The notes under the pieces are model-generated. The model saw only the letters and a list, made by a program, of their open reading frames with translations. It was not told where the DNA came from and made no database searches. Below, one piece after another: positions 1-64,000 of a stretch of DNA of 64,000 bases; the first letter of the stretch is position 1, and every line of letters begins with the position of its first letter. Where the stretch lies: positions 310,001-374,000 of the forward strand of contig NZ_JANTHZ010000001.1 in NCBI RefSeq assembly GCF_024752355.1, in the 5' to 3' direction. The position numbers and the translations under genes were made by a program. The stretch is from Ancylobacter mangrovi. GTDB taxonomy: Bacteria; Pseudomonadota; Alphaproteobacteria; Rhizobiales; Xanthobacteraceae.

Positions 1-44
1 GCCACCTCGTCGGGCGTGAGGATGTCGGGGATCTGGATCAGCAT
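1..44 (-). CDS. PKHD-type Fe(II)/2-oxoglutarate dioxygenase, N-terminal fragment (runs off window)
   Basis: Only the first 14 codons are inside the window, read leftward from the ATG at 44: MLIQIPDILTPDEV. This opening closely resembles the start of the PiuC/YbiX family of Fe2+-dependent PKHD hydroxylases, which begin with a hydrophobic 'IP..L...V' strand. A GGGAAG ribosome site lies just upstream. These genes commonly sit next to TonB-dependent siderophore receptors of the Fiu/PiuA type, as this one does, and are thought to help process imported catechol siderophores. The identification rests on a very short sequence and on gene context. Confidence 0.55.
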   Translation of the reverse strand, partial: MLIQIPDILTPDEV

Positions 45-61
45 CGAGCACTTCCCAAACG

Positions 62-99
62 AAAAAGTGGGGAAAGCAGGCGTTGCACCTGCCTTCCCC
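62..99 (-). terminator. Rho-independent terminator after the TonB-dependent receptor
   Basis: On the minus strand a 12-bp GC-rich stem (arms 88-99 and 69-80, one G-T pair, 7-nt loop) is followed by a short gap and five T residues (62-66). It lies between the receptor stop codon and the PKHD hydroxylase start. It would therefore reduce read-through from the receptor gene into the hydroxylase gene. Confidence 0.6.
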
Positions 100-138
100 C
101 AAATTGAGACGGTCGATCGGAAACGGCAGGCCGCTCGA

Positions 139-2460
139 TCAGAAAGTCGCACCCACCGTGAGCGTGAAGGTGCGGCCCGAAGCGGGAATGGCGCGATTGC
201 CCCAGCCCGCCGCGTAGTTCAACTCGTCGGTCAGGTTGTAGGCGTTGAGCGCGACCCGGTAATTGTCCTTCTGGTAGGAGATGAGCGCGTCCAGCGAGAA
301 GGTCTCTGGGATGATCGCGCTGTTGGCCGTGTTCGTATAGTAATCATCGGCATAGGTGATGCCGGCGCCGACCAGAAGATCACCCGGAATCTGGTGCCAG
401 GTCTTGCTGAGATTGTAGGTCGTCCAGAGCGTGAAGTTGTTCGGCGAGACGAAGGGCACCTCGTTGCCGACATACTCGTTCGTCGTCGAGGTCATGATCT
501 CGCTGTCGTAATAGGCGTAGGAGGCCTGGATCGACCACGCTTCGGTGATGTTGCCCGTCAGCCCGAGCTCGACGCCCTGCACGCGCTGGTTCTCGCCGGT
601 CTCCACCGTGTCGCCGGTCACCGGGTCGGTGTAGAAGGCATTGCTCTTGTCGGTGCGGAAGATCGCGCCCGTCACGCCGAGCTTTCCTTCCAGGAACGAC
701 ACCTTTAAGCCTGCTTCCCAGGTTTCGTTGTCTTCCGGCTCGAGATCCTGCTGGTCCGCATTGACGACGGTGATGTCGTTGGTCGGGAACGCGCCCTGCG
801 GGGTGAAGGACTTGGCCCAGCTCACATAATAGGTCTGCTCCTTCGTCGGCTCCCAGATCAGGCTGATCTTGGGGCTCCAGAAGGTCGTGTGCGTGTCGGC
901 CTGAATCCATCCGCCACCATCTGAGGTGCTCCAGTAGGAGTAGTCGGAAGAGTAGCTGTCGTACCGCGCGCCGGCGAGGAGCGAGATGGCATCCGTGAAC
1001 CAGATGCGGTCACTGACGAAGACGCCGAAATCGTTGGCCGTCGAATCCCGCTGGCCGTTGTTTCCGTAAGGGTTCGAATAGAGATAGTAGCCGGTCGTGT
1101 TATCGAATACCGGGTCCCAGATCGTCGACGTGCCCTTGTCGCCCGCGACCGAGACCAGCGTGCGCTCGCTGCTGACCGTGTTGACGTCCACGCCCGCAAC
1201 CACTTCGTGACGCAGCGCGCCGGTGTGGAAGTTCGCGATCATCGTCGTGATGTTCTGGGCGCTGTAGCTCTCCTGGTAATATCCGGGATTGCCGCCGCCA
1301 AAGCTGATGTCCGGGTTGCCGCCGGCAAAGAACTGGCCGGTGCAGCTCGCATAATACTGAGCCGGCGTCGGCGTGCTTCCCCGGCTGCCGCCAGTGGAAC
1401 AGCCCGGCACCGTCGTCGCGAAATCGCGCGTGTAGTAGCCGAACCGGGTGTCGTTGGTGACCGTCAGCCAGTCATTGACCTCCTTGCGGAAGTTGACCGT
1501 CAGCATGTTGACGTCGGTGACATCCTGATCGGTCACCTTGCCGTAGAAGGTGTCGCGCGGGATGCCGAACTCCGTCACCGGCTGGCCCATGGCACCGAAG
1601 CGCGCGACGTCGCCGAACATCGGCGTGACGACGGGCACGCCGTAGTCGGGCGTGCGCTCACCGTGCTGGTAGAGGTAGTTGACGTGCAGCGTCTGGTCGG
1701 TGCCGAGGCCGAAGCCGACATCGGCCATGACGCCGTAGCGGTTCGATTCGACATTGTTGCGGTCGGCGACGTCCTGCTCGTTCACCATGCCGACGATGCG
1801 GATGGCGCTCGTCCCGTCGAACTGCTTGTTGATGTCGAACACACCGCGATAGAGCGGGCCGGTGCCGAACTGCCCCTCGATGTCATACTTGTCGCCGAGA
1901 TGAGCGGCCTTGAGCGTGGAGTTGATCGCGCCGCCCGTGGTGCCGACGCCGAAGCTCTCCGAGGTCGAGCCCTTGAACACCTCGACATTCTCATAGGCGA
2001 AGCTGTCGCGCACATAGACGCCGAAGTCGCGCAGGCCGTTGATGTAGATGTCGCCCTTGGCCTGGAAACCGCGGATGCGGAACTGGTCGCCGTTCATGCC
2101 GCCGCCACCTTCGCCGATGCCCGAGGTGACGCCGGGAACGTTGCGCAACGCCTGCTCGAGCGTGGTGACGCCCTGCTGCTGCATGGTCTGCTGGGTGATG
2201 ACCTGAACCGTCTGCGGCGTGTCCTGCACCGTGCCCGGCAGGCGCGAGAGCCCGGTGGACGCCTCGAGCGTGTTCACCGGCGAGCCATCACCCTCGACCG
2301 TGATGGTGGAGAGCTCCTCGCCGACCGCCGCACCCGTCGCGGTGCCCGCGGCTTCCTGCGCCGCCGCGCCGAACATCGGAATCGCCGACATGGTGACGGC
2401 AAGACCGGCGGTCACGGCAACATTCGGCATTGGCGATCGTAGCGTTCTCAAGGTCTTCAT
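139..2460 (-). CDS. TonB-dependent siderophore receptor (FhuA/Fiu-like)
   Basis: 773-residue outer-membrane receptor that imports ferric siderophores using TonB energy. Residues 1-34 form a signal peptide ending in a GAAAQ cleavage site. A plug domain follows at roughly residues 65-175, with the typical segments PQTVQVITQQ, LEQALRNVPGV and FRIRGF. The rest is a 22-strand barrel ending in a terminal phenylalanine (LTVGATF), as expected for BAM recognition. The length and the spacing of aromatic strands fit the TonB-siderophore receptor family. Its neighbours are a PKHD hydroxylase downstream and a divergent Sel1 protein, a common iron-uptake grouping. The siderophore cannot be predicted; a catecholate is likely from the PiuA/PiuC comparison. 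Confidence 0.93.
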   Translation of the reverse strand: MKTLRTLRSPMPNVAVTAGLAVTMSAIPMFGAAAQEAAGTATGAAVGEELSTITVEGDGSPVNTLEASTGLSRLPGTVQDTPQTVQVITQQTMQQQGVTTLEQALRNVPGVTSGIGEGGGGMNGDQFRIRGFQAKGDIYINGLRDFGVYVRDSFAYENVEVFKGSTSESFGVGTTGGAINSTLKAAHLGDKYDIEGQFGTGPLYRGVFDINKQFDGTSAIRIVGMVNEQDVADRNNVESNRYGVMADVGFGLGTDQTLHVNYLYQHGERTPDYGVPVVTPMFGDVARFGAMGQPVTEFGIPRDTFYGKVTDQDVTDVNMLTVNFRKEVNDWLTVTNDTRFGYYTRDFATTVPGCSTGGSRGSTPTPAQYYASCTGQFFAGGNPDISFGGGNPGYYQESYSAQNITTMIANFHTGALRHEVVAGVDVNTVSSERTLVSVAGDKGTSTIWDPVFDNTTGYYLYSNPYGNNGQRDSTANDFGVFVSDRIWFTDAISLLAGARYDSYSSDYSYWSTSDGGGWIQADTHTTFWSPKISLIWEPTKEQTYYVSWAKSFTPQGAFPTNDITVVNADQQDLEPEDNETWEAGLKVSFLEGKLGVTGAIFRTDKSNAFYTDPVTGDTVETGENQRVQGVELGLTGNITEAWSIQASYAYYDSEIMTSTTNEYVGNEVPFVSPNNFTLWTTYNLSKTWHQIPGDLLVGAGITYADDYYTNTANSAIIPETFSLDALISYQKDNYRVALNAYNLTDELNYAAGWGNRAIPASGRTFTLTVGATF

Positions 2461-2718
2461 CTAGCCCAACCCCTTATTGCTGTATTTTTCGGTCTCCTAT
2501 CTTCGAATCCAACCTGCTTCAAACATTATGTTTTTTAGATATTCCAAGAATGTTTTGCGGGATTTCGACGTGAAATCTCACTTTCGAATTATTAAAAACT
2601 AAAACTGTACGTGCTCTCTTGTTTGTTTCCGAACGTAGACCTTATGTGACTCAACGAAAATTCGATTGTCGGCTCGCGGAACCTGCGCCCGCTTTCCGCA
2701 CGGAGAACGCATCCCCCC
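2461..2718. promoter_or_regulatory. AT-rich divergent promoter region, receptor versus Sel1 protein
   Basis: This 258-bp gap is much lower in GC than its surroundings and must carry promoters for both divergent genes. It contains the palindrome ATTCCAAGAAT (2541-2551) preceded by TTTTTTAGAT, which weakly resembles one half of an iron-control (Irr) box. It also holds a near-palindrome CGAAAATTCG around 2657. No clean Fur, RirA or Irr consensus was found, so iron regulation is inferred only from the genes. Confidence 0.4.
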
Positions 2719-3708
2719 ATGGCTGACCGATGGATTTCCTATTCGGAACTCGAACGAATGGGCGCGGATGTGTTGCGCGCGCGCATCAGTGAGGGACCCG
2801 AGCAGGCCGCGCTCTGGGTGCGCGCGGCGGCGCTAAACGGGCTGATCAACGCCCAGCTTGCCTGGGGGCAGATGCTGGTGGACGGGCACGGCGTGCCGCG
2901 CGACCCGACGGCGGGGCTGCGCTGGTTTCGAATCGCCGCCGAGGCGGGCAGCGCCGAGGGCCGCAACATGGTCGGGCGCTGCCATGAACTCGGCTGGGGC
3001 GTGGAAGCGGACGCCGGCGAGGCGGCGCGGCACTATCGCGAGGCCGCGGGCAAGGGCGAGCCCTGGGCGCAGTTCAACCTCGCCCGGCTGCTGCTGGAGG
3101 GAAACGGCGTGCCCCCGGATCGCCGGGAGGCGCTTCACTGGTACGCGCGCGCCGCGCGCGCCGGCCATGTGAAGTCGGCGACCCTGGTCGGGCGCTATCT
3201 GGAGCATGGCTGGGATCGCCCTCCCCGGCCGGCGGCCGCGCTGCGCTGGTATCGGCGCGGCGCCGAGGGCGGCGATTATCGCGGCCAGTTCGACTACGCC
3301 CGGCTCCTGCTGGAGCGCACCGGCCGGCTCGACCTCGCGCAGCCCTGGTTCGAGCGGTCGGTCGAGGCCGGCGTGCCGCTGTTCTGCCGCGAGGTCGGCG
3401 AAGGGCTGCGCCACGCCCCTCATGCCGAGCTGAGGAAAATCGCGCTGCGGGCGCTGGAGCGGGCCTGCGCGACCGGCAAGGCCGGCGACCTGCGGCGCTA
3501 TGCGAGCGCGCTTTCCGAGGGTCTCGGCGGCCAACCGGACCCGGAAGCAGCGCGAATCGCGTTCACAGATGCGCGAGCGCTCGAGATTTCAGACCCCACT
3601 ACCGGCCATGCCGCTGCCCGGCACCACTCTCGGATTTATCGCGTACGACGCATCGGAGGTGCCATAAGGTGGCTCAAACGGTTCTATAGGACCATTAAGC
3701 TGGGATAA
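2719..3708 (+). CDS. Sel1-repeat (TPR-like) protein
   Basis: 329-residue soluble protein made mostly of Sel1-like helical repeats. Recurring blocks such as LAWGQMLVDGHGVPRDP, ARLLLEGNGVPPDRREA and VGRYLEHGWDRPPRPAA are spaced about 36 residues apart between residues 35 and 215. There is no signal peptide, so it is probably cytoplasmic and acts as a protein-protein scaffold. The ATG follows a GGAG motif. It is divergent from the siderophore receptor; Sel1 or TPR proteins accompany piuA/piuC-type loci in other proteobacteria, which suggests a link to iron uptake. The last 60 residues do not follow the repeat pattern and are basic. The exact function is unknown. Confidence 0.85.
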   Translation: MADRWISYSELERMGADVLRARISEGPEQAALWVRAAALNGLINAQLAWGQMLVDGHGVPRDPTAGLRWFRIAAEAGSAEGRNMVGRCHELGWGVEADAGEAARHYREAAGKGEPWAQFNLARLLLEGNGVPPDRREALHWYARAARAGHVKSATLVGRYLEHGWDRPPRPAAALRWYRRGAEGGDYRGQFDYARLLLERTGRLDLAQPWFERSVEAGVPLFCREVGEGLRHAPHAELRKIALRALERACATGKAGDLRRYASALSEGLGGQPDPEAARIAFTDARALEISDPTTGHAAARHHSRIYRVRRIGGAIRWLKRFYRTIKLG

Positions 3709-3895
3709 TGCATTAAATAGCCGATGACCCTGAGGAAATTTGACACCTAATATAACAAAATCCAAAATAAGTTTGTCAGCTCACCAACGAATACAATGGA
3801 TATTGAAACAAATACGTTGGTTTCGGACTTATGGATAAAGACATCATGTAGACGGCTAGCGACGTGATGTCTGGAATTTCACAGGGAGCGTGAAC

Positions 3896-5227
3896 ATGAG
3901 GCACTTTGAAAAAGCAGGGCGCCGATATGGCGCCGCCAGTGTGAGTATCGGCGCAATAGTCGCATGTCTTCTTATGAACCCGGTTACAGCGGACGCCAGA
4001 GGAGCCGGGTCGAAGGATGGTGGAGGCGGGGGGCTTGGTGGCGCGGTGTCGCGGGTGGGCGGCGCCGTGGACCGGACCGTCTCGGCGGCCGGTGATGCGG
4101 TCGGAGGCACCGTTTCCAGCGTGGGCAACTCGCTCGCGGACAATGGCGGTGTGGTCGGCGGCGTCGGCAACACGGTGAGCCGCGTCGGCGGTGCCGTGAC
4201 CAACACGACATCAACCGTCGGCGACGCCGTGTCCGGCCTGACATCGGGCCTCGGCGGCGCCATTTCCGGCACCACCAGCTCGGTGACGGGCGGAACGGCG
4301 GACAGCACCGGCACGACCGGCAGCAGCTCCACCGCGAGTAGCAGCTCCACCGCGAGTTCCGCGACCGGCAGCGCCGGCCGCTCCGCTCGCTCCAGCGGTG
4401 CCCAGACCGCCAGCTCCGGTGACAGTTCGAGCAGCGGAACCTCCTCGCGGGGCGCGACCGCCAGCCTGTTCGGCCTGGACCTCAACGTGTTCCGCCTGAG
4501 GCCGCTGATCACGCGTAACACCGAAGGCAACATCGCTTCGGTGGATGCCCAGGCGCTCGGCCCGAACGGCGTGGATGCCAACGCCGTCGTGGGCAGCAGC
4601 GCGCAGCGTCGCGTCGGCGTCGACGCCACGGTCAGTGCACTCGGCCCGAGAGGCGCCGACGCGCAGGCCAGCGCGACCGTCGGCGATCGCCGCTCGCCGT
4701 CCAAGGCGCTCGCCGACGCGCTGTTCGGCGCCAGCCTGCTCGGCTCGAACGGGGTAAACGCGACGGGTGACGCGACCGTCCTCGGCCGCGGTCAGGTGGC
4801 CGACGTGAACGCAACCGCCACGGTCGGCGGCAGCAACGGCCTCGTGACCGACGCCGACGTCGATGTCGGCGGCAGCTCCGGCCTCGCCTCGATCGGGCTG
4901 AGCATCGGCCGTGCCCTGTCCGGCGGCACGCCGGGCGATGACGACGGCGGCACCGGCACCCCCGGCGGCGGCGACGTCGGCATGAACCCGGGCGGCGGCA
5001 GCTCCGGCAGCTCCGGCAGCGGCGGCTCGGCCAGCAATGGCGGCAGCTCGGCCGGCAATGGCGGTTCGTCCAGCGGCGGCGGCGCCGTGGCGCGCTCGCG
5101 CGACCGCTCCAGCACCAGCAGTTCGAGCATGGCCGTGAAGAAGACCCGCTGCCAGGGCGTGCTCTCCGAGCCGCGCGCCTATGATTCGGGCATCGTGGCC
5201 CTCTGCCGCGAGCTCGTCGGCGGCTGA
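3896..5227 (+). CDS. Exported Gly/Ser-rich repetitive protein of unknown function
   Basis: 443 residues. The ATG at 3896 is preferred over an in-frame GTG at 3890 because GGGAG at 3884-3888 is correctly spaced only for the ATG. Residues 1-34 form a signal peptide (cleavage likely after TADA). Residues 40-120 carry imperfect repeats of the type VGGAVxxTVSxxGDAVGG. A Ser/Thr-rich stretch follows, then blocks built on GPNGVDANA/GPRGADAQA, then a long Gly/Ser tract (residues about 345-405). The last 25 residues contain two cysteines in the pattern RCQGVL...YDSGIVALC, which could form a disulphide. The make-up suggests an extracellular or cell-surface protein. No enzyme fold is visible and I do not recognise a named family. 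The gene is monocistronic and preceded by 186 bp of AT-rich DNA. Confidence 0.8.
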   Translation: MRHFEKAGRRYGAASVSIGAIVACLLMNPVTADARGAGSKDGGGGGLGGAVSRVGGAVDRTVSAAGDAVGGTVSSVGNSLADNGGVVGGVGNTVSRVGGAVTNTTSTVGDAVSGLTSGLGGAISGTTSSVTGGTADSTGTTGSSSTASSSSTASSATGSAGRSARSSGAQTASSGDSSSSGTSSRGATASLFGLDLNVFRLRPLITRNTEGNIASVDAQALGPNGVDANAVVGSSAQRRVGVDATVSALGPRGADAQASATVGDRRSPSKALADALFGASLLGSNGVNATGDATVLGRGQVADVNATATVGGSNGLVTDADVDVGGSSGLASIGLSIGRALSGGTPGDDDGGTGTPGGGDVGMNPGGGSSGSSGSGGSASNGGSSAGNGGSSSGGGAVARSRDRSSTSSSSMAVKKTRCQGVLSEPRAYDSGIVALCRELVGG

Positions 5228-5237
5228 CCGACAGCAC

Positions 5238-5264
5238 GGCCGCCCGGACCGGTTCCGGGCGGCC
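5238..5264 (+). terminator. Strong hairpin after the Gly/Ser-rich gene
   Basis: An 11-bp perfect GC-rich stem (5238-5248 and 5254-5264, 5-nt loop) begins 10 bp after the stop codon. It is followed by only a weak T-containing tail (CTCTTCGTT). The position between two convergent genes supports a terminator or mRNA-stabilising role. Confidence 0.45.
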
Positions 5265-5294
5265 GCCTCTTCGTTCCGACCATCGATCCCGAGA

Positions 5295-5690
5295 TCAGTT
5301 CCGGCTGTTGGCCCAAGCACGCACCTCGGCCACGAGGTGGCGGAAATCCCAGAACGCCGCGGCCAGGATCACCGCCGGCACCAGCGCCAGAAGCAGCGCC
5401 CACCCCTGCGACCAGTCCACCGGCCCGCGCGCGAAATCATACGCCGTGTAGGCGCCGAACAGGGTGACGAGCGCCGCGATGCCGAAATAGGCGACCCGGT
5501 CCAGCCGCGTCACGATGAAGGCGATGAGCACGGCGACGACCACGCCGATGAGCGCCGCCCATATCCAGCCGAGGGAAAACAGCGCCGCCGTCCAGCGCCC
5601 CGCGCTCAACGAGATGAAGACGAGCGCCGCCAGCACCAGGATGCCGGCCCTCAGGCGCACCATCCCCTCTTTTCCGCCCATATCCGCCAT
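5295..5690 (-). CDS. Small integral membrane protein of unknown function
   Basis: 131 residues if translated from the ATG at 5690; the next ATG codons at 5681 and 5663 are also possible. Four hydrophobic helices are visible: AGILVLAALVFISL, WIWAALIGVVVAVLIAFIV, AYFGIAALVTLFGAYTAY and WALLLALVPAVILAAAF. The short C-terminal tail is polar. There is no signal peptide beyond the first helix and there are no conserved catalytic residues. It is convergent with the Gly/Ser-rich gene and divergent from the lipid kinase. I do not recognise the family. Confidence 0.65.
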   Translation of the reverse strand: MADMGGKEGMVRLRAGILVLAALVFISLSAGRWTAALFSLGWIWAALIGVVVAVLIAFIVTRLDRVAYFGIAALVTLFGAYTAYDFARGPVDWSQGWALLLALVPAVILAAAFWDFRHLVAEVRAWANSRN

Positions 5691-5888
5691 AAGCACGCCC
5701 TCGCCGCGAGCCCGCGATGGACCCCCGCGGCGAACGTGCCCCAATGCCTTTGGCGGCGCAATATGCTAGCCCTAGCGATGCCCTGACCTTGCCGGAGCCT
5801 GCCGCCGGTACGGCGGGACCGCCGATATGCCCGTCGCTCCGCCTTCCTCGACCGCCCGCTTCAACCGCCCTCCTCAGACGCTCCCAGC

Positions 5889-6824
5889 ATGCGCCACGTC
5901 ATCGCCATTCTGAATGCCGAGGCCGGCACCCTGCTCGACCGCAACGGCGAGGAGGTCCGGGCGCTCGTCGAGCGCGGGCTCGGCCGCGACGGGCGCAAGG
6001 TCGAGGTGCAGCTTCTGCGCGGCAAGAACTTCCTGCGCGCCATCACGGAATCGGGCAGCGGCCCTCATGACGCAGTGATCGTCGGCGGCGGCGACGGCAG
6101 CGTCAGCCTCGCGGTGCGGCACCTGCACGGAACGGGCAAGGCGCTCGGCATCCTTCCGCTCGGCACGCTCAACCTGCTGGCGCGCGACATCGGCATGCCG
6201 ACCGATCTCGAACAGGCGGTGGCCGTGCTCGGCGCGGCGGAGCCGGGGATGGTGGACATCGCCACGCTGAACGACCGGCTGTTCCACACCATCTCCGGCA
6301 TGGGCTTCTTCAGCCAGATGGCTCGCGCGCGGGAGATGGCGCGCAAGCTGAAGCTCTGGCGCTTCCTGGCGGTGGCGCTTGCCGCCATCTACGCGCTGCG
6401 GCGCTCGGGCCGGTTCGAGCTCGACGTGACGGTGGACGGGAAGACCCGCCGCTTCGACGCGCTCGCCGTGCTCGTCTCGGTGAACCGGTTCTCAGGGCCC
6501 GGCTGGCATCGCGGCCGGCTCGACGAGGGCGTGCTCGAGGTCCACATCACCGAGGAGCGCGGCGCGCTGGCGCGGCTCAAGGCCGGTGCCGACATGGTCA
6601 CCGATACGTGGCGCGACAATCCGGGCATCACCAGCCTGGTCGGGCGGGAGATCGTGCTCGCGCGGCCCAATCGCAGCCGGTCCTGGGTGTCGACCGACGG
6701 CGAGTTGGAGCGCGAGACGATGCCGCTCACCTACCGGGTCGTGCCGGCCGCTCTCTCCCTGCTGATGCCGGCGCGGCAGGAGCAGGCGCCGCTCACAGAG
6801 GCTCGATCTCATAAACGATGGTGA
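5889..6824 (+). CDS. Diacylglycerol kinase family lipid kinase (YegS/DgkB-like)
   Basis: 311 residues. The N-terminal catalytic domain shows the nucleotide-binding GGGDGS motif at about residues 66-71, followed by LGILPLGTLNLLARD, the conserved segment that shapes the ATP site in this superfamily. The C-terminal beta-sandwich includes STDGE near residue 271, a conserved acidic motif. Members phosphorylate diacylglycerol or related lipids at the inner membrane face, and this one could act on diacylglycerol or a sphingoid-type lipid. The start MRHVIAILNAEAG matches the family's usual NPxAG-like beginning, with an Asn-Ala-Glu-Ala-Gly variant. Its 3' end overlaps the convergent SIMPL gene by 32 bp. 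Confidence 0.88.
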   Translation: MRHVIAILNAEAGTLLDRNGEEVRALVERGLGRDGRKVEVQLLRGKNFLRAITESGSGPHDAVIVGGGDGSVSLAVRHLHGTGKALGILPLGTLNLLARDIGMPTDLEQAVAVLGAAEPGMVDIATLNDRLFHTISGMGFFSQMARAREMARKLKLWRFLAVALAAIYALRRSGRFELDVTVDGKTRRFDALAVLVSVNRFSGPGWHRGRLDEGVLEVHITEERGALARLKAGADMVTDTWRDNPGITSLVGREIVLARPNRSRSWVSTDGELERETMPLTYRVVPAALSLLMPARQEQAPLTEARSHKRW

Positions 6825-7518
6825 CGCTGGACCGGATCTCGGTCTCGCCGGCCTCGACCGGCACCGAATCCGCCTTCATCATCATCGGCGCCGCGGCCAT
6901 GCGCGGCATGGGCGGCATCCCGCCTTCGCTGTTGAGCGAGACGATGCGCACCAGCCGCAGGCCGGCGGCGGCGGCCACCGTCTCGGCGCGGTGGCGGGCA
7001 TCGTTCACCGCGCCGACGCGGGCGGCGTCCTCCAGCGCGGTCGGGTCGGCGATGCTGAAGGCGATGCCGGTGATCTGGTTCGCGCCGGAGGTCACCACCT
7101 GGTCGAGCAGGTCGCCGAGCTTCGACAGGTCGCGCAGGCGCACCGTCACCATGTTGCGCACCTCGTAGCCGGTGATGCGGGCCGCCTCGTCGCCGTCCTT
7201 CTTCACCGCCCGGTATTGCGGCTGGATCGAGAAGCCGGACGTCGCGATGTCGCGGCTCTCGACGCCCGCCGACTTGATGGCGGCGATCATCTGCGACACC
7301 GACGCGCTGTTGGCGTCGAGCGCCTCGCGCGCGGTCTTGGCCTCGCTCACCACCGCGCTGGAGAAGGTCGCCATGTCCGGCGCTCCGGCCGCCTTGCCCT
7401 CGCCGGTGACGGTGAGCGTCGGCCGGCGGGCGGCGGCGGGGGATAGGTCCTGTGCGGCCACGGGAGCGAGGCTCCCCAGCAGCGTCGCGGCGATCAGGCA
7501 GGCGGGCAGAAACTTCAT
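6793..7518 (-). CDS. Periplasmic SIMPL-domain protein (DUF541)
   Basis: 241 residues. The ATG at 7518 has a well-placed GAGGAAAG ribosome site. Residues 1-23 form a signal peptide ending VAAQ. The remainder matches the SIMPL/DUF541 family: TVTGEGKAAGAPDMATFSSAVV near the N-terminus, the segment GYEVRNMVTVRLRDL and a C-terminal strand SSVTIVYEIEPL. Members are oligomeric envelope proteins (for example YggE, BP26) linked to stress resistance, but the biochemical role is not settled. The 3' end overlaps the lipid kinase gene by 32 bp, so the two transcripts converge. Confidence 0.88.
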   Translation of the reverse strand: MKFLPACLIAATLLGSLAPVAAQDLSPAAARRPTLTVTGEGKAAGAPDMATFSSAVVSEAKTAREALDANSASVSQMIAAIKSAGVESRDIATSGFSIQPQYRAVKKDGDEAARITGYEVRNMVTVRLRDLSKLGDLLDQVVTSGANQITGIAFSIADPTALEDAARVGAVNDARHRAETVAAAAGLRLVRIVSLNSEGGMPPMPRMAAAPMMMKADSVPVEAGETEIRSSVTIVYEIEPL

Positions 7519-7711
7519 GGTCCACTTTCCTCGGACGGAGGGTCGGGTGACGAAGCGGCAGAGCACTGCGTGATCGCGGCGGCAATGCGGCGACGCCTTC
7601 CCGAGCGGCGGAAGGGTGGACAACCCTGCCGCAGGGAGCGTGGCGGCGGAACCCCGGTTGGCGTCGCATCGCGCTTTTGCTAGTTTCCGCCGCGCCTGGT
7701 GGCGCTTGGCC

Positions 7712-7787
7712 GGGCCTGTAGCTCAATGGTTAGAGCCGACCGCTCATAACGGTCTGGTTGCAGGTTCGAGTCCTGCCGGGCCCACCA
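7712..7787 (+). tRNA. tRNA-Ile2 (anticodon CAU, lysidine-modified)
   Basis: A 76-nt cloverleaf with encoded CCA. The acceptor stem is GGGCCTG/CGGGCCC, the D-arm is GTAGCTCAATGGTTAGAGC, the anticodon stem and loop is CCGCTCATAACGG with anticodon CAT, and the T-arm is CAGGTTCGAGTCCTG. The overall sequence (TCATAA loop, GAC/GTC stem region) matches the minor isoleucine tRNA that TilS modifies to read AUA. It lacks features of the initiator: the first pair is matched and the anticodon stem lacks three G-C pairs. Confidence 0.9.
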
Positions 7788-8163
7788 GCATTCTCAACAG
7801 CTTAGCTCTGAAATGCGGTCTACTCTTAGGTCGCGTCGAACCCTCCACAGCACCCCGGCAAGCCCCTGCCCTCACCCTCAGCTCGAGTCCGTTCGCCCCT
7901 GCACCCACTTCGTCGGGTTCCAAGGCGATGAGTACCTGTCCGCTATCCGCGTGTTCGCGGCCTGATTTAGTCCAACGAAATGACCACGATTGACGCAGGA
8001 ATAACCATGGTCACTGATACCCTCTCTCACGGGCGTTGCGTCCCGTATCGGCCGATTCATGGCTGTGGCAGACGCCGGATAAGGGGCGAGGGTCACGCCA
8101 CCTCCTTGCCTCCGGCAGCGCCATCCCCCTACCATAATGGGGGAAGTCGGGTTTGGTGACCAT
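7788..8163. other. Gene-free stretch between the tRNA and the Mrr remnant
   Basis: About 375 bp with lower GC than its neighbours and no credible coding frame. The short frames here lack ribosome sites and family resemblance. I saw no duplicated tRNA 3' end (attachment-site copy), no terminal inverted repeat and no transposase fragment. It may be the left flank of the insertion that brought in the restriction gene. Confidence 0.5.
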
Positions 8164-8981
8164 ATGAGGCAAGGCTGGGTAGTGCGCGCTGAGCGCGGCG
8201 GGCGGCTCTATGACGCGTTCAAGGACAATTCCGTCATCGCCATAGGTTGGCGTGAGATCGGTCCGCTAACGGAGCTGAAGACGCGTGCGAAGATCGCCGC
8301 TCGAGTGACCACCACCTGGCCGGAATGGAAGCCGCAAGCCGTGGCCATGTCGGCCGGCCAGCTTCACCGCTTCCGCAGCGAGATGAAGATCGGCGATCCT
8401 ATCGTCACCTACGACCCGGGCCGCCGCGTCTATCTCGTCGGCGAGATCGCCGGCGACTATCGCTGGGATTCGAGCATCGAGATCGGCTATCCGAATGTCC
8501 GATCTGTGGCATGGCAGGGCGAAGTCTCCCGCGATCTCCTCTCCGTGCGCAGCCGCAACAGCCTTGGCGCGATCTCGACGCTCTTCCAGCTGTCGGCCGA
8601 CGTGATCGAGGATCTCCTCCGGGCACTCAAGTCGCACCAGCCGGCGAAAGTCGACCTCGCCGCCTCCGTCGAGATCGCGGAGGAGGACGTATTCAAGAAC
8701 ATCCAGGAGAAGGCGATCGAATTCACAAAGGACCGTGTCCATGCGCTGGACTGGTCCGACCTGCAGGAGCTTGTCGCCGGCCTGCTTCGCGCCATGGGCT
8801 ACAAGACGCGCGTGTCCCCGGCCGGCCCTGATCGGGGCAAGGACATCGTCGCCTCGCCTGACGGTTTCGGGTTTGAGGCGCCGCGCATCGTCGTCGAGGT
8901 CAAGCGCCGGAAGGAAGCCATCGGCTCGATATCGAGACCCAACAGCTTCTGCCGCTGAAGCGCATCTACTGGCCCGCGTGA
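8164..8981 (+). pseudogene. Mrr-type restriction endonuclease, decayed (internal out-of-frame deletion)
   Basis: The open frame starts at 8164 or at an in-frame ATG at 8137. It begins with a PUA/EVE-like region (QGWVVRAERGGRLYDAF, VIAIGWREIG, RRVYLVGEIAGDYRW), followed by an Mrr catalytic domain (DWSDLQELVAGLLRAMGY, GPDRGKDIVASPDG, IVVEVKRRK). D and E-x-K of the nuclease core are present. Right after the EVK strand the frame ends in a foreign tail (IGSISRPNSFCR, stop 8956-8958). In another frame the bases 8925-8981 encode LDIETQQLLPLKRIYWPA-stop, which reads like the normal C-terminus of this family. So the segment carrying the rest of the nuclease domain has been deleted and the junction is out of frame. 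DNA cleavage activity is very unlikely. Confidence 0.75.
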
Positions 8982-9058
8982 CTCTGGACCCGAAAACCAC
9001 TGAAAGATGAGATCTTTTGGTGGCTACCAGCGACCTCCCCAAAGCAACACGGCCGACA

Positions 9059-9403
9059 CTACCCCCCGATCATTGCCGCGATGCGCAGGCAGCACTCCAG
9101 CACCTGAAGGCCGGCGATCGTCGCGATGCCGAGGCCGACGAACAGCATCGTCCGCTGCCGCCCGGCGACATCGTCGCGCTCTTCATGTCCGGCGAGCGGG
9201 ATGCTGAAGCCGCGATAGAGGAACAGTCCCGCCATCGGCGCGAGGATGAGGGTCAGGGCCAGTTCGATCGCGTCCGCCGCAGAGGTGCCGGCGCGTCCCA
9301 GCAGGGCCGTCACCAGCAGGGCGAGGAAGCCGGTTCGCGACCAGGAAAGCGCGGTGCGCTCGGGCTGGAGGCCGCGATCCTTCAATTCGCCATCTCCCGC
9401 CAT
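9059..9403 (-). CDS. DUF202 membrane protein
   Basis: 114 residues from the ATG at 9403; an in-frame ATG at 9430 would overlap the upstream gene. It has the DUF202 signature DRGLQPERTALSWSRTGFLAL near the N-terminus, where the conserved ER-T-L-W-R run precedes the first membrane helix. Two further helices follow (IELALTLILAPMAGLFL and MLFVGLGIATIAGLQVL). It is the second gene of a DUF202 pair, just downstream of a longer YidH-type member with a 5-bp gap. Such pairs are common; their role at the inner membrane is unknown. Confidence 0.82.
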   Translation of the reverse strand: MAGDGELKDRGLQPERTALSWSRTGFLALLVTALLGRAGTSAADAIELALTLILAPMAGLFLYRGFSIPLAGHEERDDVAGRQRTMLFVGLGIATIAGLQVLECCLRIAAMIGG

Positions 9404-9408
9404 GGATT

Positions 9409-9753
9409 TCAGCTCGTGATCACGAGCCACGCCAGCGCGATCGCAAGCAATGCCGTGATCGTGGCGAGGATGGGCAGCAGCAGGCTGCGCGGGAGATCGG
9501 CCTCGTGCCGCATCGCGTTCTCGGCGCGGGCCCAGCGCGCATAGGCCACCGCGCCGAGCGCCCCGCCGACGCAGAACAGCACCAGCGCCAGCGACAGCCG
9601 CGTCAGCGGCGAGCCGAGATGCGAGGCGAACTGGTCGACGCCGACCGCGCCGGCGATGAGGGCGAGCGCCGTGCGTATCCAGGCGAGGAAGGTCCGCTCA
9701 TTGGCAAGGGAAAACCGGTAGTCGGGCCGGGTGCCCGTCTGCCACCATTTCAT
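9409..9753 (-). CDS. YidH-like DUF202 membrane protein
   Basis: 114 residues. The ATG at 9753 has AGGTGA six bases upstream; an in-frame TTG at 9759 is less likely. The conserved segment FSLANERTFLAWIRTALALIAG marks the YidH/DUF202 family. Three membrane helices are visible (AWIRTALALIAGAVGV, LSLALVLFCVGGALGAVAY and LLPILATITALLAIALAWLVI). It is followed directly by the second DUF202 gene, and the two are probably co-transcribed. Function unknown. Confidence 0.87.
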   Translation of the reverse strand: MKWWQTGTRPDYRFSLANERTFLAWIRTALALIAGAVGVDQFASHLGSPLTRLSLALVLFCVGGALGAVAYARWARAENAMRHEADLPRSLLLPILATITALLAIALAWLVITS

Positions 9754-9896
9754 TCGCAATCACCTGTTCGTTCGTCCGGCCGGCTTTGAGGGACCGCCCG
9801 GACACTCCGCGTGCTCCTCGCGCCCGCGCGCCGCGCCGGCGAGGCGCGTCGATCCGCCCCTCGCCGGCTCACATCCGCCGGTCGGCTAGCGCCCCG

Positions 9897-10313
9897 CTAG
9901 GGGCGGTCGAGCAGGATGACCTGCCCTTCGCTCGGCCGAACCCGGATCCGCTCGCCGTTGCGGATCAGCTGAGTGACGTCGCCGTCTTCGAAGCGGTCGA
10001 CCAGCGACAGCGCGGCGAGCGCGGCCCCCTGGGCGAGGATCGGATTGACGCGGTTGAACACGAACGCCGCCGGCTTGACGTCGCGCGAGGCCATCTCGTT
10101 CAGCATCCAAGCCGAGGCCACGCCGCCCTTCACGTTGTTCAGCACCAGGATCCGCTCGCGGTAGTCCTGGCCGAAGAGCTTGTGCGCCGGGCGCGAGAAC
10201 ACGCCCTTGATGCGGTCGAGATCGTAGCGCGCGCTGAAATCGTCGGAAGCGACGAGGGCGATGCCCTCGACATCCGGCCCGATGCCGGGGTGGCAGAGGA
10301 GTGTCTGGGCCAT
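9897..10313 (-). CDS. Aconitase X small (swivel, DUF126) subunit
   Basis: 138 residues. It corresponds to the domain-4-like swivel of aconitase, with the expected early segment GIGPDVEGIALVASDDFSARYD and the glycine-rich KGGVASAWMLNEMA, which resembles the substrate-facing loop of aconitase family swivel domains. Its ATG overlaps the TGA of the large subunit by one base (TGATG), so translation is coupled and the two form one enzyme. It is the last gene of the sulfatase/TRAP/AcnX operon. Bacterial aconitase X enzymes characterised so far include cis-3-hydroxy-L-proline dehydratases; the substrate here is not known. Confidence 0.88.
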   Translation of the reverse strand: MAQTLLCHPGIGPDVEGIALVASDDFSARYDLDRIKGVFSRPAHKLFGQDYRERILVLNNVKGGVASAWMLNEMASRDVKPAAFVFNRVNPILAQGAALAALSLVDRFEDGDVTQLIRNGERIRVRPSEGQVILLDRP

Positions 10314-11557
10314 CACAGCACCTTTCCGGCGACGGCGCTGTCGACGCAGCGCTCCATGGTGGCGAGCGTCGGCTTGTAGCCGTAGCCGCCGATGATGTTG
10401 ACGAGCTTGGCGGAGTTCGACATGAGGCGGCTCCAGCCGTTGGCCTCGGCCATCTCGCGCGCATAGCTCTGGTAGAAGCACACGCCCGAGAGGACGATCC
10501 CGCCCGCCCCCTCGATCCGGCGGGTGAGGCCCATCCGGTCGGCGGCGAACTTGATCTCGGGCGAGGTGGCGGCGATCAGAGTGGTGCCGGCATGGACCTG
10601 CCGGCCATCCAGCAGGTTTGCCACCTTCTCGAGCTCGATCAGCGAAAGCTGCGGCGCCGAGAAGACCACCACGTCGACCTTGTCGCCGCGCGCCGCATAG
10701 CCCTCATAGACGCTGGCGATGTCCTCCGACGTGATCGTCGAGGCGGGTGGCGGCGGGCCGTCGAACGCGTCGGCCAGCGTCGGGGCGTCGGGGGTGATGC
10801 CGGGCATGTGGAACATGGCCACCGAGCCGAAGCTCGCCAGCGCCGCGCCGAAATGCTTCAGGTCGTCCGAGGACGGGGCGCTCTCGATGCCGGTGATCAC
10901 CGGCACCGACCAGTAGCTGCCCGAGCGCTTGCCGACCACCGCGCCGAGCGCGCCCCATTCGCTGAAGTCCTTCGGCTGGTGGCGCAGCTCGAACAGCTTG
11001 GTGCCGAGCCGGTTCCTGTCGAGATGATAGCCGTAGCGCGGCGTGCGCCCGGTCAGGCCGGCGGCGATGGCGGACGGGCCGCCCTCGAAGTTCGAGCGGG
11101 CGCCGAATACGGCGTTGGAATAGATGACCACGCCGGTGTCGCCGAACGCCACGTGCTCGCCCCGCACCGGCGGCAGGATGGTCTGGTAGTTGATGCACGT
11201 ATTGGTCATCAGCACGCCCATGGCTTCGAAGGCGCGGATCGCGCGCTCCTCGAGGCTCGCCATGTCGTCGGTCTGGTGCAGCCGCTTGTAGGCCGCGAAG
11301 TCGACGCCGCGCGGGTCGGTGATGGTGGGAATGCGCACGCGCCGCTCGGATTCCGGCATCGCCGCGATGTCGGAGAGCCAGCGCACCCCGGCCTCGCCCA
11401 GGCTCTCCGGGTCGGCCATGACGTGGGCCTGGTCGACCGGGACCATGTCCTCGGCATCGAAAAACTTGCCGACTTCGATCTGGTGGCGGATCGCCCACTG
11501 GCGGGCACGGCCGCCCTCGCCTGCAAGCAGGGCGCGTTCTTCTTCGTTGAGCTTCAT
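10313..11557 (-). CDS. Aconitase X large (catalytic, DUF521) subunit
   Basis: 414 residues. It starts MKLNEEERALLAGEGG, a typical beginning for AcnX catalytic subunits. Conserved parts include TNTCINYQTILPPVRGEH (cluster-ligand region), SNAVFGARSNFEGGPSAIAAGLTGRTPRYG, and the C-terminal SGVCFYQSYAREMAEANGW...SNSAKLVNIIGGYGY. Family members are Fe-S hydro-lyases acting on small hydroxy acids, including 3-hydroxyproline and mevalonate 5-phosphate. Its ATG overlaps the TGA of the TRAP permease (ATGA) and its stop overlaps the small subunit start, so the three are translationally coupled. An upstream in-frame extension is only read-through over the permease gene. Confidence 0.9.
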   Translation of the reverse strand: MKLNEEERALLAGEGGRARQWAIRHQIEVGKFFDAEDMVPVDQAHVMADPESLGEAGVRWLSDIAAMPESERRVRIPTITDPRGVDFAAYKRLHQTDDMASLEERAIRAFEAMGVLMTNTCINYQTILPPVRGEHVAFGDTGVVIYSNAVFGARSNFEGGPSAIAAGLTGRTPRYGYHLDRNRLGTKLFELRHQPKDFSEWGALGAVVGKRSGSYWSVPVITGIESAPSSDDLKHFGAALASFGSVAMFHMPGITPDAPTLADAFDGPPPPASTITSEDIASVYEGYAARGDKVDVVVFSAPQLSLIELEKVANLLDGRQVHAGTTLIAATSPEIKFAADRMGLTRRIEGAGGIVLSGVCFYQSYAREMAEANGWSRLMSNSAKLVNIIGGYGYKPTLATMERCVDSAVAGKVL

Positions 11558-12831
11558 TTCATCTGTCCTGGAAGCCAGAGGATTATCTGGGGCAAAAAGA
11601 AAATCAGGTAGAGAAAGGCGATCTGGATGCCGATGAAGGGCAGCACCCCGCGCGCGAGCCTTTCCAGCGGAATCCGGCTGATGCCGTGGATGGTGAAGAG
11701 GTTGATGCCGACCGGCGGCGAGATCTGCGCGATCTCCATCGCCATGATGGCGAAGATGCCGAAGGTCAGCGGGTCCATGCCGATCGTCGCCGCGACCGGA
11801 AAGAAGATCGGCACCGAGATCAGCAGCATGGCTGCGGATTCGAGGAACATGCCGAGCAGCAGGTAGACGAGGACGATCAGCGTGATCGTCACCAGCGAGC
11901 CGCCCGGAACCTGGGTGATGCTCTGGGCGATGATCTGCGGCACCTGCTCGTAGGTCAGGTAGTGGGCGAAATACTGCCCGAACACGATCAGCATCATCAG
12001 CATGACCGTGGTGCGGGTCGCGGCCAGCACCGCGGCCACCAGCTTTCCGACGTCGAGGCGCCGCTGCAGCAGGCCGAGCCCGACGACATAAACCACCGCC
12101 AGCGCGCCCACCTCGGTCGGCGTGAACAGGCCGAGATAGATGGCGCCGATGATGACCGGCGGCAGCAGCAGCACGCCGATGCTGCCCCTCAGCAGCGGCC
12201 AGCGTTCGCTGCCGTCGCCCGCGGCGGCGACCACCTCCGGCCGCGACCACAGCGCATAGCCGGTGAAGGCGGCCATCATCAGGATGCCCGGCACGATGCC
12301 GGCGATGAAGAGCTGGCCGATCGAGGTGTCGGTGATGATGCCGTAGAGGATGAGGGGAATGGAGGGCGGGATCAGGATGCCGAGCGTGCCGCCCGCGGCG
12401 ACGAAGCCGCCCGCCCTCGCCTCGCCATAGCCCTGCTCGCGCAGCGCCGGCACGGCGACGAGGCCGACCGTGGCGGCGGTGGCGATGGAGGAGCCGCAGA
12501 TGGCCGCGAAGATGCCGCAGGCCATGATGGTGGCGATGCCGGTGGCGTTGCGCAGCCGGCCGGCGAAGGCGTTGACCACCGCGAAGAGATCGCGGCCCGC
12601 GCCGCTCTGCTGCATCACCGTCCCGGTCAGGATGAACAGGGGGATGGCGATGAGCTCGTAGACGTGGGTGGCCTGCCAGACCGTCTCGGTGAAGCCGTAG
12701 AGCGCCCCGTCGAGACCCTTGGACAGCACGAAGCCGAGGAAGCCCGCCACGGCCATGGCCACGAAGACCGGCAGGCTGGCGACCATGAGCAGCAGGAAGA
12801 GGAGTGTGATGGCGATTCCGCTTGTCATCAT
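11554..12831 (-). CDS. TRAP transporter large permease (DctM-like)
   Basis: 425 residues with about twelve hydrophobic segments. DctM hallmarks include VFVAMAVAGFLGFVL, IPLFILTGTVMQQSG, CGSSIATAATVGLVAVPAL, GGTLGILIPPSIPLILYG and the C-terminal AQISPPVGINLFTIHGI. It carries out Na+-coupled import together with the small permease and the periplasmic receptor. It starts with two tandem ATG codons, the first overlapping the TGA of the small permease by one base. Its own TGA overlaps the start of aconitase X. The tight coupling implies that the imported solute, or its desulfated product, is the aconitase X substrate. Confidence 0.92.
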   Translation of the reverse strand: MMTSGIAITLLFLLLMVASLPVFVAMAVAGFLGFVLSKGLDGALYGFTETVWQATHVYELIAIPLFILTGTVMQQSGAGRDLFAVVNAFAGRLRNATGIATIMACGIFAAICGSSIATAATVGLVAVPALREQGYGEARAGGFVAAGGTLGILIPPSIPLILYGIITDTSIGQLFIAGIVPGILMMAAFTGYALWSRPEVVAAAGDGSERWPLLRGSIGVLLLPPVIIGAIYLGLFTPTEVGALAVVYVVGLGLLQRRLDVGKLVAAVLAATRTTVMLMMLIVFGQYFAHYLTYEQVPQIIAQSITQVPGGSLVTITLIVLVYLLLGMFLESAAMLLISVPIFFPVAATIGMDPLTFGIFAIMAMEIAQISPPVGINLFTIHGISRIPLERLARGVLPFIGIQIAFLYLIFFLPQIILWLPGQMK

Positions 12832-13316
12832 CAGCCCTCGAGCACGTCGGGATAGTCGTCGAGGAGGAGGCGGCGCAGCGCCTCCACCGCCAGCGACAGC
12901 CCGCCCAGCGGCATCGCGAGCTGGGGGATCCACAGCGGCGCGTCGAACAGCGTGCCGGAGGTGAAGCCCATCTCGTAGTTCTCGGCGACGTAGCCCGCCG
13001 ACAGCCACGCCATCGCAAGCGCGAACAGGAAGGTGACGAGGAAGGCGAAGCGGTCCGCCCAGTGCCGCACCTTCGGACCCGCCATGTCGACGAACATCAT
13101 CATGCGGAAATGGGAGCCGCAGCGAAGCGCATAGGCATTGCCCAGGAACGCCGCGGCGATCATCAGGTAGAGCGAGACGTCGAAGACCCACACGCTCGGA
13201 TGGCGCAGCGACCGGCTGATCGCGTCATAGGCGACCGGCACTGCGAGGATGGCGACGATCGTGGCGCTCGCCGTCGTCAAGACGCGCGCAACGATATCGA
13301 GTAGTCGGCTGATCAT
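12831..13316 (-). CDS. TRAP transporter small permease (DctQ-like)
   Basis: 161 residues with four membrane helices. The DctQ core is visible: a first helix ATIVAILAVPVAYDAISR, then WVFDVSLYLMIAAAFLGNAYALRCGSHFRMMMF, in which the buried polar residues and the HFRMM-like segment match the HVRVD-type motif of the family. It forms the membrane complex with the downstream DctM-like protein. The gene lies 33 bp after the receptor gene and overlaps the large permease start. Confidence 0.87.
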   Translation of the reverse strand: MISRLLDIVARVLTTASATIVAILAVPVAYDAISRSLRHPSVWVFDVSLYLMIAAAFLGNAYALRCGSHFRMMMFVDMAGPKVRHWADRFAFLVTFLFALAMAWLSAGYVAENYEMGFTSGTLFDAPLWIPQLAMPLGGLSLAVEALRRLLLDDYPDVLEG

Positions 13317-13349
13317 CGGTCCAGCTCCACCTCTTCGGATTTGCCGGGA

Positions 13350-14348
13350 TCAGTGAACGGAGGTGACGAGAGACACCGTGTCCGCCGGGAACTCGCCCTT
13401 GATCTTCTCGCGATAGTCCTTGAGCGCCGCCTCCCAGGCGGCCCGCTCCGGCGTGCCGGGCTTCAGCTCGGAAACCTCGAGGCCGTGCTTGCGGGTATCG
13501 TCGAGATAGCGCTGGTAGCTCTCGGCCAGTTCCTTGTTGGTGACGTCGAGCGCGACCTGGGTGGATTCCAGCACCGCCTTCTTGACGTCGTCCGGCAGGC
13601 GCTCGAAGGAGCGGCGGTTCATCACATAGCCGTTGATCAGCGCGCCGAGCACGCCGCCGGTGCCGAGCGCGTACTGCGTGACCTCGTAGTGCTTGAGGCC
13701 ATAGGCGCCCTGCAGGCCGCCGAGCGCGCCGTCGATCGCGCCGCGCTGGAGCGCGGAATAGACGTCGGCGACGCCCATGGTCACGGGCGCGGCGCCGAGC
13801 GCCTGCAGGCTCTGCGAGGCACCCTTCGAATAGGCGCGCAGCGTGTGGCCTTTCAGGGAAGCGGGATCGCGGGCGTCGAACTTGGAGAACAGCGCCGGAG
13901 CGCCGATGTCGAACAGCGACAGCAGCTTGGTGTTCTGCTTGGCGAGCAGCTGCTCGAAATGCTGGAACAGCGGCTTGCCGGGCTGCAGCTCGGCCTGCGC
14001 CTGGTCCATGGTCAGCGTCCAGAGCGGGCTCGCCGTGATGGCGACCTGCGGGACGCGGCCGACCCAGTTGTCGAGCGTGGTGAGCGAGATGTCCACCTGG
14101 CCGCCGGGAATGGCGCTCGGCACGAAGGCCTGCTTCACCATCGTGTCGTCCGGAAAGTACTTCCATTCGACCTTGCCGTTGGTGCGCTTGACGACCTCGT
14201 CCATGAACACCTTGGCGTAGGTCTTCACCTGCGGGTGCGAGGACGCGCCCCAGGTGGCGAGGCTGAGCGTGATCTTGTCCTGCGCGAGCGCAGGCGTGAC
14301 GAAGAGCGTCGCCGCGAGTGCGACGGCGAGCTTGACGGTCGATTTCAT
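13350..14348 (-). CDS. TRAP transporter periplasmic solute receptor (DctP-like)
   Basis: 332 residues. Residues 1-22 form a signal peptide ending in PALAQ. The mature protein has the DctP pattern: LSLATWGASSHPQVKTY near the N-terminus, FVPSAIPGGQVDISLT, and the conserved LRAYSKGASQSLQALGAAPVTM...VYSALQRGAIDG block. That block holds the arginine used to bind substrate carboxylates in many family members. The expected ligand is therefore a carboxylate, possibly also sulfated given the cytoplasmic sulfatase encoded just upstream. It is followed by the two permeases. Confidence 0.92.
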   Translation of the reverse strand: MKSTVKLAVALAATLFVTPALAQDKITLSLATWGASSHPQVKTYAKVFMDEVVKRTNGKVEWKYFPDDTMVKQAFVPSAIPGGQVDISLTTLDNWVGRVPQVAITASPLWTLTMDQAQAELQPGKPLFQHFEQLLAKQNTKLLSLFDIGAPALFSKFDARDPASLKGHTLRAYSKGASQSLQALGAAPVTMGVADVYSALQRGAIDGALGGLQGAYGLKHYEVTQYALGTGGVLGALINGYVMNRRSFERLPDDVKKAVLESTQVALDVTNKELAESYQRYLDDTRKHGLEVSELKPGTPERAAWEAALKDYREKIKGEFPADTVSLVTSVH

Positions 14349-14391
14349 TGATTTTCCTCCCGGATCTGAAATGCCCCTCTTCGTGGGGGCC

Positions 14392-15846
14392 TCACAGGTT
14401 GAAGTCTGGCGAGAACCCTGGCGGTGGCGAAAAGCCGAGATCTCCCCGTGCGATGACGGCCTCGCGTCCGCCGGCGAGGCGGAGCTGCTCGCGTTGGCGC
14501 GCCTTGGCGCGCCGGTCGGTATCGTCGGGATCGCAGATGGCGTAGAGCTCGGCGCGCAGCCGCGCGAGCACGTGCGAATGGGCGGGGTCGCCCGCGAGGT
14601 CGTTCAGTTCCTGAGGGTCGGCCTCGAGGTCGAACAGCTGCGCGGGATGATCGACGTAGTGGACATATTTGTACCGGCCGTCGCGCAGCATGTAGAAGCC
14701 GGCCTTCGAGCCCATGCCGTGATACTCGGAAAAGGTGACCCGCCCCTCGGGCCGCGCCCTCGCCACCTGCGCGAGATCCTCGCCCGGCCAGTCGGCCGGC
14801 CGGTCCTCGCCGGCCCACGACAGGATGCTCGCCGAGAGGTCGACGAGAGACACCGGCGCCTTCACCCGCTCGCCGGCCCCGAGGCCGGGGCCCGCCGCGA
14901 TCAGCGGCACCGAGACCGCCTCCTCATACATGGTCGACTTGCCCCAGAGGCCGCGCGCGCCGAGATTGTCGCCATGGTCGGACACGTAGACGACGCGGGT
15001 GGTCTCCGACAGGCCGATCGCATCGAGCATTTTCAGCAGCTTGCCGATGTTCTCGTCGAGAAAGCCGACCAGCCCGTAATAACCGGCGAGCGCGCGGCGC
15101 ACGTCGTCGCGCGAGGCGAAATGCTCGTCATAGGCGAAGCATTCGGCATATTCGCGCAGATAGGGATGGGCCGGACGGGCCTCTTCCTCGTAGAGCTTGG
15201 GCCATTCGAGGTTGGGATCGTCGTAGTAGCGGTAATAGTGCTCGGGCGGCGCGGTGAGCGGGAAATGCGGCGCCACGAAAGAGACGAACAGCACCCAGGG
15301 CTTTTCGTGAGGGCGGGCCGCCGCCTCGCGCAGCCAGGTCTGGGCGCGGGCGGCGATGTCGCGGTCGTAGAAGGTGTAGCTCGACTCCCCCGGCCCCGCG
15401 AGCCGGGCCATCTTCCACGAGCCCTTGCGCTTGGGCAGCTCGTCGCGCACCAGGCCGAGAAGGTCGCCCTTCTCTTCGACCACATGCATGGGAATGAGGC
15501 TCTGCGTGAAACCGTAATCGTCGGCGGCACTGCGGAAATGCAGCTTGCCGATCGAGCTCACCTCATGGCCGCCGGCGCGAAGGATGTGATGCCAGCTCGG
15601 CCGCGTGCCGTCATAGGGATCGGCGTTGTCCCAGTGCCCGATGTCGTGGACGTAGCGCCCGCAGGCGAAGGAGGCGCGCGCGGGCACGCAGACCGGGCAG
15701 TTGGTATAGGCGGCCTCGAAGAGCGTTCCCCGGGCCGCGAGCGCGTCGATGTTCGGCGTCGCGACAACCCGGTTACCATAGCACCCGGCGATCGCCTTAT
15801 TGTGCTCGTCCGACATAATGATGAGGACGTTCGAGGCGGCGGGCAT
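14392..15846 (-). CDS. Cytoplasmic formylglycine-type sulfatase (choline-sulfatase-like)
   Basis: 484 residues of the alkaline phosphatase superfamily. The catalytic signature C-x-P-x-R is present as C53-V-P-A-R57, the cysteine being oxidised to formylglycine in active enzymes. Metal-binding residues are seen in MSDEHN (residues 11-16) and in the VVYVSDHGDNLG segment. LWGKSTMYEEAVSVPLI is typical of the choline-sulfatase-like branch. No signal peptide is present, so it should act after import, in keeping with its position as first gene of an operon with a TRAP transporter. The 484-residue length is near normal. Phosphonate monoester hydrolase activity is the main alternative. It is divergent from a GntR regulator. 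Confidence 0.88.
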   Translation of the reverse strand: MPAASNVLIIMSDEHNKAIAGCYGNRVVATPNIDALAARGTLFEAAYTNCPVCVPARASFACGRYVHDIGHWDNADPYDGTRPSWHHILRAGGHEVSSIGKLHFRSAADDYGFTQSLIPMHVVEEKGDLLGLVRDELPKRKGSWKMARLAGPGESSYTFYDRDIAARAQTWLREAAARPHEKPWVLFVSFVAPHFPLTAPPEHYYRYYDDPNLEWPKLYEEEARPAHPYLREYAECFAYDEHFASRDDVRRALAGYYGLVGFLDENIGKLLKMLDAIGLSETTRVVYVSDHGDNLGARGLWGKSTMYEEAVSVPLIAAGPGLGAGERVKAPVSLVDLSASILSWAGEDRPADWPGEDLAQVARARPEGRVTFSEYHGMGSKAGFYMLRDGRYKYVHYVDHPAQLFDLEADPQELNDLAGDPAHSHVLARLRAELYAICDPDDTDRRAKARQREQLRLAGGREAVIARGDLGFSPPPGFSPDFNL

Positions 15847-15875
15847 TGGCGTTCGCTCCTCATTATTCTATTTCT

Positions 15876-15899
15876 AATGCTACAATGCTATATAGCAAT
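15876..15899. promoter_or_regulatory. Candidate GntR operator with palindromic core
   Basis: The 68-bp gap between sulfatase and gntR holds a perfect 12-bp palindrome TGCTATATAGCA (15886-15897). It is preceded by a direct repeat of its half site (AATGCTA at 15876 and again at 15884). The element lies over both expected promoters, so the GntR protein could repress the operon and itself. Binding is inference. Confidence 0.6.
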
Positions 15900-15914
15900 G
15901 CGGACGCCGTGACA

Positions 15915-16709
15915 ATGCCCGTTTCCACCGCCGAACATAGCCTTCCGCTCGAAGCGATCCGCGACCTCGCTCACCGCGACGTCTCGGGAAGGGCCAAATA
16001 TGCTGTGTTCACCGAGTGCCTGCGCACCATGATCCTGGGCGGCAGCCTGCCCGCCGGCGCCCGCCTGCCGACCGAGCGCGAGCTCGCCACGCTGAGCGGG
16101 CTGAGCCTCGGCACGGTGCAGCGCTCGCTGCGCAGCCTGGTGGAGGAAGGCTACCTCACCCGCGCCCCGAAGGTCGGCAGCTTCGTCACCGAGCGCACGC
16201 AGATCCGCCAGCCCTGGCACTGCCGCTTCCTCAGCGACGACGGCAAGACCGTGCTGCCGGTGTCGCCCACCACCCGGCGCCGGCTGGTGACGAACGAGGT
16301 CGGCCCGTGGACAAAGCACCTCGGCCCGGCGGCGGGCGGCTATCTCTATATCGAGCGCAATTTCGATGTGGCCGGTGAGTTCTCGGTCGACAGCCGCTTC
16401 TGGGGCGACGCCAACCGCCTGTCGGCGCTAAGGCTCGGCCATATGGCGCAGCTCGACGGCGAGAACCTGAAGCATCTGATCGCCAGCAAGTGCCACCTTC
16501 CGGTGACCCGCGTCGTCCACAAGCTTCGCTACGCCATCAGGGAGCGCGAGCCGGCGAGCCTCATCCTCACCGCGCTGACATGGAGCCACGGCGCGCCGCT
16601 CTACTATCAGGAGTTCCGGATCCCGCCCAACGGCCGGGAGCTGCTGGTCAGCGACGAGCTCGACCAGCATTTCGGCTTCGGCGGTGAAAACCCGCCGCAT
16701 GAGGGCTGA
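15915..16709 (+). CDS. GntR-family transcriptional regulator
   Basis: 264 residues from the ATG at 15915; upstream in-frame ATGs at 15846 and 15885 would place the start inside the operator or the divergent gene. The N-terminal winged helix-turn-helix shows LPAGARLPTERELATLSGLSLGTVQRSLRSLVEEGYL, the canonical GntR form. The C-terminal half lacks the all-helical FadR pattern and looks more like an alpha/beta UTRA-type ligand domain (YLYIERNF, PLYYQEFRIP). It is divergent from the sulfatase/TRAP/AcnX operon and is its probable ligand-responsive regulator. Confidence 0.87.
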   Translation: MPVSTAEHSLPLEAIRDLAHRDVSGRAKYAVFTECLRTMILGGSLPAGARLPTERELATLSGLSLGTVQRSLRSLVEEGYLTRAPKVGSFVTERTQIRQPWHCRFLSDDGKTVLPVSPTTRRRLVTNEVGPWTKHLGPAAGGYLYIERNFDVAGEFSVDSRFWGDANRLSALRLGHMAQLDGENLKHLIASKCHLPVTRVVHKLRYAIREREPASLILTALTWSHGAPLYYQEFRIPPNGRELLVSDELDQHFGFGGENPPHEG

Positions 16710-16752
16710 GCTGGCGCCCGCGCCCCGCTGAAGGCGCCATCCGCCGGCGGGA

Positions 16753-18327
16753 TCAGGGGCCGCCGTCGGACTGGACGAATTCCTTCGCCCAGTCGGCCCG
16801 CACGAAATGCGGCGCCATCTCGTCGGTCACCTCCGGCGTGCGGCTGTCAACAAAGCCTGTCCACCCCCCGCCCAGCGCCTTGTTGAGCGACACGTAGTCG
16901 GTCGTGATCGCGACCTCGCTCTGGAGATAGGAATCCTCCGCCGAATAGAGCGAGCGCTCGGCGTCGAGCACGTCGAGGAAACTGCTGGAGCCCGACTGGT
17001 AGAGGGCGCGCGCGAGCGAGGCGGCCTTGCGGTAGGAGGTCGCCGAGGTCGCGAGGCTGCGGCTCTTGCGGCGCTCATGCTGCAGGGCGACGCTGGCGTT
17101 CTCCACGTCCTGCAGCGCCGTCAGCACCGCGGAGCGATAGGCGATGAAATATTCGTCGCGCTCGGCCTGTGCGTATTCCACCGCGGCCTTGAGCTGGCCC
17201 GCATTGAAGATCGGGACGCTGAGGCTCGGGCCGAAGCTCCAGCTGATGGTGGAGTTCTTGCCGAGATCGCCGACATTGGTCGCCGAGGTCGAGACGTCGC
17301 CGACGAGGCTCACATCGGGATAGCGCGCCGCCTCGGCCTGGCCGACCTTGGCCGTGTACTGCGCGAGCTCTCGCTCGGCGAGCCGCACGTCCGGCCGCGC
17401 GAGCAGCACGTTGGCCGGCACGCTCTTCGGGATCGGCAGGCGCGGTTTCGGGATCGGCCGGCTGCGCTTCATCAGCTCGTTCAGCGAGGACGGCGGCTGG
17501 CCGAGCAGGATGGCGAGCTGGTGCAGGGTCTGCTGATAGGACGATTGCAACCCGGGGATATCGGCCTCGGTGCTCGCGGCCTGGCCCTCGGCATTGGCGA
17601 CGTCCAGCGCCGTCGCGGTGCCGGCCTCCAGCTTGGTGCGCGTCAGGGCCGCGGTCTCGCGCTGGGAAGCGGCGGTGCGCTGGGCCAGCGCGATCCGCGC
17701 CTGATAGCCGCGCGCCTCGACATAATAGGTCGCGACGTCGCCGATCAGCACCAGCAGCGTGTTGCGCAGGTTCTCTTCGGCCGCGTCGAGGCCGTAGGTC
17801 GCCGCCTCGGCGCTGCGGCGGTTGGCGCCGAACAGGTCCAGCTCCCAGCTCGCGCCGAGCCCGAGATCGAAGGAATCGAACGGACCGGAGACGGTGATGT
17901 CGCCGCTCTGCGCGGAAACATTGCTGCCATTGTCGGCGCGGGTATAGGAGCCGTCGCCGGTCACCACCGGCGCCAGCGCCGCGAGGGCCTGCCGGCGCGT
18001 CGCCCGCGCCTCGCGCACCCGTGCCTTGGCGGTCGCCACGTCGAGATTGCCGGCCACCGCCCGCTCGACGAGGCCGTCGAGCGTCTTGTCGTTCAGCCGC
18101 TCCCACCAGCGCGCGAGATCGGGGGGGAGATTGTCCGGCTCGGTCCCGTTGGCGCTGACCGTGGGATGGGCCGCGCCCCATTTCGCCGGGAACTGCAAGG
18201 ACGGCGCCTGGTAGTCCGGCCCCACGGCGCAGCCGCCGAGCAGGCCGGCGAGGAACAGAAGCGCGACGAGGCGGGGCGCCGGAAGGCGCCACCCGTCCCG
18301 GGCGGGCGGGCGAGGCGGAATCCCCAT
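16753..18327 (-). CDS. RND efflux outer-membrane factor lipoprotein (OprM/NodT type)
   Basis: 524 residues. The ATG at 18327 has AGGTG at good distance. A lipobox LLGGC places the lipidated cysteine at residue 33, followed by AVGPDYQAP, the standard start of the mature NodT/OprM family. Long helical segments form the periplasmic tunnel (LVERAVAGNLDVATAKARVREARATR; FLDVLDAERSLYSAEDSYLQ). It is the last gene of a three-gene efflux operon with the pump and adaptor upstream, separated from the pump gene by 41 bp. It provides the exit duct for the tripartite pump. Confidence 0.92.
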   Translation of the reverse strand: MGIPPRPPARDGWRLPAPRLVALLFLAGLLGGCAVGPDYQAPSLQFPAKWGAAHPTVSANGTEPDNLPPDLARWWERLNDKTLDGLVERAVAGNLDVATAKARVREARATRRQALAALAPVVTGDGSYTRADNGSNVSAQSGDITVSGPFDSFDLGLGASWELDLFGANRRSAEAATYGLDAAEENLRNTLLVLIGDVATYYVEARGYQARIALAQRTAASQRETAALTRTKLEAGTATALDVANAEGQAASTEADIPGLQSSYQQTLHQLAILLGQPPSSLNELMKRSRPIPKPRLPIPKSVPANVLLARPDVRLAERELAQYTAKVGQAEAARYPDVSLVGDVSTSATNVGDLGKNSTISWSFGPSLSVPIFNAGQLKAAVEYAQAERDEYFIAYRSAVLTALQDVENASVALQHERRKSRSLATSATSYRKAASLARALYQSGSSSFLDVLDAERSLYSAEDSYLQSEVAITTDYVSLNKALGGGWTGFVDSRTPEVTDEMAPHFVRADWAKEFVQSDGGP

Positions 18328-18368
18328 GAGCGCACCTGTGCAGCGGGATGGAATGAGGGCGGATCGGT

Positions 18369-21300
18369 TCAACGGGGCGGCTCCGGCGTTGCGTCGGTCG
18401 CGGGGGGATGCGGGGGAACAAGGCCCTGCCCTTCGGACCCGGTCCGGTCGGCCTTCTTGCGGAACACGCGGCTGACGGCGACGAACAGCAGCGGCACGAA
18501 GAAGATGCCGAGCACCGTCGCCGCGATCATGCCGCCCATCACGCCGATGCCGATGGCGTTCTGCGCCCCCGAGCCCGCCCCGCTGGCGATGGCGAGCGGC
18601 GTCACGCCGAGGATGAAGGCGAAGGAGGTCATCAGGATCGGGCGCAGGCGCTGGCGCGCGGCGTCGAGCGTGGCCTCGACCAGCCCGAGGCCATGGGCCT
18701 GCCGCTCGATGGCGAACTCGACGATCAGGATCGCGTTCTTCGCCGCCAACCCTATCGTCGTGAGCAGGCCGACCTTGAAATAGACGTCGTTGGTCTGGCC
18801 GAAGAGATGGGCGGCGAGCAGCGCCCCGAAGATGCCGATCGGCACCGAGAGCATCACCGCGAACGGGATCGACCAGCTCTCGTACAGTGCCGCGAGGCAC
18901 AGGAACACGACCAGCACCGAGATCGCATAGAGCGCGGTCGCCTGGTTGGAGGACAGCCGCTCCTGGTTCGACAGGCCGGTCCATTCATGGCCGTAGCCGG
19001 CCGGTAGTGCGGCGACGATCTCGTCGATGGCGTCCATCGCGTCGCCCGAGCTCACGCCCTGCGCCGCCTGCCCCTGGATCTCCACCGCCGAGGAACCGTT
19101 GAACCGCTCCAGCCGCGGCGAGCCGTAGGTCCAGCGGCTCGAGGCGAAGGAGGAGAACGGCACCATGTCGCCGGCCGAGTTGCGCACATGCCACTTGCCG
19201 AGGTCGGCCGGCTGCATGCGGAAATCGGCGGCGGACTGGAGGTAGACCTTCTTCACCCGCCCGCGGTCGATGAAGTCGTTGACGTATTCGCTGCCCCAGG
19301 CGATCGACAGCGTGTCGTTGATGTCGGAGAGCGAGACGCCGAGCGCGCTCGCCTTCTCCTGGTCGATGTCGATGACGAATTGCGGCTCGTCCTCCTGCCC
19401 GTTCGGGCGGGTATTGGCGAGGCGCGAATCGGATGCCGCCTTGGCGAGCAGCGCATCACGGGTGGCGATCAGCTTCTCGTGGCCGGCGCCGTTGATGTCC
19501 TGAAGGTAGAAGCTGAAGCCGTTGGTGTTGCCCATGCCCTGGATGGCGGGCGGCGCGAGGGCGAACACCTGGGCGTCGCGGATCTTGGAGAAGGCCGCCA
19601 TCGCCCGGCCGGCCACGGCGGTGGCCGAGAGATTGGCGGACTTGCGCTCGTCGAAGGGACGCAGCCGCGCGAAGGCGATGCCGACATTCTGCCCCTGCCC
19701 GCCGAAGCCGAAGCCGGCGACGGTCATGATGCCTTCGACCGCGTCCTTCTCGTCCTCCAGATAGTGCCGCGTGACTTGGTCGAGCACCTGCTGGGTCCGG
19801 TCGGCGGTGGCGCCGACGGGCAGTTGCACGCTGGTGAGCAGGATGCCCTGGTCCTCCTGCGGCAGGAACGACGAGGGAAGCTTGGTGAACATCCACCCCA
19901 TGGCGATCGTGATGGCGAGGAAGACGACGAGGAAGCGCCCCGAACGGGCGAGGATCCCGGCCGTGCCACGGCGATAGGCGCCGGTTCCGCGCTCGAAGCC
20001 GCGGTTGAAGGCGCCGAAGATGCCGCGCTTCTCGCTGCCGTGCCCGGGCGCGCGCAGGATCGAGGCGCAAAGCGCCGGGGTGAGGATCAACGCCACCAGC
20101 ACCGACAGCACCATGGCGGTGACGATGGTCACCGAGAACTGGCGGTAGATCACCCCGACCGAGCCGCCGAAAAACGCCATCGGCACGAACACCGCCGACA
20201 GCACGGTGGCGATGCCGACCAGCGCGCCGGTGATCTCGTCCATCGACTTGCGCGTCGCCTCCTTGGGCGACAGGCCCTCCTCCTCCATCACGCGCTCGAC
20301 GTTCTCGACCACGACGATGGCGTCGTCGACCAAAAGGCCGATGGCGAGCACCATGGCGAACATGGTGAGCGTGTTGATCGAGTAGCCGAGCGCGGCGAGC
20401 ACGCCGAAGGTGCCGAGCAGCACGACGGGGACCGCGATGGTTGGGATCAGCGTGGCGCGGATGTTCTGCAGGAACACGAACATCACCACGAAGACCAGCG
20501 CGATCGCCTCGAACAGGGTGCGCACTACCTCCTCGATGGAGAGCACCACGAAGGGTGTCGTGTCGTAGGGGTAGACGACCTCCACCCCCTCCGGGAACGT
20601 GCCGGAGAGGCGCTGGATGGTCGACTTCACCGCCTCGGCGGTCGAAATCGCGTTGGCGCCGGTCGCGAGGTTGATGGCGAGGCCCGCTGCCGGCTTGCCG
20701 TTGTAGTGCGAGGAGGTGGTGTAGCTCTCCGCGCCGAGTTCCACGGTCGCGACGTCGTTCAGCCGCACCAGCGAGCCGTCGGTCGTGCTCTTGAGGATGA
20801 TGTTGCGGAACTGCTCGGCGGTCTGGAGGCGGCTGCGCGCGGTGACGGTGGCGTTGAGCTCCTGGCCCTTGCGCTGGGGCAGCCCGCCGAGCTGGCCGGC
20901 GGAGACCTGCGTGTTCTGCGCCTCGATCGCCGTGGCGACGTCGCCGGGCATGAGCTGGTACTTGGCCAGCTTGTCCGGGTCGAGCCAGATGCGCATCGCG
21001 TAGCCGGCGCCGAACAGTCGGGTGGAGCCGACGCCCTCGACCCGCTTGAGCGTGTCGTTCAACGTGGAATCGACATAGTCGGCGAGGTCGACCGAGGACA
21101 TCTTGCCGTCGGACGAGACGAAGCCGATCACCATCAGGAAGCCGTCGGAGGCCTTGTCGACCTCGATCCCGCTGGTCTGGACGATGGTGGGAAGCTGCGA
21201 GGTGACGAGCTGCAGCTTGTTCTGCACCTGCATCTGCGCGACGTCGGGATCGGCGGCGCTGGTGAAGGTGAGCGTGAGGCTGGCCTCGCCGGTGGAGGTC

Positions 21301-21545
21301 GAGGTGGCCGACATGTAGTCGAGATTGTCGATGCCGGTCATGCCCTGCTCGATGATCTTGGTCACCGAGTTCTCGACCGTCTGGGCGTCCGCACCCGGAT
21401 AGGACGCAGTGATGCGCACCGTGGTCGGGGCGATCTGCGGGTATTGCGCGATCGGCAGGCTGCGCAGCGCCAGAAGGCCGCCCAGCATGATCAGGATGGC
21501 GATGACCCAGGCGAAGACCGGGCGGTCGATGAAGAACCGGGACAT
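18369..21545 (-). CDS. RND multidrug efflux pump, inner-membrane transporter (HAE1/AcrB type)
   Basis: 1058 residues, the usual AcrB-family length, starting [17 protein letters not shown]. Proton-relay residues are present: the two aspartates in [18 protein letters not shown] (TM4) and the lysine in [16 protein letters not shown] (TM10). Two large periplasmic loops are present at expected positions. It exports hydrophobic and amphiphilic drugs with proton antiport. The start is 7 bp downstream of the adaptor gene stop. An in-frame extension upstream of 21545 is read-through over the adaptor gene and is not coding. Confidence 0.95.
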
Positions 21546-21552
21546 GGCGACC

Positions 21553-22845
21553 TCAGTTCTCGGCCGAGGTCGACGTGCCGGCGGCCCCGCCGGCCGTGGC
21601 GCCCCCGCCTGCCGCCTCCTTCTTCGCCGCCTCCTCCTTCGCCGGCGCGGCCGTCGAGCGCTGGCCGCGATCGCTGACCTCGCCCGTCGTGTCGTCCACC
21701 ACAACGCTGACCGGCGTGACCTGCAGCCCGGGCTTGGCGAACTGGCTGCCCTCGACGATGACGCGGTCGCCGTCGGCGACGCCGCTCTCCACCAGCCAGC
21801 TGTTGCCCACATTGCGGCTGATGGTGAGCACGCGCTGCTCGACCTTGTCGTCGGCGTCGACGACGAGCGCGACCGGCTCGCCCTTGGTGTTGCGGGTCAC
21901 ACCGCGCTGCGGCACCAGGAAGCTGTTGGGCGCGACGCCTTCCTCGACGATGGCGTGCACATACATGCCGGGCAGCAGCAGGCGGTCGGGATTGGGAAAC
22001 CGGGCGCGGACCAGATAGGTGCCGGTGGTCTCGTCGACATTGGCGGAGGAGAATTCCAGCGTCCCCGCATGGGAATAGAGCGTGCCGTTGTCGAGCTTCA
22101 GGCGCACCTGCACGTTGTCGCCGCTGATCTTGATGCGCCCGTCGCGGATCGCCTGGCGCAGGTTCAGGAGGTTGGTGCTCGACTGGGTGACGTCCACATT
22201 GATCGGATCGAGCGTCCGGATGGTGGTCAGCGCGGTATCCTGGCTCGCCGTCACCAGCGCCCCCGGCGTGAGCGAGGACTTGTCGATGCGCCCGCTGATG
22301 GGCGCGGTGATGCGGGTGAAGTCGAGATTGATGCGCGCGGTGTCGACCGCGGCCCTGTTGACCGCGACGTCCGCCTTGGCCTGGGCCAGCGAGGCGACGG
22401 CGTCGTCATAGTCCTGCTTGCTGACCGCGTTCTGCTTGATCAGGTTCTGGTAGCGGTCGACCTTGGACTGCGCGCTGGGAACCAGCGCCTCCGCCTTCTG
22501 CAGGCTCGCGACCGCGCTGTCATAGGAGGCCTGATAGCTCGCCGGATCGATCTGGTAGAGCGGATCGCCGGCCTTGACCTCGCTGCCCTCCTGGAAGAGC
22601 CGCTCCTTGATGATGCCCGCGACCTGCGGGCGCACCTCCGCGACCAGCGAGGCCGTGGTGCGGCCCGGCAGTTCGGCGGTGATCGCGACCGACTGGGGAT
22701 GCACCGTCACGACGCCGACCTGCGGGCGCTGCTGCCCCCCGCCCTGCTGCTGGCCCGAGGTCTCCCGGCCGTCACACCCGCCAAGGACAAGAAATGCGAG
22801 GCAGGCGGCCGCCACGAGGGCCGGCCGCATCCTGGGGGTGGACAT
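21553..22845 (-). CDS. RND efflux periplasmic adaptor lipoprotein (AcrA/MexA type)
   Basis: 430 residues from the ATG at 22845. A lipobox LVLGGC puts the lipidated cysteine at residue 24. The barrel-sandwich half motifs [27 protein letters not shown] and [20 protein letters not shown] flank an alpha-helical hairpin. The beta-barrel and membrane-proximal domains follow. The C-terminal tail is Ala/Gly/Glu rich. First gene of the efflux operon, divergent from the TetR regulator. Substrates cannot be read from the sequence. Confidence 0.93.
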
Positions 22846-22866
22846 TTGCGCGTTTGATCCAAATAT

Positions 22867-22877
22867 TGATACTATCA
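22867..22877. promoter_or_regulatory. Candidate TetR operator
   Basis: The 11-bp palindrome TGATACTATCA (five-base arms around a central C) lies in the 104-bp AT-richer gap between the adaptor gene and the tetR start. It is well placed to control both promoters. Assignment to the TetR protein is inferred from position. Confidence 0.5.
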
Positions 22878-22949
22878 GTACCCATATTCTTCTATCGCGG
22901 GCTCTGTCAATTGTCCGCAAGAGGCAGGCAGGCCTCCGGGGGGCAGATC

Positions 22950-23606
22950 ATGCTGGACGAACTGGCTCACAGCCGGGACGCTTCGCCGCGCAGGCGCGGG
23001 CGTCCGAAGCAGGCGCCGGACGAGGAGCGCCGCGCCGGAATCGTGGCCATGGCCTACGCCATGTTCCGCGAGCTGGGCTATGCGCAGCTCACCACTGATG
23101 CGGTCGCGGCGCGCTGCCACATCTCGAAGCGCACGCTCTACCGGCTTTTCCCCAACAAGGGAGCGCTGGTCGCGGCCATCATCGACACCCATCGCCGGCA
23201 GTTGATCGCCCTGCCCGGCGACTATGACGATCTCTCGCCGATCGAGGCGCTGGAGCGCATCTTCGTGAACGAGGTGGAGGACGAGCACGACCGCGAGCGG
23301 TTCGCCTTCCTCAAGCTATTGTTCATCGAGGCGGCGCAGAACCCCGAGCTGGACCAGATTGTGCGCCTGCACGGGCGGGACGTGGCGCTGGGCCTGCTGG
23401 AGGACTGGATCGCCCGCGAGGTCGAGCTCGGCCGCCTCCGGGTGCCCGACGCGCACGGCGCCGCGCGCATGCTGATGGATCTGGTGGCCGGCGCGACCAT
23501 GCCGGCCCGCACGGGTCCGGTGGAGTGGCCCGGCAGCGCCGCGCGGCGGGCCTATGTCAGCGAGTGCATCCGGCTGTTCGTCAACGGCGCCGCCCCGCGC
23601 CACTGA
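22950..23606 (+). CDS. TetR-family repressor of the efflux operon
   Basis: 218 residues. The ATG at 22950 follows a GGGGGG ribosome site. The DNA-binding domain is clear: RRAGIVAMAYAMFRELGYAQ, then the helix-turn-helix TTDAVAARCHISKRTLYRLFPNK. The remaining all-helical part would form the drug pocket and dimer interface and resembles the AefR-like C-terminal domain type. It is divergent from the RND operon, the classic arrangement for AcrR- or MexZ-like local repressors. Its 3' end is only 10 bp from the convergent GlxA-type regulator. Confidence 0.9.
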   Translation: MLDELAHSRDASPRRRGRPKQAPDEERRAGIVAMAYAMFRELGYAQLTTDAVAARCHISKRTLYRLFPNKGALVAAIIDTHRRQLIALPGDYDDLSPIEALERIFVNEVEDEHDRERFAFLKLLFIEAAQNPELDQIVRLHGRDVALGLLEDWIAREVELGRLRVPDAHGAARMLMDLVAGATMPARTGPVEWPGSAARRAYVSECIRLFVNGAAPRH

Positions 23607-23616
23607 CCCTGCCGCT

Positions 23617-24717
23617 TCAGGCCGGCAAGGGTGCGGGCGCGCCGCGCGAAGCGACGCATCTCGCCCGGTACTGGCGCGGCGAAAGGCCGAACGCGTTGCG
23701 GAACTCGCGCGAGAAATGCGCCGCGTCGGAAAAGCCGCAGTCGAAGGCGATCTCGGTGATCGAGCGCGGGCTGTTCTCCAGCATCCAGCAGGCATAGTCC
23801 TTGCGGAGCTGGCGCTGGAAGGAGGCCGGCGAGGCGCCGAGCGCGGCGCTGAAGGCCCGTTCGAGCTGGCGCGCGGAACAGCCGACATAGCGGGCGACGG
23901 CGTCCATCGAGGGCGGATCGTCCAGCCGCTGCTCCATGAAATGGACCGCCTGATGCACCCGCGAATCCGCGACGCCGGACAGGTCCGCGAAGAAATGCGG
24001 CTGCGGCAGCGAGGAGGGACGCATGCCCTGCAGCATCATGTGGCGCACCGCCTGGTTGGCCTTGGCCGACCCGCAATGGCGCGAGATCAGATAGAGGCCG
24101 AGGTCGATCGCGGCGGTGGAGCCGGCGCAGGAGAGAAGGTCGCCCTCGTCGACGAAGAGCTTGTCGGTGACCGCGTCGAGCGTGGGGAACTGGGCATGAA
24201 ACGCCTCGAGCACGTTCCAGTGCACGCAGACCGTGCGCTTCTGCGCGAGGCCGGCCTGGGCGATGGCGAAGGTGCCCGTGCACACGCCGATCAGCCTCAC
24301 CTTGCGCGCGGCGGCGAGCCGCAGATAGTCGAGCAGCGCGGCGGGCTGGCGCTCGTTGAGATAGTCGTTGCCCCCGCACACCGCGACATAGTCGAACTGC
24401 GCGGGATCGAGCAGCGGCGAACTGTCGGAGATCACCACCCCGCAGCTCGCCCGGCGCGGCGTGCTGTCGAGGCTCATCACCTTCCACGAGGCATGGATCT
24501 GCCGGCTGCGCCCGCCATGGTCGGCGGCAAGGCGCAGCGCGTCGATCAGCCCGCCGAAAGCGGCGAGCGTGAACTGGTCGAGCAGCACGAAGCCCACGCG
24601 CAACGGCGAGACGCGCGCCGGACCGGGCCGGAAGCCGGGCCTCTCGGCAGGGACGCTCGGGTAAGGTGGGGCCTGCAGCATGTCGCCCATATCAAAGTTT
24701 CTGGCCTGATACTGCAA
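23617..24717 (-). CDS. GlxA-family AraC-type regulator (DJ-1/PfpI domain)
   Basis: 366 residues; ATGs at 24690 and 24681 are alternative starts because no strong ribosome site favours 24717. The N-terminal DJ-1/PfpI-like domain spans about residues 38-210 (RVGFVLLDQFTLAAFGGLIDALRLA; LIGVCTGTFAIAQAGLAQ). The C-terminal AraC double helix-turn-helix includes SMDAVARYVGCSARQLERAF and ITEIAFDCGFSDAAHFSREFRNAFG. Relatives control catabolism of amino acids and quaternary amines such as arginine, carnitine, glycine betaine and hydroxyproline. It is divergent from an ABC importer plus proline-racemase-family gene, its probable target. Confidence 0.9.
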   Translation of the reverse strand: MQYQARNFDMGDMLQAPPYPSVPAERPGFRPGPARVSPLRVGFVLLDQFTLAAFGGLIDALRLAADHGGRSRQIHASWKVMSLDSTPRRASCGVVISDSSPLLDPAQFDYVAVCGGNDYLNERQPAALLDYLRLAAARKVRLIGVCTGTFAIAQAGLAQKRTVCVHWNVLEAFHAQFPTLDAVTDKLFVDEGDLLSCAGSTAAIDLGLYLISRHCGSAKANQAVRHMMLQGMRPSSLPQPHFFADLSGVADSRVHQAVHFMEQRLDDPPSMDAVARYVGCSARQLERAFSAALGASPASFQRQLRKDYACWMLENSPRSITEIAFDCGFSDAAHFSREFRNAFGLSPRQYRARCVASRGAPAPLPA

Positions 24718-24777
24718 GCCGCCGCTGCTTCAGGGGACAATTATCCGGTCGCCTGTACATGGAGGGGAGAAAACAAC
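24718..24777. promoter_or_regulatory. Divergent promoter region, GlxA-type regulator versus ABC operon
   Basis: A 60-bp gap. It holds the near-palindrome GGACAATTATCC (24735-24746, ten of twelve positions symmetrical) and a very strong ribosome site GGAGGGGAGA (24761-24770) for the binding-protein gene. The short gap means the regulator could control both directions. Confidence 0.4.
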
Positions 24778-25818
24778 ATGGCACGCATGCATGGTCTCGT
24801 TACCGCGTCCGCGCTCGCGCTGGCCGCCACGATCGCGCCGGCTTCGGCCCAGGACGCTCTGCACGTCGCCTGGTACGGCGGCAACTGGGGCGACGCCTTC
24901 AAGTCCTGCGTCGCCGATCCCTTCACCAAGGCGACCGGCGTCACGGTGGTACCGGAGGTCGGCACCTCCACCGTCACCCTCGCCAAGCTGCAGCAGCAGA
25001 AGGACGCGCCGACCCTCGACGTCGCCTGGATGGATGGAGGCGTCAGCGAACTCGCCGAGGCGGACGGCGTGCTGGAGCCGCTGACCGAGGCCGGCGTGCC
25101 GAACCTCGCCAACACCCTGCCGCAGGCGATCTACAAGAACGACAACGGCATCTATGCCGTCGGCACCGGCTACTACTCGCTCGGCCTGACCTACAACACC
25201 AAGGAGATCAAGGAGCCGCCGGCCTCCTGGAACGACCTGTGGAAGCCCGAATACGCCGACGCGGTGACGATCCCCTCGCCGGCCAATTCCTCGGGCGTGC
25301 CCTTCCTGTTCTTCCTGCACAAGATCCTGAACGCCCCGGCCGGCGACTTCGCCCCGGTCTTCGCCAGGATCAAGGAGCTCAAGGCCGCGCTGTTCTTCGA
25401 TTCCTCGGGAGCGGCGTCCAACGCCTTCCAGAGCGGCGAGGTGGTGATCGGCGCGCACTTCAACGTCGGCGCCTTCGACCTGATGGCCAAGGGGCTGCCG
25501 ATCGGCTTCACCGTGCCGAAGGAAGGCGTGTGGGCGACCGATGCGCGCCTGCATCTGGTGAAGAACGCGCCGCACAAGGAGATGGCGCAGAAGTTCATCG
25601 ACACGGCCCTCACCCCGGAAGCCTCCAAGTGCCTCGCCGAGAAGCTCTTCCTCGGCCCGTCGGTGAAGGGCGTCACGGTCTCCGCCGAGACCGCCCGCAA
25701 GCTGCCCTGGGGCGAGAAGGGCTCGGTGGATAATCTCTACCTGCTGAACTGGACCGAGGTGAACGCCAAGCGCGCCGAGCTGGTCGACACCTGGAACCGC
25801 GAGATCGCTCACAAGTGA
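24778..25818 (+). CDS. ABC transporter periplasmic binding protein (PotD/polyamine-type family)
   Basis: 346 residues. Signal peptide of 24 residues ending in PASAQ. The mature protein begins DALHVAWYGGNWGDAF and contains TYNTKEIKEPPASWNDLWKPEYAD, a hallmark of the spermidine/putrescine and Fe3+/amino-acid-derivative binding group. It delivers its ligand to the three downstream transporter proteins. The presence of a proline-racemase-family enzyme in the same operon suggests a proline derivative or betaine-like ligand rather than a polyamine. Confidence 0.9.
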   Translation: MARMHGLVTASALALAATIAPASAQDALHVAWYGGNWGDAFKSCVADPFTKATGVTVVPEVGTSTVTLAKLQQQKDAPTLDVAWMDGGVSELAEADGVLEPLTEAGVPNLANTLPQAIYKNDNGIYAVGTGYYSLGLTYNTKEIKEPPASWNDLWKPEYADAVTIPSPANSSGVPFLFFLHKILNAPAGDFAPVFARIKELKAALFFDSSGAASNAFQSGEVVIGAHFNVGAFDLMAKGLPIGFTVPKEGVWATDARLHLVKNAPHKEMAQKFIDTALTPEASKCLAEKLFLGPSVKGVTVSAETARKLPWGEKGSVDNLYLLNWTEVNAKRAELVDTWNREIAHK

Positions 25819-25901
25819 GCCGCGGCCAGCAGGCCTGACCCTCCAACCCGCCGGTCGGTCGCTATCAGGTGGCCGGCCGGCCCCGAAACCGGGACCGACA
25901 C

Positions 25902-26945
25902 GTGCAGCCACTCCTTTCCCTTGAAGCGGTCTCCAAGCATTTCGCCGGCCATCAGGCGCTGCGGGATGTGGAGCTCGGCGTCAGCGCGGGCGAGTTCGTC
26001 GCCCTGCTCGGGCCGAGCGGCTGCGGCAAGACCACGCTGCTGCGCTGCATCGCCGGCTTCCTGATCCCCGAGAGCGGGCGCATCCGCATCGAGGGCGAGG
26101 ACATCACCGCCGCCCCGCCCTATCGCCGCCCACTCAACACCGTGTTCCAGAGCTACGCGCTGTTTCCCCATATGAGCGTCGCCGACAACGTGGCCTACGG
26201 GCCGCGGCGCGCGGGTGCCTCGCGGCGCGAGGCACAGGGGCGGGCGCGCGAGGCGCTGGCGCTGGTGGGCCTCGGCGAGATGGGCGCGCGCCTGCCGCGT
26301 GCGCTGTCCGGCGGCCAGCAGCAGCGCGTGGCGCTGGCCCGCGCCATCGTCAATCGGCCGAAGCTGCTGCTGCTCGATGAGCCGCTCTCCGCGCTCGACC
26401 TGAAGCTGCGCCGGCGCATGCAGATCGAGCTCAAGCACATCCAGGAGAAGCTCGGCATCGCCTTCATCTTCGTCACCCACGATCAGGAGGAGGCCATGGC
26501 GATGGCCGACCGGATCGTGGTGATGCATGCCGGGCGCATCGAGCAGGTCGGCGCGCCGGCCGACATCTACCGCGCGCCGGCGACCCGCTTCGTCGCCGAG
26601 TTCGTCGGCGAGCCCAACCTCATTCCCGCGACGCCCGCAGGCCCCGGCCGCGCCCGGCTCGCCTTCGCCGGGCTGGAGCTGGCGGTGCCGGAGGGCACGA
26701 GCTGCGCCATGGTCCGGCCGGAGGACGTGGTCCTCGTCGAGGGCGCCGCCGCACCGGACCTCGCCACCGCGACCGGCGTGGTCGAGGATGTGGTGGCCAT
26801 CGGCTCGGTCACCACGGTGTTCGTGCGCTGCGGCGACCTCGTGCTGAAGGTGGCGCGGCTCGGCATGTCCGGCGCCGATCTCGAGCCCGGCGCCACGGTC
26901 GCGGTGGGGCTGCGCCCCGCCGGCCTCCACTTCATCGCGGGCTAG
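25902..26945 (+). CDS. ABC transporter ATP-binding protein (PotA-like)
   Basis: 347 residues from the GTG at 25902; another GTG at 25869 is in frame. Walker A is GPSGCGKTT, the signature is LSGGQQQRVALARAI and Walker B is LLLLDEPLSALD, followed by the H-loop ITHD-equivalent FVTHDQEEAMAMAD. A TOBE domain occupies the last 110 residues, including SCAMVRPEDVVLVEG. It powers import through the two permeases encoded next. The gap to the first permease is 4 bp. Confidence 0.93.
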   Translation: MQPLLSLEAVSKHFAGHQALRDVELGVSAGEFVALLGPSGCGKTTLLRCIAGFLIPESGRIRIEGEDITAAPPYRRPLNTVFQSYALFPHMSVADNVAYGPRRAGASRREAQGRAREALALVGLGEMGARLPRALSGGQQQRVALARAIVNRPKLLLLDEPLSALDLKLRRRMQIELKHIQEKLGIAFIFVTHDQEEAMAMADRIVVMHAGRIEQVGAPADIYRAPATRFVAEFVGEPNLIPATPAGPGRARLAFAGLELAVPEGTSCAMVRPEDVVLVEGAAAPDLATATGVVEDVVAIGSVTTVFVRCGDLVLKVARLGMSGADLEPGATVAVGLRPAGLHFIAG

Positions 26946-26949
26946 GGCC

Positions 26950-27789
26950 ATGGCCGCCTCGCGAACCGCCCTGGCGCTGCTGCTCTTCGCGCCCCTCGCC
27001 TTCTTCGCCGCCTTCTTCCTGGCGCCGATGGCGGTGGTGGCGATCTCGAGCGTCACCACGGACGGCGACACGCTCACCTTCGCCCATTACGCCCGCATCC
27101 TCCTCGACGAGTATCACTGGGACGTGCTGTGGGTGACGTTCCGCATCGCGCTGATGACGACGCTGATCTGCATGCTCGTGGGCTTCCCGCTCGCCTGGTA
27201 CCTGGTGCGGATCGTGCGCTGGCGGACCTGGCGGCGGATCTGCGTGATCCTCGTCATCGTGCCGCTCTTCACCTCCAACATCGTGCGCTCCTTCGGCTGG
27301 ATGGTGCTGCTGGGCCGGACCGGCCTCGTCAACCAGGCGCTGATGACGCTCGGCCTGACCGAGCGACCGATCCGCTTCCTCGGCACCGAGACCGGCATCC
27401 TGATCGGCCTCGTCTACATCCTCGTGCCGTTCGTGGTGCTGGCGGTCGGGAACGCTCTGGCGACGATCGACAATTCCTATGAGGAAGCCTCGGCCGATCT
27501 CGGCGTCGGCCCGGCGCGCACCTTCTGGTTCGTCACCCTGCCGCTCTGCCTGCCGGGCGCGGTGTCCGGCGCCATCATCGTGTTCGCGCTGGCGGTGAGC
27601 GCCTATGTGACGCCGGCGCTGCTGTCGGGCGGGCAGATCACCGTCTTCTCCATGCTGATCTTCCAGCAATATTCCTCGGTGTTCGACTTCCACTACGGCG
27701 CGGCGCTGAGCATCACCCTGCTGGTGCTGACGCTGGTGCTCGTCGGCATCGCCGGCCGCATCGGCGATGCCGGACGGAGGGCGGCATGA
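26950..27789 (+). CDS. ABC transporter permease (PotB-like)
   Basis: 279 residues, six predicted membrane helices. The cytoplasmic EAA loop that contacts the ATPase is seen as NSYEEASADLGVGPARTFWFVTLPLCLPG near residues 177-207. It is one half of the transmembrane channel. Its last four bases (ATGA) overlap the start of the second permease, so translation is coupled. Confidence 0.92.
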   Translation: MAASRTALALLLFAPLAFFAAFFLAPMAVVAISSVTTDGDTLTFAHYARILLDEYHWDVLWVTFRIALMTTLICMLVGFPLAWYLVRIVRWRTWRRICVILVIVPLFTSNIVRSFGWMVLLGRTGLVNQALMTLGLTERPIRFLGTETGILIGLVYILVPFVVLAVGNALATIDNSYEEASADLGVGPARTFWFVTLPLCLPGAVSGAIIVFALAVSAYVTPALLSGGQITVFSMLIFQQYSSVFDFHYGAALSITLLVLTLVLVGIAGRIGDAGRRAA

Positions 27790-28580
27790 TCGCGCGGCTC
27801 CTCATCCGCATCGTGGCGCTGGCGGCGCTCGCCTATCTGGTCCTGCCGCTGGTGGTCATCACCGGCACCTCGCTGACGCAGACCAGCTACCTCGCCTTCC
27901 CGCCCGACGGGCTGACCCTCAAATGGTTCGGCGTGCTGCTCGACGACCCGTCCTACGTGTCCGCCTTCGTCACCTCGACCCTGCTCGCCCTGGCGGCGAC
28001 CGCGGTGTCGGTCGTCCTCGCGGTGCCGGCGAGCCTCGCGCTGGCCCGCTATGCCTTCGCCGGCCGGGCGCTGGTCTCCTCGCTGTTCCTGTCGCCTCTG
28101 GTGCTGCCCTATGTCGTGCTCGGCGCTGCGCTGCTGCAGTTCGGCTCGGCGATCGGCATGGCGCGTTCCTTCGAGGCGCTGCTGGTCGGGCACGTCGTCA
28201 TCGTCATGCCCTTCGTGCTGCGCTCGGTGCTGCCCCTGCTCACCCCGGAGCAGCGCGCGCTCGAGGAAGCCTCGATGGACCTCGGCGCCAACCCGGTGAC
28301 CACCTTCTTCCTGGTGGTCCTGCCGCAGATCCGCGGCGGCATCGTCTCGGGCGGGCTGCTCGCCTTCATCTCGTCCTGGATCAACGTGGAGCTGTCGATC
28401 TTCAACACGACGGCCACCCTCAACACCATCCCGGTGAAGATGTTCAACTACGTGCAGTACACGATCGACCCGACCATCGCGGCCGTGTCCGCGATCACGA
28501 TCGTCGCCGCCGCACTCGTCATCATCCTCCTCGATCTGCTGATGGGGCTCGACATGCTGTCCGAGCGCCATCGGTCGTAA
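27786..28580 (+). CDS. ABC transporter permease (PotC-like)
   Basis: 264 residues with about six helices. The EAA loop is ALEEASMDLGANPVTTFFLVVLPQIRGGIVSG. It pairs with the preceding permease. The stop is 19 bp before the start of the proline-racemase-family gene, which supports one transcript. Confidence 0.92.
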   Translation: MIARLLIRIVALAALAYLVLPLVVITGTSLTQTSYLAFPPDGLTLKWFGVLLDDPSYVSAFVTSTLLALAATAVSVVLAVPASLALARYAFAGRALVSSLFLSPLVLPYVVLGAALLQFGSAIGMARSFEALLVGHVVIVMPFVLRSVLPLLTPEQRALEEASMDLGANPVTTFFLVVLPQIRGGIVSGGLLAFISSWINVELSIFNTTATLNTIPVKMFNYVQYTIDPTIAAVSAITIVAAALVIILLDLLMGLDMLSERHRS

Positions 28581-28599
28581 TTCCAACGGAGCCTTCACG

Positions 28600-29613
28600 A
28601 TGCGCAAGCAGGATAGTTTCGACGTCATCTACACGCATACCGAGGGTGAACCGCTCTGCATCATCCACAGCGGCATTCCCTACCCGGCCGGGTCGTCGAT
28701 CCTCGAGAAGCGCGCCTTCCTGGAAGCGAACTACGACTGGGTGCGCACCTCGCTGATGCGCGAGCCGCGCGGCCACCGCGACATGTTCGGCGTGTTCCTC
28801 ACCCCGCCCTCCTCGCCCGACTACGATGCCGGCCTGATCTACATCGACGGCACGCAGTACTCCCACATGTGCGGCCACGGCACGATCGCCGTCGCCATGG
28901 CGATGGTGGCGCACGGCATGGTGCGGCGCTCGGACGACGGCATCACCCGCATCCGCTTCGAGACCACCGCCGGGCTCGTGCAGGCGGAAGTCGCCAGCGA
29001 GGGCGACGAGGTGCTGTGGACCCGCTTCGAGAACGTGCCCGCCTATGTGGCGGCGCAGGACATCGCCTTCGACCTGCCGGGCGTCGGGCCGCTCAAGGCG
29101 GACGTGGTCTGGGGCGGCAACTATTTCGGCATCATCGACCTGCGCGGCACCTCGCTGCGGATCGGGCCGGAAAACGGCTCGGAGCTGTCGCGCCTCGGCA
29201 TCATGGCGCGCGAGGCGATCCGCGAGAAGGTGAAGATCCAGCACCCGACCGCCGGCCACATCAACAATTTCAACTTCGTCACCTTCTGGCACGAGCCGAC
29301 CATCGAGGGCGCGCTCTACAAGAACGTGCACGTGTTCAGCGCCGGCCAGCTCGACCGCTCGCCCGGCGGCACCGGTACCAGCGCCATGATGGCTATGTTC
29401 GAGGCGCGCGGCGTGATCGGTCTCAACCAGCCGATCAGGTCGGAGGGCCTGCTCGGCACCGGCACTTTCGAGGGCTGCCTCGTCGGCGAGACCCGGCTCA
29501 ACGACGTGCGCGCCGTGCGCCCGACGGTGAAGGGCACCGCCGGCCTGCTCGGCACCGCGCGCTGGGTGATCGACCGCAACGACCCGGTCGGTACCGGCTT
29601 CCTGGTCGCCTGA
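28600..29613 (+). CDS. Proline racemase family enzyme with Cys/Gly active-site pair
   Basis: 337 residues, normal family length. The first catalytic motif is intact (SHMCGHGT, C91). The second, which reads DRSPCGTGT in racemases and epimerases and carries Thr in trans-3-hydroxy-L-proline dehydratases, reads D252-RSPG256-GTGTSA here. Glycine replaces the second catalytic residue. Two-base racemisation is therefore unlikely; a one-base dehydratase-like or other lyase reaction is possible. It ends the ABC importer operon, so its substrate is probably the imported compound. Hydroxyproline or a betaine-like proline derivative is a guess from context. Annotation as proline racemase or 4-hydroxyproline epimerase would be misleading. 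Confidence 0.85.
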   Translation: MRKQDSFDVIYTHTEGEPLCIIHSGIPYPAGSSILEKRAFLEANYDWVRTSLMREPRGHRDMFGVFLTPPSSPDYDAGLIYIDGTQYSHMCGHGTIAVAMAMVAHGMVRRSDDGITRIRFETTAGLVQAEVASEGDEVLWTRFENVPAYVAAQDIAFDLPGVGPLKADVVWGGNYFGIIDLRGTSLRIGPENGSELSRLGIMAREAIREKVKIQHPTAGHINNFNFVTFWHEPTIEGALYKNVHVFSAGQLDRSPGGTGTSAMMAMFEARGVIGLNQPIRSEGLLGTGTFEGCLVGETRLNDVRAVRPTVKGTAGLLGTARWVIDRNDPVGTGFLVA

Positions 29614-29783
29614 GGATCGCCCGCCACCAGCTCCCGTAGCCGCGTTCGAAGCGGCCGCGGGGTCGCTCCAAAGGTATTCCGCCCGGGTGCCCGCCCTGCG
29701 CGGGGCGCTTGTCCGAATGCGACAAAGCTTGCGCCCGCCGGGCCTCGGGCGCATAAGCGCGGCAACAAGATTGGAGGAGTTCC

Positions 29784-31616
29784 ATGCCGCCTTATCGCTC
29801 CCGAACCACCACCCACGGCCGCAACATGGCTGGCGCGCGCGGTCTCTGGCGCGCCACGGGCATGAAGGATGGCGATTTCGGCAAACCCATTATCGCGGTA
29901 GTGAACTCCTTCACGCAGTTCGTGCCCGGCCACGTCCACCTGAAGGATCTCGGCCAGCTCGTCGCGCGCGAGATCGAGGCCGCGGGCGGCGTCGCCAAGG
30001 AGATGAACACGATCGCGGTCGATGACGGCATCGCGATGGGCCATGACGGCATGCTCTACTCGCTGCCCTCGCGCGAGCTCATCGCCGACAGCGTCGAGTA
30101 CATGGTCAACGCGCACTGCGCCGACGCCATGGTCTGCATTTCCAATTGCGACAAGATCACCCCCGGCATGCTGATGGCGTCGATGCGCCTCAACATCCCG
30201 ACCGTGTTCGTCTCCGGTGGCCCGATGGAGGCCGGCAAGGTGGTGCTGGGCGGCAAGACCAAGTCGCTCGACCTGATCGACGCCATGGTCGCCGCCGCCG
30301 ACGACCGGGTGGCCGAAGCCGACGTGGAGGTGATCGAGCGCTCCGCCTGCCCGACCTGCGGCTCCTGCTCGGGCATGTTCACCGCCAATTCGATGAACTG
30401 CCTCACCGAGGCGATGGGCCTCGCCTTGCCGGGCAACGGCTCGACGCTCGCCACCCATGCGGACCGCAAGCGTCTGTTCGTCGAGGCCGGCCACACCGTC
30501 GTTGACCTCGCCCGCCGCTACTACGAGCAGGACGACGAGAGCGTGCTGCCGCGCGCCGTCGCCAGCTTCGCGGCGTTCGAGAACGCGATGACGCTCGACA
30601 TCGCCATGGGCGGCTCGACCAACACGGTGCTGCACCTGCTCGCCGCCGCCAATGAGGGCGAGGTGCCCTTCACCATGGCCGACATCGACCGGCTGTCGCG
30701 CCGCGTGCCGGTACTGTGCAAGGTCGCCCCGGCCGTCGCCGACGTCCATGTGGAGGACGTCCACCATGCCGGCGGCATCATGGGCATCCTCGGCGAGCTC
30801 GACCGCGCCGGGCTTCTCGACACCTCGGTCAGCACCATCCACGCCCCCACGCTCGGCGCGGCGCTCGATCACTGGGACGTCAAGCGCAACTCCAGCGACG
30901 CCGTGCACGAGTTCTACCGCGCTGCGCCCGGCGGCGTGCCGACCCAGGTCGCCTTCAGCCAGGCCGCGCGCTACGACGAGGTCGACCTCGACCGCGAGAA
31001 GGGCGTGATCCGCGACGCCGAGCACGCCTTCTCCAAGGATGGCGGCCTCGCCGTGCTCTACGGCAACCTCGCCGAGGACGGCTGCATCGTGAAGACGGCC
31101 GGCGTCGACGAGAGCATCCTGAAGTTCACCGGCACCGCGACAGTGTTCGAGAGCCAGGACGACGCCGTCTCCGGCATCCTCGGCAACCGGGTGAAGCCGG
31201 GCCAGATCGTGCTCATCCGCTATGAGGGGCCGCGCGGCGGGCCGGGCATGCAGGAGATGCTCTATCCGACCAGCTACCTGAAGTCGAAGGGCCTCGGGAA
31301 GCAGTGCGCGCTCATCACCGACGGGCGCTTCTCGGGCGGCTCCTCGGGCCTGTCGATCGGCCATGTCTCGCCGGAAGCGGCGGAGGGCGGCACGATCGGG
31401 CTCGTGCGCGAGGGCGACACGATCGAGATCGACATCCCTAACCGGCGCATCCACCTCGCCGTCGACAATGCCGAGCTCGCGGCCCGGCGCGAGGAGCAGG
31501 AAGAGAAGGGCTGGAAGCCCGCCGCTCCGCGCAAGCGAAACGTCTCGACCGCGCTGAAGGCCTACGCCGCCTTCGCCACCAGCGCCGCCAAGGGCGCGGT
31601 GCGCCAGCTTCCCTGA
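29784..31616 (+). CDS. ilvD: Dihydroxy-acid dehydratase
   Basis: 610 residues, close to the E. coli enzyme. It dehydrates 2,3-dihydroxy-isovalerate and 2,3-dihydroxy-3-methylvalerate in valine and isoleucine synthesis, using an Fe-S cluster. Hallmarks: [11 protein letters not shown], the cluster-binding [32 protein letters not shown], and the C-terminal [30 protein letters not shown] precedes the ATG. It is monocistronic, separated by 170 bp from the preceding operon and followed by a strong terminator. Most likely the housekeeping copy and not part of the ABC operon. Confidence 0.95.
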
Positions 31617-31643
31617 TGCGCGCCCTCACATAAACGATGACGG

Positions 31644-31674
31644 AAAATGCCGGGCCACCGCCCGGCATTTTTCT
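31644..31674 (+). terminator. Rho-independent terminator of ilvD
   Basis: A perfect 12-bp stem (31644-31655 and 31660-31671) with a CACC loop, rich in GC in its upper part and ending in TTTTTCTT. It begins 28 bp after the ilvD stop codon. The symmetric A and T flanks mean it may also serve the convergent methyltransferase gene. Confidence 0.85.
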
Positions 31675-31719
31675 TGGACGCACCAATGCCCTGTCCCTGA
31701 TTGCCAAGCGTCCGCTGGC

Positions 31720-32934
31720 TCATGCCCGACGTGTCGGCCCGCTTCCTCGCGCCTGCTGCAGAGAGGCGATCTGCCGGCGCAGCCATTTCGGCAGGCTCTT
31801 CTTCAGCGGAATGAGCTCCTTCTCCAGCGCGGCGACGCGTGCCTGTGCGTCGGCGAGCTGGGCGGAGAGGCGCAGTTGCGCATCCGAGAGCTGCGCCGCG
31901 CGAGCCTGCGCGTCGGCAAGCCGGGTCTCGTAGGAGCGTATCAGGGCCACTCGTTCAGCCTTGGCGTGAGCCTCGGCGTGAGCCTGCCCCTGCACGCGGG
32001 CCTGCTCGCGCTCCTGGTCCTTCGCCGCGTGCTGGGCCTCCAGCTCCCGCACCCTCGCGGTCGCGATCGAGAGCGGGCTGTCGGCGATCTGCCGCGACTG
32101 CTCCGCGAGGTCGATGACGATCTCGTCCATCAGGGCGCGGCGTCGGTCGGCCAGCGCTTCGGGGGAAAGCTCCTCCGCTCCCTTGCGCAGCCAGGCATAG
32201 AACTCCGTCGCCGGCGCCTCGTCCACCGCCTCGACGCGCAGATCGAGGAAGCCCAGCGCGCCCAGCTCCAGTATCATCAGCTTGAAGCTCGCCGGGGTGA
32301 ACACCCATTGATGGGCATCCACATAGGAGGTCGCGTTGGCGGCCCGTTCCCAGGCCGGCAGCAGCTCGCTGATCGCCACGCGCAGGGTCTTGGGCTCGGG
32401 GTCGTCGATTGACCAGCCGGGCGGAAACCCCTTCATGGCGTAGAAGGCGCCGAAGTCGAAATAGATCTCCGGCTTGTGCCGCGCGCGCTTTTCCCGATAC
32501 GCCGCGATGGCCGCGCCCGTCGTGGAGAACGGCCGATAGAAATCGAAGCACTTGCGCTTGTCCGGCACCGCGAGGATGACCACCCCGTCGGGCTTCAGCA
32601 GCCTCTGCGCGGCTTCGAGAAAAGTCACGACGTCGGTCGTGTGCTCGATCACGTGGCTGGCGATGAAGGCATCGAACGTCCCGTGGTCGGCAACGGGTAT
32701 GGCGTCGGCGATCGACCCGCCACGCCATATGTGATCGACCTCCTCGATGCGTTCGACATCGGCAACATAGGGGTCGTTGACGTATTTGGCCTTGAGAGCC
32801 TCGCGGCTGTCATGGTCGACGATGAAAGTGTTCCAGCCGTCCCGCTTCGGCGCCAGCGGCGCGAAGCTCGGCCCGATTTCGATAACCTTGCTGCTCTTGT
32901 CGAGCCTTCTCAGGATAATCTCTTCCCGAGTCAT
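31720..32934 (-). CDS. SAM-dependent methyltransferase with C-terminal coiled coil
   Basis: 404 residues from the ATG at 32934, which has GGGGG six bases upstream; an in-frame ATG lies at 32964. The class I methyltransferase domain covers about residues 15-230, with SAM motif I VIEIGPSFAP, a later acidic strand NTFIVDHD, and the post-motif FIASHVIEHTTD plus LLKPDGVVILAVPD. From about residue 285 the protein turns into a long heptad-like Ala/Glu/Arg/Gln coiled coil, ending in KSLPKWLRRQI, a tail seen in proteins of polysaccharide biosynthesis. A role in modifying a surface glycan is possible. No glycan genes lie nearby, so the context gives no help. Confidence 0.78.
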   Translation of the reverse strand: MTREEIILRRLDKSSKVIEIGPSFAPLAPKRDGWNTFIVDHDSREALKAKYVNDPYVADVERIEEVDHIWRGGSIADAIPVADHGTFDAFIASHVIEHTTDVVTFLEAAQRLLKPDGVVILAVPDKRKCFDFYRPFSTTGAAIAAYREKRARHKPEIYFDFGAFYAMKGFPPGWSIDDPEPKTLRVAISELLPAWERAANATSYVDAHQWVFTPASFKLMILELGALGFLDLRVEAVDEAPATEFYAWLRKGAEELSPEALADRRRALMDEIVIDLAEQSRQIADSPLSIATARVRELEAQHAAKDQEREQARVQGQAHAEAHAKAERVALIRSYETRLADAQARAAQLSDAQLRLSAQLADAQARVAALEKELIPLKKSLPKWLRRQIASLQQARGSGPTRRA

Positions 32935-33160
32935 CCCATGCCCCCTTATGCGTACTGCCCGCATGCAGGGTACATATCTTCCGGATCGGCCGACAATGAC
33001 TATGATCTACTACCCAATTCGGTACCGTCATTCAGCAATAGATTATTGATGTCGGGGTGGGCCTTTTCAACAGCCCGCCTCATCCCAGCAAACCGCATTG
33101 CGAACAAAACGGGAAACGTGCTTGCGTAGCAAGCTGATTCCCGCAGAGATTCGCCCGCCC

Positions 33161-35230
33161 ATGCACGCCGCCGCCTATCTCGAGAAGCTGAACCCGCAGC
33201 AGCGGCGGGCGGTCGAGCATGGCGTGAGCGGGCCGGACGAGGCGCGCAAGGGTCCGCTTCTCGTCATCGCCGGCGCCGGTTCGGGCAAGACCAACACCCT
33301 CGCCCACCGCGTCGCCCATCTCATCGTCAATGGCGCCGATCCGCGCCGCATCCTGCTGCTCACCTTCTCGCGCCGCGCGGCCGCGGAGATGACGCGCCGC
33401 GTCGGGCGCATCGCCTCGCACGTGCTTGGCCCGGACGCCGCCGTGCTGACCGAGGGGCTGAGCTGGGCCGGCACGTTCCACGGCATCGGCGCGCGGCTGC
33501 TGCGCGACTACGCGCCCCAGATCGGGCTCGACCCCAACTTCACCATCCACGACCGCGAGGACAGCGCGGACCAGATGAACCTGGTCCGCCACGAGCTCGG
33601 CTTCTCCCGCACCGAGAAGCGCTTCCCCACCAAGGGCACGCTGATCGCCATCTATTCGCGTGCGGTCAATGCGGAGCTGCCGCTCGAGGAGGTGGTCGGC
33701 CGCTTCTTCCCCTGGTGCGCCGGCTGGGGTGCGGAGCTGAAGGCGATCTTCGGCGGCTATGTCGAAGCCAAGCAGGCGCAGGGCGTGCTCGATTATGACG
33801 ACCTGCTGCTCTACTGGGCGCAGATGGCACAGGAGCCGGCGCTGGCGGCCGAGATGGGCGGGCGCTTCGACCATGTGCTGGTCGACGAATATCAGGACAC
33901 CAACCGGCTGCAGGCCTCCATCCTGGTCGGGCTGAAGCCGGAGGGGCGCGGCCTCACCGTGGTCGGCGACGACGCGCAGTCGATCTATTCCTTCCGCGCC
34001 GCCACGGTGCGCAACATCCTCGACTTCCCCGGCCATTTCTCGCCGCGGGCCGAGACCATCATGCTGGAGCAGAACTACCGCTCCACCCAGCCCATCCTCG
34101 GCGCCGCCAATGCGGTGATCGACTTCGCCTCCGAACGCTATGCCAAGAACCTGTGGTCCGAGCGGGTCTCGAGCGAGCGGCCGGTGCTGGTGAGCGTGCG
34201 CGACGAGATCGAGCAGGCCGGCTTCGTCGCCTCCCAGGTACTGGAGAACCGGGAGGCCGGCATTGCGCTGAAGCAGCAGGCGGTGCTGTTCCGCGCTTCC
34301 CATCACAGCGGACCGCTGGAGGTGGAGCTGACCCGCCGCAACATTCCGTTCGTGAAGTTCGGCGGGCTGAAATTCCTCGATTCCGCCCATGTGAAGGACG
34401 TGCTCGCCGTGCTCCGCTTCACCGAGAACCCGCGCGACCGCGTCGCCGGCTTCCGCGTGCTGCGGCTGATGAACGGCATGGGCCCCGCTACCGCCGGCAA
34501 GGTGCTGGACGCGCTCGCCACCGGCCCGCTGCTGCCGACGCTCGAATGCTACGCGCCGCCGCCGCGGGTGAGCGGCGACTGGCAGGACTTCGTCGCCCTC
34601 GCCCGCGACCTGAAGGGCGGCTCGGCCGGCTGGCCCGGCGAACTCGACCGGGTGCGGCAGTGGTACGAGCCGCATCTGGAGCGCATCCACGAGGACGCGC
34701 CCACCCGGCAGGCCGACCTCGTCCAGCTCGCCCAGATCGCCAGCGCCTATCCCTCGCGCGAGCGCTTCCTGACCGAGCTCACGCTCGACCCGCCGGACGC
34801 CACCAGCGCGGAGGCCGGCCGGCCCCATCTCGACGAGGACTATCTGATCCTCTCGACCATCCATTCCGCCAAGGGGCAGGAGTGGAAGTCGGTGTTCGTG
34901 CTCAACACGGTGGACGGGTGCATCCCGATCGACCTCGGCGCCGGCACGCGCGACGAGATCGAGGAGGAGCGGCGGCTGCTCTACGTCGCGATGACGCGGG
35001 CGAAGGACAGCCTGTCGCTGGTCGTGCCGCAGCGCTTCTTCGTGCACGGCCAGGCCGCGCGCGGCGACCGGCACGTCTATGCCGCGCGCACGCGCTTCAT
35101 CCCGCCGCGCATCCTCGGCCATTTCGCGCAGGCCGCCTGGCCGCCGGCCACGCCCGAGGCACCCTCCCCGGCGGCGAACGACACGGTGCGCATCGACCTC
35201 TCCGCCCGGATGCGCGGCATGTGGCGGTAG
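33161..35230 (+). CDS. UvrD/Rep-like superfamily 1 ATP-dependent DNA helicase
   Basis: 689 residues from the ATG at 33161; a TTG at 33098 would extend it. SF1A motifs appear in order: Q-motif LNPQQRRAV, Walker A VIAGAGSGKTNTLAHRVAHL, Ia LLTFSRRAAAEMTRR, Walker B HVLVDEYQDTN, III VVGDDAQSIYSFRAA, IV MLEQNYRSTQPIL, V STIHSAKGQEWKSVFVLN and VI EEERRLLYVAMTRAKDSL. It unwinds DNA 3' to 5' in repair or replication restart. It is shorter than UvrD and PcrA in the C-terminal region and lacks a RecB-type nuclease domain. It is probably a second UvrD-like helicase, not the main UvrD. Confidence 0.92.
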   Translation: MHAAAYLEKLNPQQRRAVEHGVSGPDEARKGPLLVIAGAGSGKTNTLAHRVAHLIVNGADPRRILLLTFSRRAAAEMTRRVGRIASHVLGPDAAVLTEGLSWAGTFHGIGARLLRDYAPQIGLDPNFTIHDREDSADQMNLVRHELGFSRTEKRFPTKGTLIAIYSRAVNAELPLEEVVGRFFPWCAGWGAELKAIFGGYVEAKQAQGVLDYDDLLLYWAQMAQEPALAAEMGGRFDHVLVDEYQDTNRLQASILVGLKPEGRGLTVVGDDAQSIYSFRAATVRNILDFPGHFSPRAETIMLEQNYRSTQPILGAANAVIDFASERYAKNLWSERVSSERPVLVSVRDEIEQAGFVASQVLENREAGIALKQQAVLFRASHHSGPLEVELTRRNIPFVKFGGLKFLDSAHVKDVLAVLRFTENPRDRVAGFRVLRLMNGMGPATAGKVLDALATGPLLPTLECYAPPPRVSGDWQDFVALARDLKGGSAGWPGELDRVRQWYEPHLERIHEDAPTRQADLVQLAQIASAYPSRERFLTELTLDPPDATSAEAGRPHLDEDYLILSTIHSAKGQEWKSVFVLNTVDGCIPIDLGAGTRDEIEEERRLLYVAMTRAKDSLSLVVPQRFFVHGQAARGDRHVYAARTRFIPPRILGHFAQAAWPPATPEAPSPAANDTVRIDLSARMRGMWR

Positions 35231-35260
35231 GCTCCCCGCATTCGGCGACGCCGGCGCGCC

Positions 35261-35680
35261 CTATTCGCCCGGCCCCTCCGAGGTCGGCGCCAGGCGCTCC
35301 AGTTCGTCGTCGGTAAACAGGCGCGAGCGGGTGAGGAAGCGCAGGTCCCGGCCGTTCTCAAGGCTGAACATGCCCCCGCGCCCGGGCACCACGTCGATGA
35401 CGAGCTGGGTGTGCTTCCAGTAGTCGAACTGCGAGGGGCTCATATAGAACGGCGCGCCGCCGATCTCGCCCATCTTCACGTCGCGGTCGGCGATCATGTA
35501 CTCGCCCTGCGGGTAGCACATGGGCGAGGAGCCGTCGCAGCAGCCGCCGGACTGGTGGAACAGCACCGGCCCGTATTCGGCGGTGAGCGTGGCGATCAGC
35601 TTCAGCGCGGCGGGCGTCGCCAGCACGCGCGGCACCAGGGTGTCGGCGCTGCCGGTCGCGGTGGAGGTTGCGGCATCCAT
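35261..35680 (-). CDS. DUF779 protein, aldehyde dehydrogenase-associated
   Basis: 139 residues. The core TAEYGPVLFHQSGGCCDGSSPMCYPQGEY carries three cysteines, followed by GEIGGAPFYMSPSQFDYWKHTQLVIDVVPGRGGMFSLE, the signature of DUF779. In many proteobacteria this gene follows an ExaC/AcoD-type aldehyde dehydrogenase, as it does here. Its biochemical role is unknown; the cysteine cluster suggests metal or redox function. It starts 89 bp after the dehydrogenase stop, beyond a hairpin that may lower its expression. Confidence 0.88.
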   Translation of the reverse strand: MDAATSTATGSADTLVPRVLATPAALKLIATLTAEYGPVLFHQSGGCCDGSSPMCYPQGEYMIADRDVKMGEIGGAPFYMSPSQFDYWKHTQLVIDVVPGRGGMFSLENGRDLRFLTRSRLFTDDELERLAPTSEGPGE

Positions 35681-35710
35681 GGCGTCTCCTCCCGAAAGAA
35701 TGCGTTCCCC

Positions 35711-35750
35711 CCGAAAGAAACGCCATCCCGGCGGGAAACCGGGATGGCGT
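35711..35750 (-). terminator. Hairpin between aldehyde dehydrogenase and DUF779 genes
   Basis: A perfect 12-bp stem (35739-35750 and 35720-35731 read on the minus strand, 7-nt loop) followed by TTTCTTTC. This is a good Rho-independent terminator placed 19 bp after the dehydrogenase stop. Partial read-through would still let the DUF779 gene be made at a lower level. Confidence 0.7.
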
Positions 35751-35769
35751 GGAGGTCCTTGGGGGGAAA

Positions 35770-37287
<1,518 letters not shown>

Positions 37288-37318
37288 TGGATCCTCCCAA
37301 GGGTGGTGCGGGGAGGAT

Positions 37319-37334
37319 TGCACCGCTTGTGCCA
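37319..37334 (-). promoter_or_regulatory. Sigma-54 promoter of the aldehyde dehydrogenase gene
   Basis: Minus-strand sequence TGGCACAAGCGGTGCA matches the -24/-12 consensus TGGCAC-N5-TTGCA, with one mismatch in the -12 element and the required GG-to-GC spacing. The predicted start of transcription lies about 20 bases before the ATG, leaving room for the ribosome site. It fits the adjacent GAFTGA-containing activator. Confidence 0.82.
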
Positions 37335-37486
37335 AAGCTGTGCGGCAGCGCACAAAATCGTTAGTGCGAAGCGGGAAAATATTGAAACTGCTCGTATTAG
37401 CGCAGAACTCGCCTATGGTTGAGGAAATCACCGATAGACGCCTGACGAAAACTTGCTAAAAACTGTCGGAGAAAACAACAAGACCT

Positions 37487-37511
37487 GCAACAGGTGTTGC
37501 TTTTTGCAACA
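37487..37511. promoter_or_regulatory. Candidate upstream activator sites for the AcoR-type regulator
   Basis: A perfect inverted repeat GCAACA-GG-TGTTGC (37487-37500) is followed by a third half site GCAACA (37506-37511). It lies about 155-175 bp upstream of the sigma-54 promoter, the normal range for enhancer binding, and just before the regulator's own ribosome site, so autoregulation is possible. A second inverted repeat TGTGCG-N4-CGCACA (37339-37354) abuts the -24 element. Confidence 0.6.
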
Positions 37512-37524
37512 GCGGGAGGTGCGC

Positions 37525-39399
37525 ATGAGGACGGAGGCATCCCCACGGGCCGTGCTCGCGGCCCGGCGGCAATTCTTCCATGATGGCCGGCCGGAGGGCC
37601 CGCTGGTCGCCTCTCTGCTGCCCGAACCGATCCTGCGCTCCTGGCGCCGCTGCGCCGAGCGCGGCCTCGACAGCGCCGCCCTGCCCCGGCTGGAGCCGAT
37701 GACGGCGCAGGAGCTGCGTGAGGTGGCCGAGCGCCACGACAAGCTGCGCCGCCTGTGCCGGCCGGAGATCGAGAGCCTCTATGCCGACGCGATGCAGACC
37801 GGCTGCGTCGTCGTGCTCACCGACGCGTCCGGCCTGATCCTCGACGCGCTCGGCAACGCCGATTTCGCCGCCCGTGCGGCGCGTGTCGCCCTGCGACCCG
37901 GCGTGGAATGGGGCGAGGGCACGACCGGCACCAACGCGGTCGGCACCGCCATCGTCGAGGGCCGGCCGATCACCGTGCACGGCGCCGAGCATTATTACGA
38001 CCCGCACGGCATATTGAGCTGCTCGGCGGCGCCGATCCTCGATCCGTTCGGCCAGACCGTGGGCGCGCTCGACCTCTCGGGCCCCGCCGCGGTCGACCAC
38101 CGCCACGCACTCGGGCTGGTGCGCCTCGCGGTCGAGCAGATCGAGCACCGCTTCTTCGACGAGGACTTCCAGGGCCGCCGCGTGCTGCGCTTCCAGAGCG
38201 AGCGCGAGCTGCTGGGCACGGCGCGCGAGGGCATCCTCGTCTTCGAGGACGACCGTCTGGTGGCGGCCAACCGGGTCGGCCTCGGCCTCGTCGGCGCCGA
38301 CTGGTCCGCGCTCGGCCTGCGGCGCGCGGGCGAGCTGTTCGGCGAGATGCCGCGCGCGGACGGCACCGCGCATCTCATGCATACTCTAGCGGGCGGCAGC
38401 CTGTTCGGACGCTTCGACGGCGTGTCCTCCCCGATGTCCCGCCTGACCCGCCCGGCGGGCGGCCCGCGCCCGGGCGCCGGCCCGCTGCTGCGCCCCTCCG
38501 ACCGCGAGGCGGTCTCGCGCGCGGTGCGCATGGTGGAGGCGGACGTGCCGGTGCTGATCCGCGGCGAGACCGGCACCGGCAAGGAGATGGTGGCGCACGA
38601 GATCCACCGCCTGAGCGAGCGCGCCGCCGGCCCCTTCGTCGCGGTGAACTGCGCGGCCATTCCCGAGACGCTGATCGAATCCGAGCTGTTCGGCTATGAG
38701 GACGGCGCCTTCACCGGCGCGCGTCGCCACGGCCACAAGGGGCTGCTGCGCCAGGCCGAGGGCGGGGTGCTGTTCCTCGACGAGATCGGCGACATGCCGC
38801 TCGGCCTGCAGTCGCGCCTGCTGCGGGTGTTGCAGGAGCGCGAGGTCGCCCCGCTCGGCGGCGGGCGGCCGGTGCATGTGGATTTCGCGCTGATCTGCGC
38901 CACTCATCGCGACCTGCGCGCGCTGGTGGAGGCCGGCACCTTCCGCTCCGACCTCTATTTCCGCATCGCCCACTACACGCTGGAGCTGCCGGCGCTGCGC
39001 GATCTCGAGGACCGGCTCGAAACGGTGCGCGCATTGTGGCGGCGGCTCGTCGAGGACGAGCGGCTGAGCCTGTCGGAGCGCTGCGAGGCGCGGCTCGCGG
39101 CCTATCGCTGGCCGGGCAATTTCCGTCAGCTCGTCGGCACGCTGCGCGCCCTCGCCGCTCTCGCCGAGCCCCATCGGCCGGTCGAAGCGGAACTGCTCCC
39201 GCCGGAATTGAGCGAGATGGCCACGACGCGGCCGCCGCAGCTTCCCGTGGCGGGCGCGATGAGCGATGCCACGCTCGACGTGCTGACGGTGGAGGCGATG
39301 CGGCGGGCTCTGGAGGCGTGCGGCGGCAATGTCTCGCGCGCCGCGCGCCAGCTCGGCATCAACCGCTCGACCCTCTACCGCCGCCTGTTCAACGCCTGA
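37525..39399 (+). CDS. Sigma-54-dependent transcriptional activator (AcoR family)
   Basis: 624 residues; the ATG at 37525 has GGGAGGT upstream. A GAF-type sensory domain spans about residues 75-215 (GVEWGEGTTGTNAVGTAI, with HYYDPHGILSCSAAPI). The AAA+ domain has Walker A GETGTGKE near residue 347, the sigma-54 contact loop GAFTGA at about residue 393 and Walker B GGVLFLDEIGDMP. A Fis-type helix-turn-helix ends the protein (ACGGNVSRAARQLGINRSTLYRRL). It is divergent from the aldehyde dehydrogenase gene and should activate it in response to acetoin, an alcohol or an aldehyde. Confidence 0.94.
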   Translation: MRTEASPRAVLAARRQFFHDGRPEGPLVASLLPEPILRSWRRCAERGLDSAALPRLEPMTAQELREVAERHDKLRRLCRPEIESLYADAMQTGCVVVLTDASGLILDALGNADFAARAARVALRPGVEWGEGTTGTNAVGTAIVEGRPITVHGAEHYYDPHGILSCSAAPILDPFGQTVGALDLSGPAAVDHRHALGLVRLAVEQIEHRFFDEDFQGRRVLRFQSERELLGTAREGILVFEDDRLVAANRVGLGLVGADWSALGLRRAGELFGEMPRADGTAHLMHTLAGGSLFGRFDGVSSPMSRLTRPAGGPRPGAGPLLRPSDREAVSRAVRMVEADVPVLIRGETGTGKEMVAHEIHRLSERAAGPFVAVNCAAIPETLIESELFGYEDGAFTGARRHGHKGLLRQAEGGVLFLDEIGDMPLGLQSRLLRVLQEREVAPLGGGRPVHVDFALICATHRDLRALVEAGTFRSDLYFRIAHYTLELPALRDLEDRLETVRALWRRLVEDERLSLSERCEARLAAYRWPGNFRQLVGTLRALAALAEPHRPVEAELLPPELSEMATTRPPQLPVAGAMSDATLDVLTVEAMRRALEACGGNVSRAARQLGINRSTLYRRLFNA

Positions 39400-39462
39400 G
39401 GCGGGGAACCGATCGCCGTCGCCATCCGTTGCCCCCGAGATTTCATCAAGGGAGGCAAGCAG

Positions 39463-39720
39463 ATGGTTCGTGATCCGCGCCGTCTCGACCAGAACCCCGT
39501 CGTCACCGACCCGGCCAATGTCGACGCCGTGCTGGAGGATCGGGCGACCGACGTCTCCAACCCGCTCAAGCCGCCGCTGGACGAGGTTCACAACGACAAC
39601 GACCCGAAGGACGGCAAGCGCGCCGCGCGCTCCGGCGGCCGCTTCGCGCCCAAGACCCTGCAGACGGTGGACGGTTCGAACGACGGCACACCGCAGGAGC
39701 CGGACGATCCCAAGCGCTGA
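39463..39720 (+). CDS. Small hydrophilic protein of unknown function
   Basis: 85 residues, preceded by a strong GGGAGG ribosome site 64 bp after the AcoR-type gene. Very rich in Asp, Asn, Pro, Lys and Arg, with no hydrophobic core: DRATDVSNPLKPPLDEVHND, then a basic RAARSGGRFAP and an acidic tail. Likely intrinsically disordered. No family recognised. It is convergent with the Mrp operon, with 6 bp between the stop codons. Confidence 0.65.
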   Translation: MVRDPRRLDQNPVVTDPANVDAVLEDRATDVSNPLKPPLDEVHNDNDPKDGKRAARSGGRFAPKTLQTVDGSNDGTPQEPDDPKR

Positions 39721-39726
39721 ACGCGC

Positions 39727-40092
39727 TCAGCGCAGCTCGGTCGGCTCGGGGTCGGTTTCCGGCGCCGAGCCGGTGCGCTCCACCCGGTCGCGGTAGAGCG
39801 CGGCGCGGGCGAGCAGCATCAGCGTCACCGGCGTGGTGATGGTCACGAAGGTGGCGATCAGCAGCTCGTGCACGAGGAAGCGGCTCTGCAGCACGCTGAA
39901 GGTGATCATCGAGCCGACGAGGATGCAGCCGACCCCGAGCGTCGCGCCGAGCGAAGGCGCATGGGTGCGGGAATAGAAATCGGGCAGCCTGAGCAGGCCG
40001 ACCGCGCCGATCAGCGTGATGACCGCGCCTGCGAGCACCAGGAACGAGACCAGCAGCGCCGCCCATAGCGGCAGTTCGGGCGCTCCGCTCAT
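39727..40092 (-). CDS. mrpG: Mrp Na+/H+ antiporter subunit G
   Basis: 121 residues, three membrane helices. MnhG/PhaG signature: GAVGLLRLPDFYSRTHAPSLGATLGVGCILVGSMI. Last gene of the operon; the ATG overlaps the TGA of mrpF (ATGA). The polar C-terminal tail (ERTGSAPETDPEPTELR) is not conserved. Confidence 0.92.
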   Translation of the reverse strand: MSGAPELPLWAALLVSFLVLAGAVITLIGAVGLLRLPDFYSRTHAPSLGATLGVGCILVGSMITFSVLQSRFLVHELLIATFVTITTPVTLMLLARAALYRDRVERTGSAPETDPEPTELR

Positions 40093-40370
40093 TCGATCAC
40101 CTCCCCGCGCATGAGGAACTTGGCGAGCGCCACGGTGGCGACGAAGCCGAGCAGGCCGATGACCAGCGCCGCCTCGAAATAGAGCGTGCGCCCGCTGCCG
40201 ATGCCGATGGTCAGGAACAGCAGCATGGCGTTGATGTAGAAGGTGTCCATGCCGAGGATGCGGTCCTGCGCGCGCGGCCCGATGGTGAAGCGCACGGCCG
40301 CGCACGCCATGGCGAGGCCGAGAAGGATCTGCGCGATGGTCAGCGACCAGGCGAGGATCATCGCGCTCAT
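40089..40370 (-). CDS. mrpF: Mrp Na+/H+ antiporter subunit F
   Basis: 93 residues, three helices. The family core is CAAVRFTIGPRAQDRILGMDTFYINAMLLFL, in which the RxxDRxxxxD pattern is conserved in MnhF/PhaF. Start chosen at 40370, where ATGA overlaps the mrpE stop; the stop overlaps the mrpG start in the same way. Confidence 0.92.
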   Translation of the reverse strand: MSAMILAWSLTIAQILLGLAMACAAVRFTIGPRAQDRILGMDTFYINAMLLFLTIGIGSGRTLYFEAALVIGLLGFVATVALAKFLMRGEVIE

Positions 40371-40864
40371 TCGAAGATCTCCAGCAGAAGCGTCTCGTAG
40401 CGCAGCTTGATCAGGCGCACCCATTCGCTCTCGTCGACGAGGTCCAGCACGTGCAGCAGCAGCGTGCGCCGCATCGGGTCGTAATGCACCCAGAGCGTGC
40501 CGGGCGTGCAGGTCATCACGATGGCCAGCACCGCGAGGCCGTAGCGGTTGGTCAGTTCCAGCCGCAGCGTCATGAAGCCGGAATGGGTGCGCCGGTGCTC
40601 ACCGCCGAGGACGATGGTGCCGACCGCGAGGTTCGAGCGGAACACGTCGACGAACACCCGGCCCGCAAGCCGCACCGCCGCGCCGATCCGGCGGATCCGC
40701 GCCGGCTGCGGGCTCAGCGCCACCATCGCCCAGCAGCCGCCGAGCGCCACCAGCGCGCCGAAGATCAGCGTGCCCGGCGCCACGCTCTGCTGCAGCAGCA
40801 GCCACATGGCGAGCAGTGCCAGGAACAGCAGCGGATAGGGAACGACCCGGCGCAGCGCGCTCAT
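40367..40864 (-). CDS. mrpE: Mrp Na+/H+ antiporter subunit E
   Basis: 165 residues. Two N-terminal helices (LLFLALLAMWLLLQQSV; LIFGALVALGGCWAMVAL) are followed by the soluble MnhE domain (VFRSNLAVGTIVLG, LAIVMTCTPGTLWVHYD, LHVLDLVDESEWVRLIKLRYE). TCTPGT is a conserved turn. The ATG overlaps the mrpD stop. Confidence 0.93.
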   Translation of the reverse strand: MSALRRVVPYPLLFLALLAMWLLLQQSVAPGTLIFGALVALGGCWAMVALSPQPARIRRIGAAVRLAGRVFVDVFRSNLAVGTIVLGGEHRRTHSGFMTLRLELTNRYGLAVLAIVMTCTPGTLWVHYDPMRRTLLLHVLDLVDESEWVRLIKLRYETLLLEIFE

Positions 40865-42495
40865 TCGTGGCCCCCATCCGTCGGCGGGCGCGGCGGCAGC
40901 GAGCCCAGCACGTCCTGCGCATAGATTTGCGGCCAGTAGAGCAGTTGCGCCGTCGCCTCCATGTAGCGCATGGCCGGACCGCCCATCACCGTCATCGCCG
41001 CGCACAGGAACAGCAGCACCGCGACCGGCATCGCCTCGATCGCCCGCACGCGGGGAATGGCGATCTCGTCCGGTCCCCACAGCGTGCGGATGCCGGTGCG
41101 GGTCATGGCGATCAGCGTGGCGAGGCCGGAGAGGACCAGCAGGATCACCAGCGCCCAGTGCGAGGGCGGGATGTCGCCGGCCTCGTTGATCAGCGCCGAG
41201 AGCATGGCGAACTTGGCGATGAAGCCGGAGAGCGGCGGCATGCCGGCGAGCAGCGCCGTGCAGGCGAGGAAGCCGCCGCCCAGCACGGCGATGGCGGCGG
41301 GAATGGCGACGCCGACCTCGTCCTCCTCGTCCTCGATGTCCTCCTCCGGATCGCCGAACACCTCCATCGTCACCGCCAGCACGTCGGCGCCGGCCTGCCG
41401 GCCGCGCTCGATCAGCTCCACCAGCAGGAAATAGGCGCCGATGGTGAAGGTCGAGCTGACGAGATAGAACAGCGCGCCCGAGATCACCGCGCTGTTGGTG
41501 GTGCCGATCGCCGCCAGAAGCGTGCCGGAGGAGACCAGCACGCTGTAGCCGCCGAGCCGCGGCATCGATTGCGAGGCGAGCACGCCGATGCCGCCGAAGG
41601 CGATGGTGGCCATGCCGCCATAATAGAGCCACTCGGCGCCGAAATCGGCCGAGGCACCGGCCCCGTCGCCGAAGCACAGCAGGAACAGGCGCAGGATCAC
41701 GTAGATCCCGACCTTGGTCATGATCGCGAACATCGCCGCGACCGGCGCGCAGGAGGCGGCATAGGTGGTCGGCAGCCAGAAGCTGAGCGGCCACATGCCG
41801 GCCTTCACCAGGAAGGCGACGCCCAGCACCGCCGCGCCGGCCTCGAACAGCACGCGCGAATCGTCCGGCAGGTCCGGCACCAACCGCGCCAGATCCGCCA
41901 TGTTGAGCGTGCCGGTGACGCCGTAGATCAGGCTGACGCCAATGAGGAAGAGCGAGGAGGCGACGAGGTTGATCGGGATGTAGTGCAGCCCGGCCTTCAC
42001 CCGCGCCGTGCCCGAGCCGTGCAGCACCAGCCCGTAGGACGCGGCCAGCAGGATCTCGAAGAACACGAACAGGTTGAACACGTCGCCGGTAAGGAAGGCG
42101 CCGTTCAGCCCCGTCAGCAAGAGCAGGAACAGCGTGTAGAAGCGCGGCCCCGCCCGATGCCAGCGCGCCATGGCGAAGAGCAGCGTCGCCGCGCCGAGCA
42201 CGGCGGTCACCAGCACCATCAGCGCCGACAGCCGGTCCGCCACCAGCACGATGCCGAAGGGCGGGCGCCAGTTGCCGAGCGGATAGACGATGAGCGAGGA
42301 CCAGCGGTCGCCCGAGGGCGTGTCGACATAGACCACCAGCGCCACCGCGATGACCAGCAGCGCACCCACCGTGCCGAGGCTGAGCGTCATCTTCATGGTC
42401 CGGCGGCGGTCGTCGAACATCAGCAGGAAGGCGCCGACCGCCAGCGGCAGCAGGACCGGGGCGATGACCAGATGGCGCATGACGTCGCCCATCAT
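40861..42495 (-). CDS. mrpD: Mrp Na+/H+ antiporter subunit D (NuoM/N-like)
   Basis: 544 residues with about 14 helices, homologous to complex I subunits NuoM/NuoN. The conserved TM5 glutamate lies in DVFNLFVFFEILLAASYGLVL and the TM7 lysine in GVAFLVKAGMWPLSFWLPTTYA. An acidic insert (DPEEDIEDEEDEVG) occurs in a loop near residue 380, longer than in typical MrpD. Start at 42495, where ATGA overlaps the mrpC stop. Confidence 0.93.
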   Translation of the reverse strand: MMGDVMRHLVIAPVLLPLAVGAFLLMFDDRRRTMKMTLSLGTVGALLVIAVALVVYVDTPSGDRWSSLIVYPLGNWRPPFGIVLVADRLSALMVLVTAVLGAATLLFAMARWHRAGPRFYTLFLLLLTGLNGAFLTGDVFNLFVFFEILLAASYGLVLHGSGTARVKAGLHYIPINLVASSLFLIGVSLIYGVTGTLNMADLARLVPDLPDDSRVLFEAGAAVLGVAFLVKAGMWPLSFWLPTTYAASCAPVAAMFAIMTKVGIYVILRLFLLCFGDGAGASADFGAEWLYYGGMATIAFGGIGVLASQSMPRLGGYSVLVSSGTLLAAIGTTNSAVISGALFYLVSSTFTIGAYFLLVELIERGRQAGADVLAVTMEVFGDPEEDIEDEEDEVGVAIPAAIAVLGGGFLACTALLAGMPPLSGFIAKFAMLSALINEAGDIPPSHWALVILLVLSGLATLIAMTRTGIRTLWGPDEIAIPRVRAIEAMPVAVLLFLCAAMTVMGGPAMRYMEATAQLLYWPQIYAQDVLGSLPPRPPTDGGHE

Positions 42496-42833
42496 TCCGC
42501 CTCCCGCCCGTCGACATGGTCGGTGCCGGTGCGCCCGCGCGCGGCGAGCAGCACCACCAGGAACAGCGCGGTCATGGCGAAGCCGATGACGATCGCCGTC
42601 AGCACCAGCGCCTGCGGCACCGGGTCGGCCAGCACCGCCGGGTCGGCGGCCGTGCCAGGGGTCAGCACCGGGGGCGCATCCATCTTGATGCGGCCCATGC
42701 TGAAGATGAACATGTTCACCGCATAGGACAGCAGCGCCAGGCCGATGATGACCTGATAGGTGCGCGGGCGCAGCAGCAGCCACACGCCGGAGGCGGCGAA
42801 CACGCCGATGCCGATGGCGAGCATCATCTCCAT
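42492..42833 (-). CDS. mrpC: Mrp Na+/H+ antiporter subunit C (NuoK-like)
   Basis: 113 residues, three helices. The NuoK/MnhC pattern is VWLLLRPRTYQVIIGLALLSYAVNMFIFSMG followed by DPVPQALVLTAIVIGFAMTALFLVVL. The start at 42833 overlaps the mrpA/B stop by 10 bp; in-frame ATGs at 42827 and 42824 are alternatives. Confidence 0.93.
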   Translation of the reverse strand: MEMMLAIGIGVFAASGVWLLLRPRTYQVIIGLALLSYAVNMFIFSMGRIKMDAPPVLTPGTAADPAVLADPVPQALVLTAIVIGFAMTALFLVVLLAARGRTGTDHVDGREAE

Positions 42834-45736
42834 CGCTCGGCCTCCGAGCTCTGCGACGAGCGCGACGAGCGCAGCGACTGGTGGGCCAGGGCGATGAGGA
42901 TCAGCACCGTCGCGCCCACCACCAGCGCGAACACGCCGAGGTCGAACAGCAGCGCGCTCGCCACCGGAATCTTCCCCACCACCGGCAGCACCGCATACTG
43001 GAAATACGAGGTGAGGAAGGGATAGCCGAAGAACCAGGAGCCGAGCCCGGTCGCCACCGCGGTCAGCAGGCCGAGCCCCATCCAGCGCAGCGGCAGCACG
43101 CGCAGATGGTCCTCCACCCAGCGGGTGCCGTTGGCCATGTATTGCACCACGAAGGCGATGGAGAGCGTGATGCCGGCCGCGAAGCCACCGCCCGGCAGGT
43201 CGTGGCCGCGCATGAACAGGTACACCGCCGCCACGCCGATCACCGGGAACAGCCAGTTCATGATGAGGCGCGGGATCATCAGATAGTCGGTCAGTGTGTC
43301 GCCCGGCGCGCGCGTGGGTTCCGCATCGTCGAAGGCGTCCTGGATGCGCTGCTGCTCGGGGCTTTCGATGCTCTCCGGCGCCGGCCGGAAGCGGCGCAGC
43401 AGCCCGAACACGGTGAGCGCGGCAAGGCACAGGACCACGATCTCGCCCATCGTGTCGAAGCCGCGGAAGTCGACCAGGATCACGTTGACGATGTTGGTGC
43501 CGCCACCCTCGCTATAGGCGTTCTCGACGAAGAAGCGCGATACGGCGGAGGCGTGCGGGCGCGTCATCAGGCTGTAGGAGAGGAACGCCATGACCGCACC
43601 GAGCCCGCAGGCGATGGTGAAATCGATGTAGCGGCGCACCAGCACGCTGAGCGGCGGGCGGGTGCCGTAAACGTCCTCGATCCGTTTGGGCAGCCAGCGC
43701 AGTCCCAGCAGCAGCAGCACGGTGGTGACGATCTCGACCAGGAGCTGGGTCAGCGCGAGGTCCGGCGCGGAGAGCCAGATGAAGGTGACGCAGGTCACCA
43801 GCCCCGCCCCGCCGACGAGCACCAGCGCCGCGAAGCGGTGGTACTTGGCCTGATAGGCAGCGCCGATGGCGCAGGCGATGCCGATCGCCCACACCACCAC
43901 GAAGGCAGGCTCCATCGGCGCGCCGGGGAGCATGCCGGTCCCGACCACATGCCCGACCAGCGGCACCACCGCCGCGATGACGGCGAGCGCCAGCACGAGC
44001 CGCATCTGCGGCTGCAGGCGCCGCGTGCCCAGCACAGCCTCGGCCGCGCGCGCCCATTGCCAGGAGATGGTGACGAGCACCTTGTCGAAGATGCGCTGGC
44101 CCTTCAGCTCGCGGATCAGCGGCGGGCCCTCGATGCCGCTCATCAGATAGCGGCGCAGCGCGTAGTACAGCACGATGCCGCCGATGAGGGCGATGAAGCT
44201 CATCAGCAGCGGCAGCGTGAAGCCATGCCACAGCGCGAGGCTGTAGGCCGGCAGGCCGGTGCCGATGACAGAGCGGATCGCGGTCGCCAGCAGCGGGCCC
44301 ACCGTGAAGCCGGGCACGATGCCGATGGTCAGGCACAGCAGCACCAGCAGCTCGATCGGGAACCGCATCCAGCGCTCGGGCTCGTGCGGGCGCCGCGGCA
44401 GGTCGATCGGCGGCGGGCCGAAGAACACGCCGAGGATGAAGCGCATCGAATAGGTGACGCTGAACACGCCGGCCAGCGTCGCCCAGTAGGGAAGGCTGTC
44501 GTCGAGCAGCGAGCCGGTGTGGTTGGCCACCGCCTCGGCGAAGAACATCTCCTTGGAGATGAAGCCGTTGAGCAGCGGCACGCCGGCCATGGAGGCGGCG
44601 GCCACCATGGCCAGCGTCGCGGTGAAGGGCATGTAGCGGGCGAGGCCGCTGAGGCGGCGCATGTCGCGCGTGCCGGTCTCGTGGTCGATGATGCCGGCGG
44701 CCATGAACAGCGACGCCTTGAAGATGGCGTGGTTCAGCGTGTGGAAGATCGCGGCGACCGCCGCCAGCGGGCTGCCGAGGCCGAGCAGCAGCGTGATCAG
44801 CCCCAGATGGCTGATGGTGGAATAGGCGAGCAGCCCCTTCAGGTCCTGCTGGAAGATCGCCGCGAAGGCGCCGAGCAGCAGCGTCGTCAGCCCCACCGGC
44901 ACGACGACGTAGAACCACTCGTCGGTGCCCGCCATCACCGGCCAGAGCCGGATCATCAGGAAGATGCCGGCCTTCACCATGGTGGCGGAGTGCAGATAGG
45001 ACGACACCGGCGTCGGCGCCGACATAGCGTGCGGCAGCCAGAAATGGAACGGGAACTGCGCGCTCTTGGTGAAGGCGCCGAGCAGGATCAACGCCAGCGC
45101 CGGCATGTAGAGGTCGCTGTTGCGGATCAGGTTGCCGGAATTGAGCACCTCGTCGACGTCGTAGCTGCCGACGATGCGCCCGATCAGCATCACGCCGACG
45201 AACAGGCACAGCCCGCCGCTCGCGGTGATGATGAGCGCCATGCGCGCGCCCTCGCGCGCCGGGGCGGAATGGTGCCAGTAGCCGATCAGCAGGAAGGAGA
45301 AGAGGCTGGTGAGCTCCCAGAAGAAGACGAGCTGCACCAGGTTGCCCGAGATCACCACGCCGAGCATGGAGCCCTGGAAGGCGAGCAGGAACGAGAAGAA
45401 GCGCGGCACCGGGTCTTCCGGCGACATGTAGTAGCGCGCATAGAGCGCGACCAGCGCGCCGATGCCGGAGATCAGCGTCGCGAACAGCCAGGACAGGCCG
45501 TCGAGCCGCAGCGTGAAGTCCAGCCCCAGCGTCGGCAGCCAGTCCAGCGCGAAGCGCACCGGCTCCTCGTCGGCGACGTCGAGATACAGCCAGACCAGCA
45601 TGAGGCTGCCGACGACCCCGATGCTTCCGGCCAGCGTCGCGGCGGTGTTGCGCGCATTGGTCGGAAGAAACCCCGCCACGAGGCTGCCCGCGAATGGCAG
45701 GAGCAGCATGACGAGGAGAAGTGGGCCGGGCTGCAT
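42824..45736 (-). CDS. mrpA: Mrp Na+/H+ antiporter fused subunits A and B
   Basis: 970 residues. The N-terminal ~750 residues are the NuoL-like MrpA antiporter part, with conserved motifs QLVFFWELTSLFSFLLIGYW (TM5 glutamate), GAFTKSAQFPFHFWLPHAM (TM7 lysine), SSYLHSATMVKAG and HTLNHAIFKASLFM. The last ~170 residues form an MnhB domain (IPRLIMNWLFPVIGVAAVYLFMRGHDLPGGGFAAGI). Natural A-B fusions are typical of the Rhizobiales PhaA type, and there is no separate mrpB, so the operon is complete as A/B-C-D-E-F-G. The complex exchanges Na+ (or K+) for protons for pH and salt tolerance. First gene, divergent from a small XRE regulator. Confidence 0.95.
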   Translation of the reverse strand: MQPGPLLLVMLLLPFAGSLVAGFLPTNARNTAATLAGSIGVVGSLMLVWLYLDVADEEPVRFALDWLPTLGLDFTLRLDGLSWLFATLISGIGALVALYARYYMSPEDPVPRFFSFLLAFQGSMLGVVISGNLVQLVFFWELTSLFSFLLIGYWHHSAPAREGARMALIITASGGLCLFVGVMLIGRIVGSYDVDEVLNSGNLIRNSDLYMPALALILLGAFTKSAQFPFHFWLPHAMSAPTPVSSYLHSATMVKAGIFLMIRLWPVMAGTDEWFYVVVPVGLTTLLLGAFAAIFQQDLKGLLAYSTISHLGLITLLLGLGSPLAAVAAIFHTLNHAIFKASLFMAAGIIDHETGTRDMRRLSGLARYMPFTATLAMVAAASMAGVPLLNGFISKEMFFAEAVANHTGSLLDDSLPYWATLAGVFSVTYSMRFILGVFFGPPPIDLPRRPHEPERWMRFPIELLVLLCLTIGIVPGFTVGPLLATAIRSVIGTGLPAYSLALWHGFTLPLLMSFIALIGGIVLYYALRRYLMSGIEGPPLIRELKGQRIFDKVLVTISWQWARAAEAVLGTRRLQPQMRLVLALAVIAAVVPLVGHVVGTGMLPGAPMEPAFVVVWAIGIACAIGAAYQAKYHRFAALVLVGGAGLVTCVTFIWLSAPDLALTQLLVEIVTTVLLLLGLRWLPKRIEDVYGTRPPLSVLVRRYIDFTIACGLGAVMAFLSYSLMTRPHASAVSRFFVENAYSEGGGTNIVNVILVDFRGFDTMGEIVVLCLAALTVFGLLRRFRPAPESIESPEQQRIQDAFDDAEPTRAPGDTLTDYLMIPRLIMNWLFPVIGVAAVYLFMRGHDLPGGGFAAGITLSIAFVVQYMANGTRWVEDHLRVLPLRWMGLGLLTAVATGLGSWFFGYPFLTSYFQYAVLPVVGKIPVASALLFDLGVFALVVGATVLILIALAHQSLRSSRSSQSSEAERWR

Positions 45737-45829
45737 GGGTCGGGCGATCCTCCCGCGCTGGTACCCTGAGAACTTGCGTGATCTCGCCCATAATGGTTGA
45801 TTTGCATGTCACTAGGCAAGGCATGAGCG

Positions 45830-46057
45830 ATGCAATTGTCGCCCGAGCAGTGCCGCGCCGCACGCGGCCTCCTGGATTGGACGCAAGAGAGCCTGGCCGC
45901 GCGCGCGGGCGTCTCGCGCAGCACCGTGCGCGATTTCGAGCGGCACCGCCACGCGCTGCATCGCGGCACCGAATCGCTGCTGATCCGCACGCTGCAGGAT
46001 GCCGGAATCATATTGCTGCCGGCCGACGAGCACGGCCCCGGCGTGCGCATCCGTTAG
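45830..46057 (+). CDS. Small XRE-family helix-turn-helix regulator
   Basis: 75 residues, essentially only a Cro/CI-type DNA-binding domain: CRAARGLLDWTQESLAARAGVSRSTVRDFERHRH (residues 8-41), then a dimerisation-like segment ESLLIRTLQDAGIILLPADE. Similar proteins with the RxARxLLxWxQxxLA start are common in Rhizobiales. It is divergent from the Mrp operon across 93 bp and might regulate it, though the sequence gives no operator evidence. Its last codons lie within the first copy of a degenerate tandem repeat. Confidence 0.85.
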   Translation: MQLSPEQCRAARGLLDWTQESLAARAGVSRSTVRDFERHRHALHRGTESLLIRTLQDAGIILLPADEHGPGVRIR

Positions 46058-46361
46058 CGACGCGGGAGGCGGGCGTCGGGGGCTCGAAGCCCCCTCCCCG
46101 ATCCGCGCGGCGGGCGCTCGGTCGCGGGGGCCGAGTCATCGGGGTTAAGGCCCCGGCGCGTGCATCCGCTAACGGGGCGGGAGCGCGGACGTCAGATGCC
46201 ACGAAGCACTCTTCCCGATCGAAGCGGCGGGCGGCAGGTCGCCGGACGGGAGCCCCGGCGTGCGCATCCGCGGGTGGCGCGGGAGACCGGGCGCCGGCAG
46301 TCCGACGCGCCCTCCCCGATCCATGCGGTGAGCGCTCGGTAGCAGGGGCCGGGTCATCGGT
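46034..46361. repeat. Three degenerate tandem copies of a ~100-115 bp unit
   Basis: The unit opens with GCCCCGGCGTGCGCATCCG at 46035, recurs as GCCCCGGCGCGTGCATCCG at 46150 and again as GCCCCGGCGTGCGCATCCG at 46252. A second landmark, CTCCCCGATC (46094; degenerate near 46211; 46312), follows at a roughly constant distance. The unit ends in GCGCTCGGT...GGGCCGAGTCATCGG (copy 1) or GGGCCGGGTCATCGG (copy 3). Copies 1 and 3 are the most alike; copy 2 is more diverged. Copy 1 starts inside the last six codons of the XRE gene (PGVRIR-stop). Confidence 0.75.
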
Positions 46362-46694
46362 AATTATCGTCTGGTTTTGTTGGCTGCCGCTGCTCGGCTG
46401 GCTCGTGACGGGTCGCCGGCAAGGACGGCGCGGCGCAGCCGGATCGCACGGAGCCGGACATGGTGGGCCGGCAACTTACCGGAGAATGCGTCGGCGTGGC
46501 CGGTGAAGGAGTGCGTTCGGCCTATGCGCCGCGAGCGAAGCGCGCCTCTGCGGGACGCCGAGGCCGGGCGCGTTCACGTCTTCGCACGCCAAGGCGATCC
46601 GCGTGGCGGATGTGCGGGGATTATCGGGCGTCGGAGTCAGCTTCCCGCGCCGCCGGGGGCGGTACGGGGTCGATCGTCGGGGCGCGCCGGGCGC
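46362..46694. other. Gene-free GC-rich stretch
   Basis: About 330 bp between the tandem repeats and the 3' end of the small secreted-protein gene. Open frames here have no ribosome site, no start at a sensible place and no family resemblance. No hairpin with a T-run was seen. Confidence 0.5.
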
Positions 46695-47024
46695 CTACTG
46701 GCAGAGCAGGATGTCCTGCTCGCGGGTCAACTGGTAGTTGGGCGAGAGCTTCACCACGTAGCGCACGTCGCCGCTGCTGTTCAGGCAGTAGTCGTACATG
46801 CGACCGTCGCCCCAGCTGATCCGGACCGCGCGCGGGTTGTAGCAGAGGTTCTGCAGCTCGATCCGCTGGGCGTCGGCCGACGAGCGGATCTCGATGATGC
46901 AGGTCCGCTCGACCGCCCTCTGCAGGGCCTGTCCGGCGGCGTTCTGCTGCGCCAGCGCCGGGCTGCCCACGGCGCCGAGCGCCATGAGAGCGGCACTTGC
47001 GGCCACGGCAACTCCACGTCTCAT
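46695..47024 (-). CDS. Small exported protein with four cysteines
   Basis: 109 residues. Signal peptide of 25 residues ending in SPALAQ. The mature part has four cysteines (C42, C61, C80, C108), which suggests two disulphides, and the conserved-looking segment LCYNPRAVRISWGDGRMYDYC. Probably periplasmic. No named family recognised. The upstream 240 bp are AT-rich and probably hold its promoter and the 3' end of the response-regulator transcript. Confidence 0.72.
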   Translation of the reverse strand: MRRGVAVAASAALMALGAVGSPALAQQNAAGQALQRAVERTCIIEIRSSADAQRIELQNLCYNPRAVRISWGDGRMYDYCLNSSGDVRYVVKLSPNYQLTREQDILLCQ

Positions 47025-47265
47025 TCCATCCTCCCCGGGAAAGAACCGGATAAGTCCGTGAATTTACACCACGTTACCTACGACGCAACAAATCCGTTTC
47101 CAATTTCGTACTGATTTAATCAAAATTTCAAAATTTATGGCCATTTCGCGTCATTGTGCCGCATGTTTGCATGCGCACGATCCGCTCCGGCGGCGGGCTT
47201 CCGCTCCGTCCGGGCCCCTCGAGTACTGAGTGACCTTAGGGCAGCCAACAGCTTCGGAAGGCTGA

Positions 47266-48198
47266 CTATTTCGGCGTCAGGGCGGTTACCGCGAGTGCCG
47301 TTGCGGCAGCCCGGTTCTCGACACCGATCTTGGAGTAGATCTGCTCCAAGTGTTTGTTAACCGTACGCGGCGAAAGCCCGAGGATCTCGCCGATGTCGCG
47401 GTTCGCCTTGCCCCGGGCCAGCCACATCAGCACCTCGGCCTCGCGGATGGTGAGGTTGAGCCGTGCGCGTAGGACCTGCTCGGGCGCCAGCCCGTCGTCC
47501 TCGACGATGCGCAGCAGCAGTTCCTCCGGCCCGATCTGCCCGACATAGGAGATGCGCAGGCGGCGCGGCGAGCCGTCCACCGGCAGGTCGAGCGCGCTCG
47601 GCTCCACGCCGCTCGCCTCGCTGCGGCGCTCGGCCAGCCAGCGGCGCACGGGTTCGGGCAGCATCAGGCTGTCGCCAGGCACCGATGCCGTGATCGCCGT
47701 CAGCAGCGTGGTCGCCTGCGGCGTGCTCCACAGCACCCGCCCGTCGCGGGTGGCGGAGAGCAGGAACCGGCCGGCGGCGTCCAGCGCCGCGCGGGCGCTG
47801 TGGGTCTGGCGGGCATTGGCGAGGTGCACGCGGATGCGCGCGATCAGCTCGTCCGGCGAGATCGGCTTGGTCACGTAGTCGACCCCGCCCGCCTCCAGCC
47901 CCTTCACGATCTGCTCGGTCTCCGACAGGCCGGTCATGAAGATGACCGGCACATGGGCGACCGACTTGTTGCGCTTGAGCCGGCGGCAGGTCTCGAATCC
48001 GTCCATGCCCGGCATCACCGCGTCGAGCAGGATCACGTCGGGCGTGATGCGCTCGACCAGCGCCAGCGCGTTGGCGCCCTCCACGGCGACCAGCACGGTC
48101 GCCCCGGCCGCCTCCAGCGCGTCGGTGAGCAGGCTCAGGGTTTCGGGGGAATCATCCACCACCAGGATGATGTCGCGGCGCTCCACGCTATGCATCAT
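47266..48198 (-). CDS. LuxR-type response regulator
   Basis: 310 residues. The receiver domain has the acidic pair D15-D16, phosphoacceptor D59 (VILLDAVMPGMDGFE) and the switch residues MTGLSE and TKPIS. A linker of about 115 residues follows. It has a PAS-like look (RDGRVLWSTPQATTLL, LRISYVGQIGPEELLLRIVEDD). The C-terminal LuxR helix-turn-helix is LTIREAEVLMWLARGKANRDIGEILGLSPRTVNKHLEQIYSKIGV. The gene overlaps the end of the upstream hybrid kinase gene by 11 bp, so the two form one signalling pair. The likely target is the divergent urt/fmd operon. Confidence 0.92.
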   Translation of the reverse strand: MMHSVERRDIILVVDDSPETLSLLTDALEAAGATVLVAVEGANALALVERITPDVILLDAVMPGMDGFETCRRLKRNKSVAHVPVIFMTGLSETEQIVKGLEAGGVDYVTKPISPDELIARIRVHLANARQTHSARAALDAAGRFLLSATRDGRVLWSTPQATTLLTAITASVPGDSLMLPEPVRRWLAERRSEASGVEPSALDLPVDGSPRRLRISYVGQIGPEELLLRIVEDDGLAPEQVLRARLNLTIREAEVLMWLARGKANRDIGEILGLSPRTVNKHLEQIYSKIGVENRAAATALAVTALTPK

Positions 48199-51100
48199 TG
48201 CTGCGCAACGCCTCCAGAACAGCCATGTATTGCTTCAGGTCGAAGGTTTCCATCAGATCGCGCATGTGCGAGACGAAGGCCTCGTTCTCGGGCGAGGCGC
48301 TCTCGATCTCCTTGAGCTTGGCCTGGATGCCGCGCACATAGCCGATCTCGCCGAGCTTCATCAGGTCCTCGAGATGCAGCCCGCCCGGCGCCTGCAGCAC
48401 GCCGGCGGCGCGCAGCTCGACCGCCCGCGCCGCCGCCTCGCCCTCGCCGATCCATTCGAGGTCGAGCAGCTTTTCCATCTTCTCCAGCAGGCCGCGCAGC
48501 TGCACCGGCTTGACCATGTGGTCGTCGTGCTGGCTGGCCTCGAGCCCGTTGCCGTGGATCTCGCCGACATTGGCGGAGATGATGATGATGCGCAGCCGGG
48601 TGAAGCCCTCGTCGCGCACCTGCCGCACCACCTCCCAGCCATTCAGCCCGGGCATGGCGAGGTCGAGCAGCAGCAGGTCGGGGTCCCACTGGCGCACCAT
48701 GTCGAGCGCGGCGACGCCGTCCGCCGCCGACAGCACGGTGAAGCCGAGCGGCACCAGCAATTCGTGCATCAGGTCGCGATGGGCCGAATCGTCGTCCGCC
48801 ACCAGCACGGTGCGACGCGGCCCGGTATAGCCCGCGACGCGCCGGTGCTGGATCGGACCCGGGCGGGTCGGGTTGGCGACCTCCGACAGCATCATCTTGA
48901 CGCGGAAGGTGCTGCCCTTGCCCGGCTTCGAGGTGAGGGAAATCTCACCGCCCATGATCTCGGTGAGCAGCTTTGTGATGGTCAGCCCGAGGCCGATGCC
49001 GCTGGTCGAGTAGGTGCCCGCCCGCTCGCCGCGCTCGAACGGCTCGAAGATGCGCGTGTGGTCGGCGGCGGGAATGCCGATGCCGGTATCCTCGACCTCG
49101 AACTCGGCGACCTGGTTGCGATAGGCGACGCGCAGCGCCACCCGCCCCTGGGCGGTGAACTTGATGGCATTGGAGAGCAGGTTGATGAGGATCTGCCGCA
49201 GCCGCTTCTCGTCGGTGTAGACGACAGCGGGAAGCCGCTCGGGCCGCACATAGACGAAGTCGATGCCCTTGGCGGTCGCCTGCAGGCGGAACATGTCGAC
49301 GAGCTGGTCGAGGAATTCGGCGATCCGCACCTCGTCGCGGGTGAGGTGGAGCCGGCCGGCCTCGATCTTCGAGATGTCGAGCAGGCCGTCGATCAGGCCG
49401 GACAGGTGCTCGGCCGAGCGCCGCACCACGCGGATCGCGTCGCGCCGGTGCGGGGGGATCGAGGTGTCGCGCTCGAGGAGCTGCGCGTAGCCGAGAATGG
49501 CGTTGAGCGGGGTGCGCAGCTCGTGGCTGATGCCGACGACGTAGCGGCTCTTGGCGAGGTTGGCGGCCTCGGCCACTTCCTTCGCCTTCTGCAGCTTGGC
49601 GTCGGTGCGCTTGTGCGCCTCGATCTCGCGCATCAGCAGCGCGGTCTGGCGGTTGCTCTCCTCCTGCGCGACGCGCCGGCTCTCCTGCGCCAGCACGAAC
49701 AGCCAGGCCGCGACGCCGGCGATGATGAGCAGGATGAAGTAGAGCGTGAAGAGCACGCTGCCGATCGCCTCGCGCCGCATCGGCGGCCCGAGCGTGGCCT
49801 GGAAATAGATGATGCCGAGGATGGCGCCGATCACCAGCGCCAGCAGCGACAGCACGCCGATATAGTGGCCGATGCGCGAATTGATCTGCGCCACCATCCA
49901 GCTTGGCAAGGTCGCGCGCAGCGCGCCGAGGATCTGGTCCGGGAAGCGCGCATCCTCCTTGCAGCGGTCGTGGCAGCGCGCGTCGAGCGAGCAGCACAGC
50001 GAGCAGATCGGGCCGGCATAGACCGGGCAGTGCGCCATGTCCTCCGGCTCGAACTTGTGCTCGCAGATGCAGCACTTGAGCGTGTGGCGATGTTCCCAGT
50101 TCTTGGTGGTGCGGCGGGCGATGTAGTAGCGCCCCCTGGTCGCGAAGGCGATGCCGGCGGCGGCGGCGAAGGACACCACCAGCGCCACGAAGGGCGCGAA
50201 TACCTGCAGCGTCGGGCCGAAGAACCCGGCGAAGGCGGCGATCGCCACCAGCGTGCCGATCAGCACCGCGCCGACGCCCACCGGGTTGATGTCGTAGAGA
50301 TGCGCCCGCTTGAACTCGATGCCCGGCGGGCTCCAGCCCATCGGCTTGTTCACCACCAGATCGGCCACCAGCGCTGCGACCCACGAGACCGCGACGATGG
50401 CGTAGAGGCCGAGGATCTGCTCCAGCACCTTGTAGATGCCGAGCGCCATCAGCATCAGCGCGATGGTGACGTTGAACACCAGCCAGACCACCCGCCCGGG
50501 ATGGCTGTGGGTGAGCCGCGAGAAGAAGTTCGACCAGGCGATCGAGCCCGCATAGGAGTTCGTCACGTTGATCTTGAGCTGGGCGAGGATGACGAAGAAG
50601 CCGGTGAAGGCCAGAGCCATTTCCGGGCTCAGCATGATCTTGAAGGCCGACAGGTACATCTGCGTCGGCTCGGCGGCGTGGACGAAGGGCACGCCCTGGG
50701 TCAGCGCGAAATAGGCCAGGAACGAGCCCGCCAGCATCTTGATCATGCCGGGGATGATCCAGCCCGGCCCGGCCGAGAGCAGCGAGAGCCACCACACCGT
50801 GTTGCGCACCGCCGCGCTGCCGCCCGGCACGCGGCGCGGCAGGAAGCGCAGGAAGTCCACCTGCTCGCCGATCTGCGCCACGAGGGCGAACACCACGGTC
50901 GAGGCGGCGCCGAACAGCAGCGGGTCGAACGAGCCGTCCAGCGCGCCGAGCCGGCCGGTATAGGAGGTCCAGCCGGCGATGGCGTGGCCGTGGACGAAGA
51001 AGATGAAGACGAAGGGTATGAGGTTCAGCAGCAGCCAGAAGGGCTGGGTCCAGAGCTGGAACCGGCTGATGAAGGTGATGCCGTGCGTCACCAGCGGGAT

Positions 51101-51580
51101 CACCACCAGCGCGCTGATGAAATAGCCGACCATCAGCGGCACGCCGAAGCACAGCTCCAGCGCCAGCGCCATGATCGCCGCCTCGATGGCGAAGAACAGG
51201 TAGGTGAAGGAGGCGTAGATCAGCGAGGTGACGGTCGAGCCGATATAGCCGAAGCCGGCGCCGCGCGTGAGCAGGTCGATGTCGACCCCGAACTTGGCGG
51301 CGTAGTAGCTGATCGGAAGCCCGGTGGCGAAGATGATGATGCTGACGACCAGGATCGCCGCGACCGCGTTGGGGAAGCCGTAGGCCAGCGTGATCGAGCC
51401 GCCGATCGCCTCCAGCGCGAGGAACGAGACTGCCCCGAGCGCGGTGTTGGCGACGCGCAGCGCCGACCAGCGGCGGGCGCCCTTCGCCGTGAAACGCAGC
51501 GCGTAGTCCTCCAGCGTCTCGTTGACGACCCATTGATTGTACTGGCGTCGAACACGAACGATCTTCTGTTCCGCCGCCAT
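48188..51580 (-). CDS. NCS1-transporter-fused hybrid histidine kinase
   Basis: 1130 residues from the ATG at 51580 (GAGG nine bases upstream; an ATG at 51613 is in frame). Residues 15-480 are a twelve-helix NCS1 nucleobase:cation symporter-like domain (NTALGAVSFLALEAIGGSITLAYGF; FFVILAQLKINVTNSYAGSIAWS). Residues 503-540 hold nine cysteines in a zinc-finger-like cluster. Two more helices (571-592, 607-629) lead to the kinase: H-box SHELRTPLNAI with H686, N-box NLLSNAIKFTA, G-boxes DTGIGIP and GIGLGLTI. A receiver with D973 follows, then a ~100-residue C-terminal region. It probably senses a nitrogen compound through the transporter fold. It is divergent from urtA and overlaps the response regulator gene. 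Confidence 0.93.
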   Translation of the reverse strand: MAAEQKIVRVRRQYNQWVVNETLEDYALRFTAKGARRWSALRVANTALGAVSFLALEAIGGSITLAYGFPNAVAAILVVSIIIFATGLPISYYAAKFGVDIDLLTRGAGFGYIGSTVTSLIYASFTYLFFAIEAAIMALALELCFGVPLMVGYFISALVVIPLVTHGITFISRFQLWTQPFWLLLNLIPFVFIFFVHGHAIAGWTSYTGRLGALDGSFDPLLFGAASTVVFALVAQIGEQVDFLRFLPRRVPGGSAAVRNTVWWLSLLSAGPGWIIPGMIKMLAGSFLAYFALTQGVPFVHAAEPTQMYLSAFKIMLSPEMALAFTGFFVILAQLKINVTNSYAGSIAWSNFFSRLTHSHPGRVVWLVFNVTIALMLMALGIYKVLEQILGLYAIVAVSWVAALVADLVVNKPMGWSPPGIEFKRAHLYDINPVGVGAVLIGTLVAIAAFAGFFGPTLQVFAPFVALVVSFAAAAGIAFATRGRYYIARRTTKNWEHRHTLKCCICEHKFEPEDMAHCPVYAGPICSLCCSLDARCHDRCKEDARFPDQILGALRATLPSWMVAQINSRIGHYIGVLSLLALVIGAILGIIYFQATLGPPMRREAIGSVLFTLYFILLIIAGVAAWLFVLAQESRRVAQEESNRQTALLMREIEAHKRTDAKLQKAKEVAEAANLAKSRYVVGISHELRTPLNAILGYAQLLERDTSIPPHRRDAIRVVRRSAEHLSGLIDGLLDISKIEAGRLHLTRDEVRIAEFLDQLVDMFRLQATAKGIDFVYVRPERLPAVVYTDEKRLRQILINLLSNAIKFTAQGRVALRVAYRNQVAEFEVEDTGIGIPAADHTRIFEPFERGERAGTYSTSGIGLGLTITKLLTEIMGGEISLTSKPGKGSTFRVKMMLSEVANPTRPGPIQHRRVAGYTGPRRTVLVADDDSAHRDLMHELLVPLGFTVLSAADGVAALDMVRQWDPDLLLLDLAMPGLNGWEVVRQVRDEGFTRLRIIIISANVGEIHGNGLEASQHDDHMVKPVQLRGLLEKMEKLLDLEWIGEGEAAARAVELRAAGVLQAPGGLHLEDLMKLGEIGYVRGIQAKLKEIESASPENEAFVSHMRDLMETFDLKQYMAVLEALRSNDA

Positions 51581-52054
51581 AGGGTTTCGCCTCGCCGTTT
51601 CGACGCTCGACATCCGCTTGCGCTTATCCTCCCCGGCACTCTTTTCGTTGCTGCACTGCCCGAAACCCGCCGGTCACGCCGACCGGCACCGCTTCCCTAG
51701 CATATTTCGTTCCACCCAAGTCGACAGAGACAAAAAGATTTCGCACGCCATCGGCGTCAAGACTTTTTGCCGCACCTCGGTGTTTAGGAGAGAAACTGAA
51801 TGCAATAAACACACGAACAACTGGCGTCGATTTCACTATTGGCAAGAATACCCGTCACACGCGCGCGCGAAAACTGGAAGCGCACGGCGGGCACCTGTAT
51901 CCCCAACCTATAGCCCAGTGTGTCCCGGCGGCACCGGATCACCTATACGTCAATCGACGTATTGCTGCGGCGCGGCATCGGCCCCCACGATCCTCACAAT
52001 GCAAGCACATCGAGAAGCTTGTTGAGGCCACGTCAAACCCGTGGAGGGGATCGT
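51581..52054. promoter_or_regulatory. Divergent control region, sensor kinase versus urt operon
   Basis: A 474-bp intergenic region with an AT-richer centre (about 51690-51860). It contains the inverted repeat ATACGTC-AATC-GACGTAT (51945-51962, perfect seven-base arms), about 93 bp before the urtA start, which could bind the LuxR-type response regulator as a dimer. A strong ribosome site GGAGGGGA precedes urtA. I found no sigma-54 -24/-12 element with correct spacing. Confidence 0.55.
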
Positions 52055-53338
52055 ATGTCTTCGAACAATGATAATTCCAGCAGGTTTTCGGCCACCCGCC
52101 GAAAGCTTCTGATGGGCATGGCGGCGCTTCCCGCCGTACCTCTTCTTGCCCAGACCGGCCTCTTGACTACGCCGGCCCACGCCCAGGCGCCGGCGACGGC
52201 CGACGTCAACACGACGGGACTTGCGGTCACCGACGACGAAGTGACGGTCGGCATCCTGCATTCCGTCACCGGTACCATGGCGATCTCGGAGACCGGCTCG
52301 GTGCAGGCCGAGAAGCTCGCCATCGACCAGATCAACGCCGCGGGCGGCGTGCTCGGCCGCAAGATCAAGTACATCCAGGAGGACGGCGCGTCCGACTGGC
52401 CGACCTTCGCCGAGAAGGCCAAGAAGCTGCTGGTGCAGGACAAGGTCGCGGCGATCTTCGGCTGCTGGACCTCGGCCTCGCGCAAGGCGGTGCTGCCGGT
52501 CGTCGAGCAGTATAACGGCATGCTCTACTACCCGACCTTCTATGAAGGCCTCGAGCAGTCCAAGAACGTCATCTACACCGGCCAGGAGGCCACCCAACAG
52601 ATCCTCGCCGGCCTCGACTGGGTGCAGGAGACCAAGGGCGGCAAGACTTTCTACCTGATCGGCTCCGACTACATCTGGCCGCGCACCTCGATGAAGATCG
52701 CGCGCAAGCACATCGAGGGCCACCTGAAGGACTCGAAGGTCGTCGGCGAGGAGTACTTCCCGCTCGGCCACACCCAGTTCAACTCGGTGATCAACAAGAT
52801 CAAGCTGAAGAAGCCGGACGTGATCTACGCCGCGGTCGTCGGCGGCTCGAACGTCGCCTTCTACAAGCAGCTCAAGGCCGCGGGCATCGACCTGTCGAAG
52901 CAGACCCTGCTCACCATCTCGGTGACCGAGGACGAGATCGACGGCATCGGCGGCGAGAACATCGCTGGCGCCTACAGCTGCATGAAGTACTTCCAGTCGC
53001 TCGACAACCCGAACAACAAGGAATTCGTCGCCGCGTTCAAGAAGATGTGGGGCGAGAAGACCGTGATCGGCGACGTGACCCAGGCCGCCTATCTCGGTCC
53101 CTGGCTGTGGAAGATGACGGTCGAGAAGGCCGGCAGCTTCGACATCGACAAGATCGCCGAGGCCTCGCCCGGCATCGAGTTCACCAAGGCGCCGGAAGGC
53201 TATGTGAAGATCCACAAGAACCATCACCTGTGGTCGAAGACCCGGGTCGGCCAGGCGCAGGTCGACGGCCAGTTCAAGGTGGTCTTCGAGACCCCGGACC
53301 TCATCGAGCCCAACCCGTTCCCCGAGGGCTACCAGTGA
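52055..53338 (+). CDS. urtA: Urea/short-chain amide ABC transporter binding protein
   Basis: 427 residues. The N-terminus has a twin-arginine-like signal (SATRRKLLMGMAALPAV) with cleavage near AHAQ at residue 44. The mature protein is a UrtA/AmiC-type binding protein: VGILHSVTGTMAISETGSVQAEKLAIDQINAAGGVLGR, FGCWTSASRKAVLPVVEQYNGMLYYPTFYEG and LIGSDYIWPRTSMKIA. These segments are typical of urea receptors. Because formamidase genes follow the transporter genes, the ligand could be formamide or another short amide as in the FmdDEF system. First gene of the operon. Confidence 0.93.
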   Translation: MSSNNDNSSRFSATRRKLLMGMAALPAVPLLAQTGLLTTPAHAQAPATADVNTTGLAVTDDEVTVGILHSVTGTMAISETGSVQAEKLAIDQINAAGGVLGRKIKYIQEDGASDWPTFAEKAKKLLVQDKVAAIFGCWTSASRKAVLPVVEQYNGMLYYPTFYEGLEQSKNVIYTGQEATQQILAGLDWVQETKGGKTFYLIGSDYIWPRTSMKIARKHIEGHLKDSKVVGEEYFPLGHTQFNSVINKIKLKKPDVIYAAVVGGSNVAFYKQLKAAGIDLSKQTLLTISVTEDEIDGIGGENIAGAYSCMKYFQSLDNPNNKEFVAAFKKMWGEKTVIGDVTQAAYLGPWLWKMTVEKAGSFDIDKIAEASPGIEFTKAPEGYVKIHKNHHLWSKTRVGQAQVDGQFKVVFETPDLIEPNPFPEGYQ

Positions 53339-53353
53339 GCGCTTGAGCGCCAC

Positions 53354-53390
53354 CCGGAGAGGGCGTTCGCGCCCTCTCCGGGGCCTTTTC
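53354..53390 (+). terminator. Strong hairpin between urtA and urtB
   Basis: A perfect 12-bp stem (53354-53365 and 53370-53381) with a UUCG tetraloop, followed by GGCCTTTTCC. It begins 16 bp after the urtA stop. As in many ABC operons it probably acts as a partial terminator and 3' protector, giving more binding protein than membrane components. Confidence 0.75.
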
Positions 53391-53436
53391 CATTGAACGG
53401 AGACCGCGCCGCAGGGCGCACGCCGGGGGATTCGTG

Positions 53437-54363
53437 ATGTTCTCAGACTATTCGCTGGCCGAACTCGGCTCGATTTTCGTGATGCAGGGCTTCGCCGGCC
53501 TCATCCTGTTTTCGGTTTTCGTGCTCATGGCGCTCGGCCTGGCCATCATCTTCGGCCAGATGGGCGTCATCAACATGGCGCATGGCGAGTTCATGATCCT
53601 CGGCGCCTATGTGACCTATTTCACATCGCAGTTCTTCCTCAATTTCATCCCGTCTCTGTTCAACATCTACTTCTTCGTCGCCATGATATTGGCGTTCTTC
53701 GCCTCCGGCGCCCTCGGCATGTTCATCGAATGGGCGATGATCCGGCGGCTCTACAAACGCCCGCTCGACACGCTGCTCGCCACCTGGGGCCTCAGCCTGA
53801 TCCTTCAGCAGGTCTACCGCTCGGTGTTCGGCCCGCGCGAGGTCGGCGTCGAGCTGCCGGAATGGATGATGGGCTCGCTGCCCGTCACCGACATGGTCGA
53901 GGTGCAGATCAACGGCCTGTTCGTGATGGGCCTCACCATCGCCATCACCGTCGCGGTCGCCGTGCTCATGTACAAGTCGAACTGGGGCAAGCAGGTGCGC
54001 GCAGTGGTGCAGAACCGCGTCATGGCGGGCGCCGTCGGCATCAACACCGAGAAGGTGGACCGCTACACCTTCGGCCTCGGCTGCGGCATCGCCGGCGTTG
54101 CCGGCTCGGCCTTCACCATGATCGGCTCGACCGGGCCGACCTCCGGCCAGCTCTACATCGTCGACACCTTCCTGGTCGTCGTCTTCGGCGGCGCGCAGAG
54201 CCTGCTCGGCACCATCGCCTCCGCCTTCACCATCTCCCAGGCCCAGTCGACGATGGAGTTCTTCCTGTCCGGCTCGACGGCCAAGGTCCTCACGCTGCTC
54301 AGCGTGGTCATCATCCTGATGCTGCGGCCCCAGGGCCTGTTCGTCATCAAGGTCCGTCGCTGA
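53437..54363 (+). CDS. urtB: Urea/amide ABC transporter permease UrtB
   Basis: 308 residues from the ATG at 53437; a GTG immediately upstream (53434) is also in frame. LivH-type permease with about eight helices: LAIIFGQMGVINMAHGEFMILGAYVTY and the C-terminal VDTFLVVVFGGAQSLLGTIASAFTI, both typical of UrtB. It lacks the extra N-terminal domain seen in long UrtB proteins. It forms the channel with UrtC. Confidence 0.92.
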   Translation: MFSDYSLAELGSIFVMQGFAGLILFSVFVLMALGLAIIFGQMGVINMAHGEFMILGAYVTYFTSQFFLNFIPSLFNIYFFVAMILAFFASGALGMFIEWAMIRRLYKRPLDTLLATWGLSLILQQVYRSVFGPREVGVELPEWMMGSLPVTDMVEVQINGLFVMGLTIAITVAVAVLMYKSNWGKQVRAVVQNRVMAGAVGINTEKVDRYTFGLGCGIAGVAGSAFTMIGSTGPTSGQLYIVDTFLVVVFGGAQSLLGTIASAFTISQAQSTMEFFLSGSTAKVLTLLSVVIILMLRPQGLFVIKVRR

Positions 54364-54373
54364 GGAGGCGCAC

Positions 54374-55534
54374 ATGACAAAGACCGGCCGCACCTTCTTC
54401 CTGCGCCCGCAGGACATGATCGGGATCGCGATCCTCGCCATCCTCCTCCTCGTGGTCCTGCCGCTGACGCTGGACAATTTCCGCCTCCAGTTCGTCGGCA
54501 AGTACCTCACCTACGCCTTCGTCGCGCTCGGCCTGGTGCTGTGCTGGGGCTATGCGGGCATTCTCTCGCTCGGCCAGGGCGTGTTCTTCGGCCTCGGCGG
54601 CTACTGCATGGCCATGTTCCTCAAGCTGGAAGCCTCCAGCGTGGAGAACACCAAGATCCAGACCACGCCGGGCATTCCCGACTTCATGGACTGGAACCAG
54701 ATCACGCAGCTTCCCTGGTTCTGGGAGCCGTTCCACCATCTCGGCTTCACCATCATCGCGGTGCTCGTGGTGCCGGCGATCTTCGCCTTCGTCGTCGGCT
54801 TCGCCATGTTCAAGCGGCGCGTGGGCGGCGTGTACTTCGCCATCATCACCCAGGCGCTGGCGGCGATCCTCACCATCCTGATCGTCGGCCAGCAGGGCTA
54901 TACGGGCGGCATCAACGGCATCACCGACCTGCGCACGCTGAACGGCTGGGACATCCGCACCGACAGCGCCAAGACGATCCTCTACTTCGTCTGCGTCGGC
55001 CTGCTGCTGGCCTCCATCCTGCTCGCCTATTTCGTGAAGTCGTCCAAGCTCGGGCGCATCCTCGTCGCCATGCGCGACAAGGAGGACCGCGTCCGCTTCT
55101 CCGGCTACGACGTCTCGAACTTCAAGGTGTTCGTGTTCTGCCTGGCGGCCTCGCTGTCGGCCATCGGCGGGGCGATGTTCACCCTGCAGGTCGGCTTCAT
55201 GTCGCCGTCCTTCGTCGGCATCGTGCCCTCGATCGAGATGGTCATCTACACCGCGGTCGGCGGGCGCCTGTCGATCCTCGGCGCCATCTACGGCACGCTG
55301 CTGGTGAACTGGGCCAAGACCTCGTTCTCGGAGAGCTTCCCCGAGCTCTGGCTGTTCGGCCTCGGCGGCCTGTTCATCGCCGTGGTGCTCACCTTCCCGA
55401 ACGGCATCGCCGGTCTTTACCAGACCTATGTCGCCCCCCGTCTCGGGCCCCTGTTCGGCGGCGCGGCCAAGCGCAGCGACGCGACCCCGCCCGCGCCGCC
55501 GAGCTCCGGCCACGCCCCGGCCGCCGCCGAGTAA
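54374..55534 (+). CDS. urtC: Urea/amide ABC transporter permease UrtC
   Basis: 386 residues, LivM-type. Conserved UrtC segments: GLVLCWGYAGILSLGQGVFFGLGGYCMAMFL, QQGYTGGINGITDL, and VAMRDKEDRVRFSGYDVSNFKVFVFCLAASLSAIGGAMF, the loop that contacts the ATPases. The C-terminal 25 residues are Ala/Pro-rich and probably disordered. It follows urtB by 10 bp. Confidence 0.93.
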   Translation: MTKTGRTFFLRPQDMIGIAILAILLLVVLPLTLDNFRLQFVGKYLTYAFVALGLVLCWGYAGILSLGQGVFFGLGGYCMAMFLKLEASSVENTKIQTTPGIPDFMDWNQITQLPWFWEPFHHLGFTIIAVLVVPAIFAFVVGFAMFKRRVGGVYFAIITQALAAILTILIVGQQGYTGGINGITDLRTLNGWDIRTDSAKTILYFVCVGLLLASILLAYFVKSSKLGRILVAMRDKEDRVRFSGYDVSNFKVFVFCLAASLSAIGGAMFTLQVGFMSPSFVGIVPSIEMVIYTAVGGRLSILGAIYGTLLVNWAKTSFSESFPELWLFGLGGLFIAVVLTFPNGIAGLYQTYVAPRLGPLFGGAAKRSDATPPAPPSSGHAPAAAE

Positions 55535-55546
55535 GGAGCAGGTCCC

Positions 55547-56314
55547 ATGAACACTCCTGTCATCACCGACACCATGAACAAGGACTTCGTCCTCGCGGTT
55601 GAAGGGCTCACCGTCTCGTTCGACGGGTTCAAGGCGGTCAACGACCTCTCCTTCTACGTCGACGAGAACGAGATCCGCGTCATCATCGGCCCCAACGGGG
55701 CCGGCAAGACGACGGTGCTCGACCTCATCTGCGGCCGCACCAAGGCGACCACCGGGTCCATCAAGTTCAAGGACCAGGAGCTGACCCGGATGAAGGAGCA
55801 CGAGATCGTGCGCGCCGGGGTCGGGCGCAAGTTCCAGAACCCGTCGATCTACGAGGACCTCACCGTCTTCGAGAACCTCGAGATCTCCTATCCCAAGGGC
55901 CGCTCCGTGGTGGGCGCCCTCACCTTCCGCCGCGACGCGCCGGTGAAGGAGCGGGTGCAGGAGATCGCCGAGATGATCTTCCTCGCCGACCAGCTCGACC
56001 AGCGCGCCGAGTATCTCTCCCACGGCCAGAAGCAGTGGCTCGAGATCGGCATGCTGCTGATCCAGGACCCCGAGCTGCTGATGCTGGACGAGCCGGTCGC
56101 CGGCATGAGCGTGTCGGAGCGCAAGAAGACCGCCGAGCTCCTGCACACGATCATCAAGAACCGTTCGGTGATCGTGATCGAGCACGACATGAAGTTCGTC
56201 GAGGACATCGCCCACAAGGTCACGGTCCTGCACCAGGGCAAGATCCTGTCGGAAGGCCCGATGGCCAAGGTCCAGGCGGACCCGAAGGTCATCGAAGTCT
56301 ATCTCGGCCATTGA
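55547..56314 (+). CDS. urtD: Urea/amide ABC transporter ATP-binding protein UrtD
   Basis: 255 residues, LivG-type ATPase. Walker A GPNGAGKTT, Q-loop GRKFQNPSIYEDLTVFENLE, signature LSHGQKQWLEIGMLL (the HGQKQWLE form is characteristic of UrtD), Walker B LLMLDEPVAGMS and the H-loop VIVIEHDM. It energises UrtBC together with UrtE. Confidence 0.94.
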   Translation: MNTPVITDTMNKDFVLAVEGLTVSFDGFKAVNDLSFYVDENEIRVIIGPNGAGKTTVLDLICGRTKATTGSIKFKDQELTRMKEHEIVRAGVGRKFQNPSIYEDLTVFENLEISYPKGRSVVGALTFRRDAPVKERVQEIAEMIFLADQLDQRAEYLSHGQKQWLEIGMLLIQDPELLMLDEPVAGMSVSERKKTAELLHTIIKNRSVIVIEHDMKFVEDIAHKVTVLHQGKILSEGPMAKVQADPKVIEVYLGH

Positions 56315-56324
56315 GGGGCGGAAC

Positions 56325-57014
56325 ATGCTGAACGTCGAGAAACTTCACGTCTCCTACGGCGAGAGCGAGGTTCTCCACGGGCTCGACTTCAAGGTCGCGC
56401 CCAACGAGATCATCGCCATCATGGGCCGCAACGGCATGGGCAAGACCACGCTCATGAAATCGCTCATGGGCATCGTGCCGACCAAGAGCGGCGCGGTCTC
56501 GGTCGGCGAGACCGACATCACCCGGCTGAAGAGCTACGAGCGCGTCGCCAAGGGCATCGCCTACGTGCCGCAGGGCCGCATGATCTTCTCCACCATGACG
56601 GTGCAGGAGAACATCGAGACCGGGCTGATCCCGCGCGGCGAAAGCAAGGTGCCGACGGACATCTACGAGCTGTTCCCGGTGCTGCTGGAGATGAAGGGCC
56701 GGCGCGGGGGCAACCTCTCCGGCGGCCAGCAGCAGCAGCTCGCCATCGCCCGCGCGCTCGCCACCGCGCCCAAGGTGCTGCTGCTCGACGAGCCGACCGA
56801 GGGCATCCAGCCCTCGATCATCCGCGAGATGGCCCGCACGCTGAAGCGCATCCGCGACGAGCGCGGCCTGTCCATCATCGTCTCCGAGCAGGTGCTCTCC
56901 TTCGCCCTCGACATCGCCGACCGGGTGCTCGTCATCGAGAACGGCGAGATCGTCCACGAGAACGAGCGCTCCGAGGTCGACGAGGCCGCGGTCGCCCGCT
57001 TCCTGTCCGTCTGA
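56325..57014 (+). CDS. urtE: Urea/amide ABC transporter ATP-binding protein UrtE
   Basis: 229 residues, LivF-type ATPase. Walker A GRNGMGKTT, then KSLMGIVPTKSGAV, YVPQGRMIFSTMTVQENIETGL, signature LSGGQQQQLAIARAL and Walker B LLLLDEPTEGIQPSII. QGRMIFSTMTV and EGIQPSII are typical of UrtE. Last transporter gene; formamidase follows 74 bp later. Confidence 0.94.
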   Translation: MLNVEKLHVSYGESEVLHGLDFKVAPNEIIAIMGRNGMGKTTLMKSLMGIVPTKSGAVSVGETDITRLKSYERVAKGIAYVPQGRMIFSTMTVQENIETGLIPRGESKVPTDIYELFPVLLEMKGRRGGNLSGGQQQQLAIARALATAPKVLLLDEPTEGIQPSIIREMARTLKRIRDERGLSIIVSEQVLSFALDIADRVLVIENGEIVHENERSEVDEAAVARFLSV

Positions 57015-57088
57015 CGTACCGGCGGCCGGGCCGACCCGCGGCCGCCACCCAGTATTTCGCATGCAGCCCAAGGGGAACGGAGTGTGCC

Positions 57089-58324
57089 ATGCCTGAAACT
57101 TTGATCTCGGTCGATCTGTCCAAGCCGGCCACGGAGAACGAATATCTGCACAATCGCTGGCACCCGGACATTCCGATCGCCACCTGGGTCGAGCCCGGTG
57201 CCGACTTCATCGTCGAGACCGTCGACTGGACCGGCGGCGCCATCGCCAACAATGACAGCGCCGACGACATCCGCGACGTCGACCTGTCGACCGTGCACTA
57301 TCTGTCCGGCCCGATCGGCATCAAAGGCGCGGCGCCGGGCGACCTGCTCGTCGTCGACATCCTCGACGCGGGCACGCTCAAGGGCCACGAATGGGGCTTC
57401 AACGGCTTCTTCTCGAAGAAGAACGGCGGCGGCTTCCTCACCGATCACTTCCCGCTCGCCCAGAAGTCGATCTGGCACTATGAGGGCATGTTCACCCGCT
57501 CGCGGCATGTGCCGGGCGTCGGCTTCGCCGGCCTCATCCATCCCGGCCTGATCGGCACCCTGCCCTCGCAGAGCCTGCTCGACACCTGGAACGCGCGCGA
57601 GCAGGCGCTGATCGACACCAACCCGACCCGCGTGCCCCCGCTCGCCAACCCGCCCGCGCCCAAGACCGCGCATCTGGGCAAGCTCGGCAAGGGCGACGCC
57701 TGGGACAAGGTGGCCTCGGAAGGCGCGCGCACCGTGCCGCCGCGCGAGCATGGCGGCAATTGCGACATCAAGGACCTGTCGCGCGGCTCGAAGATCTACT
57801 TCCCCGTCTATGTCGACGGCGCCGGCCTCTCCATGGGCGACATGCACTTCTCCCAGGGCGACGGCGAGATCACCTTCTGCGGCGCGATCGAGATGTTCGG
57901 CGCGTGGCTGCACATCAAGGTCGACCTGATCAAGAACGGCATGGCGATGTACGGGATCAAGAACCCGATCTTCAAGCCGTCGCCAATCACGCCGAACTAC
58001 AAGGACTACCTGATCTTCGAAGGCATCTCGGTCGACGAGAGCGGCACGCAGCACTATCTCGACGCCAACGTCGCCTACCGCCAGGCCTGCCTCAACGCGA
58101 TCGAGTACCTGACCAAGTTCGGCTACTCGCCCGCGCAGGCGCACTCGATCCTCGGCGTCGCGCCGGTGCAGGGGCATTTCTCGGGCGTCGTCGACATCCC
58201 GAACTCCTGCGCCACGCTGTGGCTGCCGACCGAGATCTTCGACTTCGACATCAAGCCTTCGGCTGCCGGCCCGACCAAGTTCATCGACGGTTCGGTCGAC
58301 ATGCCGATCTCGCCGGACCTGTGA
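57089..58324 (+). CDS. fmdA: Formamidase
   Basis: 411 residues, acetamidase/formamidase family, matching FmdA of Methylophilus in length and layout. It hydrolyses formamide to formate and ammonia. Recognisable segments: YLHNRWHPDIPIATWVEPG near the N-terminus, GPIGIKGAAPGDLLVVDILD, RTVPPREHGGNCDIKDLSRGSKIYFPVYV (metal and substrate region) and LSMGDMHFSQGDGEITFCGAIE. Its place after the importer indicates that imported amide is broken down at once in the cytoplasm for nitrogen. Confidence 0.94.
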   Translation: MPETLISVDLSKPATENEYLHNRWHPDIPIATWVEPGADFIVETVDWTGGAIANNDSADDIRDVDLSTVHYLSGPIGIKGAAPGDLLVVDILDAGTLKGHEWGFNGFFSKKNGGGFLTDHFPLAQKSIWHYEGMFTRSRHVPGVGFAGLIHPGLIGTLPSQSLLDTWNAREQALIDTNPTRVPPLANPPAPKTAHLGKLGKGDAWDKVASEGARTVPPREHGGNCDIKDLSRGSKIYFPVYVDGAGLSMGDMHFSQGDGEITFCGAIEMFGAWLHIKVDLIKNGMAMYGIKNPIFKPSPITPNYKDYLIFEGISVDESGTQHYLDANVAYRQACLNAIEYLTKFGYSPAQAHSILGVAPVQGHFSGVVDIPNSCATLWLPTEIFDFDIKPSAAGPTKFIDGSVDMPISPDL

Positions 58325-58487
58325 CCCCCGCTTGGGTCCGGCAATGGGGCGGTGCCCGGCATCGCCCCATCCTGTCCGGCAGGGCCGTGGCGAGACCATG
58401 CTCGCCATCCCTGCCGTAAGCCATCGGTCGGCGGTGCCCGTCACCGCCTTCCCTTCTGGAACGAGGAAACGCCCAAGGAACCGGCCG

Positions 58488-58853
58488 ATGCCCGTCTACG
58501 AATATCTTTGCGACGAATGCGGCGACTTCACCACGCTGCGCCCGATGAGCGAGTATCAGGCCCCGCAACCCTGCCCCGACTGCGGCGCCATGGCGCCGCG
58601 GGTCATGCTCACCGCGCCCCACTTCTCGTCCGTCTCGCGCGCGAGCCTCGTTGCCCACGCCACCAACGAGCAGGCCCGCCACGAACCGATGAGCGTCGAC
58701 GGCTACAAGGCGAAGCAGGAGCGCGCCCGTCACGGCTCCGGCTGCTCGTGCTGCTCCGGCATGAAGAGCCGCAGCAAGAAGTCGAAGACCGCGACCAGCC
58801 CGAACGGCGCCAAGAGTTTCCCCTCGGCCCGCCCGTGGATGATCAGCCACTGA
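58488..58853 (+). CDS. fmdB: FmdB-type zinc-ribbon protein
   Basis: 121 residues from the ATG at 58488. The N-terminal zinc ribbon is MPVYEYLCDECGDFTTL...PQPCPDCG, with two CxxC pairs as in FmdB. A second cysteine group, SGCSCCSG, lies near residue 86. The rest is basic and Ser/Lys-rich. FmdB is described as a putative regulatory protein of the formamidase system. It lies 163 bp after fmdA and is convergent with the gamma-glutamyltransferase gene. Confidence 0.9.
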   Translation: MPVYEYLCDECGDFTTLRPMSEYQAPQPCPDCGAMAPRVMLTAPHFSSVSRASLVAHATNEQARHEPMSVDGYKAKQERARHGSGCSCCSGMKSRSKKSKTATSPNGAKSFPSARPWMISH

Positions 58854-58880
58854 GGCGGCTGTAGGCGCCAAGCCGCCTCA
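58851..58880. terminator. Hairpin shared by convergent fmdB and ggt ends
   Basis: A nine-base perfect stem (TGAGGCGGC at 58851-58859 with GCCGCCTCA at 58872-58880) that includes both stop codons. There is no T-run on either side, so it may act only as a transcript-end stabiliser or Rho-related stop. Confidence 0.4.
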
Positions 58881-60656
58881 CTCGCCGATCGCCACCCCCT
58901 CGCGGCGCGGATCGGCCGCGCCGGTCAGCCCGTCCGGGCCGATCTCGACCGCCTGCACGCCCGAGGTCATCGGCATCGCACGCACCTCGAAGCCGAGCCC
59001 GCGCAGGGCCGGCTCCAGCGCCTGCGCGCCACTTCCCTCCTCGATCTCGACCGCATTGAATCGCGCCAGCACGTTCGGCGCCGCGATCGCCTCGGCGATC
59101 GGCATGCCCCAGTCGAAGCGGGCGATCAGCGTCTTCGCCACATAGCCGATGATCTGGCTGCCGCCGGGCGAGCCGAGCGCGAGCAGCGGCTTGCCGTCCT
59201 TCAGCACGATGGTCGGCGACATGGAGGAGCGCGGCCGCTTGCCGGGCTCGACCCGGTTCGCCACCGGCACGCCGTCCTTCTGCGAGCGGAAGGAGAAGTC
59301 GGTCAGCTCATTGTTGAGCAGGAAGCCGCCCACCATCAGCCGCGAGCCGAACCCCGCCTCGATGGTGGAGGTCATCGAGACGACATTGCCCTCGGCGTCG
59401 ACGATGGTGATCTGCGTGGTGCAGGGCAGCTCCGGCGCATTGCCGTCGGCCCGGGCCGGCGCGGCCATGGCGTGGTCCCATGTCGGCGTGCCGGGCGCCA
59501 CCTCCGGCAGGGCGTCGTCGCCGGCGAGGAGGCGGGCGCGCGCAGCGAGATAGTCGCGCGCCAGCAGGCCGCGGGTTGGCATCGGCACATAGTCCTCGTC
59601 GGCCATGTAGCGTTCGCGGTCGGCGAAGGCGAGGCGCGAGGCGTCGGCGATCAGACGCCACGCCTCCGGCGATTGCGGGCCGAGCGCCGTGAGGTCGTAG
59701 GCGTCCAGCATGCCGAGGATCTGGCCGATGGTGAGCGCACCCGAGCTCGGCGGCCCCATGCCGCAGACCTCGAGCCCGCGATAGCTGCCACACACCGGCG
59801 TGCGCTCCTTCACCCGGTAGTCGCGCAAATCCTCGGTCGCGAGCAGGCCGGGATTGGCCGCCTCATGCACCTTGCGCACGATCTCGCCCGCCAGCGGGCC
59901 GCGATAGAAGGCATCCGCACCGCCTTCGCTCAACGCCTGCAGGGTCCGGGCATAGGCCGGATTGCGCAGAACCGTGCCGGCCTTGAGCGGCGCACCGTCG
60001 GCGTCGAGGAAATAGGCCCGCGCCGCGCCGTCGCGCTTCAGCGTCTCGACGTCGCCCGCGATCAGCTCCTCGAGCCGCGGCGAGACGGCGAAGCCCTCCT
60101 GCGCCAGGCGGATCGCCGGGCGGAACAGCCGCGACCAGGCGAGCCGGCCATAGCGGCGATGCACGGTCTCGAGCAGGCGCGGCGTGCCGGGGGTGCCGAC
60201 CGAACGCCCGCCGATCACCGCGTCCATGAAGGCGAGCGGCGCGCCGGCGGCGTCCTGGAACAGGGTCGGCGTCGCCGCGCGCGGGGCGGTCTCGCGCCCG
60301 TCGAAGGTGGTGAGGCGGCTCTGCTCCGCGTCCCAGTAGACGAGGAAGGCCCCGCCCCCGAGGCCGGAGGACTGCGGCTCGACCAGCCCCAGCACGAGCT
60401 GGGTGGCCACCAGCGCGTCGATGGCGCTGCCGCCCTCGCGCAGCACCTGCGCGCCCGCCTCGGCGGCGAGCGGGTTGGCCGCGGTCACCATCCAGTGTTT
60501 CCCGGTGGCCGATTTCGCGCCGGCGATGCGCGCGCTCGCCGCCTCGGGCGGCCGGGTATCGGAGCTCTGCTGGGCCTGAAGCGGGCCGGCGAGAACCACC
60601 AGCGCCACCAGCATCCCGCAACCGAGCCATCCACCTCGCTGCCAAGCTCGCCGCAT
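58878..60656 (-). CDS. ggt: Periplasmic gamma-glutamyltransferase
   Basis: 592 residues from the ATG at 60656, which has GAGG seven bases upstream. A signal peptide covers about residues 1-28 (GGWLGCGMLVALVVLAGPLQAQ). The proenzyme cleaves itself before the conserved Thr pair; here PELPCTTQITIVDAEGN places the nucleophile at T413. FDGRETAP includes the arginine that binds the gamma-glutamyl carboxylate. VASxTSTIE-like VVSMTSTIEAGFGSRLM and GSPGGSQIIGYV also fit. It cleaves glutathione and other gamma-glutamyl compounds. There is no obvious operon partner. Confidence 0.93.
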   Translation of the reverse strand: MRRAWQRGGWLGCGMLVALVVLAGPLQAQQSSDTRPPEAASARIAGAKSATGKHWMVTAANPLAAEAGAQVLREGGSAIDALVATQLVLGLVEPQSSGLGGGAFLVYWDAEQSRLTTFDGRETAPRAATPTLFQDAAGAPLAFMDAVIGGRSVGTPGTPRLLETVHRRYGRLAWSRLFRPAIRLAQEGFAVSPRLEELIAGDVETLKRDGAARAYFLDADGAPLKAGTVLRNPAYARTLQALSEGGADAFYRGPLAGEIVRKVHEAANPGLLATEDLRDYRVKERTPVCGSYRGLEVCGMGPPSSGALTIGQILGMLDAYDLTALGPQSPEAWRLIADASRLAFADRERYMADEDYVPMPTRGLLARDYLAARARLLAGDDALPEVAPGTPTWDHAMAAPARADGNAPELPCTTQITIVDAEGNVVSMTSTIEAGFGSRLMVGGFLLNNELTDFSFRSQKDGVPVANRVEPGKRPRSSMSPTIVLKDGKPLLALGSPGGSQIIGYVAKTLIARFDWGMPIAEAIAAPNVLARFNAVEIEEGSGAQALEPALRGLGFEVRAMPMTSGVQAVEIGPDGLTGAADPRREGVAIGE

Positions 60657-60809
60657 CACCTGCCCTCTTTTCGCGCATGCACAAAGATGATTGCTCACCG
60701 TAACGCGATGTGAAGGGGAAATCCGCATCGCGCTGGCCGGGGGGAAGTGACGACCCGGCGAATCGGGTTAAGCTTCAAGGGTCGTCAACAATTGAAAGGA
60801 GGTGATCCA

Positions 60810-60887
60810 GTGTCTGATCGTCTTGATCTGCGGTCGTCGGTGAACGTGACCTGGACGCTTGCCTCTTGTGAGGTCCGTGCCGCGTGA
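60810..60887 (+). CDS. Possible 25-residue small protein with extreme Shine-Dalgarno sequence
   Basis: A GTG-started frame encodes VSDRLDLRSSVNVTWTLASCEVRAA (given here in two parts: VSDRLDLRSSVN and VTWTLASCEVRAA). Just before it, GAAAGGAGGTGATCCAG (60794-60810) is complementary over 17 bases to the 3' tail of alphaproteobacterial 16S rRNA as generally known (CTGGATCACCTCCTTTC). The GGAGG core is seven bases from the GTG. A good terminator follows 59 bp after the stop. The unit looks like an independent short transcript. The protein resembles no family I know; it could also be a leader or a non-coding RNA. Confidence 0.5.
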   Translation: MSDRLDLRSSVNVTWTLASCEVRAA

Positions 60888-60946
60888 AGCGACATTTCGC
60901 GCCGCCTGATCGGCGCTCACCGGGCCGGACCGCGGTCTGACATGGG

Positions 60947-60981
60947 AAGGGCTGCTCGCAAGGGCAGCCCTTCTTTCTTGG
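60947..60981 (+). terminator. Rho-independent terminator after the small ORF
   Basis: Perfect nine-base stem AAGGGCTGC (60947-60955) with GCAGCCCTT (60964-60972), eight-base loop, followed by CTTTCTTGG. It closes a transcript beginning upstream of the 25-codon frame and lies about 60 bp before the YaiI-family gene, which therefore needs its own promoter or read-through. Confidence 0.78.
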
Positions 60982-61039
60982 CCTCCGATTTCCTGATTTC
61001 CGATATCTCCGCCTGCCGACCGAGGAACTGCGCGAAAAC

Positions 61040-61513
61040 GTGGCGAAACCGATCTTCATCTATATCGACGCCGACGCCTGCCCGGTGAAGGACGAGACCT
61101 ACCGCGTCGCCGCGCGGCATCGCATCAAGGTGTTCCTGGTCGCCAACAGCTACATCGCCGTTCCCCGCGACGTGGAGGTGGAGCGCGTCGTCGTTCCCTC
61201 CGGGCTCGACGTGGCCGATGACTGGATCGCCGAGCGGGTGGAGGAAGGCGATCTCGTCGTCACGGCCGACGTGCCGCTCGCCGCGCGGGTGGTGGCCAAG
61301 GGCGCGGAAGCCATCGGGCCGACCGGAAAGCCCTTCACCACCGCCTCCATCGGCATGCAGCTCGCCACCCGCAACCTGATGCAGGACCTGCGCGAGGCGG
61401 GCGAGATCACCCGCGGGCCCCGCCCCTTTTCGCCGCGCGACCGCTCGGAATTTCTGCAGGCGCTCGACCGTGCCGTAAATCGGCTGAAACGAAAGGGCTT
61501 CCTGGCGGGTTGA
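61040..61513 (+). CDS. YaiI/YqxD family protein (UPF0178, DUF188)
   Basis: 157 residues, GTG start at 61040. The N-terminal [22 protein letters not shown] and the later [16 protein letters not shown] are the family signature; the aspartates resemble the acidic site of PIN-like or NYN-type nuclease folds. C-terminal segments [29 protein letters not shown] and [17 protein letters not shown] are also conserved. Cytoplasmic; function not established. Confidence 0.9.
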
Positions 61514-61545
61514 AGAGCTGACATTCGCCGCCGAAGGAGATGCCA

Positions 61546-62292
61546 ATGCTGCAGGCCTGCCTCAATGGCTCGCGCACGCGGGATTTTCACCGCCTCACGC
61601 CGCTGAGCGCCGCCGACCTTGCCGCCGACGCAGTGGCCGCGCTCGCCGCCGGCGCCAGCGAGCTCCACATCCATGTGCGCGGCGCGGACGGCGCCGAGAC
61701 GCTCGCCCCCGATATGGTCGCGCAGGTGCTGGACGAGGTCCGCGCCCGCGTCCCGGGAACGCCGATCGGCCTGTCGACCCATGGACGCATCGCCCCCGGC
61801 GCGGAGCGGCTCGATGCCGTGGCGCACTGGAGCGTGCTGCCGGACTACGTCTCGGTGAACCTGATCGAGCCCGAGGCGCCGGAGATGATCCGCCTCGCCC
61901 TGTCGCGCGGCATCGGGGTCGAGGCCGGGCTCTGGTCGGCCGACGACGCCGAGCGCTTCGTCGCGCTGCCGGAAGCGCGGCAGGTGCTGCGCATCCTCAT
62001 CGAGATCAACGAGCAGGACGAGGCCGAGGGGCTGGCGGCGGCGGCCGCGATCCGCAAGGTGCTGGCCCGCGCCAGCCTCGACGTGCCCGCGCTCCAGCAT
62101 GGGCTCGATGCGACGATGTGGCCGCTCTACCGCGACGCGCTGATGCGCGGCATGGACGGGCGCATCGGGCTGGAGGACGGCAAGCTGCTGCCCTCCGGCG
62201 AGGAGGCCGAGGACAACGCCGCCCTCATCAAGGCGGCGCTGGAGATCGCCCGCGTGCCGCCCAATCCGGTCGCGGCGACCGGCACCGGCTGA
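61546..62292 (+). CDS. BKACE-family beta-keto acid cleavage enzyme (DUF849)
   Basis: 248 residues. AAGGAG is correctly spaced for the ATG at 61546, not for the one at 61540. The family's metal-binding HxHxR is present as LHIHVRG (about residues 42-48), followed by DYVSVNLIEPEAPEM and GLEDGKLLPSGE near the C-terminus. BKACE enzymes condense a beta-keto acid with acetyl-CoA to give acetoacetate and a CoA ester. This one is shorter than typical members (about 270-310 residues), lacking some loop regions, and sits in no clear catabolic operon, so the substrate is open. Confidence 0.83.
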   Translation: MLQACLNGSRTRDFHRLTPLSAADLAADAVAALAAGASELHIHVRGADGAETLAPDMVAQVLDEVRARVPGTPIGLSTHGRIAPGAERLDAVAHWSVLPDYVSVNLIEPEAPEMIRLALSRGIGVEAGLWSADDAERFVALPEARQVLRILIEINEQDEAEGLAAAAAIRKVLARASLDVPALQHGLDATMWPLYRDALMRGMDGRIGLEDGKLLPSGEEAEDNAALIKAALEIARVPPNPVAATGTG

Positions 62293-62295
62293 GCC

Positions 62296-64000
62296 TCACC
62301 CCGAGTTCCGCAGGCCCGCCGAGATGCCGTTGATGGTGATCTGGATGCCTTGGAGCACCTTCTCGTCGGTGTCGTTGGCGCGGTACTTCCTCAGGAGTCC
62401 GACCTGCACGTGGTTCAGCGGGTCGATATAGGGGAAGCGGGCGCGGATCGAGCGGTCGAGCAGCGGGTTGGAGCCGAGCAGCCGGGGCTGTTCGGAAATC
62501 GACAGCAGCGCGTCGATCGCCGCCTGATGCTCGGTGCGGATACGCCCGAAGATGCTCTCGCGCAGCTCCACGTCCTCGACCAGCTGCGCGTAGCGCGAGG
62601 CGATGGCGATGGAGCTCTTGGAAAGCACCATGTCCATGTTGGAGAGCTGGGTGCGGAAGAACGGCCACTCCCGGTACATCTCCTGCAGCAGGCCGAGCCC
62701 GTCCGGGTGCAGCTCCAGCCACTGGCGCACCGCGGTGCCGAAGCCGTACCAGCCCGGCAGCATGAGCCGGCACTGCGCCCAGGAGAACACCCAGGGAATG
62801 GCACGCAGATCCTCGATCCGCCGCGTCTTCTTGCGCGAGGCCGGACGCGAGCCGATGTTCAGCGTCGCGATCTCGTTGATGACGGTGGATTCCCAGAAAT
62901 AATCCTCGAAGCGCGGGGTCTCGTAGACCAGCGCGCGATAGGCCCGGAACGCCGCCTCCGACAGGTCCTCCATCACGGTGAGATATTCGTCACGCGGCGC
63001 CTTGGCGTCTCCCGAGAGCAGCGTCGCCTCCAGCGTCGCGGCGGTGAGGATCTCGAGATTGCCGCGCCCGACCGCCGGGTTCGAATATTTGGAGGAGATG
63101 ATCTCGCCCTGCTCGGTGATGCGGATCTGCCCCTGCACCGCCCCGCCCGGCTGGGCGAGGATGGCGTCGTAGCTCGGCCCGCCGCCGCGGCCGACCGAGC
63201 CGCCCCGGCCGTGAAACAGGCGCAGCCGCACGCCGTGGCGCCTGAACACCTCGATCAGCTCGATCTCAGCCTTGTAGAGCTCCCAGCCGGAGGTGACGAA
63301 GCCGCCATCCTTGTTGCTGTCGGAATAGCCGAGCATCACCTCCTGCACGCCGCCGCGGCTGTCCACCAGCCGGCGATATTCCGGCAGGCGGAACATCTGC
63401 TCCATCACCTTCGGCGCGTTGCGCAGATCCTCGATGGTCTCGAACAGCGGCACGATGTGCATCGCCGAGGTGCCCGCCGGGTCGACCAGGCCGACCTCCT
63501 TCAGCAGCAGGGCGAGCTCCAGCATGTCGGAGACGCCTTCCGCCTTGGAGATGATGGCGGTCTGCATCGCCTCGGACCCGTAGATCCGGTGGATGCGGGC
63601 GCAGGTGCGCAGCATCTCCAATTCGCCCTCGGTCTCGTCCGAATAGTCGATGAAGGGCGAGGTCAGCGGGCGCGCCGTGGTCAGCTCGCGCAGCAGCAGC
63701 GCGACGCGCGTGCCCTCGGGCAGCGCCTTGTAGTTGGTGCCCGGCGAGGCGACCTCGAACAGCTCGGTCACGCAGCGCTCATGCACGTCGGAGTTCTGGC
63801 GCGAATCGAGGATGGCGAGATGGAAGCCGAAGCAGTCCACCGCCCGGCGCAGCGCCCTCAGCTTGCCGCGCGCGACGGCGGCCGAGCCGTGCGCCTTGAG
63901 CGAACGGTCGAGCACGTCGAGGTCGGCGCGCAGCTCCGCCGCCGAACCATAGGGGGCGGCGTCCGGCTTCTCGGTGACGCCGGCGAGGTCGGCCACCTCG
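62296..64000 (-). CDS. ppc: Phosphoenolpyruvate carboxylase, C-terminal part (runs off window)
   Basis: 568 codons are present, open to the right edge, so the N-terminal ~350-400 residues lie outside. It carboxylates PEP to oxaloacetate to refill the TCA cycle. Diagnostic motifs: [33 protein letters not shown] (the glycine-rich PEP/bicarbonate loop), [13 protein letters not shown], and the C-terminal [13 protein letters not shown], where the family normally ends in NTG. The gene is convergent with the BKACE gene, 3 bp apart. Confidence 0.95.

Follow-up and report, generated by a model that had tools for sequence, protein, structure and literature searches.

The transporter-kinase fusions that we found in the literature belong to the SLC5 family. 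In CbrA and CrbS (SLC5/STAC kinases) a complete LeuT-fold transporter domain is fused with a histidine kinase. CrbS is of the hybrid type, and CrbR, its LuxR-type partner, depends on an inverted repeat that lies upstream of the promoters it targets (PMC5715377, excerpt). The stimuli of SLC5 kinases are called "enigmatic" in a review (PMC7918813, excerpt), and a published paper links another transporter fold, the S-component, to receptors (PMC11109136). For the urt clusters of Bradyrhizobium (PMC3098086) and Pseudomonas (PMC13209695), the accessible portions propose amide rather than urea transport, and a term search limited to the accessible text found no "kinase" in the former and no "histidine kinase" in the latter.

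The window, the 64,000-nucleotide stretch of Ancylobacter mangrovi DNA analysed here, encodes a kinase that, like CbrA and CrbS, joins a whole LeuT-fold transporter domain to a histidine kinase. It differs from them in that this domain is NCS1-like and not SLC5-like, an eight-cysteine domain and a membrane hairpin occupy the place of STAC, and the associated genes concern amides and urea instead of acetate or histidine. The importer and enzymes encoded beside it are those of urtABCDE-fmdA-amiE clusters. We propose, with a probability of about 80%, that this kinase serves as receptor in a two-component system dedicated to short amides or urea and controls their uptake and breakdown. The features of the locus are as follows.

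47266..48198, minus strand: LuxR-type response regulator, receiver and GerE helix-turn-helix (HTH), 11-bp overlap with the kinase gene
48188..51613, minus strand: hybrid histidine kinase with NCS1-fold sensor domain, 1141 aa, alternative start 51580
48476..48808, minus strand: receiver domain, D984 (Pfam)
48890..49216, minus strand: HATPase_c catalytic domain (Pfam)
49355..49552, minus strand: HisKA dimerisation/phosphoacceptor domain, H697 (Pfam)
49691..49876, minus strand: extra transmembrane hairpin, residues ~580-641, joined by a helix to the kinase (AlphaFold2 model)
49961..50074, minus strand: eight-cysteine domain C514..C551, probable two-zinc treble-clef-like knot (zinc inferred)
50123..51523, minus strand: NCS1-fold transporter-like domain, residues ~31-497, 12 membrane helices (read from the helix list of the model)
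51945..51962, no strand: palindrome ATACGTCAATCGACGTAT, predicted operator of the LuxR-type regulator (dyad search and recurrence in relatives)
52055..53338, plus strand: urtA, amide/urea-binding protein of an ABC importer (TIGR03407 above cut-off)
53434..54363, plus strand: urtB permease (profile search)
54374..55534, plus strand: urtC permease (profile search)
55547..56314, plus strand: urtD ATPase (profile search)
56325..57014, plus strand: urtE ATPase (profile search)
57089..58324, plus strand: fmdA formamidase (NF045496, 724 bits, cut-off 500)
58488..58853, plus strand: fmdB zinc-ribbon protein, 121 aa (PF09723; 48% identity to Chelatococcus FmdB)

The initial annotation had described this protein as an NCS1-like transporter, a cysteine linker, two further helices, a complete kinase and a receiver, overlapped by a LuxR regulator by 11 bp and divergent from urtABCDE-fmdAB; the observation is confirmed and its interpretation is supported. 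HisKA, HATPase_c and Response_reg are strong Pfam matches, satisfying the definition of a hybrid histidine kinase (HisKA with its His, HATPase_c, receiver with its Asp), and the partner meets that of the NarL/LuxR type (receiver plus GerE HTH). The two helices after the cysteine cluster are hydrophobic, at about 580-641, and a Pfam scan gave no assignment for the C-terminal tail. The 11-bp overlap and the divergent urtABCDE, fmdA and fmdB were all found. The gene had been placed at 48188-51580; the reading frame stood and its upstream end did not, since the frame runs on to an ATG at 51613. The ATG at 51580 is internal Met12, and the choice between them is undecided. On the 1141-aa numbering used here, the earlier H686, D973 and C503-C540 become H697, D984 and C514-C551. 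The urtA start is most likely 52055, not 51920, from its ribosome-binding site. The kinase is a member of a widespread family, with the His box in 73/73 long relatives; narrow patterns matched the N-box in 52/73 and the receiver in 57/73, the remaining kinases not being inspected. An NCS1 sensor had been called much less familiar than CbrA, and our literature search found no description of an NCS1-kinase.

Because residues 1-660 matched nothing in Pfam (E<=10) or NCBIfam, and no PDB sequence significantly, the NCS1 assignment needed more than sequence search. Foldseek on the AlphaFold2 model (pTM 0.70) placed Mhp1 and CodB at ranks 1-5 (E 2.7e-8 to 2.4e-7, TM by target 0.61-0.77), which meets the Mhp1/CodB fold criterion for the NCS1 superfamily. 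Membership of the SLC5/CbrA group was rejected: no Pfam family matched these residues, and SLC5 structures ranked under Mhp1/CodB. The STAC position also had no Pfam match, the presence of a STAC model in Pfam not having been checked. The window domain is 29% identical to a permease recognised by PF02133, and one of six scanned free-standing (kinase-less) relatives, L141, carries PF02133 itself (37.7 bits, cut-off 23.5). The other five (P0001, L142, L144, L139 and L143) lack it; P0001 matches TIGR00800 at E 1.5e-6, under that family's cut-off. PF02133 was found in none of 13 near relatives, and neither the window domain nor a Pantoea permease gave anything useful when solved structures were searched by sequence. 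The claim of a full NCS1-like transporter is backed by the fold search, by the relationship to an NCS1 permease that Pfam recognises and by the free-standing relative above the PF02133 cut-off.

The residues of the domain were compared with CodB, where Thr278/Thr279 are sodium ligands (PMC9379551, excerpt). At these positions we found K347 in 78/78 kinases and I348 in 77/78 (Lys-Val once), and Lys-Ile also occurs in the free-standing forms. TM8 carries A355 in 78/78 kinases, against Ser in all eight free-standing relatives and in 2/2 other NCS1 permeases; position 67 is Leu, Met or Cys in kinases, against Asp in those eight. The aromatics that sandwich the base in CodB, W108 and F204, correspond to F140 (Phe in 69 and Leu in 9 of 78 kinases) and L244 (Leu in 77, Phe in 1). 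Unlike Mhp1 and CodB, whose fold it has, the window domain is fused to a kinase and lacks the sodium-ligand threonines and one of the two sandwiching aromatics; it fails both the sodium-ligand and the aromatic-pair criteria. Seventy-four positions are common to kinases and free-standing relatives, including E144, Q247, E250, N349 and N352. The initial annotation had asked whether the sensor still transports; because the threonine pair is Lys/Ile and TM8 carries a kinase-only Ala, ion-coupled transport looks lost, probably, as far as pocket and sodium-site residues can tell. The pocket is probably suited to a smaller ligand than in Mhp1/CodB.

The cysteine linker was present as described, with nine Cys in the window protein; eight are invariant and equally spaced in 78/78 kinases (L116 and L119 not included), and the ninth (C515) is not. 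The idea of a metal-binding linker thus survives the conservation check set for it. What did not stand is that it belongs to the sensor alone, since the kinase-less relatives end in the same domain at the same place, complete or decayed, and most cysteines of its second putative site are gone; examples are permeases of Klebsiella (after ureG), Moraxella (beside fmdA) and Arthrobacter (beside an amidase). The domain is modelled as knuckle-hairpin-helix. Cysteine spacing, the split loss of sites and secondary structure fit a treble-clef/cross-brace with two four-Cys sites, proposed as 514/517/537/540 and 529/541/547/551; fold matches were not significant (best E 0.45). We infer that the domain probably binds two zinc ions.

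Linkage to amide genes, proposed as a check, was surveyed in 398 Pseudomonadota genomes. The profile matched in 57, and 57 long kinase places in 52 genomes were kept after dropping same-frame second pieces (G019, G389), short fragments and distant NCS1 proteins (G193:C40, G236, G288, G194, G070, G038). Urt, formamidase, amidase or urease genes lie within about 10 kb of 55 of these 57 family genes, which bears out the proposed linkage; the two without them sit at contig ends. At Reinekea L027 no amide gene was found within 10 kb. Of the 43 FmdA genes that pass the family cut-off, 39 have a kinase gene within 15 kb; two matches under the cut-off were left out. By genome, FmdA and kinase occur together in 39, kinase only in 13, FmdA only in 1 and neither in 345 (Fisher p 1.4e-41, shared ancestry ignored). 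The importer varies between loci (Urt; AmiS/UreI), and the amide or urea enzyme is constant. Linkage was scored for amide and urea genes only; in eight annotated plasmid kinase neighbourhoods no purine or allantoin gene was seen. Among the ligands suggested earlier, the neighbour genes favour urea and formamide and disfavour purine or allantoin products.

Between the kinase gene and urtA lies the palindrome at 51945-51962, with one exact copy in the 4.9-Mb genome. It is probably the operator of the LuxR-type regulator, because it recurs in relatives ahead of urtA, fmdA, amidase or permease genes; DNA binding is inferred. Among 5-bp-arm dyads it ranked first, being present in 44 of the 69 intergenic regions, many of which come from close relatives, against at most 4 in shuffles. 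At the 57 loci the relaxed pattern gave 48 sites, of which 46 lay upstream of a target gene; so did 12 of the 14 sites outside the motif-discovery regions, and 12 scrambled palindromes gave 3/72. Three loci with urt genes but with urtA beyond the first stretch were extended and rescanned; one had an exact site, in another the corresponding position held a site with two mismatches, and the third had a site that does not adjoin urtA or fmdA. Four urease-linked loci with no urt adjoining the kinase in the stretch (L118, L122, L126, L127) had no palindrome at <=1 mismatch, and two of them carry one with two mismatches. No palindrome was found with short-form kinases beside AmiS (L072, L123, L124), where other regulators are used, or near the target of kinase-less L069 and L141-L145. 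Over the whole genome looser sites were not enriched: at <=3 mismatches there were 29, and the reversed control gave 35. The control of the relaxed pattern also scores 1, and a <=3-mismatch match is expected by chance within the window (0.88). Nothing like a sigma-70 promoter was found near the palindrome.

In the mechanism we propose, of which the ligand, the signal path and the direction of regulation are inferred, short amides (formamide in the window, urea in sister lineages) would bind in the membrane domain of NCS1 fold, where ion-coupled transport has probably been lost. The change in conformation may pass to the cytosolic cysteine domain, probably with two zincs, then through the extra membrane hairpin to the kinase helix. 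Phosphate would move from H697 to D984 and/or the LuxR-type partner, which is predicted to bind the 51945-51962 palindrome and activate urtABCDE-fmdAB.

It is possible, though we think it rather unlikely, that the domain still imports the amide and that flux, not only binding, drives the kinase. The free-standing relatives, presumably transporters, share the 74 positions with the kinases, and CbrA offers precedent, as it is discussed in histidine uptake and a paper on its transport and kinase activities exists (PMC7096432). Such import is hard to reconcile with the kinase-only A355 and Leu/Met/Cys at position 67 where free-standing relatives have Ser and Asp, with Lys-Ile or Lys-Val in place of the sodium-ligand pair throughout, free-standing forms included, and with a separate importer encoded next door.

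Usual NCS1 ligands (purine, pyrimidine, hydantoin or allantoin) could be sensed instead, with the amide genes acting downstream in their breakdown, as the NCS1 fold and the annotation of some free-standing relatives as cytosine or allantoin permease might suggest; the replacement of the cytosine-sandwiching aromatics by F140 (or Leu) and L244, and the plasmid neighbourhoods within the scope given above, disfavour this, and we hold it very improbable. Hardly better supported is the idea that the cysteine knot senses zinc, nickel or redox state and the transporter fold is a scaffold. Urease needs nickel, and the cysteines are invariant in kinases and decay in kinase-less relatives, but formamidase-linked members for which no urease was found nearby have this knot too, and the transporter domain is strongly conserved too, sharing the same 74 positions. 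We retain the amide or urea receptor, probably without ion-coupled transport, as the best reading. Whether it forms an undescribed receptor class we judge evenly balanced: an NCS1-fold domain that gave up ion-coupled transport to become a urea/formamide receptor, signals through a two-zinc cross-brace, shares an ancestor with free-standing amide/urea permeases, and is a common Pseudomonadota sensor, also on Klebsiella plasmids beside urt-amiF.

With it a further transporter fold is joined to a kinase, and the system provides many bacteria with a regulator for using formamide and urea, and does the same for a urt-amiF cluster resembling that of a Klebsiella lineage (PMC13060141, excerpt; identity of the two not checked). 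The small, cheap, testable ligand set, the short predicted operator and the kinase-less relatives make the change from transporter to receptor directly testable.

Evidence on the free-standing permeases comes from eight hand-picked loci of plasmid/phage collections; unlike the window protein they have no kinase, and all eight have Asp67 and Ser355. A profile built from them matched only kinases, distant NCS1 proteins and fragments in the 398 Pseudomonadota genomes. A tree by a quick method (81 rows, leaving out two ORFs and eight near-duplicate or partial rows) does not resolve whether the fused or the free form came first. The Streptomyces member (L069) is 41% identical to the window domain and had no amide gene among its annotated neighbours. 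Six of the eight have urease, formamidase or amidase genes within 10 kb (two near urease, two near formamidase, one near amidase, one near both), and a seventh stands divergent to a kinase gene, the palindrome lying between the two. Some of these loci look chromosomal, such as L141 with rpsU-dnaG-rpoD.

The kinase gene forms one intact ORF of 1141 aa. The initial annotation had started it at position 51580, which is Met12 of this ORF; the reading frame itself is longer, and the true start stays undecided because the first eleven residues are common to close relatives only. The features of the locus are as follows.

47266-48198, minus strand: LuxR-type regulator with receiver and GerE domains, overlapping the kinase gene by 11 bp
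48188-51613, minus strand: hybrid histidine kinase, 1141 aa, one intact ORF
Kinase residues 688-753, minus strand: HisKA (Pfam)
Kinase residues 800-908, minus strand: HATPase_c (Pfam)
Kinase residues 936-1046, minus strand: receiver (Pfam)
51945-51962: palindrome ATACGTCAATCGACGTAT, about 100 bp upstream of urtA, predicted operator
58488-58853, plus strand: fmdB, on the strand opposite the kinase

The phospho-acceptor residues are H697 in HisKA and D984 in the receiver. The kinase stop overlaps the regulator start in 44 of 55 surveyed loci (starts chosen by script), and about 125 regulator residues between receiver and GerE (about 124-247) matched no Pfam family. The urtABCDE genes, each above its NCBIfam cut-off, lie on the opposite strand and are followed by fmdA. 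Genes 3' of the regulator, also on the minus strand (40367-45736), encode Mrp/Mnh-type Na+/H+ antiporter domains (Proton_antipo_M, MbhD, MbhE, MnhB and MNHE).

For residues 1-660 of the kinase, Pfam gave no match up to E<=10 and NCBIfam gave none, and no PDB sequence matched significantly. The AlphaFold2 model of these residues, made with an alignment of 21 sequences (pTM 0.70, mean pLDDT 71.8), had the NCS1 transporters Mhp1 and CodB as its top five PDB matches; by this model, the sensor domain is of the NCS1 fold. A Pantoea permease, itself a PF02133 match, is 29% identical to the domain, and a free-standing (kinase-less) Klebsiella relative scores over the PF02133 cut-off.

Pocket residues were placed by alignment with E. 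coli CodB, with roles taken from the accessible part of PMC9379551, where T278 and T279 are the sodium-ligand threonines and W108 and F204 the aromatics of the base sandwich. The threonines align with K347 and I348 of the kinase, W108 with F140, and F204 with L244. Because K347 occurs in 78/78 kinases and 8/8 free-standing relatives, the whole clade, kinases and free-standing forms alike, probably lacks the NCS1 sodium site, as far as sequence can tell. Loss of one base-sandwich aromatic would suit a ligand smaller than a nucleobase. Eight near-fixed positions differ between kinases and free-standing forms. Position 355 is Ala in 78/78 kinases, whereas it is Ser in 8/8 free-standing relatives and in 2/2 other NCS1 proteins; position 67 is Leu, Met or Cys in kinases and Asp in 8/8 free-standing relatives; position 68 is Glu in all 77 kinase rows having a residue, and Phe or Gln in the free-standing forms. 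These three positions fall in TM1 and TM8, the location of the NCS1 sodium site. We infer that ion-coupled transport has probably been lost in the kinase sensor domain.

The linker had been described as a nine-cysteine cluster. Eight of these (C-x2-C-x11-C-x7-C-x2-C-C-x5-C-x3-C) are kept at the same spacing in all 78 kinases with a script-extractable ORF, and the ninth, C515, is unconserved. Six of the eight free-standing relatives retain C514/C517/C537/C540 as a set, and the other two keep C514 alone. The full C529/C541/C547/C551 set is found only in the Methylovirgula member, and the Streptomyces one has just C529 of it. This pattern of loss would fit two separate four-cysteine sites. The model of the region contains a knuckle, a hairpin and a helix (pTM 0.48, pLDDT about 80 over the core), and its leading fold matches are PHD and RING domains, none of them significant (best E 0.45); a two-zinc cross-brace is therefore a plausible conjecture rather than a finding. 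After the cysteine domain come a hydrophobic hairpin (residues about 580-641) and then a helix that leads into HisKA.

In 398 Pseudomonadota genomes, a profile search revealed 57 long matches, spread over 52 genomes, once fragments and distant NCS1 proteins were dropped. FmdA, Urt, AmiF/AmiE or urease genes lie within about 10 kb of 55 of these kinases; the remaining two (loci L125 and L130) both stand where a contig stops, and the beginning of a urtA gene is visible in L130. By class, 37 kinases had FmdA (35 of them also Urt), one (L085) had Urt and AmiF/E with fmdA cut by the locus edge, 13 had urease, and four had only a second, about 40%-identical Urt. Six of the urease loci carry such a second UrtA in the stretch. 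Among the seven without UrtA there, L098, L103 and L107 have other urt genes; their urtA lies a short way outside the surveyed stretch, as does fmdA in L107. FmdA scored above cut-off in 40 of the 398 genomes, 39 of which contain the kinase (Fisher p 1.4e-41, without correction for shared ancestry), and a kinase gene lies within 15 kb of 39 of the 43 above-cut-off FmdA genes. The genome collection yielded 30 loci, 28 with the transporter domain, mainly from Ancylobacter but also from Chelatococcus, Halioglobus and Reinekea. Outside the 398-genome sample, no FmdA, Urt, amidase or urease gene was found within 10 kb of the Reinekea kinase (L027), and L026 is a 3.7-kb contig. Matches occurred in 531 plasmid records, 342 of them labelled Klebsiella, a count which takes in free-standing members and distant permeases. 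Locus L129 (G288:C6:506901-507278) has a 623-aa frame matching the kinase only from residue ~532 on, by which it is apparently a kin without the transporter domain.

The importer type varies among loci and the amide theme is constant. Paracoccus has fmdA, AmiS/UreI and a shorter kinase ending after the ATPase region. In L072, L123 and L124, fmdA and, in place of urt, an AmiS/UreI channel adjoin a short-form kinase (873-894 aa), and the regulator genes are separate. Methylovirgula has the kinase with fmdA-fmdB and an amidase, no annotated urt, and a free-standing relative directly 3' of the regulator; an unannotated urtA-like piece of about 100 residues between this permease and the amidase (L139:20646-20939) is perhaps the remnant of a lost urt set. 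Klebsiella plasmids have urt and a nitrilase-type formamidase: in L070 (NZ_OM489427.1) and L136 (NZ_CP029431.1), kinase and regulator stand by urtABCDE and this formamidase, with a palindrome form of one or two mismatches. The PLSDB gene table leaves out the regulator of L070.

Free-standing relatives were located after ureG in Klebsiella, before ureE in Acinetobacter ursingii, adjoining fmdA in Moraxella and Tsukamurella, adjoining an aliphatic amidase in Arthrobacter, and, in an Acinetobacter record classed as phage, in divergent orientation to a kinase. No annotated urease, fmdA, amidase or kinase gene adjoins the Streptomyces one. In the tree, a single branch separates the eight free-standing members from the rest (SH-aLRT 98); the deep kinase forks are unresolved, and the tree does not settle whether the fused or the free form came first. 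Loci L140 (CAKLQH020000001.1) and L141 (NZ_CP129771.1), filed as phage or plasmid, contain apparently chromosomal genes, such as rpsU-dnaG-rpoD in L141, and these labels are doubtful.

For motif discovery, all dyads with 5-bp arms were counted in 69 kinase-urtA intergenic regions, many from close relatives, with no preset motif. ATACG-N8-CGTAT was the top dyad, in 44 of 69 regions, versus no more than 4 for any single dyad across 20 shuffles. Among the 57 loci we found 48 relaxed sites (<=1 mismatch), of which 46, in 38 loci, were at target, here meaning no more than 450 bp upstream of urtA, fmdA or the kinase. With 12 scrambled palindromes, three of 72 sites were at target. Since 34 of the 48 sites are in the motif-discovery regions, the other 14 provide the fairer count: 12 are upstream of a target gene, and of the two that are not, the L085 site lies just outside an fmdA cut by the edge. 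Sixteen further kinase loci had 13/13 sites at target, and six kinase-less loci 0/1.

The palindrome goes with the target gene from locus to locus. It precedes fmdA where that gene is located separately (L084, L091, L092, L093, L095, L096), the amidase in L138 and L139, and, at some 2 to 6 kb from the kinase, the second urtA in L105, L109, L115, L116 and L120; in L140 it is between permease and kinase. As a forward test, flanking sequence absent from the stretches of three urease loci was added and scanned. Genome G142 had an exact palindrome 147 bp upstream of urtA, G158 a two-mismatch form 142 bp upstream of urtA, and G360 a one-mismatch form 1.3 kb upstream of fmdA and none before urtA. Four urease loci without urt in the stretch had no palindrome at <=1 mismatch.

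In the 4.9-Mb genome of the strain, the palindrome upstream of urtA is the sole exact copy, and the next best has two mismatches. Looser matches showed no excess (29 versus 35 in the control at <=3 mismatches), and relaxed ATACGY-N6-RCGTAT occurred once, as did its control. Because the exact copy is single and looser matches do not exceed the control, the predicted regulon in this genome is this locus alone.

On comparative genomics only, an amide would bind in the NCS1-fold domain, and the regulator would bind the palindrome and switch on urt-fmd; activation rather than repression is an assumption. From the anatomy, a change in helix packing might reach the kinase by way of the cytosolic cysteine domain and then the hairpin. 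The palindrome is comparable to the inverted repeat needed by CrbR, partner of the SLC5-kinase CrbS (PMC5715377, accessible part). In the available portions of the open-access literature (most subscription journals and database annotations outside scope), we found no NCS1-kinase and no kinase controlling urt-fmd. No kinase is mentioned in the accessible parts of descriptions of a Klebsiella urt-amiF cluster (PMC13060141) and of urt-type clusters in Pseudomonas (PMC13209695) and Bradyrhizobium (PMC3098086), or of a review of formamidase regulation (PMC10781810). Transporter-kinase fusions are already known; for such a fusion, the NCS1 fold, the cysteine linker and the regulon have no precedent in the open-access record searched.

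The cluster appears to be a set specialised for amides and not the sole urea system, because the genome contains three further UrtA relatives (36-41% identity) and two weaker ones, two urease alpha genes, and a single copy of the kinase's transporter domain. On contig C20 of the same genome (about 29870-33801; L038, L148) lies a different hybrid kinase, whose 549-aa ORF has no transporter domain. It adjoins another UrtA relative and what its ORF suggests to be a LuxR-type regulator, and a urease alpha gene stands some 11 kb further along; this kinase is possibly a second, unrelated urea sensor.
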